A stretch of 36,636 nt of DNA from Candidatus Thermokryptus mobilis (GCF_900070205.1 NZ_FAOO01000006.1:87593-124228), one strand, 5' to 3'. Positions 1 through 36,636 are shown, numbered from the stretch's first letter. Numbers and translations are program-made. Notes: generated from the sequence alone by a model not told the origin.

Positions 1-80
1 GGTTTACAACTATGGAAAACAAGCGCAACTGAAATAAAAACGATTAAAATTCCAAGAGCGATTTGAATTTGCCTTTTCAT
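1..80 (-). CDS. N-terminus of membrane-anchored or lipoprotein-like protein (partial)
   Basis: Only the first 26 codons are inside the window; the gene continues off the left edge. The peptide begins MKRQIQIALG, runs through one hydrophobic segment (about residues 5-22) and reaches a cysteine at residue 25. That fits either an N-terminal membrane anchor or a lipoprotein signal, although the residues before the Cys (Phe-His-Ser) are a poor lipobox. The start is well supported: AAGGAGG lies 8 bases upstream of the ATG, one of the strongest ribosome binding sites in the window. It lies 20 bases after the pentaheme cytochrome stop codon, so it is the next gene of the Rieske/cytochrome b operon and probably another subunit or cytochrome of that complex. 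Its function cannot be read from this fragment. Confidence 0.6.
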   Translation of the reverse strand, partial: MKRQIQIALGILIVFISVALVFHSCK

Positions 81-100
81 GGCTTCTACCTCCTTTTGTT

Positions 101-1303
101 TTAAGGTTTTGAAACGAGTTTTTGTTTGCGATATTTCTCATACGCCTTCATCAAAAGCTCAACCACCTGCACCTTTTCGGAATCCGTAAGCATAATTTGA
201 CTTCCTAAAACAATTGACATTGTCCCTGTTGGTTCTTTAATAAAGTTTTCAAGCGTTTTACCGAATTTACTTGGAACATCTTCAACAGCATTGCTGAGGT
301 CTGGTCCGATTTTTGCAGCCGATTCAATCCCAAAAACAGAGATTGAATGGCAAACAAAACAACCCTTGTTTACGAAGAAAGCCCCCTCACCTTCACGCAT
401 CTGCCTTTCCTTTTCAAGCTCCTCGGGTGTCGGAAGATCAGCAAGAGCAGTTCCAGACTGCGGATAATACTGAGGTGGCAAATTCACTTTTTTCCAGCTC
501 ATCACAAGAAGCGTCAAAGCTATCGCCTCCCTTGACCCGAAACCCATCTCAGGCATGATGCTTTCAGGAGAGACCATCTTCGGATTCTTAAAATGAGCCA
601 CATGCCAAGCAAACACCGACTTTTTACCCCAAATTCTGGAATAATCAAACTGTTCAGGTGCTTTATCTCCTTCGTATGTTAAATCTGGACCTATGACACC
701 ACCGCGACCGTTAATTTTATGACAAGCGCGACATCCTTTCTCCTTGACCAACTTCTTCGCATAATTGATGTAATCAGCCCCAGGAGTTAAAGTGTCATAA
801 CGATGACAAATGTTACAATTCATCTGAAGCAAAACTTTTCTATCAGGCGGTCTGTAAATATCTTCAAGCTCTTTCCCTAACAATGGCTCTTCCCAGTGTT
901 CAATAAATCCATGCGCCTCCTCCTTATTTAAAGCATAACCTTGTCCCCCATGACAAATTGTGCAACCATACTGTGAAACGGGATGCTTCTCAAGTATTTC
1001 CTTTGGGTGCGTTTTAAATGGATTCGGTGCATTCTCAAGACCCTTCCATTCGTAACCCATATGACAGGTTATACAACGATCAACCCTGTTAAGTTCTTTG
1101 ACATAAATTTGCTTTATCCCACCTTCAATGACCTTCGCCTTTTCTACCCCGAGCTTATCCTTCACATACTCCTTAAATTCAGATTGATATCTTTTCCATT
1201 CCGGCGTAAAATAACCAGCATAAACGACGACAGTGACTAACAGCCCTATCAGTGAGATCGCATAAACTAAAACAACATCCCTTTTTAACTTCTCCTTGTC
1301 CAT
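101..1303 (-). CDS. Membrane-anchored pentaheme cytochrome c of Rieske/cytochrome b complex 1
   Basis: This 400-residue protein has one N-terminal transmembrane segment (about 9-30) and five CxxCH heme c sites, at about residues 77, 114, 163, 191 and 315. The last two lie in class I cytochrome c-like domains. It sits 20 bases downstream of cytochrome b and the Rieske gene, where a cytochrome c1 or f gene would be expected, so it probably takes electrons from the Rieske protein on the outer side of the membrane. Its first three heme sites align with those of the octaheme protein at 11447-14044: both show RVDRCxTCH, then an Ala-Pro-x-Pro-Phe stretch, then GCTxCHxGQG and an AHG/HWE segment. The two are therefore paralogues. 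The heme count is read directly; the role is inferred from context. Confidence 0.9.
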   Translation of the reverse strand: MDKEKLKRDVVLVYAISLIGLLVTVVVYAGYFTPEWKRYQSEFKEYVKDKLGVEKAKVIEGGIKQIYVKELNRVDRCITCHMGYEWKGLENAPNPFKTHPKEILEKHPVSQYGCTICHGGQGYALNKEEAHGFIEHWEEPLLGKELEDIYRPPDRKVLLQMNCNICHRYDTLTPGADYINYAKKLVKEKGCRACHKINGRGGVIGPDLTYEGDKAPEQFDYSRIWGKKSVFAWHVAHFKNPKMVSPESIMPEMGFGSREAIALTLLVMSWKKVNLPPQYYPQSGTALADLPTPEELEKERQMREGEGAFFVNKGCFVCHSISVFGIESAAKIGPDLSNAVEDVPSKFGKTLENFIKEPTGTMSIVLGSQIMLTDSEKVQVVELLMKAYEKYRKQKLVSKP

Positions 1304-1323
1304 TTTTCATATGAACATTTTTT

Positions 1324-2658
1324 TTAAAATTTCTTTGGAATCTCAGGCCACTTCTCCCACGGGAAGTAAAATTCCCAATTTGGACCACGCATGTAAGTTC
1401 CAATTATTATCAAAGCTATGACCAAAAAGCAAAGCACAAGGAAAACGAGATTTTGCCTTGTTCTCTCCTTACTAAACCAGACACCGGTTGAAAAACTTGA
1501 ACTCTTATCAAGATAAGGCCATATAGCAAGCAATAACACGAGGACACCAGGGATTAAAATCCCACCGATAAAAGCACCGTTTAAAACAAAGCTTCCAATC
1601 CTTATCGTCGTGATGGCAACCAGTTCCTGCAACCATAAGAAATACCAAGGCGCCTTTGCAGGATTTGGTGTGACATGAGGATTAGCTGGCTCCTCAAGTG
1701 GTGCACGAAAGAATAAACTTATCAAAGCAACGAAAACGAATGTCCCCAACATCACAAGCCCAATCCTTCTGATTAAAAATGGGATTGAATTAACAGTATA
1801 TTTCTCCTCATCAATTAAAGTCGCCTCAACTTGAACAGTCCTACCCGTTGTCAAACCAAGAAGCGAATAAGTTTTACTCTTAATCCCATCTTTTACCTTT
1901 TCCTTCTTCTGATTTAAAACCAGATTATCAACGCAGGCAAGCCCACCATCTTTCCTTATCCTCCACATATGATATGAAAAAAGTATCAAAACAGCAGCCG
2001 GAAGAAAGAAACAATGAAGCACATAAAACCTTAACAAAGCATTTTGCTCAATCTCATGACCCCCGAGAAGAATAAATCTAACCCATTCACCAACTATTGG
2101 AGCATTTTTAGCTATATTTGTCCCTACAGTTATAGCCCAAAAAGCAAGTTGATCCCAAGGTAAAAGATAACCGGTAAAGGAAAGAAGCAAAGTTATCAAA
2201 AGCAAGGCAACACCGACAAGCCAATTCAAGGGTCTATTCTGACCAACCCCAACTCCATTCTTATAAGCACCCGTTAAAAAGACCCTGACCATGTGCAGAA
2301 AGACAATCGCAACCATTAAATGAGCCGAATTCCTATGCATCGCCCTTATGAACCAGCCGAAAGAAACGACATACTCTATATCCTTAACACTCTGATAAGC
2401 CCGCTCAACTGATGGAACATACAAAAACATCAAGACAACACCTGTTATCGTTAATATCAAAAAAAGAGATGCGGATATTGTCCCAAGCCAAAGCGAATAT
2501 CCCCAAGACAAACTTCTCAATGTCACCTTCGCTGGAAACCAATGCAAAAGCAAATTCCTAACTATTGACTCACCCGCTTCCTTCTCCGACCTTGGCGCCC
2601 AAGTCCAAAATATGCTCCGACCATTAAATTTCCTTTCACTTATTTTTACTTCAGCCAT
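1324..2658 (-). CDS. Cytochrome b, one-piece b6/subunit IV fusion (complex 1)
   Basis: This 444-residue cytochrome b is the quinol-oxidising core of a Rieske complex. The N-terminal half is b6-like: it contains MHRNSAHLMVAIVFLHMVRV, with heme-ligand histidines 14 positions apart, the Qo-region GYLLPWDQL, and VLHCFFLPAAVLILFSYHMW, whose paired His are 15 positions apart as in b6-type proteins. The C-terminal half resembles subunit IV. Its Qo loop reads KAPWYFLWLQE, so the canonical PEWY motif is altered. A hydrophilic linker of roughly 60 residues joins the halves. The gene lies between the Rieske and pentaheme genes. The second complex in this window has a similar protein split into two genes. 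Confidence 0.93.
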   Translation of the reverse strand: MAEVKISERKFNGRSIFWTWAPRSEKEAGESIVRNLLLHWFPAKVTLRSLSWGYSLWLGTISASLFLILTITGVVLMFLYVPSVERAYQSVKDIEYVVSFGWFIRAMHRNSAHLMVAIVFLHMVRVFLTGAYKNGVGVGQNRPLNWLVGVALLLITLLLSFTGYLLPWDQLAFWAITVGTNIAKNAPIVGEWVRFILLGGHEIEQNALLRFYVLHCFFLPAAVLILFSYHMWRIRKDGGLACVDNLVLNQKKEKVKDGIKSKTYSLLGLTTGRTVQVEATLIDEEKYTVNSIPFLIRRIGLVMLGTFVFVALISLFFRAPLEEPANPHVTPNPAKAPWYFLWLQELVAITTIRIGSFVLNGAFIGGILIPGVLVLLLAIWPYLDKSSSFSTGVWFSKERTRQNLVFLVLCFLVIALIIIGTYMRGPNWEFYFPWEKWPEIPKKF

Positions 2659-2683
2659 AGAGAAATTCCTTCTTTTGATTTTT

Positions 2684-3181
2684 TTACACTGTCAACTTAT
2701 AATTTTTCGGCACTATCTTGTTAAGGTCAACAACAAGTTTCCCATCCTCTGGCGAAACCTCAACCTTCACCCAATCAAGGGGTCTTGGCGCAGGTCCAGC
2801 ATAATTTGTCCCATCTCCATAAAACTTTGACCCATGGCAAGGGCAATGGAATTCCCACTTGACCTCAACCTCTTCTCCACCAATTTTGATAACCTTCGGC
2901 TTTGAAAGAGCAACATACTTGACAGTGCAACCAAGATGAGTGCAAACCGCAGAAATAGCATAAAATGTCTTCCCCTCACGAAATATGTATGTCTTCAAAT
3001 CATCAATGAATGTCACACCATCAGGGATATTATCCGGCTCGTCAAGCTTAACCCGACGGACGCTTTCATAACTCACATTTGGAAAGAGTGATCTAAGCCA
3101 CGTGTAAATTTGCCCCGCAAGCGCAAGAATAAGTGAACCGATGCCTAAATTCTTCAAAAATTTTCTTCTGTCAATTTTCAT
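2684..3181 (-). CDS. Rieske [2Fe-2S] protein with Tat signal (complex 1)
   Basis: The Rieske subunit transfers electrons from quinol at the Qo site to the cytochrome c. The two cluster-binding boxes are CTHLGC and CPCHGSKF, followed by the usual GPAPRPLDWV stretch. The N-terminus, MKIDRRKFLKNLG followed by a hydrophobic helix, is a twin-arginine signal-anchor, so the folded cluster domain would be exported. I chose the ATG at 3181 (165 residues). A TTG at 3214 would add 11 residues and overlap the upstream flavoprotein gene, but the Tat motif sits naturally at the ATG start. The gene lies 22 bases after the flavoprotein stop. Confidence 0.92.
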   Translation of the reverse strand: MKIDRRKFLKNLGIGSLILALAGQIYTWLRSLFPNVSYESVRRVKLDEPDNIPDGVTFIDDLKTYIFREGKTFYAISAVCTHLGCTVKYVALSKPKVIKIGGEEVEVKWEFHCPCHGSKFYGDGTNYAGPAPRPLDWVKVEVSPEDGKLVVDLNKIVPKNYKLTV

Positions 3182-3203
3182 TTTCCAAAGCAAATTTATT
3201 TTT

Positions 3204-5126
3204 TTAATCCTCAATTACCTCCCGCTCCACATAATACATTTTCTCCATCGTCATCGCTTCAGTCGGACAAACAATGGCACAAAGCCCACATCTTATACAT
3301 TTCTCATCATCCTTTATCATAGCAGAAAGCGGAACCCCATTACCAAATTGATAATGTTGTAAAAGTTTCTCCTTAGTTTCATCATCAAGCTCAAGTTCCT
3401 CAATCGGAACGAGTTTCAAACAATACTCTGGACAAACATCTGTGCAAGCCCCACACAAAATACATTTCTCAGCATCATAAATTGTCTGTATATGGCACAA
3501 CAAACATCTCTTCGCCTGCTCAACCGCTTGTTCTTCGGTATAACTCATCTCAACCTCAACTATTCCGGTCCTCCTATCAATCGGGACAGTATCTGGTGGC
3601 TTTCTTGGTGTGATTTCATACCCAACATAAGTTGAATAATTTCTTTTCTCAATCTTCTCAACAAAGAGATTAAACACTTTCTTCGTTTTCAACCCTCTCA
3701 AATAATTGTCAATTGAGATTGCAGCTTGTTTCCCATTTGCAATCGCATCAATTAAATTTCTCGGACCAAACGCAGCATCACCACCGGCAAAAACACCCGG
3801 AGCCGTTGTCTCAAGCGTCTCAGGGTTAACCTTTATCGTCCCACCAGCTGTAAGTTCAATTCCATCTTCCGGCTTTATAAAGTTCAAATTTGGTCTTTGC
3901 CCAATGGCAAGTATAACAGTGTCAGCCTCAACATATTCACTTATGCTCTCGTCAAAAATTGGATTAAATCGCCCGTTTTCATCATAAGTCCTTTTGACAC
4001 CGATAAACTCAATTCCCTTGACCTTGCCATTCTCACCGAGGAATCTTTTAACCCCCCTTTGCGGATGAAATATAATCCCCTCTTTTACAGCTTCTTCAAA
4101 CTCCTCCTTTCCTTGCGCCGTTCTTAACACTGGCATCTCTTCGAACGATTCCAAACTCGCTATATGAATTTCAAGCACGCCAGCTCTCCTTGCAGTCCTC
4201 GCAGCGTCCATCACAATGTTATATGTTGAACCATTCCCAATCTTTTCTTTCTCCTCCATCTCAACAGCCATCCTAAGAGCAGTCCTTGCAGCATCAAAAG
4301 CCACGAATCCACCCCCTATGACAAAAACCTTCTCACCGAGCTCAACCCTATATCCATTATTGATATTTATCAAGAAGTCAATCGCTTTAATTATACCATC
4401 AAGATTTGAACCTTCAACATTCATCTCCCTCCCTTCTTGAGTGCCAACAGCAATGAATATCGCATCAAACTCTTCTCTTAGCTCTTTTATCCCGAAATTT
4501 TTAGTCAAAGGTGTAAGCGTTCTGACCTCAACCCCAAGCCACAAAATTTTATTTATCTCCTTCTCAATTATGCTCCTTGACAACCTAAACTCAGGAATCC
4601 CATGCCTCATCATTCCCCCAAGGACATTTGACGCCTCAAAAACCGTCACCTGATATCCTATCAAAGCAAGGTCGTGGGCACAAGCAAGACCAGCTGGACC
4701 TGCACCAATTATTGCGACTTTTTTATCCCTGACATCTGCCTTTCTAACTTTAGCTAGCGTCGGCAAATGCCAAAACAATTTGTTGTCCTCAACATCAAAA
4801 TCACCCTCAAAAAGCTCATCCTGCGTATCCGGATAAAGCGACTCAACACCATATTTCTCAGTTAGAAACCTTTTCAATGCTCGTATCGTAACAGGTTTAT
4901 CAATGCTACCCCTCCTGCAAAAATCTTCACACGGAGCTGCGCAAACCCTTCCGCAAACAGAAGCAAACGGATTTGGAGCCCTCGCCACAAAATATGCCTC
5001 TTTATACCTCCCCTCTGCTATCAATTGAACATACCTGCCAGCATCGGTATGAATCGGACAAGCTGCCTGACACTTGACCTGCTTCTGCCAGTAAAGTAAA
5101 TCTGGAATAAAAACATTATATCCCAT
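3204..5126 (-). CDS. GltD-like FAD/NAD(P) oxidoreductase with C-terminal 2x[4Fe-4S] module
   Basis: The 640-residue protein has the layout of the glutamate synthase small-subunit/dihydropyrimidine dehydrogenase family. An N-terminal cysteine-rich [4Fe-4S] domain (Cys at about 20, 24, 59, 63, 67, 71) is followed by an FAD-binding VAIIGAGPAGLACA at about 138-151. An NAD(P)-binding VFVIGGGFVAFDAA at about 268-281, and the second FAD contact GVFAGGDAAFGP at about 445-456, come next. The C-terminal ferredoxin module carries CILCGACTDVCPEYC and CIRCGLCAIVCP with an insertion of about 40 residues between them. There is no glutamate synthase large subunit nearby. The ATG overlaps the Rrf2 stop as TGATG, and a Rieske gene follows, so it is probably the NAD(P)H- or ferredoxin-linked module of this cytochrome b complex. 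The direction of electron flow is unknown. Confidence 0.88.
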   Translation of the reverse strand: MGYNVFIPDLLYWQKQVKCQAACPIHTDAGRYVQLIAEGRYKEAYFVARAPNPFASVCGRVCAAPCEDFCRRGSIDKPVTIRALKRFLTEKYGVESLYPDTQDELFEGDFDVEDNKLFWHLPTLAKVRKADVRDKKVAIIGAGPAGLACAHDLALIGYQVTVFEASNVLGGMMRHGIPEFRLSRSIIEKEINKILWLGVEVRTLTPLTKNFGIKELREEFDAIFIAVGTQEGREMNVEGSNLDGIIKAIDFLININNGYRVELGEKVFVIGGGFVAFDAARTALRMAVEMEEKEKIGNGSTYNIVMDAARTARRAGVLEIHIASLESFEEMPVLRTAQGKEEFEEAVKEGIIFHPQRGVKRFLGENGKVKGIEFIGVKRTYDENGRFNPIFDESISEYVEADTVILAIGQRPNLNFIKPEDGIELTAGGTIKVNPETLETTAPGVFAGGDAAFGPRNLIDAIANGKQAAISIDNYLRGLKTKKVFNLFVEKIEKRNYSTYVGYEITPRKPPDTVPIDRRTGIVEVEMSYTEEQAVEQAKRCLLCHIQTIYDAEKCILCGACTDVCPEYCLKLVPIEELELDDETKEKLLQHYQFGNGVPLSAMIKDDEKCIRCGLCAIVCPTEAMTMEKMYYVEREVIED

Positions 5127-5605
5127 CAATTAAGCCCCATTTGAGTTTTAAACTTCTTCAACAGAATAAAATCCTCCGCAAATTGAAGAACTCTCTTACC
5201 GTTCCTCATATCTTTGACCAAATCGGCTAAACTTTCGTGATCAAGAAGAGCTCTAACCTGATTTTTTATCTTAATCCAATAATCATGAAGGGCGCACGGA
5301 TTCTGACTATCACACGGACCAACGCGCAAAATACAAGAATCAAACCAATCCGTTCCATCTATCGCTTTAATTATATCAAAAATTGTGATCTCCTTTGGGT
5401 CTTTTGCGAGAACAAATCCCCCAGCAGGTCCTTTTATTGAATGAAGAAATCCCGCCTTTACGAGAATTTGCATAACCTTATTCAAAAACTCCTTCGGTAT
5501 GGATAATGCCCCTGCGATTTGCTTTGCTAAGATAGGTTCATCCGTGTTAAGAGAAGCTATAAAAATCATTGCCTGAATGGCGTATTTACAGGTCTTGCTG
5601 AGCAA
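5126..5605 (-). CDS. Rrf2-family Fe-S transcriptional regulator heading the complex 1 operon
   Basis: This 159-residue regulator has an N-terminal winged helix (LSKTCKYAIQAMIFIA, then AKQIAGALSIPKEFLNKVMQ) and the family signature GPAGGFVLA. Cysteines at 91, 98 and 104 plus His107 closely match the cluster-ligand spacing of IscR (92, 98, 104 and His107), so an Fe-S cluster sensing redox, oxygen or iron state is likely. The start is a TTG: an in-frame TGA lies just upstream and the first helix begins immediately, so no ATG fits. It is the first gene of the operon and overlaps the flavoprotein ATG by one base. It is likely to control its own operon, which is an inference from position. Confidence 0.9.
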   Translation of the reverse strand: MLSKTCKYAIQAMIFIASLNTDEPILAKQIAGALSIPKEFLNKVMQILVKAGFLHSIKGPAGGFVLAKDPKEITIFDIIKAIDGTDWFDSCILRVGPCDSQNPCALHDYWIKIKNQVRALLDHESLADLVKDMRNGKRVLQFAEDFILLKKFKTQMGLN

Positions 5606-5636
5606 ATCAAATTTTCAGATTTGTTTATCCACTACA

Positions 5637-5665
5637 AATTTAGTCATCAACCCCGATTAAGTCAA
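5637..5665 (-). promoter_or_regulatory. Predicted promoter of the Rrf2/flavoprotein/Rieske operon
   Basis: On the minus strand TTGACT (5665-5660), a 17-base spacer and TAAATT (5642-5637) form a sigma-70-like promoter about 30 bases before the Rrf2 start. The -10 extends to TAAATTTG, which also fits the Bacteroidota -7 consensus TAnnTTTG. A short inverted repeat, ACTA-6-TAGT, overlaps the -10 box and could be part of an operator for the Rrf2 protein. All of this is by eye. Confidence 0.5.
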
Positions 5666-5688
5666 GAAAAGGATAAACTCGTCCATTT

Positions 5689-5919
5689 TTATCCAATTTC
5701 AATAACCTTGTTCTTTGAGGAATGACCCGAAATAATTTTTACCCTTGATTTAGGGAGATTAAAAAATTCAGCCAAAAGCTTAATCACATTTTCGTTTGCC
5801 CTCCCCTCCTTGGCAGGACATTTGACCCAAATGTTAAAGTGAGTATCGTCAATTTTTTCAACTCTGTCAATTTTAGCCCCGGGTTTAACTTTGACAAAAA
5901 CCTTCAAATCAAACTCCAA
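5689..5919 (-). CDS. DUF167 (YggU/UPF0235) family protein
   Basis: This small 76-residue protein has the DUF167 pattern: VKVKPGAKIDRVEKID near the start, the signature CPAKEGRANENVIKLLAEFF in the middle and a C-terminal SRVKIISGHSSKNKVIEI. The family is widespread in bacteria and archaea; its biochemical role is not established. The start codon is TTG (no ATG is available in frame before the conserved strand) and no clear Shine-Dalgarno sequence is visible. It stands upstream of the Rrf2 operon on the same strand, but the predicted promoter between them suggests separate transcription. It has no evident link to the respiratory genes. Confidence 0.88.
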   Translation of the reverse strand: MEFDLKVFVKVKPGAKIDRVEKIDDTHFNIWVKCPAKEGRANENVIKLLAEFFNLPKSRVKIISGHSSKNKVIEIG

Positions 5920-6020
5920 ATTTTTTGTCTTAATTTAAGCCCAACCGCAGACCAAATGCAACTTTAATATCAACTTTTCGTATATTCAAACCAGCAAAAC
6001 AAAACTCGGAGCAGTTAGCC

Positions 6021-7760
6021 ATGAGGAAAATTTTCATCGCATTCTTAATCCTTTCGCAAGTTTTATTTGCACAAGAAGAAAAAAGAAAAATTGAGGATTT
6101 GATTGACGAGATTTTAGAAAAAATTGAAAATTTTTACTCAACGGATGAAATACTCCAAAACCACGAATTGAGCCTACGACAAAAAGAGTTGCAAAAACAA
6201 CTTGAAAAAATCAAAGCTCAACTTGAACTTCTGAAGAAACAAAAAAAGTTTATGGATGAAGAGAAACTCAAAGAAGAAATTGAAAAGATACAAAGAACAG
6301 CTATTGAAATTCAAAAAACGAGCCAAGAATTGATTGAACAAGCAAAAAGGAGGAATGAGATTTACTCATCTTTTCTTTCACCCTTGTTTAGATTTAAAGG
6401 TGAAACAGAAATAGACGTTAACGATTATATTGAAGGCAATGTCCTTGTGCAAGATGGAAACTTGATCATTAAGGGGAAAATCAAAGGGAATATACTTGTT
6501 GAAAACGGTGATGTAATTTTGAAAGATGGCTCAGAGGTCATCGGCGACATTTTCACGACAAATGGAGAGATCAAAATAAGTGAGAAAGCCAAATTTGAAG
6601 GGAAAACATATGAAAACTTTTCAATGCTTGCCGAAATCGACCGCATAACTTCATATGACAGAAAAAAACATAGGCAAGAGCTTAAATATAGACGGTTTTA
6701 CGAAGAATATCCCGGAATTGACAATCTCTACCTTGAATTTGAAAGGGTAAGTGGTTTCAAACTCGGTTTAATTTATCCAAGGAAAATTTCAAATATATTG
6801 AACAAGCCGATCGCAATCTACGGATACGGCGCCTATACGACTAAATCACACAGGTGGGTCTTCTCTGTTGGAATTGATAGAAAAATCCTCAGCATGAATG
6901 AAAACTTCTACATCTTGACGGGAGTCAATCTTTACTCAACGATCGGAACAAAAGATAATTGGCTGATCTCACCAAATGCGAACACAATCTCCGCCCTGCT
7001 GTGGAACAACGATTATAGGGATTATTTTAAAATTGAAGGATTCACATTTAATGTTGAGTTTATCCTTTCATCAAACTCAAACTTAAAACTTTTTTATTCA
7101 AACGATTCTTACTTAAGCGAAATGACAAGATACATAAAATATGCCTCTTGGAATAAAAAACGACCCTTCAGGGAAAATCCAGAGGTATATGAAGGAAATT
7201 TAAAATCGCTCGCTGCAAATCTTAAATATGACAATTTCCAGCTAATAGAAGGATTTAAAAGGTCTGGGATTGCTTTTGAGATTGGATTTGAAAAAGAACT
7301 TGGAAATATGAGATATTCAATCCTTACAGCTGAATTGAAGGCGAGAATAAGTTTATCGGGATATGATAATTTCGGCTTGAGGTTAAAAATCGGGACATCG
7401 GATAAAATTTTGCCAAAGCAAAAATCCTTTGAAATCGGTGGATTTGGAACCCTTTATGCCTTCCCCTTCAAGTCATTTGAAGGAAATAAAATGTTGCTCG
7501 CAAACTTTGAATATATCATTGAAAATGCAACCGATATATTTGACTTTGTTAACTTGTTCATATTTTTTGATGCGGGTTACACTAACAACCAAGAAGGGAA
7601 AATCACCTCTGGTTTTAAAATTGATAACTTGAACAAGATAAAATCCGATTTCGGTTTCGGTCTTGGGACGGAAAGCATGAAAACGAGAATTTATCTCGCT
7701 TGGAGAACGGACAAAAAAACACCTCCAATGATTGTTGTGAGATTGTCCAAACCATTTTAA
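6021..7760 (+). CDS. Exported fusion: coiled coil, bactofilin-like repeats and Omp85-like outer-membrane barrel
   Basis: This 579-residue protein begins with a clear signal peptide (MRKIFIAFLILSQVLFAQ). A charged, heptad-rich coiled coil follows (about 22-110). A short-repeat beta region (about 124-197) comes next, containing IEGNVLVQDGNLIIKGKIKG, GNILVENGDVILKDGSEVIG and a third repeat, as in bactofilin-type polymer-forming proteins. The remainder (about 215-579) looks like an outer-membrane barrel. Its end contains the BamA/surface-antigen-like IGGFGTLYAFPFKSFEGNKM and LANFEYII followed by FIFFDAGY, and it closes on VVRLSKPF. A GGAG lies 9 bases before the ATG. The gene converges on merR, sharing the four bases around the stop codons. 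It may link the outer membrane to a periplasmic polymer, but function is unknown. Domain limits are approximate. Confidence 0.85.
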   Translation: MRKIFIAFLILSQVLFAQEEKRKIEDLIDEILEKIENFYSTDEILQNHELSLRQKELQKQLEKIKAQLELLKKQKKFMDEEKLKEEIEKIQRTAIEIQKTSQELIEQAKRRNEIYSSFLSPLFRFKGETEIDVNDYIEGNVLVQDGNLIIKGKIKGNILVENGDVILKDGSEVIGDIFTTNGEIKISEKAKFEGKTYENFSMLAEIDRITSYDRKKHRQELKYRRFYEEYPGIDNLYLEFERVSGFKLGLIYPRKISNILNKPIAIYGYGAYTTKSHRWVFSVGIDRKILSMNENFYILTGVNLYSTIGTKDNWLISPNANTISALLWNNDYRDYFKIEGFTFNVEFILSSNSNLKLFYSNDSYLSEMTRYIKYASWNKKRPFRENPEVYEGNLKSLAANLKYDNFQLIEGFKRSGIAFEIGFEKELGNMRYSILTAELKARISLSGYDNFGLRLKIGTSDKILPKQKSFEIGGFGTLYAFPFKSFEGNKMLLANFEYIIENATDIFDFVNLFIFFDAGYTNNQEGKITSGFKIDNLNKIKSDFGFGLGTESMKTRIYLAWRTDKKTPPMIVVRLSKPF

Positions 7761-8158
7761 AGTTTGCTTAAAATAAGTTCAAGTATTTTCTTAATCTCAA
7801 TGAGGTCCTGACGAAGCTCGGGATCAGAAATTTTTGATAATTTAACTTTCCCATCTTCAATCGTTATATCGGTTGGGTCCTCGTCTGGATTATAATTTCT
7901 CAGAACTTTTTTTGCCCCTTCAATTGTATAACCCTCATCACGAAGCAAACGCTTGATCATCATAATTATTTTGATGTCACGATTCGTGTAAATCCTATTT
8001 CCAGCTTTGTTTTTAGATGGCTTCAACTGTTCAAATTCCGTCTCCCAATACCTAAGGACATAGGGTTCAACCCCAGTTAACTTGCTTACCTCACTTATTG
8101 AGTAATAAACGCGATTGATTTTAAATTCAGGCATACGAACTCGTTCTTTTTTTTCCAT
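7757..8158 (-). CDS. MerR-family transcriptional regulator
   Basis: The conserved region runs YYSISEVSKLTGVEPYVLRY, then WETEFEQLKPSKNKAGNRIY, then a dimerisation helix (TNRDIKIIMMIKRLLRDEGY). This is the MerR-type winged helix of the short, effector-free kind common in the FCB group. The C-terminus is a helix (DLIEIKKILELILSKL). I start it at the ATG at 8158 (133 residues). The open frame extends 44 codons further upstream, but that part is not protein-like for this family and runs into the regulatory region. An ATG eight codons later is also possible. No good Shine-Dalgarno sequence precedes either. It is divergent from the acyl-CoA carboxylase gene, which it may regulate, and convergent with the barrel gene. 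Confidence 0.87.
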   Translation of the reverse strand: MEKKERVRMPEFKINRVYYSISEVSKLTGVEPYVLRYWETEFEQLKPSKNKAGNRIYTNRDIKIIMMIKRLLRDEGYTIEGAKKVLRNYNPDEDPTDITIEDGKVKLSKISDPELRQDLIEIKKILELILSKL

Positions 8159-8228
8159 TTTAAAAATTTTGGAGGCAAAAATCAACAATTTCAATTTTCG
8201 CCCTGACGGAAAGCAAAAAATTCCCGTT

Positions 8229-8266
8229 TCAATCACCTGTATAGATGATTGACTCCTCAATAGGTG
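8229..8266. promoter_or_regulatory. Inverted repeats between merR and the carboxylase gene (possible operator)
   Basis: A perfect 7-bp inverted repeat, TCAATCA (8229-8235) and TGATTGA (8246-8252) with a 10-base spacer, overlaps a second pair, CACCT (8234-8238) and AGGTG (8262-8266). The site lies in the 246-base divergent region upstream of merR. MerR proteins bind dyads in such positions, so this is a plausible operator. The rest of the region is very AT-rich and includes a 10-bp A/T-only inverted repeat (8357-8366 with 8381-8390) just before the carboxylase start. Confidence 0.3.
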
Positions 8267-8404
8267 TTTGTGAGTTAAATATAAAGACAAGAAATTTGTA
8301 GTCGTGTTTTTGATTTTTTAACTTTAATTAGACCTTAACTGAGCTTTAACATTTTTTTATTTTTTTATGAGTAATTTTTTAAAAAAATAAAGGCGACTTC
8401 AAAA

Positions 8405-9964
8405 ATGTTCAACAAAGCAATGAAAAATAGCATAGAATATCTCATCAAACTACGAGAGGAGGCAAAGCTTGGAGGGGGTCCAAAGAGGATTGAGGAACAG
8501 CACAAAAAAGGAAAACTCACAGCCCGCGAACGCCTTGAAATTTTGCTTGACGAAGGAAGCTTCCAAGAGATAGACATGTTCGTCAGACATAGGGCACACG
8601 ACTTTGGGATTGATAAAAGTAGACCACTTGGTGATGGAGTTGTAACTGGATATGGAACAATTGATGGTCGTCTTGTATTTGTGTTCAGTCAGGATTTTAC
8701 GGTTTTCGGTGGTTCGCTTTCAGAGGCACATGCTGAAAAAATTTGCAAGATAATGGACCTTGCGATGAAAGTCGGTGCCCCAGTGATCGGATTGAACGAT
8801 TCTGGAGGAGCGAGGATTCAAGAAGGGGTGGCGAGTTTAGGTGGATACGCTGAAATTTTTCTGCGAAATACGCTTGCCTCTGGGGTTATACCTCAAATAT
8901 CAGCGATAATGGGACCTTGTGCTGGTGGCGCTGTCTATTCACCAGCGATAACCGACTTCATCTTTATGGTTAAAAACACCAGCTATATGTTCGTCACCGG
9001 ACCAAATGTCGTCAAAACGGTTACACACGAAGATGTAACCTTTGAAGAACTCGGTGGCGCAATGGTGCATGCAACAAAAAGTGGGGTCGCACATTTCGTA
9101 TGTGAAAATGATGTTGAATGTCTTCTACATATAAGGAAACTATTGAGTTATCTACCATCAAATAACATGGAAGACCCGCCGAGAATTGAAACTGACGATG
9201 ATCCAAATCGCGAGGAACCGAAACTTGATTCTATAATTCCAGACAACCCAAATAAACCATATGATATGAAGGAAGTGATACTCTCAATTGTAGATAATGG
9301 TGAGTTTCTTGAAGTTCATGAGTATTTCGCTCAAAATATAATCTGTGGTTTTGCACGGCTTGACGGTTATTCTATCGGCATAGTTGCAAATCAACCATCT
9401 GTTCTGGCTGGTGTCCTTGACATTGATGCTTCTGTTAAAGCAGCTCGCTTTGTCAGATTTTGCGACGCTTTTAATATACCAATTATAACTTTCGTTGATG
9501 TCCCCGGCTTTATGCCCGGGACAGACCAAGAATGGCGTGGTATAATTAAACACGGAGCAAAACTATTATATGCATATTGTGAAGCAACGGTTCCAAAAAT
9601 AACCGTCATAACAAGAAAAGCCTACGGTGGCGCATATGATGTTATGAGCTCAAAACACATCCGCGGAGATATAAACTACGCTTGGCCAACAGCTGAAATA
9701 GCGGTTATGGGTCCAAAAGGCGCGGTTGAAATAATTTTCAAAAAGGAAATTGAAAAATCGGAAAACCCAGATGAACTTGAAGAGAAACTAATCCAAGAAT
9801 ATAGGGACAAGTTCGCACATCCTTACATAGCAGCTGAAAGGGGCTTCATTGATGATGTCATAGAACCGAGAAAAACAAGACAAATGTTGATAAAAGCACT
9901 TAAAATGCTTGAAAATAAGGTTGATTCAAACCCAAAGAAAAAACACGGAAATATACCATTGTAA
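8405..9964 (+). CDS. Acyl-CoA (propionyl-CoA/methylmalonyl-CoA) carboxylase carboxyltransferase subunit
   Basis: The 519-residue length and sequence match the PccB/MmdA family, which moves a carboxyl group between biotin and an acyl-CoA, typically propionyl-CoA/methylmalonyl-CoA. Landmarks are [19 protein letters not shown] near the start, [19 protein letters not shown], the oxyanion-hole segments [10 protein letters not shown] and [16 protein letters not shown], and the C-terminal-half [20 protein letters not shown]. The protein is expected in the cytoplasm. No biotin carboxylase, biotin carrier or decarboxylase subunit is encoded in this window, so carboxylase versus Na+-decarboxylase use cannot be told. 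A second ATG five codons in is an alternative start. It diverges from merR and is followed after 20 bases by a glycosyltransferase gene. Confidence 0.93.
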
Positions 9965-9984
9965 AAACGAAAATTTTATTTGCG

Positions 9985-11124
9985 ATGTTGTTTGATTTGT
10001 TTTTGATCCTTTCAGCGATATTTTATACCGGGGAAATAACTTTATTTTTGATTGCGCTTTCAAAGAAAGAAAAAAAACGTAAACTCCCTGCTAATCTTCC
10101 AAGCGTCAGTGTAGTTGTAGCTGCAAGAAATGAAGAAGAAAACATTGAAAGATGCCTACGCTCAATCCTTCAAGTTGATTATCCAAGCGATAAACTTGAA
10201 GTTATAGTTGCAGATGACGGTTCAACAGATAGAACTCCTGAAATAATTTCAAAAATTAAAAAAGAATACGACAACTTAAAGGTCATACGAATTGAATCGC
10301 GAATAAACAATCTAAAAGGGAAAGCAAATGCCCTTGCACAAGCGATAGCGCAAACAAATGGTGAGTTCATATTTCTAACCGATGCTGATTGTGAAGTTCC
10401 GAAAACTTGGATAAAAGGAATGCTTAGATACTTTGACGATAAAATCGGTGTTGTTTCCGGGGTGACGATAATTGAAAGTGGTAAAATTTTTTACGGTATG
10501 CAATCGCTTGACTGGGCTTTTCTTTTAAGCGTAGCAGCAGCTGTTGGGAGATTATTTAAACCAGTAGCTTGTATCGGAAACAATATGGTTTTCAGAAAAG
10601 AGGCATACATTGAATGCGGGGGCTATCAAAATTTAAAATTTAGCATAACGGAAGATTTCGCACTTTTTAAAGCGATAACAAAAAACGGAAAATGGGAATA
10701 TGCATTCCCAGTTGATTTAGACACCCTTGTTGTAAGTAATCCAGTTAAAACTTGGAAAGAACTTTATTATCAAAAGAAAAGATGGGGGACTGGTGGACTT
10801 GACACAGGAGCATTGGGGATAGCTGTGATGTTAGGCGGTTTCGTCTTTCATCTTTTGTTGATCCTGGCTCCATTTATGGTTGAAAGAATTTTTTATCTAA
10901 TCATTTCAGTCGTCTTAAAATTTTTGATTGATGGCACTTTCCTCTTTAGGACACTAAAGAAATTTAAAAAGGCATCCCTTCTAAAATACCTTCCTTTCTT
11001 TGAGCTTTACTACATAATCTATGTCGTTGCTCTCCCATTTGCTGTTTTCTTTGGCGGGAAAACCGTCTGGAAAGACAGGAAATATAAAGGATTGAAAAAT
11101 TTGCGAGTGGTTGAAAAGGATTAA
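9985..11124 (+). CDS. Membrane-bound family 2 glycosyltransferase
   Basis: This 379-residue processive-type GT-A glycosyltransferase has one N-terminal membrane helix (about 1-25) and a catalytic domain beginning PSVSVVVAARNEEENIERCL. It shows ADDGSTDRTPE, the metal-binding DADCEVP, the catalytic-base segment SITEDFAL and the QKKRW acceptor-site motif. Several hydrophobic helices fill the C-terminal third (about 270-365). This arrangement is that of enzymes that make membrane-linked or extracellular polysaccharide or glycolipid. The substrate cannot be predicted. It starts 20 bases after the carboxylase gene, on the same strand, but has no obvious functional tie to it. A weak AT-rich inverted repeat follows the stop. 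Confidence 0.9.
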   Translation: MLFDLFLILSAIFYTGEITLFLIALSKKEKKRKLPANLPSVSVVVAARNEEENIERCLRSILQVDYPSDKLEVIVADDGSTDRTPEIISKIKKEYDNLKVIRIESRINNLKGKANALAQAIAQTNGEFIFLTDADCEVPKTWIKGMLRYFDDKIGVVSGVTIIESGKIFYGMQSLDWAFLLSVAAAVGRLFKPVACIGNNMVFRKEAYIECGGYQNLKFSITEDFALFKAITKNGKWEYAFPVDLDTLVVSNPVKTWKELYYQKKRWGTGGLDTGALGIAVMLGGFVFHLLLILAPFMVERIFYLIISVVLKFLIDGTFLFRTLKKFKKASLLKYLPFFELYYIIYVVALPFAVFFGGKTVWKDRKYKGLKNLRVVEKD

Positions 11125-11185
11125 AGTTTTTTGCACAAATTCCGATAATAAAATTTGTAAATTTAACAATGAAACCATTTAAGCG

Positions 11186-11443
11186 ATGTTTAAAAAGTGC
11201 CCATCTTGTGGAAACATTTGGAACACAAAAGATGAGTTTTTAGAAGATACGAACTTAACGCTCGTCGGTTATCAAAAATTTATGGGATTATATGGTGGAG
11301 GATATCTTCTTTTCCGACACGGGATAAAAACCTGCGGGACAACATTAGCCGTAAAGGCGGCGCTTTTCTCCACTGGGACATCAACAACGCAAAGGTTAAA
11401 TCGTCTCATAAAAAAGAACGCAGGCTCAGATGAGCCTGCCTAA
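11186..11443 (+). CDS. Small zinc-ribbon-like conserved protein
   Basis: This 85-residue protein starts FKKCPSCGNIWNTKDEFL, with a CxxC knuckle, and has a third cysteine in HGIKTCGTTLAVKAALF. I recall similar small proteins of unknown function with a CPxCG start and a CGTT(L/M)A end in diverse bacteria. A two-Cys/His/Cys metal site is plausible (His46 precedes the third Cys by a few residues). No function can be assigned. The last codons (Ala-Gly-Ser-Asp-Glu-Pro-Ala) are encoded by a perfect GC-rich hairpin that serves as terminator for the opposite strand, so the C-terminal sequence may be shaped by that role. Confidence 0.72.
   Translation: MFKKCPSCGNIWNTKDEFLEDTNLTLVGYQKFMGLYGGGYLLFRHGIKTCGTTLAVKAALFSTGTSTTQRLNRLIKKNAGSDEPA
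11420..11439 (-). terminator. Intrinsic terminator of the respiratory operon, inside the opposite-strand gene
   Basis: The minus-strand RNA would form a perfect 8-bp stem, GCAGGCTC/GAGCCTGC with a 4-base loop, followed by GTTCTTTTTTATG. This is a classic Rho-independent terminator. It starts 8 bases after the octaheme cytochrome stop codon and lies within the coding end of the convergent zinc-ribbon gene. On the plus strand no U-tract follows the hairpin. Confidence 0.85.
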
Positions 11444-11446
11444 AAT

Positions 11447-14044
11447 CTATCTTGACATTACAACCGCTGAAGGGGTTCGTCTGCCAAGTGTCCAGATATA
11501 ATCCCTCAATGCTCTAATTTGCTCATCTGCATTCCCATCAAGCACATCGGGTATTGGACTTATCCCCTCATAAAAGAAAGTTGGCATGTTCGTCCCAGGC
11601 TGAATCTTTTGTGGGTCTTTGAGCCAATCAATGACCCATTCCGGTTTTAATCTTTTATGCGCAATCTCAAGATTTGGAGCTAACATTGAAGCAGTTAAAT
11701 CACTATCAACTGTGTGGCATTTCAAACACTGCAACTTATCAAATAAGACCCGCCCAGCGTCAACATATTTTTTATCAAGCGGAACTTCATAACTTCTAAC
11801 TTTAAATTCCTGATCGCTCAATCCGAGGAAGTATTTTATCAACGTGGTGATTTCATCATCCGTCAATTGAAATGTCGGCATTCTAAGTTTGAACCACGGT
11901 CTTATCGTCGTCGGATTTTTTAGAAACTCATAAAGCCACGGCTCTTGAACTTTCGCACCTTCAATTGTAAGCAAAGGTGGTCTTAACCCTGGGTCCTCAA
12001 TCATAGGATGAATATACCCACCCTGTTCTTCAATTTGATGACAATTTGTGCAGTTATACCAGAGCGTTAATCTACGCCCCTCATTAATTTCTCTTCTTTT
12101 CTTATCAAACGCTTGAACATACTTTGAGCCGACTTCATTTTTCTTAAAACTCGCTATCAAAGTCACAAGCGCTTCAATTTCTTTATCAGTGAAGTTAAAC
12201 TTCGGCATCTTAAGCTGAATTCTTTCAGTTGAATAACCGCGTGGGTCACGCAACTTTTCCGAAACCCAAACGAGACGGTCCTTCGGCAAGTATTCTTTAT
12301 AACCAAAGTCAAGCTGTTCAATGTTCTTGCGAGCAAAATCAGAAATATCAACACTTACTTTCGTCTCTCTTTCCGTCCCCTTTATATCGTGACAACCATA
12401 ACAACCATAACTTTTTATCAATCTTAAGCCCTGTTCCGCTTTTTCATCCGTGACCTCAATTTTAATCGCGGAATAATTAACAGTATCTCTCAAGGTCATA
12501 AGATAAGCAACTATATCGCTTGCCTCTTGATCTGTCAACCTCAAGCTTGGCATCTTTGTATTTGGCAGATAATGCCTTGGATTTTTCAACCAGTCATACA
12601 ACCATTGTGGATTAACTTTGCTCCCTATTTTGGTCAATTCAGGTGCAACATCATAACTTAAACCACGAGTTTCGCGAACAATTTTATTCTCCCCAATCGC
12701 ATGGCAACCAAGACACCCTATGTTTTCAACGAGTTCTTTCCCACGCGTTGGGTTTCCACCACCAGGATATTTAAATTTATAATCCCAATTCCTCGCTGAA
12801 TCTTGTCCAATTCTTACGAGATATGCTGTTATGGCCTCAGCTTCTTGAGGCGTGAGATAAAAATTGGGCATCCTTCCGTGCGGAAGATACTCCCGAGGAT
12901 TAAGAAGCCAACGATAAATCCAGCCCGGATATGTTTTAACGAGAAGATTATTCAAACTTGGCGCGACCTTTGGGAAATCGTTATACCCATCAATCCCATG
13001 ACAACCATAACAACCCGACTCAATTAAAATATGCTTTCCATCTGTTAACTTCTGAGCCCATTTCAAATTTATCTCGTTAAAGTGACAATCATTGCAACCA
13101 GCTTCAATATATTCTTTCTTCAAGATAGGCCATTCCCAATGTTTATCTTTATCACCGTGAGCATACCCCTCCGTTAAAGCTGGTCCTTGACCGCGATGAC
13201 AAGGGGTGCAACCAAAAACTTCAGGGTTATGCTTTTGGAGAAGTTCCAAATTTGAATGTGTCCTGAACGGTTGAGGCGCATCAACAAAAAGCGAATCGTT
13301 CCAACCCAAGTGACAGGTCTGGCATCTATCAACCCGAGATTTCAAAGTTCCGAAATTCGTCCTTTCAAACTCAGGTAAAATCACCTGAACAATTTTTATT
13401 TGGGATTCCTTTGTCTTTTGAATCCTATCCTTTATCCTGTTTATCTCAGCAAATAACTTATCTATTTCATGTTGAACGCTATCAACTCTTGATCTATACG
13501 ATTTTACTATCGCCCAAGCGCTGTCCTTTCTTTTTGTCAGTTCTTCAATTTTCAAATTGAATTCCCTCATTATTTCCTCCTCACGCTGAATCTTCTCCCA
13601 CCATTTTTTCACAGCGCCCGTTTCGTTTTCAAGTTTTGCCTTCTGGAAGAAATAGTAATACTCATCAGATCTGCTCTTTGCAAACTGAAATTCACGGGTC
13701 AATTCAGCAAGTTCTTTTTCAAGTCGTTTATATTCAGCCAAAGCATTTTTATATTCATCGGATTCAAGCCCAGCTTTCGCTTTCTTAAGCTCTTCACTTA
13801 ATTCACTGTATTTTGAACTATCAAAATTCGCCAGTGCAACTTTATAAAGAGAATCAAGCTTTGCAAGTTTAAGTTGATAAAATTTCCTTTGATATTCCTT
13901 CCAAGGTCTTCTCGTTGAAACCTCATCAATCACAGCCCAAAGCGTTGCAAGGAAAAGCACCCCCGCAAGCACAAGATATATTTTGTCATATCTTCTTTGT
14001 TCAACGGGAATTTCCCTTCGCTTCCTAATCCAGCCGAAGAGCAT
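11447..14044 (-). CDS. Octaheme cytochrome c with long N-terminal coiled coil (complex 2)
   Basis: This protein of about 865 residues has one N-terminal membrane helix (about 25-42). A charged, alpha-helical coiled-coil stretch of about 160-180 residues follows, and then eight CxxCH sites: CQTCH, CTPCH, CNDCH, CYGCH, CLGCH, CYGCH, CTNCH and CLKCH. The first falls near residue 243. The C-terminal five look like repeated class I cytochrome c domains, several with a downstream Met in contexts such as GRMPNF, TKMPSL and TNMPTF. It takes the place of cytochrome c1/f in this complex and is paralogous to the pentaheme protein at the left end. I use the ATG at 14044; a TTG two codons upstream is possible. 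A terminator follows directly. Confidence 0.92.
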   Translation of the reverse strand: MLFGWIRKRREIPVEQRRYDKIYLVLAGVLFLATLWAVIDEVSTRRPWKEYQRKFYQLKLAKLDSLYKVALANFDSSKYSELSEELKKAKAGLESDEYKNALAEYKRLEKELAELTREFQFAKSRSDEYYYFFQKAKLENETGAVKKWWEKIQREEEIMREFNLKIEELTKRKDSAWAIVKSYRSRVDSVQHEIDKLFAEINRIKDRIQKTKESQIKIVQVILPEFERTNFGTLKSRVDRCQTCHLGWNDSLFVDAPQPFRTHSNLELLQKHNPEVFGCTPCHRGQGPALTEGYAHGDKDKHWEWPILKKEYIEAGCNDCHFNEINLKWAQKLTDGKHILIESGCYGCHGIDGYNDFPKVAPSLNNLLVKTYPGWIYRWLLNPREYLPHGRMPNFYLTPQEAEAITAYLVRIGQDSARNWDYKFKYPGGGNPTRGKELVENIGCLGCHAIGENKIVRETRGLSYDVAPELTKIGSKVNPQWLYDWLKNPRHYLPNTKMPSLRLTDQEASDIVAYLMTLRDTVNYSAIKIEVTDEKAEQGLRLIKSYGCYGCHDIKGTERETKVSVDISDFARKNIEQLDFGYKEYLPKDRLVWVSEKLRDPRGYSTERIQLKMPKFNFTDKEIEALVTLIASFKKNEVGSKYVQAFDKKRREINEGRRLTLWYNCTNCHQIEEQGGYIHPMIEDPGLRPPLLTIEGAKVQEPWLYEFLKNPTTIRPWFKLRMPTFQLTDDEITTLIKYFLGLSDQEFKVRSYEVPLDKKYVDAGRVLFDKLQCLKCHTVDSDLTASMLAPNLEIAHKRLKPEWVIDWLKDPQKIQPGTNMPTFFYEGISPIPDVLDGNADEQIRALRDYIWTLGRRTPSAVVMSR

Positions 14045-14074
14045 TTTCAATTCAAAATTTTGTTTTTAAAAAAT

Positions 14075-14968
14075 CTAAACATTGAACCAAGGTGTGACCC
14101 AGACATACTTGACATTCAAAGTCCATCTCAAAATCATCTTTATCGGCAAAGCTATCATCGTCAGCAACAAATAAGAGGTTATTATATACCTTGTCAACCC
14201 AAATTTTTCAGCAAAGTCAGGCATTTTTTTCTTCAAGTATATCCAACCAAGTGGCATTAAAATAGCGTAATAACCTATGACGACAACACCACCAATGATT
14301 GACGCTATTGGATTAAGTGTTCCATCCGGGTTATAAGTTGGGATCCCGAAGAGTTCCGTTAAATCAACATTCGTGATTGCTACAACTTTATGTGGGTCCC
14401 ATTCCTCCCAAGGCCAGAAGAAATTCCAACCCGGACCTCTTAAAAATGTTCCGACAAAAATGAGCAAAACCCAAAGCACAAGAAAACCAAACGAGAAAAT
14501 GATTATCGCCCATTTCCTTTCCTTAAAAGTGTAGTATCCATTCCCTTTAGGATTTATATCAATGTATGGTATTGCCATCAAGCCGATTATAATTAAAGTT
14601 GGAAGCAAAACACCAGCAATCCACGGGTCAAAATATACAAGCATTTCTTGAAGTCCAAGAAAATACCATGGGGCTTTTGATGGGTTCGGTGTAAGTGTTG
14701 GATTTGCTGGTTCTTCAAGTGGTGCATCAAAAGCAATTGACCAAACAAGGACAAAAGTCATAACTGCAATTGCAGCTATAAACTCAACACGAACAAGGTA
14801 AGGCCAAACCTGAACTTTGTCTGTTTCATCCGCTTCATAAGGTATACCCCGCTCATCATTTCTTTTAGCTTTTCTCATAGCATAGATGAAAAAGCCATAA
14901 ACTGTAAAAAGAAGGATTATTATCGGAAAGTTATCCGGATTCCCAAGTATTTTGAGAAGATTGTGCAT
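14075..14968 (-). CDS. Cytochrome b C-terminal half (subunit IV-like, extended) of complex 2
   Basis: The conserved core begins DAPLEEPANPTLTPNPSKAP and continues WYFLGLQEML, the Qo loop with an altered PEWY motif, followed by two further membrane helices and GTFLRGPGWNFFWPWEEW. Unlike the roughly 160-residue plant-type subunit IV, this protein is about 297 residues. It has an additional N-terminal helix (PIIILLFTVYGFFIYAM) and about two extra C-terminal helices (IIGGVVVIGYYAILMPLGWI and ITSYLLLTMIALPIKMIL). The chosen start is the ATG at 14968; a TTG five codons earlier would also be in frame. It follows the cytochrome b N-terminal half by 23 bases. Confidence 0.88.
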   Translation of the reverse strand: MHNLLKILGNPDNFPIIILLFTVYGFFIYAMRKAKRNDERGIPYEADETDKVQVWPYLVRVEFIAAIAVMTFVLVWSIAFDAPLEEPANPTLTPNPSKAPWYFLGLQEMLVYFDPWIAGVLLPTLIIIGLMAIPYIDINPKGNGYYTFKERKWAIIIFSFGFLVLWVLLIFVGTFLRGPGWNFFWPWEEWDPHKVVAITNVDLTELFGIPTYNPDGTLNPIASIIGGVVVIGYYAILMPLGWIYLKKKMPDFAEKFGLTRYIITSYLLLTMIALPIKMILRWTLNVKYVWVTPWFNV

Positions 14969-14991
14969 AGCTTTAAATGACAAACTTTGTT

Positions 14992-15768
14992 TTAAACTTT
15001 CCTTTGGACTGGACCTGAAATTCCACCGTCTTTCCTAACGCGCCAGAAATGAACCGCAAGGAAAATTGCCGTCACAAGCGGTAAAAAGATACAATGCAAG
15101 ACATAAAATCTTAACAACGCTGGTGGACCAACCTGTGTCCCACCGAGGAGGAGAAATCTAACATCGTTATCGGGTCTCATCCCAAGTTCAGGTCCAAAAG
15201 GACCTTGATGACCCAAAAATGGAGTTGCACGAGCCATATTCGTTCCAACTGTGACAGCCCAAATCGCAAGCTGATCCCAAGGTAAAAGATAACCCGTAAA
15301 GCTCAAAAGAAATGTCAAAAGCAGAAGTATCACACCGATCACCCAGTTAAATTGTCTCGGTGGCTTATATGAACCAGTTAAAAATACTCTAAACATGTGT
15401 AGCATAACTGTTATGACCATAAGATGTGCTGACCAGCGATGCATATTACGAATTAAAGCCCCAAACGGAACATCATTCATAAGATATTTCATATCTTCGT
15501 AGGCATATTCAGCAGCTGGACGATAATAAAACATCAATATAACGCCCGTGATTGTAAGTATTATAAACAAAAGGAATGAGATTCCACCCATTCCCCAAGT
15601 GTAGCCATAATTTACAGCGTGTCTTGAAACTCTAACTGGGTGAAGATGAAGAAAAACATTATCAACAACCATCAAAGCTCTGTTCCTTTGCGTATCCTCG
15701 TAACCGTGACGGAAAATTGATTTGTAAATTTCCGAACTTTTTATCTTCTTTTTTATTTGGGCAAGCAT
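14992..15768 (-). CDS. Cytochrome b N-terminal half (b6-like) of complex 2
   Basis: This 258-residue, four-helix cytochrome b6-type protein binds the two b hemes. Helix B contains [20 protein letters not shown] and helix D contains [20 protein letters not shown], both with the expected histidine pairs; [19 protein letters not shown] marks the Qo region. The N-terminal region also resembles the one-piece cytochrome b of complex 1, and the two are clearly homologous. It lies between the Rieske gene and the subunit IV-like gene with gaps under 30 bases, so the three are cotranscribed and should assemble together. Confidence 0.93.
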
Positions 15769-15796
15769 AGTTTAAATTTATATCTTTTGTTTTAAC

Positions 15797-16390
15797 TTAT
15801 CCTTTGTAAGGCAAGAAAGAACCTGGCTTTCCCCATTCTCCCTTTTCGTATCTATATGTGATACCTTTATCAATCAATATCTGTCCATCATCAGCAAATG
15901 TAATTTTTACCCTTTCAAGCGGTCTTGGTGCTGGACCTTCAAAATTAATTCCCGATTTCCTAAATCCACTCCCATGGCAGGGACATTTAAATTTATTTTC
16001 AGAGCTAAGCCATCTGGGCGTGCAACCAAGATGCGTGCAAACAGCAAGAAGAGCATAGAAACCATCCTCCTCGCGCACAATCCAAACGCGTTGGCTATCT
16101 TTAAATCTTTCGCTCACCTCTCCAACCGTGTATTCATCCGGATAACCCGCTTTAAAAGATGTCGGCGGTTCATACAAAACGCGCGGGAACATATATCTTA
16201 TCGCTCCAATTATAGATGTGAATATAAAGCCGAAAAATCCAAGCCAGCCAGCAAGTGTTAAAAACGAACGCCTGTTAAATTTCCAAAGCCCAGTGTCATT
16301 TTCAGGTGGTTTATCTTGCCTTGGGATAACCTTCCTTTTTTCCTTCTGCTCACTCGCTTGCTCAGGAGTTTGCTTTACAATTTCACTCAT
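15797..16390 (-). CDS. Rieske [2Fe-2S] protein with Tat signal (complex 2)
   Basis: This 197-residue Rieske subunit has cluster boxes CTHLGCTPRW and CPCHGSGFRK and the following FEGPAPRPLERV. A hydrophilic N-terminal extension of about 38 residues, rich in Lys, Glu and Gln, precedes the Tat-type motif NRRSFLTLAGWLGF and a hydrophobic anchor. It is homologous to the Rieske protein of complex 1, which lacks the long N-terminal extension. It follows the second Rrf2 gene by 59 bases and precedes the b6-like gene. Confidence 0.93.
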   Translation of the reverse strand: MSEIVKQTPEQASEQKEKRKVIPRQDKPPENDTGLWKFNRRSFLTLAGWLGFFGFIFTSIIGAIRYMFPRVLYEPPTSFKAGYPDEYTVGEVSERFKDSQRVWIVREEDGFYALLAVCTHLGCTPRWLSSENKFKCPCHGSGFRKSGINFEGPAPRPLERVKITFADDGQILIDKGITYRYEKGEWGKPGSFLPYKG

Positions 16391-16416
16391 TGCTATAGGT
16401 CATTTTGTTTTTAATT

Positions 16417-16445
16417 CAGATAATTTTTATCCATTTTAAGGTCAA
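16417..16445 (-). promoter_or_regulatory. Possible internal promoter before the complex 2 Rieske gene
   Basis: The minus strand shows TTGACC (16445-16440), a 17-base spacer and TATCTG (16422-16417) in the 59-base gap between the Rrf2 and Rieske genes. The -35 is good and the -10 is weak. It could allow the Rrf2 protein to control the Rieske/cytochrome genes separately from atpDC. Confidence 0.28.
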
Positions 16446-16449
16446 AAAA

Positions 16450-16893
16450 TTATATCCCATGTGGGAAAAAAACACAAATTTTATCCCCAATTGAATCAAC
16501 AACGCTTTGCAAATTCACCGATTGAAGATAACCCTTTACTTTATCATTCACATCTCCAAATAAATTTCTGACAATGCACGCTTCTCTAAATCTGCAACCT
16601 ATAGCGGTGGAAAGATAACAAATCTCTTTTTTTGTCGGTTCAATTGCAATTAGAAGATCATAAAGCGTTATCTCTTTTAAAGGTCGCGCAAGGACATAAC
16701 CTCCTTTGACACCAATTGTGCTTTCCAAAATTCCAGCCCGACGCAATGCTTGAAGGATTTTCATCATATAACTGACAGACAACCCACATTCTTTCGCAAC
16801 TTCAGAGGCTCTTACGAGCTTGCCTCTATCTCTTGTTCCAATATATATTAGCGCATGGATCGCATACCCCAGAGATTTTGATATATCTAACAT
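16450..16893 (-). CDS. Rrf2-family Fe-S transcriptional regulator adjoining complex 2
   Basis: This 147-residue protein has an Rrf2 winged-helix domain (LGYAIHALIYIG, ASEVAKECGLSVSYMMKILQ, wing GVKGGYVLARPLKEITLYDL). Cysteines at 92, 100 and 106 suit Fe-S cluster binding, with spacing nearer NsrR-type than IscR-type proteins. It is distinct from, but parallel to, the Rrf2 gene that heads the complex 1 operon. Position between a ferredoxin gene and the Rieske gene suggests it controls the second cytochrome b complex in response to redox, NO or iron-sulfur status. The signal itself cannot be told from sequence. Confidence 0.9.
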   Translation of the reverse strand: MLDISKSLGYAIHALIYIGTRDRGKLVRASEVAKECGLSVSYMMKILQALRRAGILESTIGVKGGYVLARPLKEITLYDLLIAIEPTKKEICYLSTAIGCRFREACIVRNLFGDVNDKVKGYLQSVNLQSVVDSIGDKICVFFPHGI

Positions 16894-16919
16894 TTACGCC
16901 TTTTTATCTTTTTTGTTGA

Positions 16920-17267
16920 TTAACCAGAGTCAACCGAAACCATATCAATTGTCTCCCACGGGCAATACTTCGCACAAAGCTTACAACCAATGCAGATATC
17001 TTCATCAACGATGACAATTCCATTGATATTTGAAAAAGGATTTATTCCCTTCTCAACACTTTCGCGCAAAATCCCAAGCGTCGTTGATTTCACACCGTTA
17101 AATGAGTCAATAAATTCTGGACCTTTAACTTTATATATACAATCAACGGGGCAAAATTCAATGCAGACCTCGCAACCCGTGCATCCTGTTGGATTAACTA
17201 CAGCGATAAGTTTGACCTTTTTCTTTCTTATTGGTTTTGTAGTTTCATTTATCTGGACCTGTGACAT
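16920..17267 (-). CDS. 2x[4Fe-4S] ferredoxin with long inter-cluster insertion
   Basis: This 115-residue ferredoxin binds two cubane clusters through CTGCEVCIEFCPVDC and CIGCKLCAKYCP, separated by a loop of about 55 residues. There is a short basic N-terminus (KPIRKKKVKL). No signal peptide is present, so it acts in the cytoplasm. Both the long insertion and the extra Cys three residues after the first CP match the C-terminal module of the flavoprotein in the complex 1 operon. It may thus be the electron-transfer partner on the cytoplasmic face of complex 2, which is an inference. It is separated by 13 bases from the 39-residue ORF and by 26 from Rrf2. Confidence 0.88.
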   Translation of the reverse strand: MSQVQINETTKPIRKKKVKLIAVVNPTGCTGCEVCIEFCPVDCIYKVKGPEFIDSFNGVKSTTLGILRESVEKGINPFSNINGIVIVDEDICIGCKLCAKYCPWETIDMVSVDSG

Positions 17268-17280
17268 TTTACTATAGCTT

Positions 17281-17400
17281 TTAATTTTGAATTATCTCAA
17301 CCCAGCCCATTTCTTTATCAACAAACTTAAAATTACCGAATTTCCTTTCAAGTTTTTCATACAAGTCAATCGGGATGCTCATAATAAAGTCATTCTCCAT
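17281..17400 (-). CDS. Unrecognised 39-residue ORF between atpC and ferredoxin
   Basis: An ATG two bases after the atpC stop opens a 39-codon frame beginning MENDFIMSIPIDLYEKLERK and ending VEIIQN before TAA. It is hydrophilic with one likely helix and no membrane segment. It exactly fills the gap between two cotranscribed genes, with 2 bases before and 13 after, which favours a real small protein. I do not recognise a family. It could instead be an untranslated spacer. Confidence 0.42.
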   Translation of the reverse strand: MENDFIMSIPIDLYEKLERKFGNFKFVDKEMGWVEIIQN

Positions 17401-17402
17401 TT

Positions 17403-17761
17403 TTAAAAATAAGTTCTATCCCGAACATCGGTAGCAACGAATCCAGATATTAACTTTTTCCTCTTTTCTCGTACAATTTTATCTGCATTTGCCTTTTCGT
17501 ATTCTTCAGCCGAATCAACTAAAACTGTGACGACATTATTTCTCACCTCGGCGAAACCATCCGAAACAACGAAATAAATTTTATTTCCGTTTTCATCAAC
17601 AATTTTAACTTCTCCAATTTCAAGCAAGCTCACAAGCGGTGCGTGATTATATAAAACCTGAAAACTTCCCATAACCCCGGGCAAGGTAACGCTTTTAACC
17701 TTACCCTTATAAACGACTTTCTCCGACGTTAAAATTTCAAGTTGAATTAATTTATCTTGCA

Positions 17762-17762
<1 letters not shown>
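17403..17762 (-). CDS. atpC: ATP synthase F1 epsilon subunit
   Basis: This protein of about 119 residues has the epsilon N-terminal beta-sandwich (LIQLEILTSEKVVYKGKVKS, then VTLPGVMGSFQVLYNHAPLV and SDGFAEVRNNVVTVLVDSAE) and a shortened helical C-terminus. The inhibitory helical hairpin found in longer epsilon subunits is therefore reduced. The ATG overlaps the atpD stop as TGATG, so the two are translationally coupled. In Chlorobi and relatives atpD-atpC typically stand apart from the other F1Fo genes, as here; no other ATP synthase gene is in the window. Confidence 0.93.
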
Positions 17763-19238
<1,476 letters not shown>

Positions 19239-19241
19239 AAA

Positions 19242-19487
19242 TCAATTCAAATTCAGCCAATTCTTTTTCCTCTTAACAGAAACATAAATTGAAAGGGCAA
19301 AACCAGCGAAAATCAAATACGGAACAAAAAGAAGATAAACTATCCCATCGTTTAACCCGCTGGCAAGTTTCATCCCTTCCTCCGAAGAGGTGACATTTGA
19401 CTTACACATCGCGCACTGCCCAAAGGCAGAACCAACTCCAAGAAAAACTATCAAAGCAATTAACAAAATAAAATTCGCAATCCTCAT
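19242..19487 (-). CDS. Small exported/membrane protein with Gln-Cys-Ala-Met-Cys motif
   Basis: This 81-residue protein has a signal peptide (NFILLIALIVFLGVGSAFG) followed directly by QCAMCKSN, then LASGLNDGIVYLLFVPYLIF leading into a second membrane helix and a basic C-terminus. Small proteins with the same QCAMC...GLN(D/N)GI pattern are common beside cytochrome oxidase genes in Bacteroidota, as I recall. Their function is unknown, though the exposed CxxC could bind copper or take part in thiol exchange. It is the last gene of the oxidase cluster, 21 bases after the peroxiredoxin gene. Confidence 0.8.
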   Translation of the reverse strand: MRIANFILLIALIVFLGVGSAFGQCAMCKSNVTSSEEGMKLASGLNDGIVYLLFVPYLIFAGFALSIYVSVKRKKNWLNLN

Positions 19488-19508
19488 AGCGCTATAAGTT
19501 TTTTATTT

Positions 19509-20024
19509 TTAGTTTAACAATGTTTTCACCAAATCTAAAACTTCCTTAGCGTGCGTTTCAACATCCACTTTATCAATGATATGAGCTATCTTACCTTCTT
19601 TGTCAACTATAAAGGTAACCCTATTAGCAAAACCAAGCAGGTTCAACACACCATAATCTTTACACACCTTTTTGCTTTCATCCGAAAGCAATGGGAAATT
19701 CAACGAGTACTTGTCAATGAACTTCTTTAGCGATTTCTTTGAATCCACACTTACCCCAAAAACTGGAACACCGAGCTGCTCAAACTTTGACCATTCATCG
19801 CGAATTCCACAAGCTTGTTTACTACATCCTGGGGTATTCGCTTTGGGATAAAAGTAAATCACAACTGGGGATTTCCCGCGATAGTTTGAAAGGGTGTATT
19901 TATTCCCAAACGCATCTTCCAAAGTGAAATCAGGCGCTATATCACCGACTTTCAATTTGCCACCCTTTACGGAAAACAATAAAAAGATAAAAGAAGGAAC
20001 GAAAATTAAAATCGCTATTTTCAT
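19509..20024 (-). CDS. PrxQ/BCP-type peroxiredoxin, exported
   Basis: This thiol peroxidase has the PrxQ pattern TPGCSKQAC: the peroxidatic Cys and a resolving Cys five residues on. The family segments VGDIAPDFTLEDAFGNKYTL, VVIYFYPKANTPGC, FGVSVDSKKSLKKFIDKY and RVTFIVDKEGKIAHII are present. The N-terminus (MKIAILIFVPSFIFLLFSV) is hydrophobic, so it is probably exported or membrane-anchored. The start is decided by a GGAGGGAG ribosome site about 5-8 bases before the ATG at 20024; an ATG six codons earlier would put that site inside the gene. It would protect the periplasmic side of the oxidase from peroxide. Confidence 0.9.
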   Translation of the reverse strand: MKIAILIFVPSFIFLLFSVKGGKLKVGDIAPDFTLEDAFGNKYTLSNYRGKSPVVIYFYPKANTPGCSKQACGIRDEWSKFEQLGVPVFGVSVDSKKSLKKFIDKYSLNFPLLSDESKKVCKDYGVLNLLGFANRVTFIVDKEGKIAHIIDKVDVETHAKEVLDLVKTLLN

Positions 20025-20038
20025 ATCTCCCTCCAATT

Positions 20039-20455
20039 TCATTTAAAAATGTGATAAAGCATAAAGTAAATGATAACACCAGTTAACGAGACATAGAGCC
20101 AAAGTGGCAATGTATAGCGAGCAATTTTTGGATGTTTATCAAATTTTTTAAGCAAAGCGAACGCTAATGTCAGAATCGCCATTGGCAAGACAAAAACCGC
20201 AATTAAAGTATGCGATGTCAAAATCGTCAAATAAACAACCCGCCAAAATCCGATTCCTTGAAAGCGAGTTATGCCGGCTGTGTAATGATAGGTTAAATAG
20301 CCAGCGAGAAAAAGTGAAGATGAGAAAAAAGCTGAAAGCATAAACTTTTTATGTGCTTTAACATTTCTTCTTTTTATATTCACAAATCCAAGCAATAGGA
20401 ACATAAAACTCAAAGCGTTGAATAAAGCATTCAAACTCGGCAAAAATTTTATCAC
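20039..20455 (-). CDS. DUF420 membrane protein (CtaM-like oxidase accessory)
   Basis: This 138-residue protein has four predicted membrane helices and the DUF420 pattern: NALSFMFLLLGFVNIKRRNV, KAHKKFMLSAF, FLAGYLTYHYTAG, SHTLIAVFVLPMAILTLAFA, KHPKIARYTLPLWLYVSLTG. DUF420 proteins are encoded beside heme-copper oxidases, and a firmicute member (CtaM) is needed for oxidase maturation. It starts with GTG, overlapping the SCO stop codon as GTGA, so translation is coupled. Confidence 0.9.
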   Translation of the reverse strand: MIKFLPSLNALFNALSFMFLLLGFVNIKRRNVKAHKKFMLSAFFSSSLFLAGYLTYHYTAGITRFQGIGFWRVVYLTILTSHTLIAVFVLPMAILTLAFALLKKFDKHPKIARYTLPLWLYVSLTGVIIYFMLYHIFK

Positions 20456-21054
20456 CGCTCTTTCAAGATTATTTTGATATCTTTTATCAATTTATCAACT
20501 TCATCAGGATCGGTTCCCGAGTAATAACCTCTAATTCTACCTTTCCCATCAACAAGGACAAACCTATCGCTATGTATGAAATCCCCTGGACCACCATCGC
20601 CCTCTTCAACTGGAAGTTTAAATCCTTGTCTTGCAAGTTCGTATATATTCCTTTTTTCACCTGTTACGAAAAACCATTTACCGTCAATAGCTCCCCAACC
20701 CTTTGCGTACATTGAGAGAACCCACACAGAATCTGTCTCAGGGTCAACCGTGAACGATGCAAGTTTGACCTTTTTATTATCTTTAAACGCTTCTTGAACC
20801 CTTGTCATTTGCTCCGTCATCCTTGGACAAATCCCAGCACAACTTGTGAAGAAAAAGTCAGCAACCCAAACACTGCCCTTAAATTTATCAAGATTTATCA
20901 CCTCACCGTGATGATCAATCAAGTTAAAGTCGGGAATCTCACCGTAAACGGGCAAAATTTCCGCAGATGACATCTTTTTTATCTCAATCATAAAAGCAAC
21001 AGCAATTCCAAAAGCGATGCTTAATATCGCAAGCACAATTTTTTTACCAGCCAT
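20452..21054 (-). CDS. SCO1/SenC copper chaperone
   Basis: This protein of about 200 residues is a thioredoxin-fold copper chaperone that loads the CuA site of oxidase subunit II. It has an N-terminal membrane anchor (IVLAILSIAFGIAVAFMI), the copper-binding FTSCAGICPRMTEQM (CxxxC) and the distal histidine in DFIHSDRFVLVDGKGRIRG. I start at the ATG at 21054 (MAGKKIV); a TTG five codons earlier is in frame. It precedes DUF420 with a coupled overlap and follows the subunit IV gene. Confidence 0.93.
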   Translation of the reverse strand: MAGKKIVLAILSIAFGIAVAFMIEIKKMSSAEILPVYGEIPDFNLIDHHGEVINLDKFKGSVWVADFFFTSCAGICPRMTEQMTRVQEAFKDNKKVKLASFTVDPETDSVWVLSMYAKGWGAIDGKWFFVTGEKRNIYELARQGFKLPVEEGDGGPGDFIHSDRFVLVDGKGRIRGYYSGTDPDEVDKLIKDIKIILKER

Positions 21055-21074
21055 AAAACTTTGATTCAATTTTT

Positions 21075-21389
21075 TTAATAATAGCCCAGTCCAAGTCGCA
21101 TAAACAATGCAACAGTTCCATCTGGAATTAAAGCAGCTGCAAGAGCGACTATCAAAATTAACGGAAGCGCAAGCGTATAAATAAATCCGAGCCGTTCAAA
21201 TTTCAAATGCATAAAATATCCAGCTATTAAACTTCCCTTCATCAACGCCATAATTGTAAAGAGCACAGCCATTAAAGAATGAGATATCGGCAAAAAAGCA
21301 ACCACTACCTCAACGACAGTGATAACAAGAAGTTGAAACCAAACGCGATAATAAACTCTTTTCCCGGTTTGATGTGTTGTCTCGGTCAT
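21075..21389 (-). CDS. Cytochrome c oxidase subunit IV family protein
   Basis: This 104-residue protein has three membrane helices and the pattern of prokaryotic oxidase subunit IV. Landmarks are VWFQLLVITVVEVVVAFLPI, then a helix ending in MALMKGSLIAGYFMHLKFER, and a third helix. The GSLIAGYFMHL segment is typical. The start is taken at the ATG at 21389, with a GTG four codons earlier as alternative. It probably stabilises the oxidase core. The upstream gap contains the recurring AAAAACAAA junction sequence. Confidence 0.87.
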   Translation of the reverse strand: MTETTHQTGKRVYYRVWFQLLVITVVEVVVAFLPISHSLMAVLFTIMALMKGSLIAGYFMHLKFERLGFIYTLALPLILIVALAAALIPDGTVALFMRLGLGYY

Positions 21390-21414
21390 TTTCAAATTCA
21401 CTTTTTGTTTTTAA

Positions 21415-22080
21415 TCAAAGAAGATAAAAGAAGGCGAATATAAACACCCAGACAAGGTCAACAAAATGCCAATAAAGTCCAGCGACTTCAACGCCTTCAT
21501 AAGAACCTCTCTTATCGTAAATTCCCTTTGCAACTCTTATCGCCATAATTGTTAAAACTATAACTCCACTTAACACATGGGAGCCGTGAAATCCAGTTAT
21601 GACAAAAAATGATGCTGAAAAAAGCGGAACACCCCAAGGATTTGAAGTCAAACGAGCACCCTCATGGATTAAGTGTCCCCATTCGTATGCTTGACAAAGT
21701 AAAAATGTCAAACCGCCAAGAATCGTCAGACCGAGATATTTCAAAACACCTTTTCTATCCATTCTCTTTCCAGCATCAACAGCAAGGGCCATCGTCAAAG
21801 AGCTACATATCAAAATAAATGTCATTAAGCTGACGAACATAAGCGGTAATTTTGCATTAATGAAAGGAAAAGATGAAAAAATTTCAACTCGTGATGGCCA
21901 CTCAGGCAAGCTTGCACGAAGAGAGCCATAACCAGCGAGCAATCCTCCGAATGTAAAAGCATCCGAAAGTATAAAAATCCACATTGTGAACTTTTCCCTT
22001 GAAACGCCAAATGGCGACTTACCACCGCCCCAATCTGATTTCAAGACCCTTTCCTGCTCAAAAATCGCTTCCTGTGTCAT
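21415..22080 (-). CDS. Cytochrome c oxidase subunit III (intact copy)
   Basis: This 221-residue heme-copper oxidase subunit III has REKFTMWIFILSDAFTFGGL at the start, GLTFLLCQAYEWGHLIHEGA, FVITGFHGSHVLSGVIVL and the C-terminal GVEVAGLYWHFVDLVWVFIF. All expected helices are present in one frame. The upstream neighbour is a second, shorter subunit III whose last helix is out of frame. The pair may both belong to the same oxidase, since duplicated subunit III genes occur in FCB bacteria. Confidence 0.93.
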   Translation of the reverse strand: MTQEAIFEQERVLKSDWGGGKSPFGVSREKFTMWIFILSDAFTFGGLLAGYGSLRASLPEWPSRVEIFSSFPFINAKLPLMFVSLMTFILICSSLTMALAVDAGKRMDRKGVLKYLGLTILGGLTFLLCQAYEWGHLIHEGARLTSNPWGVPLFSASFFVITGFHGSHVLSGVIVLTIMAIRVAKGIYDKRGSYEGVEVAGLYWHFVDLVWVFIFAFFYLL

Positions 22081-22103
22081 TTAACTTCCTTCAAATTTTG
22101 TTT

Positions 22104-22212
22104 TTAAATCGTTGACTTTATAAAGATGAAAAGATAAAGCCAAAGGACACCAAGAAAATGCCAGTATGTTATGCAAAGTTCAACGCCAAGCTTATTTCCT
22201 TGAATTGTAAAA
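22104..22212 (-). other. Out-of-frame C-terminal helix of the second subunit III
   Basis: Immediately after the in-frame stop of the upstream gene, a different frame on the minus strand encodes KLGVELCITYWHFLGVLWLY and then a hydrophobic end, stopping at TAA (22106-22104). This is unmistakably the last transmembrane helix of subunit III (compare GVEVAGLYWHFVDLVW in the intact copy). Joining needs a +1 shift near the TTTT run at 22209-22212; one T fewer restores a continuous protein. This explains why the 110-base gap exists. Confidence 0.85.
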
Positions 22213-22746
22213 CCCTTTCAACGCTTTAATTAAAACATAAATCATAGATACAACCCCGCCAAAAAGATGCAGTCCGTGAAGCCATGTCAAAAGATAAAAG
22301 AACGAACTTGAAGGGTTGGTGTTTACATAGACCCCATAACTTCTCAACTGACCCCATCCAATTACTTGCCCGACTAAAAATGTAATCCCAAGCAATGCCG
22401 AGGCAAGGAAAAGAAATTTGAACTCTAAAATTCTATCCTTCTTTAAGCGAAGATAGCTCAACTGTATCATCATACTGCTTAAAATTAGAACGAAAGTATT
22501 AAACCAAAAAATGCTTGGTAGATTAAATCTAAGCCAGTTCCCAGCAGCGTGTCTTACTATATATGCGCTTGTTATAGCAGCAAAGAGCATGATTATAGCC
22601 GATATAAAGAGCCAAAGCCCGAATTTGGCGGGGTTTATGGGGAGGGCATAGGAGGAATGCCCGCCCGCACCACCACCTCCATTGTTAAAAGTCCCGCCAA
22701 TATCTATATTTGTGATACCGCTTTTTTTCTCTTTTTCAATTACCAT
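22192..22746 (-). CDS. Cytochrome c oxidase subunit III-like protein, frameshifted before its last helix
   Basis: The 184-residue frame has a Gly-rich N-terminus (GGTFNNGGGGAGGH) and five helices typical of subunit III: FGLWLFISAIIMLFAAITSA, then WFNTFVLILSSMMIQLSY, a helix ending in TFLVGQVIGWGQLR, and FYLLTWLHGLHLFGGVVSMI. It ends KALKGFYNSRK, where the family continues into a helix containing YWHF. That helix is encoded in another frame just downstream (22104-22212). The truncation therefore comes from a one-base difference in the GGGTTTTAC sequence. It could be a sequencing error, a true mutation or programmed +1 frameshifting. It begins 20 bases after ctaB ends. Confidence 0.85.
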   Translation of the reverse strand: MVIEKEKKSGITNIDIGGTFNNGGGGAGGHSSYALPINPAKFGLWLFISAIIMLFAAITSAYIVRHAAGNWLRFNLPSIFWFNTFVLILSSMMIQLSYLRLKKDRILEFKFLFLASALLGITFLVGQVIGWGQLRSYGVYVNTNPSSSFFYLLTWLHGLHLFGGVVSMIYVLIKALKGFYNSRK

Positions 22747-22766
22747 CGCTTGAAAAATTTTTATTT

Positions 22767-23606
22767 TTAAACCCTGTCAATTAAAAGCAAAATTAAAATC
22801 AACGGCAAATAAACTTCAGCAGCTAACATTATCTTTTTAGCTGACTTGACTGAGACATCTTTCAAAAGCATAATTGACTGGACGAAGAAAAGAATTCCAC
22901 CCAAAGAAGAAACTATGAAAGCGTATTTCCCTGCAAAACCAGCAAGCGCGGGCATTAAACTCATAGGCAAAAGCATAAATGTGTAAATCACGAGATTAAT
23001 CGCAGTTACCCTGTCATTTTCAGATGGCAAGACCTTAAATCCAGCTCTTTCATAATCAGCTTTACATATCAAAGCAATTGACCAGAAATGTGGAAACTGC
23101 CAGAGGAACTGAATCCCGAATAATATCAAAGCTCCAACTTCAATTTTACCGCTTGCAGCTACCCAACCTATGACAGGGGGTATCGCGCCCGGTATTGCCC
23201 CAACGAATGTGCAAAGTGGAGTTATCCTTTTTAAAGGAGTATATGCGAAAACATAAATCACAAAGGCAAGAAAGGAAAGCAAAGTGCTTAACAAGTTAAC
23301 AAATTTATAAAGAATCGCAAGACCTAAAATCAGCATAACAGTTGCTATAAATGTTGCCTTCGTTCGGCTCATCTTACCGGATGGGATTGGCCTTTGCATA
23401 GTTCTTTTCATTTTTCCATCGGCTTCGGCTTCAAGGACTTGATTCATCGCATTTGCTGCCCCAACGACGAGAAAGACACCAACAATTACACTTAAAAAAC
23501 GAAACCAATCCATACCCCCCCTCAAAGCGATCAAATATCCCATCCCTGTAGTGAAAACGACAAGAGTTGTCAAACGATGTTTTATCAAATGAAGAAACTC
23601 AACCAT
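22767..23606 (-). CDS. ctaB: Protoheme IX farnesyltransferase (heme O synthase)
   Basis: This 279-residue UbiA-family membrane prenyltransferase adds a farnesyl group to heme B to make heme O. The diagnostic Asp-rich region is NQVLEAEADGKMKRTMQRPI, followed by YTPLKRITPLCTFVGAIPGA and WQFPHFWSIALICKADYERA. About eight to nine membrane helices are visible. The ATG at 23606 overlaps the ctaA end by 8 bases (CATGGTTGA context). An earlier in-frame start would overlap further and lacks conserved sequence. With ctaA it supplies heme A to the oxidase. Confidence 0.94.
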   Translation of the reverse strand: MVEFLHLIKHRLTTLVVFTTGMGYLIALRGGMDWFRFLSVIVGVFLVVGAANAMNQVLEAEADGKMKRTMQRPIPSGKMSRTKATFIATVMLILGLAILYKFVNLLSTLLSFLAFVIYVFAYTPLKRITPLCTFVGAIPGAIPPVIGWVAASGKIEVGALILFGIQFLWQFPHFWSIALICKADYERAGFKVLPSENDRVTAINLVIYTFMLLPMSLMPALAGFAGKYAFIVSSLGGILFFVQSIMLLKDVSVKSAKKIMLAAEVYLPLILILLLIDRV

Positions 23607-24642
23607 GGCTAACACCAATTTTAACTTTTGACTCAACCTCACCTAATCCGCATCCCTTCCATCCAAGCACTGTTAAAATCAAACTCAAACCAAAAATCGT
23701 TGCACCAACAGCGACATGTAAAATTGTTATCGGAACTGAAAGTTTCGTCCATACGACAAAAGCCCCGAGCAAAATTTGAAGCAAGATAAGAGCAAGCCAC
23801 AAAAACGCGAAACCCTTCATGAACTCAATTTTCCCTCTGATGACAAGAATTGAAGCATAAATCCCAACACCCGCCACAACGAATGCCCAAACTCTATGTG
23901 CAAAATGAAGCGCAACTTTAAATTGAAGCTCGGAATAACTTATCGGGAAAGGAGCATTTGGATCATATGGAAGATTTCCAAACGGAGGAATAACTTTCCC
24001 AAAGGAAAGCGGGAAATCAGGTATTATTGAGCCAGCGCCCGTGTGTCTCACAAGTGCGCCAAGCAAAATTTGAATGAATGAGAAAACAAAGACAATCGTA
24101 TATAACCTGGCTATTCTAAACCCAGTGCTGACCTCTTTAAGCTTGAACTCACCCCAAAGCCGTGATGTAAAAAGCGAAATTAAAAAAGTCATACATAAAA
24201 CAATTTCTGCAAGTGTTGCGTGGGTTATAGCAATCGCTATTCTAACCGGTTCAACATGCGAGACGGAGAAAATTTCAACAACTGTATTTTGAAGTTTTGG
24301 ATTTGACACAACGAGAACTCTTAACCCACCGAGAAGTGCTTGAAGCAGAACAGAAATGAAGGCAACCACACCAAAAACTTTCATATACTTCGGCTGTTTA
24401 CTCTTCAAAAGCCAAACCATAAGTATAGTTATTAAAATTCCAAGTGTTCCAGCAACAAGACGATGCCCGTGTTCATATAGAACTCCACCAACCATCCTCG
24501 GAAATAAACTTCCATAAGAAAGTGGCCAATCAGGAACCGCATCTCCAGACCCAGTGCTTGTAACCGATGCCCCAACTCCTATAAGAAAGACAGCAAAAAT
24601 TGCAGTTAAAGTCGCAAACCGATTTAAACTTTTTGAATACAT
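23599..24642 (-). CDS. ctaA: Heme A synthase (COX15/CtaA family)
   Basis: This 347-residue membrane protein has the duplicated four-helix architecture of the COX15 family, which oxidises heme O to heme A. The two halves carry parallel motifs: GASVTSTGSGDAVPDWPLSY with EHGHRLVAG in the first, and GALVRHTGAGSIIPDFPLSF with HFAHRVWAF in the second. These include the heme-ligand histidines. It overlaps ctaB by 8 bases. It begins 31 bases beyond a strong terminator that follows coxA, so its expression may be lowered relative to the structural subunits. Confidence 0.94.
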   Translation of the reverse strand: MYSKSLNRFATLTAIFAVFLIGVGASVTSTGSGDAVPDWPLSYGSLFPRMVGGVLYEHGHRLVAGTLGILITILMVWLLKSKQPKYMKVFGVVAFISVLLQALLGGLRVLVVSNPKLQNTVVEIFSVSHVEPVRIAIAITHATLAEIVLCMTFLISLFTSRLWGEFKLKEVSTGFRIARLYTIVFVFSFIQILLGALVRHTGAGSIIPDFPLSFGKVIPPFGNLPYDPNAPFPISYSELQFKVALHFAHRVWAFVVAGVGIYASILVIRGKIEFMKGFAFLWLALILLQILLGAFVVWTKLSVPITILHVAVGATIFGLSLILTVLGWKGCGLGEVESKVKIGVSHG

Positions 24643-24673
24643 TAAAACTCACCAACTTTAAATTTTAAAAACC

Positions 24674-24700
24674 AGGGGAGAGTATCCCTCACTCTCCCCT
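24674..24700 (-). terminator. Intrinsic terminator/attenuator between coxA and ctaA
   Basis: A perfect 10-bp stem, AGGGGAGAGT/ACTCTCCCCT with a 7-base loop, lies 6 bases after the coxA stop. In the minus-strand RNA it is followed by GGTTTTTAAAATT, a short U-tract. It would end or partly attenuate transcription before the heme A synthesis and assembly genes. Confidence 0.72.
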
Positions 24701-24706
24701 AAAACT

Positions 24707-26473
24707 TCATTTTGTCTCAACTTTAACAGGAACTGTTTGTGGAATATAATCTTCCTCAGCTCCTGGAACACTATATTCATAAGGACCACGATAAACCGTC
24801 GGAAGCTCCGGTCCCCAGTTGCCATGAGGCGGTGGTGAATCCGCTTGCCATTCAAGGGTCGTCGCTTTCCAGGGGTTTTTATCCGCCTTTGGACCACGGA
24901 ACATGCTCCAGAAGAAATTAAACAGGAAAATAAACTGGGCAAAACCAACGATAAAAGCTGCAATCGTGATGAACTTGTTTAAACCAACGAATTGAGAAGT
25001 GAAGTTATACTCCGTGAACGAATAATATCGCCTTGGAACTCCAGCTATTCCCTGGAAGAACATCGGGAAGAAAATCAAATAAACACCGATGAATGTCAAC
25101 CAAAAGTGGATCTTCCCAAGTTTATCGTTCATCATTCTACCGAACATCTTTGGAAACCAATGATAAACCCCGGCGAACATACCAAATGTTGAAGCTGTTG
25201 CCATAGTGAAATGGAAATGCGCAACTACAAAATATGTATCGTGCAATTGTATATCAACGGGAGCTGTCCCTAAAAATGCCCCGGTGAGCGCCCCAGGTAT
25301 AAACAAACCGAGAAATCCGATTGCGAAGAGCATCCCGGGAGTAAATCTTAAATTCCCTCGCCAGAGCGTGACAAGATAATTAAAAATCAAAATTGCTGTC
25401 GGGAACGATATTGCAAGTGTCGTAATGACGAAAATCTCCCCGAGGATTGGATTCATACCGCTGACGAACATGTGATGTCCCCAGACAATCATGCTCAAAG
25501 CGCCAATTCCTATCAATGCACCAACACAAACTTTATAAGCAAAAAGTGGTTTCCGTGAGTTGGTTGCAAGAATTTCACCGACAAGTGTCACAGCTGGCAA
25601 CAAAACAATATAAACCTCGGGATGTCCCAAAAACCAGAAAAGATGTTGCCATAAAATTGGATTTCCACCTTCGTGTGGAACTGGCTGATTTGCAAGCACA
25701 AGTCCGCTTGGGACAAAAAAGCTTGTCCCAAACTCGCGATCAAAAATTAACATCACTGCACCAGCAAGCAAAACAGGAAAAGAAAGCAGACCAAGAATTG
25801 CCGTCACAAACATACCCCAAACCGTTATCGGCAACCTGAACATTGACATCCCTTTCGTTCTGAAGTTCAAAGTAGTGGTGATGTAATTTAAAGCTCCAAG
25901 AAGCGAGGAAACTATAAACAAAGCCATGCTCACAAGCCAAAGCGTCGCCCCAAGATCAGCCCCAGGGATTGAGTTCTTTAAAGCACTCAATGGTGGATAA
26001 AATGTCCAACCGACACCAGCTGGACCAGTTTGAATGAAAAATGAAATCAACATCACAACAGAAGCAGCAAAAAACACCCAATAAGAAAGCATATTCAAAA
26101 CAGGAAACGCCATATCCCTCGCACCAATCTGCAAAGGTATCAGATAATTTGAAAATGTCCCGCTAAGACCAGCGGTCAAAAGAAAAAACACCATTATCGT
26201 TCCGTGCATCGTTATCAAAGCAGCATAAAATTCCGGCTTTAAAATTCCACCCTCAGCCCATTTCCCAAGAAACCTTTCAAGTATTGGGAATGGCTGATTC
26301 GGATACGCAAGTTGTAATCTCATAAGCCAAGACAAAAACATACCAATGAAACCCCATATAACCCCTGTTATTAAGTATTGCCTTGCTATCGTCTTATGAT
26401 CCGTGCTGAAAATATATTTTCGGATAAAACTTTCCTTATGCACTTCAACCTCAACATGCGAATGTTGCGCCAT
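24707..26473 (-). CDS. ctaD: Cytochrome c oxidase subunit I (A1-type heme-copper oxidase)
   Basis: The 588-residue catalytic subunit reduces O2 and pumps protons. Visible are the low-spin heme ligand in ALITMHGTIMVFF and the D-channel entrance GARDMAFPVLN. FWFLGHPEVYIVLLP supplies CuB His, the cross-linked Tyr and the pump Glu, which marks the A1 subtype. VWGHHMFVSGM (CuB His pair) and HDTYFVVAHFHF (heme a3 and a ligands) complete the set. A hydrophilic C-terminal tail is rich in Pro and Gly. The start is the ATG at 26473, 7 bases after GGAGG; a TTG two codons before it is too close to that site. coxB is upstream and a terminator follows. Confidence 0.97.
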   Translation of the reverse strand: MAQHSHVEVEVHKESFIRKYIFSTDHKTIARQYLITGVIWGFIGMFLSWLMRLQLAYPNQPFPILERFLGKWAEGGILKPEFYAALITMHGTIMVFFLLTAGLSGTFSNYLIPLQIGARDMAFPVLNMLSYWVFFAASVVMLISFFIQTGPAGVGWTFYPPLSALKNSIPGADLGATLWLVSMALFIVSSLLGALNYITTTLNFRTKGMSMFRLPITVWGMFVTAILGLLSFPVLLAGAVMLIFDREFGTSFFVPSGLVLANQPVPHEGGNPILWQHLFWFLGHPEVYIVLLPAVTLVGEILATNSRKPLFAYKVCVGALIGIGALSMIVWGHHMFVSGMNPILGEIFVITTLAISFPTAILIFNYLVTLWRGNLRFTPGMLFAIGFLGLFIPGALTGAFLGTAPVDIQLHDTYFVVAHFHFTMATASTFGMFAGVYHWFPKMFGRMMNDKLGKIHFWLTFIGVYLIFFPMFFQGIAGVPRRYYSFTEYNFTSQFVGLNKFITIAAFIVGFAQFIFLFNFFWSMFRGPKADKNPWKATTLEWQADSPPPHGNWGPELPTVYRGPYEYSVPGAEEDYIPQTVPVKVETK

Positions 26474-26496
26474 TTTCAAACCTCCATATTTTAATT

Positions 26497-27348
26497 TTAA
26501 TAGTATAAATCAACCGCCGGTGTTTGTTGACTTAACCACTCCTTTACCTCCTCCTCAGGAGCAACGATAACGGGCAGCTTCATTCTATAATGTCCAAGTC
26601 CACAAAGTTCAGCACATGCAAGTTCATACTCACCAGCTTTTTTAGGCACAAACCACGCTCTCGTCGTCATCCCAGGGACAGCATCTTGTTTAACTCTAAA
26701 GTTCGGCAAAAACGGACTGTGAAGCACATCCTTTGACCTAATCAACATCACAACCGGTTTATCCAAAGGCAAATACATTATCCCTTGCCCAGCTGGAAAA
26801 ACAATATCATCCTCTGCATTTTCATCGCTTATATCAATACCAAGCGGATTATCAGGTGAAATCAACTTTGGATCAGTTCTACCAAATTTCCCATCAGGTC
26901 CTGGATATCTTAAATTCCACGCGAATTGTTCACCGGTTATCTCAACAAGGAACGCATCTTTTGGAACCTCACCGTGAAGTTTACCCCAAAGCGAAGCCCC
27001 TCCGAGAAATTCAGCGCTAACCTCAAGAAGCACAACTACAAGTGTCCCAGGAATAATTGACCACAAAATTTCTTTCCTCGTGTTTCCCGGAAGATAAAAC
27101 GCCTTTCTTTCCGAAGACCCAGCATATTTAAACACAAAAAATGAAAGAGCGAACTCACTTAAGATAAAAAGAATACCTGATATCACAAGTATCGTTATAA
27201 AAATTCTGTCAATCACAGCTCCATGTTCGCTTGCAAGTTCAGGCAACCACCAACCATTTCTTATCACAATCCACAATGTCGCAATTATCCCAACGAGAAA
27301 GAAAAAAATTAACAATCCCCCGTGAAATTTGCTTTGTTTTTCGCTCAT
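26497..27348 (-). CDS. ctaC: Cytochrome c oxidase subunit II with CuA site
   Basis: This 283-residue protein has two N-terminal membrane helices and a periplasmic cupredoxin domain. The CuA motif is CAELCGLGHYRM, with the upstream His in DVLHSPFLPNFR; the electron-entry aromatic region includes EQFAWNLRYPGPDGKFGR. I use the ATG at 27348 (MSEKQSKFHG), which has GGAG 8 bases upstream; a longer frame into the preceding gene is not needed. No fused cytochrome c domain is present, so a separate cytochrome c donates electrons. One of the multiheme cytochromes is a candidate donor. Confidence 0.95.
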   Translation of the reverse strand: MSEKQSKFHGGLLIFFFLVGIIATLWIVIRNGWWLPELASEHGAVIDRIFITILVISGILFILSEFALSFFVFKYAGSSERKAFYLPGNTRKEILWSIIPGTLVVVLLEVSAEFLGGASLWGKLHGEVPKDAFLVEITGEQFAWNLRYPGPDGKFGRTDPKLISPDNPLGIDISDENAEDDIVFPAGQGIMYLPLDKPVVMLIRSKDVLHSPFLPNFRVKQDAVPGMTTRAWFVPKKAGEYELACAELCGLGHYRMKLPVIVAPEEEVKEWLSQQTPAVDLYY

Positions 27349-27361
27349 ATTTAACTCCAAA

Positions 27362-28069
27362 TTATTTTTTCCCTTTCCTTTCAAAAGTGAATTCAATTTG
27401 CTTTGTCTCACCGGGCTTAACCGTGACCGTCTGTGTTAATGTTCCAAGTTTCTCATGCCATGCTTCAATTGTGTATGTTCCAGGCGGAAGATTCTTAATT
27501 TCAAACTCTCCCTTATCGTTTGAAACACTGAAAAATGGATGATCAAGAACACCAGCGTAAGCAGACATCCAAGGATGAACATCGCATTTAAATGGAACCA
27601 TAACCTCTGGTGTGCTAAATGTTTGATAAGTTTTCATTCCCTTAACCGGCTGTCCAATATTAAATGGTTTATTCTTCTTCGGCGTGGCATGGACATTATG
27701 AAGCAACGGATCGCTATTTCTAATCTCAAGCTTTTGCCCAACCATTATCCCAAAAACACGTGGATGATACCAACAGCCCTGCTGATCAAGAACAACCGGT
27801 TCACTTGGCGGGTTATACTTTCCCTTTACGCCTTCCTTCACATAGACAAACACCCATTTCAATGTCCCGTTTGGATTAACAACAAAATCCTCAGCGGTCA
27901 CAGATTTGCCCCCATGTATTGCATCACACTGCCTATCTGCTTTCATGCTTATCAACCTCGGCTTTGGCGCTTCCCCGACGAACTTCACAACCCCTTTTAC
28001 AGTGGCATTTTGGGAGAAACTAAAGGTGGTAAGTAAAATTGCTAAACCAAACGAAATTAATTTCTTCAT
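27362..28069 (-). CDS. Exported cupredoxin-like protein with C-terminal carboxypeptidase-regulatory-like domain
   Basis: This 235-residue protein has a signal peptide (LISFGLAILLTTFSFSQ) and a cupredoxin-like domain with candidate copper ligands in LLHNVHATPKK and FKCDVHPWMSAYAGV (Cys, His, Met). A second short beta-sandwich follows, FEIKNLPPGTYTIEAWHEKL, typical of carboxypeptidase-regulatory/CNA-B-like folds. It is the first gene of the oxidase cluster, 13 bases before coxB and behind a predicted promoter. It may deliver copper or carry electrons to the oxidase. Proteins of this two-domain type near oxidase or bc-complex genes are known to me from FCB and planctomycete genomes, with no proven role. 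Confidence 0.82.
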   Translation of the reverse strand: MKKLISFGLAILLTTFSFSQNATVKGVVKFVGEAPKPRLISMKADRQCDAIHGGKSVTAEDFVVNPNGTLKWVFVYVKEGVKGKYNPPSEPVVLDQQGCWYHPRVFGIMVGQKLEIRNSDPLLHNVHATPKKNKPFNIGQPVKGMKTYQTFSTPEVMVPFKCDVHPWMSAYAGVLDHPFFSVSNDKGEFEIKNLPPGTYTIEAWHEKLGTLTQTVTVKPGETKQIEFTFERKGKK

Positions 28070-28114
28070 TTTTCAATCTGAATTTTATTTTTAAATTAGG
28101 ATAAATTTCGTCTT

Positions 28115-28143
28115 AATTTAATACACAAAAAAATAAAAGTCAA
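28115..28143 (-). promoter_or_regulatory. Predicted promoter of the oxidase cluster
   Basis: On the minus strand TTGACT (28143-28138), a 17-base spacer and TAAATT (28120-28115) lie about 46 bases before the cupredoxin gene. The boxes and spacing are identical to those before the complex 1 operon at 5637-5665. It is in the 102-base gap after the hydrogenase cluster, where a new promoter is expected. Confidence 0.45.
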
Positions 28144-28171
28144 ATTTTCCGCCTTAACAGGGACGAAAAAA

Positions 28172-28546
28172 TCAGCCTACAAATTCCGATATGGCTCTTT
28201 CTAAATCACTTATTCCCTCTTCTATATCCTCAAGCTGTGACATTGCAAGTTCTGGAAAGCGCGTTATCTCAATCGTCCTTAAAATTATTTTTCCGCTTGA
28301 GTTTCTATATTCACCCCACCAAACGCCCGGGAATTTCGTCTCTTGCCATACGGTTAAACCTTCGCTCTCATATATTATTTTGACACTGCCGCGACCGAGG
28401 AACTCATCAAGGAACTTCGCTTCATCATACGATAGGGGGAAATTACTCAAATTTATCGTTCTTGTCTTCTTTTCGTTCTTAAGTTCAACAAGGGCATGTT
28501 TTATCTCGTTTATGATAAAAATTGCATTTGTTAAGTTAGTTTGCAC
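28172..28546 (-). CDS. HupH/HyaF-type hydrogenase maturation protein, C-terminal domain only
   Basis: This 124-residue protein matches the C-terminal conserved region of HupH/HyaF proteins: LSYDEAKFLDEFLGRGSVKI, then GLTVWQETKFPGVWWGEYRN and ILRTIEITRFPEL. Those proteins assist maturation of the Fe-S small subunit of uptake hydrogenases in air. Full-length HupH proteins are roughly 280 residues, so this is a short form lacking the N-terminal domain. It starts with GTG, preceded by GGAG at 5 bases, and overlaps the protease gene by 11 bases. It is the last gene of the hydrogenase cluster. Confidence 0.82.
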   Translation of the reverse strand: MQTNLTNAIFIINEIKHALVELKNEKKTRTINLSNFPLSYDEAKFLDEFLGRGSVKIIYESEGLTVWQETKFPGVWWGEYRNSSGKIILRTIEITRFPELAMSQLEDIEEGISDLERAISEFVG

Positions 28547-29006
28547 TTTCTCTCCACTTTTTTATTTGTTCTTTGATTTCATCAATGACCTTATCAATAG
28601 CTTCGGTTACCTCCGGGCTCATTTTATCCCCCCATTGGTTCGTTTTCGGCTGAACCCCAACCACTAAACTTTCACTTGGTTTTATATCAAGTAGATTCAT
28701 CAAAGCTACCACCTCGTGAAATGTTATTTGATGCTCCGATACTTTAAAACCTATATAACTCGGGATTTCTTCAAGTTTAAACTTCGCCACCTCTCCTGGC
28801 TTGCCGTTAAAATTAATTGCGTCAATAACAATCAGATGTGTTTTACCTTCAAGATATGGCAAAAGATAAATACCGAGGGAACCGCCATCAATTATTTCAA
28901 CATCTGGCGATTCCCCTATTTCTTGAGAGAGTCGCTTCACGACTTCAACGCCAAATCCATCATCCCCAAGCAATGGATTTCCAATTCCAAGGATACCTAT
29001 TTTCAT
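28536..29006 (-). CDS. hyaD: NiFe hydrogenase maturation endopeptidase
   Basis: This protease of about 156 residues clips the C-terminal tail of the large subunit after Ni insertion. It has GILGIGNPLLGDDGFGVEVV with the first Ni-sensing acidic residue, IEIIDGGSLGIYLLPYL-like strands (here VEIIDGGS), and SEHQITFHEVVAL with the Ni-sensing histidine. The ATG at 29006 overlaps the stop of the cytochrome b subunit as ATGA; an ATG six codons earlier is possible. The symbol is the E. coli Hyd-1 name for this family; hupD is the equivalent in other bacteria. Confidence 0.92.
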   Translation of the reverse strand: MKIGILGIGNPLLGDDGFGVEVVKRLSQEIGESPDVEIIDGGSLGIYLLPYLEGKTHLIVIDAINFNGKPGEVAKFKLEEIPSYIGFKVSEHQITFHEVVALMNLLDIKPSESLVVGVQPKTNQWGDKMSPEVTEAIDKVIDEIKEQIKKWRESAN

Positions 29007-29740
29007 TTCTCTTTCTTTTCCCATGGCTTTTCAATTGGTTCCCATCCCAAGGGTCTTGTTTTAAGTCCGGTTATCATAGACGAGAGCATCCCTTTCTCGC
29101 GGAAAACCTCAAGATAAATCACAAAGCTTATATGATGAATCATGAATCCAATTATTCCCCACATTATCATTTTGTGTATCATTCTAACATTTGCTTCTCC
29201 TCCGAATAATGGTATAACCCAACCGAAAAGGGTATCAAAGAAACCACCCGGGTTTATTCTCCCAGCCATCGCAAAACCAGTTAAACCTTGGACAGAGGCA
29301 GCAAGGAAAAGGATAACATAAGTTAATGTGGCAAGCGTATTATGACCAAGTGTGTGAAGTTCATAGTCGGTATAGCGAAGAGTTATATAATCTTTTAATT
29401 TCCACCACGCTTCTTTCCAAAAATCAGCTCTCCAGATATGAAATCTAAACCATTGTCTGTAAGTTTTTCCCGCAAACCACCAGTATGCTCTAAACAAACC
29501 GTTGAGCGTAAAAATTATTGCTGACAGGAAGTGTAAATTTTTCATCGTCGCCATAATAGTTGCACTAAATGGCTCATCAGCATTGGGGCGATAAAATGGT
29601 GTGCTAATATAAAGCCCTGTAAAAATTAACACGCCAACAACGATGACATTAATCCAATGGCTTATCCTGACCACAGGGTCCCAAACATAGTACCTCGTCA
29701 CGCATTCACTTTCAACGCGATAAATTTGATTTGCTTGCAT
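29003..29740 (-). CDS. hyaC: NiFe hydrogenase b-type cytochrome subunit
   Basis: This 245-residue membrane protein carries electrons from the hydrogenase small subunit to quinone. It has VWDPVVRISHWINVIVVGVL, NLHFLSAIIFTLNGLFRAYW, HTLGHNTLATLTYVILFLAA, MIHKMIMWGIIGFMIHHISF and a C-terminal LKTRPLGWEPIEKPW. Its four helices supply the histidine ligands for two hemes b. The gene follows the large subunit by 21 bases. A membrane anchor of this type places the hydrogenase on the periplasmic face, delivering electrons to the same quinone pool that feeds the Rieske complexes. Confidence 0.94.
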   Translation of the reverse strand: MQANQIYRVESECVTRYYVWDPVVRISHWINVIVVGVLIFTGLYISTPFYRPNADEPFSATIMATMKNLHFLSAIIFTLNGLFRAYWWFAGKTYRQWFRFHIWRADFWKEAWWKLKDYITLRYTDYELHTLGHNTLATLTYVILFLAASVQGLTGFAMAGRINPGGFFDTLFGWVIPLFGGEANVRMIHKMIMWGIIGFMIHHISFVIYLEVFREKGMLSSMITGLKTRPLGWEPIEKPWEKKEK

Positions 29741-29761
29741 TTTTCACACCCTCCTTACTTT

Positions 29762-31498
29762 TTATAAAATTTCAATTTTCGTTATCTCATTTCCGTTAAC
29801 ATCAAGGACATGGGTTGAACACGCAAGGCAAGGGTCAAAGGAATGTATGACTCTTAAAATTTCAAGTGGTTTATGTGGGTCATGCAGAGGAACACCGATC
29901 AATGACTCTTCCATTGGACCTCTTTGTCCCATTGCATCTCGTGGAGAACCGTTCCAGGTAGTTGCGACGACAGCTTGATAGTTTGCAATTTTTCTATCTT
30001 TTATCTTGACCCAATGTGCAAGGGCTCCGCGAGGCGCAGCATAAACTCCAACCCCTTTTAGTTCATCTTTTGGCCAAGTTGACGGGTCCCATTTTTCCAT
30101 ATTTGCAGTTTGATAGTCGCCAGCCTTTATATTCGTGATAAGCTCATCGTAAAGTTTCTTCAGCATGTTCATTGCTCTTCTTGTTTCAATTCCTCTTGCA
30201 ATTGTTCTCCCCAATGTTGAATATATCGCTTTAAATGGAAGATCAAGTCTTTTCAGTGCTTCATCAACATATGCTTTAACTTCGTCGTCTTTATGAGCCA
30301 GGGCGATTATCGTGCGGGCAAGTGGACCCCCTTCCATTGGCTTACCTCTCCAACGCGGGGCTTTCATCCAGGAGTATTTTTTGCCCATGTCAAGAAATTC
30401 CCACGGCGGTGTTGGTCCAGTATACTTCGGGTTCGTTTCCCCTTCCCAGGGATGAAACGCGATTTTATCACCCTTTGAATATTCAAACCAAGAGTAGGAA
30501 ACATATTCTTGAATTTGCTCTGGATCAGTTGGATCAACTTCGTGGACTTCGTTCAAGTTTCCGTTTAAAACGACTCCACCCTTCCACCTGTTCGTCTTCA
30601 TAATAGTTTTGACATCGGCTGATACTTCTGGGAACTCACCGTAGTCAAGGACACCTTTATCACTTACGCCACCGCCCCATTTTGCCCATTCCTTATAGAA
30701 AGACATTATCGCAACGAGATCGGGCCAGTAGAGTTGCTCAACGATTTGCTCTGCTTCTTCAATTTTTGATTTAACAAGCGCTAGTTTATCAATGTTTATC
30801 GCGTCGGGATGATTTAAATTGATAGCACATGGCATACCTCCAACGATCAAATTTGGATGCGGATTTTTACCACCGAAAACAGCATGAATTTTAACAATCT
30901 CCTTTTGCCAATTCAAAGCTTCAATGTAATGAGCAACAGCTAGGAGATTAACCTCTGGGGGAAGCTTATATCCGGGGTGACCCCAATATGCGTTGGCGAA
31001 AATTCCAAGCTGACCCGACTCGACGAATTTCTTCAGCCGATTTTGAACATCAGTGAAATATCCAACGGATGACTTTGGCCAATTTGAAATTTTTTGAGCA
31101 AGCTCAGCCGTTGCCTTTGGGTTAGCTTTCAAAGCGGATACGACATCAACCCAATCAAGGGCGTGGAGATGATAGAAGTGAACCACATGGTCATGGACGA
31201 AAAGCGTAGCGATCATTATGTTTCTTATCAAGTTCGCATTTTTCGGAATTTCAATTTTGAGTGCGTCTTCAATTGCTCTGACGGATGTAACTGCATGCAC
31301 AAGGGTGCAGACACCGCAAATCCTTTCAGCTAACGCCCAAGCTTCCCTTGGGTCGCGATCACGCAAAATTATTTCAATTCCTCTGAAAAGAGCGCTTGTG
31401 CATGAGGCATCCTTAACAACATTTCCATCAACAATAGCTTGAACTCTTAAATGACCCTCAATTCGGGTCATCGGGTCTATTACAACTTTTTGTGCCAT
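29762..31498 (-). CDS. hyaB: Group 1 NiFe hydrogenase large (catalytic) subunit
   Basis: This 578-residue subunit holds the NiFe(CN)2CO site. The two Cys pairs are in RICGVCTLVHAVTSVRAIED near the N-terminus and SFDPCLACSTHVLD near the C-terminus. After the conserved His a 15-residue tail (VLDVNGNEITKIEIL) remains for removal by the adjacent protease. The N-terminal VVIDPMTRIEGHLR is the usual start of the family. It has no signal peptide and would be exported together with the Tat-bearing small subunit. It lies 3 bases after the small subunit gene. Confidence 0.97.
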   Translation of the reverse strand: MAQKVVIDPMTRIEGHLRVQAIVDGNVVKDASCTSALFRGIEIILRDRDPREAWALAERICGVCTLVHAVTSVRAIEDALKIEIPKNANLIRNIMIATLFVHDHVVHFYHLHALDWVDVVSALKANPKATAELAQKISNWPKSSVGYFTDVQNRLKKFVESGQLGIFANAYWGHPGYKLPPEVNLLAVAHYIEALNWQKEIVKIHAVFGGKNPHPNLIVGGMPCAINLNHPDAINIDKLALVKSKIEEAEQIVEQLYWPDLVAIMSFYKEWAKWGGGVSDKGVLDYGEFPEVSADVKTIMKTNRWKGGVVLNGNLNEVHEVDPTDPEQIQEYVSYSWFEYSKGDKIAFHPWEGETNPKYTGPTPPWEFLDMGKKYSWMKAPRWRGKPMEGGPLARTIIALAHKDDEVKAYVDEALKRLDLPFKAIYSTLGRTIARGIETRRAMNMLKKLYDELITNIKAGDYQTANMEKWDPSTWPKDELKGVGVYAAPRGALAHWVKIKDRKIANYQAVVATTWNGSPRDAMGQRGPMEESLIGVPLHDPHKPLEILRVIHSFDPCLACSTHVLDVNGNEITKIEIL

Positions 31499-31501
31499 TT
31501 T

Positions 31502-32605
31502 TCACTCCTCCTTTTGTTTCTTTTCTTCAACTTTTGATTCTTTCGCTTTCTGGGTTGCTTTTTTAACAATTGAAGCTACAAGATGAGCCCCTGTTGCAAC
31601 TGCAACCCCAATTGCAAATCCTTTACCTATGTCATCAGCCGTTGCAAATCCAGGCAAAGGAACATCCGCAACATGTTGATAAAGTGGTCTATTGTCCCAA
31701 TAATCTGGCTCGGAACAACCAAGGCAGGGATGTCCAGATTGAATCGGAAAGCTTGTCCCTTCATTCCATCTGACAACCGAACAAGCATTATATGTGACCG
31801 GTCCCCTACAACCAACTTTATACAGACACCATCCCTTTCTTGCTCCTTCATCATCAAATTTCTCAACGAACATACCCGCATCAAAAAATGCTCTGCGATA
31901 ACATTTGTCATGAATTCTCTGTCCATAAAACACCCTCGGTCGTTTCAAGTTATCAAGCGCTGGCAAAGAGTCAAATGTAATTAAATGAACTATCGTTCCG
32001 ACAATAACTTCAGCTATTGGCGGGCAACCCGGGATATTTACAACTGGCTTATCGCTTATCAACTTGTAAATCGGTTTAGCTCCCGTTGGATTTGGATGTG
32101 CTGTCGTGACACAACCGAATGAGGAACAAGAACCGACGGAGATGATCGCTTTTGCGCCTTGAGAAGCTTTTTTAAGATATTCAAGCGCTGTCATTCCGCC
32201 AACTGTGCAATAAACACCCCCATCCTTTGTTGGGACAGAACCCTCAACAGCGAGGATATAATTTCCAAAGTTCTTTTTCATCCCCTCCCAAACTATTTCC
32301 TCCGCTTGATGACCAGCTGCAACTTGAATCGTTTCCATATAGTCAAGCGAGATTATATTTAAGACGACATCTGAAATCAACGGATGTGAAGACCTTATCA
32401 ATGACTCCGTGCAACAAGTGCAAGCTGCAAAGTTAAGCCAATAAATTGGGGGACGAGGTTTTGACTCAAGGGCACGAACAATTTTCGGAAACATTGTGCT
32501 CTCAAGCCCAAGATAGGCGGTGGTAAGAAGACAGAACCTCAAAAAATCACGCCTTGAGATCCCGCTTCTTTTCACCGCCTCATAAAATGTCTCCTGCCTC
32601 TGCAT
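31502..32605 (-). CDS. hyaA: NiFe hydrogenase small subunit with oxygen-tolerant six-Cys proximal cluster
   Basis: This 367-residue Fe-S subunit has a Tat signal (SRRDFLRFCLLTTAYLG). The proximal-cluster region reads CTCCTESLIRSSHP (Cys at about 62, 64, 65), then GSCSSFGCVTTAHPNP (about 160 and 165) and IPGCPP (about 194). Standard enzymes have CTGC and lack the second Cys after GSC. The two extra Cys match those of the [4Fe-3S] cluster of oxygen-tolerant Hyd-1/MBH (group 1d). A C-terminal hydrophobic helix and a Lys/Glu-rich tail anchor it. The start is the ATG at 32605, 8 bases after GGGAGG. Confidence 0.95.
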   Translation of the reverse strand: MQRQETFYEAVKRSGISRRDFLRFCLLTTAYLGLESTMFPKIVRALESKPRPPIYWLNFAACTCCTESLIRSSHPLISDVVLNIISLDYMETIQVAAGHQAEEIVWEGMKKNFGNYILAVEGSVPTKDGGVYCTVGGMTALEYLKKASQGAKAIISVGSCSSFGCVTTAHPNPTGAKPIYKLISDKPVVNIPGCPPIAEVIVGTIVHLITFDSLPALDNLKRPRVFYGQRIHDKCYRRAFFDAGMFVEKFDDEGARKGWCLYKVGCRGPVTYNACSVVRWNEGTSFPIQSGHPCLGCSEPDYWDNRPLYQHVADVPLPGFATADDIGKGFAIGVAVATGAHLVASIVKKATQKAKESKVEEKKQKEE

Positions 32606-32628
32606 CTTTAAAACCTCCCTTTGTTTTA

Positions 32629-33099
32629 TCAAATTTGTTTTTCAAGTTGAACAAATCTCCCATATTTAAATCCCATCTTCCGCAAAAAGCCGAGCGTCTC
32701 CTCATCCGCAAATTCAGTAACCGTGCAAACCCTTCTCAATCCAAGCTCCCTAACCTTGTCAAGAAACTCAACCAAAAGACGTCTTCCAATGCCTCTCCTT
32801 CTGTAATCCGGATGGACAACAATTGCTATAAGCCAAGCACACTCAGGACCTTGATACCATTTGGGTTGCGTATCCCCAAAAATAAATCCAACTGGCTTGT
32901 CGCCAAGATAGGCAATTCTACCAAACAAACTTCCCGAACTCTGTATTTCTTTTAAAAGTTCAATAAACATCCTCTCACAAAAAAAGCTATAACATCCCTT
33001 CTCTTTTAATTCCTTTTGAAACTTTACAATATGCTCCATATCGTAAGCCGAAAACTCCTTAGTTTCAATCTTCTCAAAAAGTTGCCTCTTCAAATTCAA
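32629..33099 (-). CDS. GNAT-family N-acetyltransferase
   Basis: This 156-residue protein has the GNAT acetyl-CoA-binding motif IVVHPDYRRRGIGRRLLVEF followed by a C-terminal strand/helix region (RRVCTVTEFADEETLGFLRK, then MGFKYGRF). The substrate is unknown. It starts with TTG, overlapping the stop of the FAD oxidoreductase as TTGA, and is 23 bases upstream of the hydrogenase small subunit. It is therefore embedded in the CO dehydrogenase/hydrogenase operon, although no role for an acetyltransferase there is established. Confidence 0.85.
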   Translation of the reverse strand: MNLKRQLFEKIETKEFSAYDMEHIVKFQKELKEKGCYSFFCERMFIELLKEIQSSGSLFGRIAYLGDKPVGFIFGDTQPKWYQGPECAWLIAIVVHPDYRRRGIGRRLLVEFLDKVRELGLRRVCTVTEFADEETLGFLRKMGFKYGRFVQLEKQI

Positions 33100-34343
33100 A
33101 GCAAACTTTGTTCAAAAATTTTAACAGGTTTAGAGGAAGGTGCTGTCATCCCGATGAGGTCGCGAAAACCGTTGAATTTATCTATGTTAATTTTGACTTT
33201 TCTTCTGATGACACTTTTTATAAGTCCCGCATATTTAACATCTCCAACGATTTCGGCACCAATGAGGCGATTTCTTTCAAAATAGTAAAGTTCAATAACC
33301 CCGTCGCCTTTAATTTCCTTGCGAAGTTTCTCTTCATCGTAAACATCTCCGATTGAAAAGTAAACCTTATCAAAAACGGTAAGCGAATTAACTCTTATAC
33401 CGCCCTCGTAATTAACATTCTTTCCTACGATATTTGCCCCCGCAACCCTTCCCGTTTCCATTGCGTTAGCCCAAACAGGGAAAGGTCTTATTGAGTCATC
33501 AATTACGCTTCTTAGCTCAATGCAATCACCAGCAGCGTAAATATCTGGCTCAGATGTGCGCATTTTGTCGTCAACAAGAATTCCACCCCTTGGTCCAAAC
33601 TTCAAAACACCACTTACAAAATCAACATTTGGAACAACCCCAACCCCGATTATCACAGATGAGCATTTTATCTTTCTTTTATTCGTCTTTACGGACTTAA
33701 CAGGATTTCCTGATATTTCAATTGGCTTCTCCTCTTTTAAAATTTCAATCCCATTTTCAATAAGTTGTCTCTCAATCATTTCCGCAACCCGTCTGCTGAA
33801 AACAGTGCTCAAGATGTAAGGCGCTATCTCAATTATTGTTATCCTCTTTTTAAACCTTAAAAGTGCAAGTGCCGACTCAACACCAACCGGTCCGCCCCCA
33901 ATTATGACAACCTCTTTTGAATCATCACTTTTGATTTTTTCTGCGTCCTCATAAGTTCTCAAAACATAAACCCTCTTATTCCTCTCCCCCGGGATACCGG
34001 GTAACCTCGGCGAAGCCCCACTTGCTATAAGGAGTTTATCATACTTGTATTCACTCTTGTCAGTCATTAAAACTTTATTTTTAGCGTCAACCTTAATAGC
34101 TCGCTCGCCAAGTTTCAGGTTCACATTCATATACCTGTAAAAGTCATCTCGTATTGAAAATAAATTTTCCTTTGACAAGGTCCCCTCAATATAATAGGGC
34201 AAAACGACCGGGGAATAGTAAGGCATCCCCGGCTCAAGCGCTTCCTTTGAGATTACATTTATTGAACTTTTCGTGTCCCATTTTCTTATCTCGCGAACGG
34301 CTGAGATGCTTGCGATACTATTTCCTACGATAAAAATTTTCAC
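33096..34343 (-). CDS. FAD-dependent NAD(P) oxidoreductase of the CO dehydrogenase operon
   Basis: This 415-residue class I pyridine nucleotide-disulfide-type reductase resembles NADH oxidase and nitrite reductase-like flavoproteins. An N-terminal FAD motif is slightly degenerate (IFIVGNSIASISAVREIR), followed by YDKLLIASGASPRLPGIPGE, the NAD(P) motif VVIIGGGPVGVESALALL and the FAD contact DIYAAGDCIEL. Flavoproteins of this type accompany cooS and a CooF ferredoxin in several CO-oxidising bacteria, where they are thought to reduce NAD(P) with CO electrons. It is 14 bases downstream of cooC. No CooF ferredoxin is in the window; it may be upstream of cooS. The product could instead handle oxygen as an NADH oxidase. 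Confidence 0.87.
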   Translation of the reverse strand: MKIFIVGNSIASISAVREIRKWDTKSSINVISKEALEPGMPYYSPVVLPYYIEGTLSKENLFSIRDDFYRYMNVNLKLGERAIKVDAKNKVLMTDKSEYKYDKLLIASGASPRLPGIPGERNKRVYVLRTYEDAEKIKSDDSKEVVIIGGGPVGVESALALLRFKKRITIIEIAPYILSTVFSRRVAEMIERQLIENGIEILKEEKPIEISGNPVKSVKTNKRKIKCSSVIIGVGVVPNVDFVSGVLKFGPRGGILVDDKMRTSEPDIYAAGDCIELRSVIDDSIRPFPVWANAMETGRVAGANIVGKNVNYEGGIRVNSLTVFDKVYFSIGDVYDEEKLRKEIKGDGVIELYYFERNRLIGAEIVGDVKYAGLIKSVIRRKVKINIDKFNGFRDLIGMTAPSSKPVKIFEQSLL

Positions 34344-34357
34344 AAAAACTTACTCAT

Positions 34358-35242
34358 TTAATTTTGAATCAGCTCTTTAAAAAGTTTTTTAATCGCCAGA
34401 ACAAAAGGCGAACCTGATTTGATCAACGGCTCAACCAACGGCTCAAATCTAAAAACATTTTCATCCCACGGCAAGAAATAAATTGGCAAGTTCAAAATCT
34501 TGCTATCAAGTCCCGATAAAATTTCCCTTACCTTTGTCTCTTCATCTCTAACTTTGTTGAAAACAAGATGGATATGTGGAATCCCCAATTTTTTCGCCAG
34601 ATTCACTGCTTGATTTAGCACAAAGATAGAATTAAATGTTGGCTCGGAAACAATTACAGCGTGATGAAATCCTTTTGCTATCGCCCTCCCAAAGTGTTCA
34701 AGTCCAGCTTCTGTGTCCATAATTATGACCTCTCCTTTGCGTAAATTGATATAATTTACAACCGCCTGAAGCAAATCATTTTCAGGGCATGCACATCCGA
34801 CCCCGGGTTGTTGAAAAGTTCCCATTACAAGAAGGTTTAAATTTTCCCTGATCCTTAGACCAAATCTATCAACGACATCACTGACATCAGGGTTTAATCT
34901 GAAGAACAGCCCCCAACCTGTCCCTGGTCTTGCACCTGTTTTCTCTTCAATATAATCAAGCTGTTTATTTAGCGGGATAATTTCATTTGCTTTTTCAAAA
35001 GGCACTCCAAGTGCGAAAGGTAAATTCATCTGCGGGTCCTCATCCACAGCTAAAACTTTTAAACCAGCTTCAGCGAACAAATACGCAAGCACAGCCGAAA
35101 TAACCGTCTTACCAACACCGCCTTTTCCAGTTATGACTATCCTCTTGCCAAGTTCAACTTTATTTTCAACATCTGGAATTTCAGATAAAATTTCCGCAAT
35201 GATTTTATCTCTTTCCTTTTCATCCGCTGTTGTAAACGACAT
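34358..35242 (-). CDS. cooC: CO dehydrogenase maturation ATPase CooC
   Basis: This 294-residue MinD-like ATPase helps insert nickel into the C-cluster of CO dehydrogenase. It has the deviant Walker A IVITGKGGVGKTVISAVLAY, switch region VLAVDEDPQMNLPFALGV, the CxC nickel-binding motif GVGCACPENDLL and GEVIIMDTEAGLEHFGRAIA. The N-terminal extension of about 30 residues (DEKERDKIIAEILSEIPDVE) is unusual, since the P-loop normally lies near the start. It follows cooS by 30 bases. Confidence 0.93.
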   Translation of the reverse strand: MSFTTADEKERDKIIAEILSEIPDVENKVELGKRIVITGKGGVGKTVISAVLAYLFAEAGLKVLAVDEDPQMNLPFALGVPFEKANEIIPLNKQLDYIEEKTGARPGTGWGLFFRLNPDVSDVVDRFGLRIRENLNLLVMGTFQQPGVGCACPENDLLQAVVNYINLRKGEVIIMDTEAGLEHFGRAIAKGFHHAVIVSEPTFNSIFVLNQAVNLAKKLGIPHIHLVFNKVRDEETKVREILSGLDSKILNLPIYFLPWDENVFRFEPLVEPLIKSGSPFVLAIKKLFKELIQN

Positions 35243-35272
35243 ATCAATTAAATTTTATGTTTTTCATTTTGT

Positions 35273-36636
35273 TCAAATCACAACCGCCTCAGGAACTGGC
35301 AAATTCAAAGCAATTCTCTTTTGACGGATTCTGTCAAGTATTCCTTTCACTGCTAATTCTGGGTCACATTCAACGTATGCTTCTCCACCCGTAATTGATT
35401 TCAATTCTTTTGTAAGAACCTCTCTTACTTTTGGACCTCCAAGGACTCTCGGCGGTGGGCAAACATGAACTGTGACACCAAGAGCAAGTGCCCAAGTTCC
35501 AATTGAGATCGCTTTTTCAGAAATTAACTCTGGCGCCGAAGCTACAACTGGCAGATCCGAAACCTTCAACCCAAGTCGCTCAGATAAAGCTTTTAGCAAA
35601 ACACCGATCCTTGAATTATCAACACACGAGCCCATATGAATTGCAACTGGCAAACTATTTAAACCAGCAACATTACCAAGCGCTTTCAAAACCTGTTTTA
35701 AGCCGTTCCCAACTTCAAATGAATCAACTTTGTTCGGGTTCAAGAAACCAGCTTGTCCAGCTATATGAGCGATGCACCCAGTAACGATGACAAGGACATT
35801 ATTTTTGAGCAATCCCTTAATCATTCTCTCCGTAAAAGCAAGTCGTCTCGTCTTTGGATTTGGACAGCCAACGATTGCAACCACTCCGAAAATATTTCCA
35901 TTCACTATGTTATCAATCAGCGGTTTGAGTGGGTCATCGGAATTGATTTTCTTTAGAACCTCAAGCAAAGCTTCAACTGAAAATCCAGCAATTATTTCTT
36001 CAGCTCCGTCAGGAATATAAACCCTGCTTGGGTCTCTGCGTGTATAAGCTTCAAGAGCGGTTTCAATCACTTGTTTTGCAACCTCATCGGCTTTTTCAGG
36101 CGAATACTCTAAATGCATCGCTCCGGGAATCTTTACAAAAGGCATCGTTGTAATAAGCTTGGTATGATAACAAGAGGCGACATCAGCAAGAATTGGCCAA
36201 ATACATTGGTAATCAACAACCATTGCATCAAGAGCTCCTGTCACGATCGCAAGCTCTGCCTGAAACTCATTCCCAGCCAGTGGAATCCCATGTCTCATCA
36301 AAACCTCATTCCCAGTGCAACAAATTCCAACTATGTTTATACCTTTTGCACCCAAGGATTTCGCTTTCTCGTTTAATTTGTCAGCCCATTCAACAATTTT
36401 TTCAGACAAAAGCGGATTATGACCGTGAACAGCTATGTTGACATATTCAGGTTTAATCGTTGCAAGGTTTGCAAAACTACGGATTGGCTTAGGAGTTCCA
36501 AACAAAACATCCGAAAGTTCCGTTGCCATAGTCAAACCCATATAGCCGTCAATCAACCCCATTTGAAGGTCAGCAAGCAAAATGTTAATTGGATCGGCGT
36601 CATTCCCCATGCTTGTTCTATGCATTGCGTTCATAA
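35273..36636 (-). CDS. cooS: Ni-Fe-S carbon monoxide dehydrogenase catalytic subunit CooS (partial, N-terminus off window)
   Basis: About 450 C-terminal residues of a protein that is usually near 630 are visible; the frame is open to the right edge. It oxidises CO to CO2 at the C-cluster. All six ligands expected from CooS of Carboxydothermus are in place: His in IAVHGHNPLLSE, and Cys in VGICCTGNEVLMRHG, VVDYQCIWPIL, IVGCPNPKTRR, VTGCIAHIAGQAG and HMGSCVDNSR. The catalytic Lys region is SAPELISEKAISIGTW. The B- and D-cluster Cys would lie in the missing part. CooC follows. There is no acetyl-CoA synthase or energy-converting hydrogenase in the window. Confidence 0.95.
   Translation of the reverse strand, partial: MNAMHRTSMGNDADPINILLADLQMGLIDGYMGLTMATELSDVLFGTPKPIRSFANLATIKPEYVNIAVHGHNPLLSEKIVEWADKLNEKAKSLGAKGINIVGICCTGNEVLMRHGIPLAGNEFQAELAIVTGALDAMVVDYQCIWPILADVASCYHTKLITTMPFVKIPGAMHLEYSPEKADEVAKQVIETALEAYTRRDPSRVYIPDGAEEIIAGFSVEALLEVLKKINSDDPLKPLIDNIVNGNIFGVVAIVGCPNPKTRRLAFTERMIKGLLKNNVLVIVTGCIAHIAGQAGFLNPNKVDSFEVGNGLKQVLKALGNVAGLNSLPVAIHMGSCVDNSRIGVLLKALSERLGLKVSDLPVVASAPELISEKAISIGTWALALGVTVHVCPPPRVLGGPKVREVLTKELKSITGGEAYVECDPELAVKGILDRIRQKRIALNLPVPEAVVI

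Follow-up and report, generated by a model that had tools for sequence, protein, structure and literature searches.

To our knowledge, NAD(P)H production by quinol bifurcation in a Rieske/cytochrome b complex has been argued for anammox bacteria only, and the design itself, an NAD(P) flavoprotein joined to Rieske and cytochrome b subunits, has so far been discussed for the same bacteria only. These organisms are difficult to grow and difficult to manipulate. The Rieske/cytochrome b subunits of Kuenenia comigrate, the potentials of its Rieske proteins are +303 and +335 mV, and its structural models trace Fe-S clusters to FAD (PMC12954380). An interface haem b is predicted there by AlphaFold3, with Kuste4571 His43 and Kustd1481 His62 as ligands (PMC12954380). 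In the open-licence literature, no account was found of such a flavoprotein module in Kryptonia, Ignavibacteria or Acidobacteria.

The flavoprotein operon, its sister operon and their distribution

The window, the whole stretch of 36,636 nucleotides that was analysed, comes from Candidatus Thermokryptus mobilis, a member of the hot-spring group Candidatus Kryptonia with an assembly 97.5% complete; among named organisms, Candidatus Chrysopegis kryptomonas is the closest to it, with a flavoprotein identity of 92%. Five genes on one strand (minus) form the flavoprotein operon, encoding an Rrf2 regulator, a GltD-like flavoprotein, a Rieske protein, a fused cytochrome b and a pentahaem cytochrome c. 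Positions 2684-5605, to which the preliminary description was confined, hold three of these five genes, with those for cytochrome b and the pentahaem cytochrome lying outside.

5605-5126, minus strand: Rrf2-family regulator, TTG start, stop TGA at 5128-5126 (Pfam Rrf2, E 3e-35)
5124..5128, minus strand: TGATG junction, Rrf2 stop and flavoprotein start with one base in common
5126..3204, minus strand: GltD-like FAD/NAD flavoprotein, 640 aa from the ATG at 5126 (Pfam Fer4_20, Pyr_redox_2, Fer4_7)
4872..5072, minus strand: N-terminal cluster domain of the flavoprotein; C19, C23, C58, C62, C66, C70 and K85 invariant in a 46-sequence alignment
4131..4316, minus strand: NAD-binding motif GGGFVAFDAAR ... 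SLES, with an insert of about 30 aa of low pLDDT between the two parts
3492..3509, minus strand: RCLLCH motif; C541 and C544 (the RCLxC pair) invariant in the 46 sequences
3267..3464, minus strand: C-terminal 2x[4Fe-4S] dicluster, C555-C620 (Pfam Fer4_7/Fer4)
3181..2684, minus strand: Rieske 2Fe-2S protein with CPCHGSKF, ATG at 3181, 22 bases past the flavoprotein stop (Pfam Rieske)
2658..1324, minus strand: cytochrome b, b6 and subunit IV fused, 444 aa (Pfam Cytochrome_B and its C-terminal domain)
1303..101, minus strand: membrane-anchored pentahaem cytochrome c, five CxxCH (Pfam Cytochrom_C)

The one-base stop/start overlap and the 22-base gap before the Rieske gene, both given in the preliminary description, proved exact, the former being read in the sequence as TGATG and the latter running from the stop end at 3204 to the Rieske ATG. 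An in-frame TTG at 5129 is a possible alternative start for the flavoprotein. The Rrf2 protein has three Cys spaced C-x6-C-x5-C, a pattern like that of Fe-S sensors, and its gene is the first of the operon in Kryptonia and also lies upstream in a minority of other lineages. A scan for promoters and terminators gave nothing usefully above chance.

The window also contains a sister operon, in which a ferredoxin gene precedes the Rieske and cytochrome b genes.

17267..16920, minus strand: stand-alone 2x[4Fe-4S] ferredoxin, resembling the C-terminal dicluster of the flavoprotein
16893-16450, minus strand: Rrf2
16390-15797, minus strand: Rieske protein, matching Kustd1480 (9rk3) at E 2.1e-49
15768-14992, minus strand: cytochrome b6, 66% to Kuenenia
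14983-14075, minus strand: subunit IV, 54% to Kuenenia
14050-11447, minus strand: octahaem cytochrome c

The order ferredoxin, Rieske, b6, IV and octahaem c is shared by three more families of the class, and the cytoplasmic outlet is likely modular, formed by an NAD flavoprotein in one version and by a dicluster ferredoxin in the other. Genes for the beta and epsilon subunits of ATP synthase stand alone at 17403-19174, directly upstream of the sister operon. Terminal-oxidase genes are present in the window, and their cluster contains two genes resembling cytochrome-oxidase subunit III, one after the other (21415-22746). At 29003-36634, the genes of a membrane-linked [NiFe] hydrogenase with cytochrome b come first, and those for an NAD(P)-disulphide-type flavoprotein, a CooC-like ATPase and a protein of the Prismane/CO dehydrogenase family lie behind them; oxidation of H2 and CO is a possible role of this cluster.

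A total of 80 loci were taken from the genome collection by flavoprotein similarity, and the counts describe that subfamily. The order flavoprotein, Rieske, cytochrome b and multihaem cytochrome c holds for the Rieske gene in 78/79 evaluable loci, for cytochrome b in 76/77 and for haem c in 73/74, and a chance neighbourhood was rejected because linkage in 78/79 is far beyond chance. The Rieske gene lies directly downstream on the same strand in 78 of all 80 loci; one contig (L067) stops after the flavoprotein and L025 is a real exception. The loci lacking cytochrome b (76 have one) or multihaem c (73) otherwise run out at the contig end. At L025:10001-14296, the flavoprotein is followed by no Rieske, cytochrome b or haem c gene, which counts against a fixed complex. 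Missing linkage in relatives, which the preliminary description had held would speak against its reading, did not appear. Among 61 genomes around the host, the flavoprotein and its type of cytochrome b are both present in 11 and both absent from 48, the flavoprotein occurs alone in two (both at contig ends) and its cytochrome b type alone in none. One member of the host's genus, G005, is 97% complete and has neither. Pairwise correlations between the four subunits' distance matrices are 0.78-0.89 (r 0.89 between flavoprotein and Rieske, 0.89 between flavoprotein and cytochrome b), and inheritance as a unit is therefore indicated, a conclusion that does not extend to contact.

The hosts comprise Kryptonia, Ignavibacteriota, Bacteroidota, Acidobacteriota, Myxococcota, Planctomycetota, Verrucomicrobiota, Neomarinimicrobiota, Calditrichota, Binatota and others, about a dozen phyla, several of these groups being single metagenome bins in which mis-binning is possible. 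The Myxococcota hosts are named Anaeromyxobacter strains (NZ_ records L049-L051). The FCB version foreseen in the preliminary description is present, but its reach was understated, as Acidobacteriota, Myxococcota, Verrucomicrobiota, Planctomycetota and others carry the module too. Dating or polarising of transfer between phyla was rejected, the family tree being a quick one with long anammox branches. Outside anammox bacteria, the module forms a fixed four-gene unit in roughly a dozen or more groups of bacteria, culturable ones among them, and the complexes there are predicted from their genes.

Conserved sites in the flavoprotein, cytochrome b and Rieske protein

The AF2 model of the flavoprotein (pLDDT 89, pTM 0.89) has its nearest solved folds in NfnABC (9bov, Z 36.5) and StnABC (8oh5, Z 35.8), with NfnL and GltD behind. 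At the NAD(P) ribose site, Glu is found in 76 of the 80 loci and Arg in both Kuenenia flavoproteins; the sequences of the aligned NADP-enzyme structures carry YRR, where Glu replaces Arg-Arg in the flavoprotein of the operon. We read this Glu as suggesting a preference for NAD(H). The insert in the NAD domain reaches 55 aa in some loci, is absent in Kuenenia and looks like an incomplete copy of the DAARTALR helix. In an alignment with NfnL, residues 510-540 fall opposite its residues 18-48, which puts the RCLxC motif on the C-terminal side here and on the N-terminal side in NfnL, and the Cys pair of the motif is therefore probably a source of ligands for an N-terminal cluster. Four Fe-S clusters would therefore be expected in the flavoprotein. 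Of the dicluster ligands, C555, C558, C561, C565 and C620 are invariant and the remaining three Cys at least 90% conserved in the same 46 sequences.

All NCBIfam cut-offs for GltD lie above the scores of this flavoprotein (302 of 472 bits for TIGR01316, 212 of 448 for TIGR01317 and 212 of 483 for TIGR01318). No GltB was found in the genome, the lone PF01645 match being an ORF of 500 aa that looks like IMP dehydrogenase, and a self-search of the genome gave no second GltD-like protein. The lack of a glutamate synthase partner, noticed in the preliminary description, thus extends to the whole 97.5%-complete genome, and neither GltB nor another partner elsewhere that co-varies with the flavoprotein, the finding it had named as contrary, appeared. 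Function as a glutamate synthase small subunit was rejected on the absence of the GltB partner.

The fused cytochrome b possesses four haem-b His, His39 in LHWFP, R235/K236 and the Qo motif APWY. Across the family, the LHxxP His is present in 76/76 loci, and the R and the K of RxRKDG, which would lie close to the propionates of the interface haem, in 74 each. AKAPWYF occurs in this operon and in 69 loci with a readable fused cytochrome b, in place of the canonical PEWY/PDWY motif. The haem-cN Cys is absent in all loci read, its place being taken by Trp in the flavoprotein operon and by Gly in the sister operon. Kuste4571 His43 and Kustd1481 His62 are the His of LHxxP and Kuste4571 Arg247 lies in RxRKDG, with H39 and R235 as equivalents; from this conservation of ligands, His39 is predicted as the probable site of an interface haem b. 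That the LHxxP His proves a coupled partner was rejected. It is also present in an octahaem-type operon of Chloracidobacterium (L199), beside which no flavoprotein or ferredoxin was found, and it therefore marks a cytochrome b subfamily and not a partner.

All Rieske proteins of the family that could be read (75/75) have CHGS, and in this operon it is combined with Phe replacing Tyr, which is the pattern of Kustd1480. It is established from work on Rieske proteins that the Ser of CHGS raises the potential, and the Rieske protein of the operon would by this motif be of the high-potential type. The same effect of the Ser is argued for in the anammox work (PMC12954380). The genome is a menaquinone genome, with menA, and it also encodes two canonical Rieske/cytochrome b operons.

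L148:3267-6454 and L149:4058-7074 (G000:C6, C13): canonical Rieske/cytochrome b operons, no flavoprotein, PEWY, no LHxxP

The motifs in their Rieske proteins are CPCHKG and CACHNG, against CPCHGS, with APWY in cytochrome b, in the coupled complexes. The two operons adjoin genes for 8-haem and 11-18-haem cytochromes, and that of L148 is also near genes for a molybdopterin-oxidoreductase-like and an Fe-S protein.

Proposed electron flow and its alternatives

With slightly better than even confidence, we read the flavoprotein operon as encoding one membrane complex for menaquinol bifurcation, with a high-potential branch to haem c and a low-potential branch to NAD+. What sequence contributes to this reading is the operon structure, the fixed linkage, co-inheritance, the anammox homology, the conservation of cofactor ligands, the NAD-type site and the contrast with canonical complexes. 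How the subunits assemble, which cofactors they bind and which way electrons run is our inference, as follows. An NAD(H)-type FAD/Fe-S module would lie on the cytoplasmic face of a menaquinol-oxidising Rieske/cytochrome b complex. Menaquinol would lose its electrons at the P-side site, one passing by the high-potential Rieske cluster and the pentahaem cytochrome c to terminal acceptors, and the other by haems bP and bN, and probably the interface haem b on His39, to the C-terminal dicluster, from which the N-terminal clusters and FAD would carry it to the reduction of NAD+. The uphill branch would be paid for by the exergonic one, and a high Rieske potential together with a menaquinone pool would allow haem bP to be very low, low enough for NAD+. 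The path cannot match that of Kuenenia exactly because the haem-cN Cys is missing here. Since [NiFe] hydrogenase and terminal-oxidase genes share the window, H2 could be a physiological source of electrons, which would enter at menaquinone. There is no evident demand for additional NADH, as most hosts look heterotrophic and the genome has homologues of complex I NuoD.

The preliminary description had proposed a Q-cycle complex exchanging electrons with NAD(P)H or ferredoxin, by reverse electron flow or flavin-based bifurcation. Its pyridine-nucleotide part is upheld by the anammox homologues and the fixed linkage, but ferredoxin coupling is not for the flavoprotein operon; it fits the sister operon instead, because a stand-alone dicluster ferredoxin is encoded there. 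The best reading is reverse electron flow or quinone-based bifurcation. In the opposite direction, NADH would reduce the flavoprotein and electrons would pass by the cytochrome b haems to menaquinone at the N side and/or to the haem c chain, giving an NADH:cytochrome c route. The site in the flavoprotein is of NADH type, the module is broad in apparently heterotrophic lineages (Acidobacteriota, Verrucomicrobiota, Anaeromyxobacter) and no sequence feature fixes the direction, yet we regard this route as rather unlikely: the uniform CHGS (75/75) beside low-potential-type canonical Rieske proteins in the genome fits bifurcation better, and redox energy would be wasted where complex I is present, the same argument that the anammox authors use (PMC12954380).

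Splitting of NADH electrons between cytochrome b and a soluble ferredoxin, through flavin-based bifurcation or ferredoxin:NAD coupling, would accord with closest folds that are subunits of the bifurcating NfnABC, StnABC and NfnSL, with the extra Fe-S clusters of the flavoprotein and with the ferredoxin of the sister operon. This part of the preliminary description does not hold up well and we consider it very improbable, because one FAD is predicted, as in the likewise single-FAD Kuenenia homologues, and a search of the operon and the conserved four-gene module gave no second flavin subunit, NuoF-like or NfnS-like. The protein folds like the flavoprotein module of NfnABC/StnABC, which is the NADP branch of those enzymes, not the bifurcating flavin. 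It is also improbable that the flavoprotein works on its own as a soluble oxidoreductase, GltD-like or a helper in Fe-S/haem maturation, and is merely co-transcribed with the rest. Its generic annotation is glutamate synthase small subunit-like and contact of the subunits is our reading of the genes; against this stand the missing GltB, the strict order over about a dozen phyla, with co-loss and correlated distances, and the comigration of the homologous subunits in Kuenenia (PMC12954380).

More tentatively, and as a possibility we hold with considerable doubt, menaquinol bifurcation to NAD+ in one complex may define a widespread class of respiratory complexes, in about a dozen or more phyla, that conserve redox power beyond proton-motive force and have a modular output, with an NAD flavoprotein in some members and a dicluster ferredoxin by itself in others. 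If true, the members with ferredoxin output would make reduced ferredoxin from menaquinol, and the version in the sister operon would be the minimal form of the same idea. The module in the named Anaeromyxobacter strains opens the question to gene deletion and purification, and the host genome, whose two coupled and two canonical operons share a menaquinone pool, supplies its own controls.

Comparison with described systems

GltD has the Fer4_20 and Pyr_redox_2 core in common with the flavoprotein, which differs by its C-terminal dicluster, its NADH-type site, its scores under the GltD cut-offs and a genome without GltB. The modules of NfnABC and StnABC (9bov, 9n5u, 8oh5) display the same fold, cluster motifs and relocation of RCLxC to the C-terminus, but they belong to soluble bifurcating transhydrogenases with further flavin subunits and possess the NADP-type YRR. 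Canonical bc1/b6f complexes, including those of L148 and L149, share haem-b ligands, the Rieske motif and the Q-cycle core with the operon; they differ in having PEWY and not APWY, no LHxxP His and no cytoplasmic redox subunit, with CHKG and CHNG in the L148 and L149 Rieske proteins.

The closest systems are those of Kuenenia. The best two PDB matches of the operon's Rieske protein are 9rk4 (E 1.6e-22) and 9rk3, both anammox crystal structures. Their titles, sequence features and gene context identify them as the Kuenenia Rieske proteins described in PMC12954380. The Kuenenia genome was recognised by a 100% match to 9rk3, and both its Rieske/cytochrome b operons were read. Its putative NAD(P) oxidoreductases align with the flavoprotein over nearly full length at 36% identity (E 1e-110 to 1e-121), and their models contain four clusters, the number predicted here. 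The anammox neighbourhoods mentioned in the preliminary description thus contain true homologues. A 700-aa flavoprotein of the same superfamily, with an NADH-like CLES motif, is encoded in Kuenenia outside the Rieske/cytochrome b operons (L196:5598-7697).

Kuste4569-4574 resembles the flavoprotein operon in its Rieske protein (39.5%), flavoprotein, LHxxP His, RxRKDG, APWY, CHGS and multihaem c. Its gene order is different (Rieske-flavoprotein-b-IV-c), cytochrome b and IV are split, and it has a haem-cN Cys, the NADP-type YRR and a hexahaem plus an HAO-like octahaem subunit of its own. Kustd1480-1485 has the same subunit set, but in the flavoprotein operon cytochrome b is fused and the cytochrome c has five haems. 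The sister operon is very close to Kustd1480-1485 (Rieske 58%, b6 66%, IV 54%, octahaem c), with a stand-alone ferredoxin in the place of the flavoprotein and no haem-cN Cys. As in the anammox type, a flavoprotein with Fer4_20, FAD/NAD(P) domains and a C-terminal dicluster is encoded with Rieske and cytochrome b in the flavoprotein operon, without the anammox-type haem-cN Cys in a b6-like four-helix cytochrome b with separate subunit IV. With this Cys missing and cytochrome b fused, the operon is therefore a variant and not a plain member of the anammox type.
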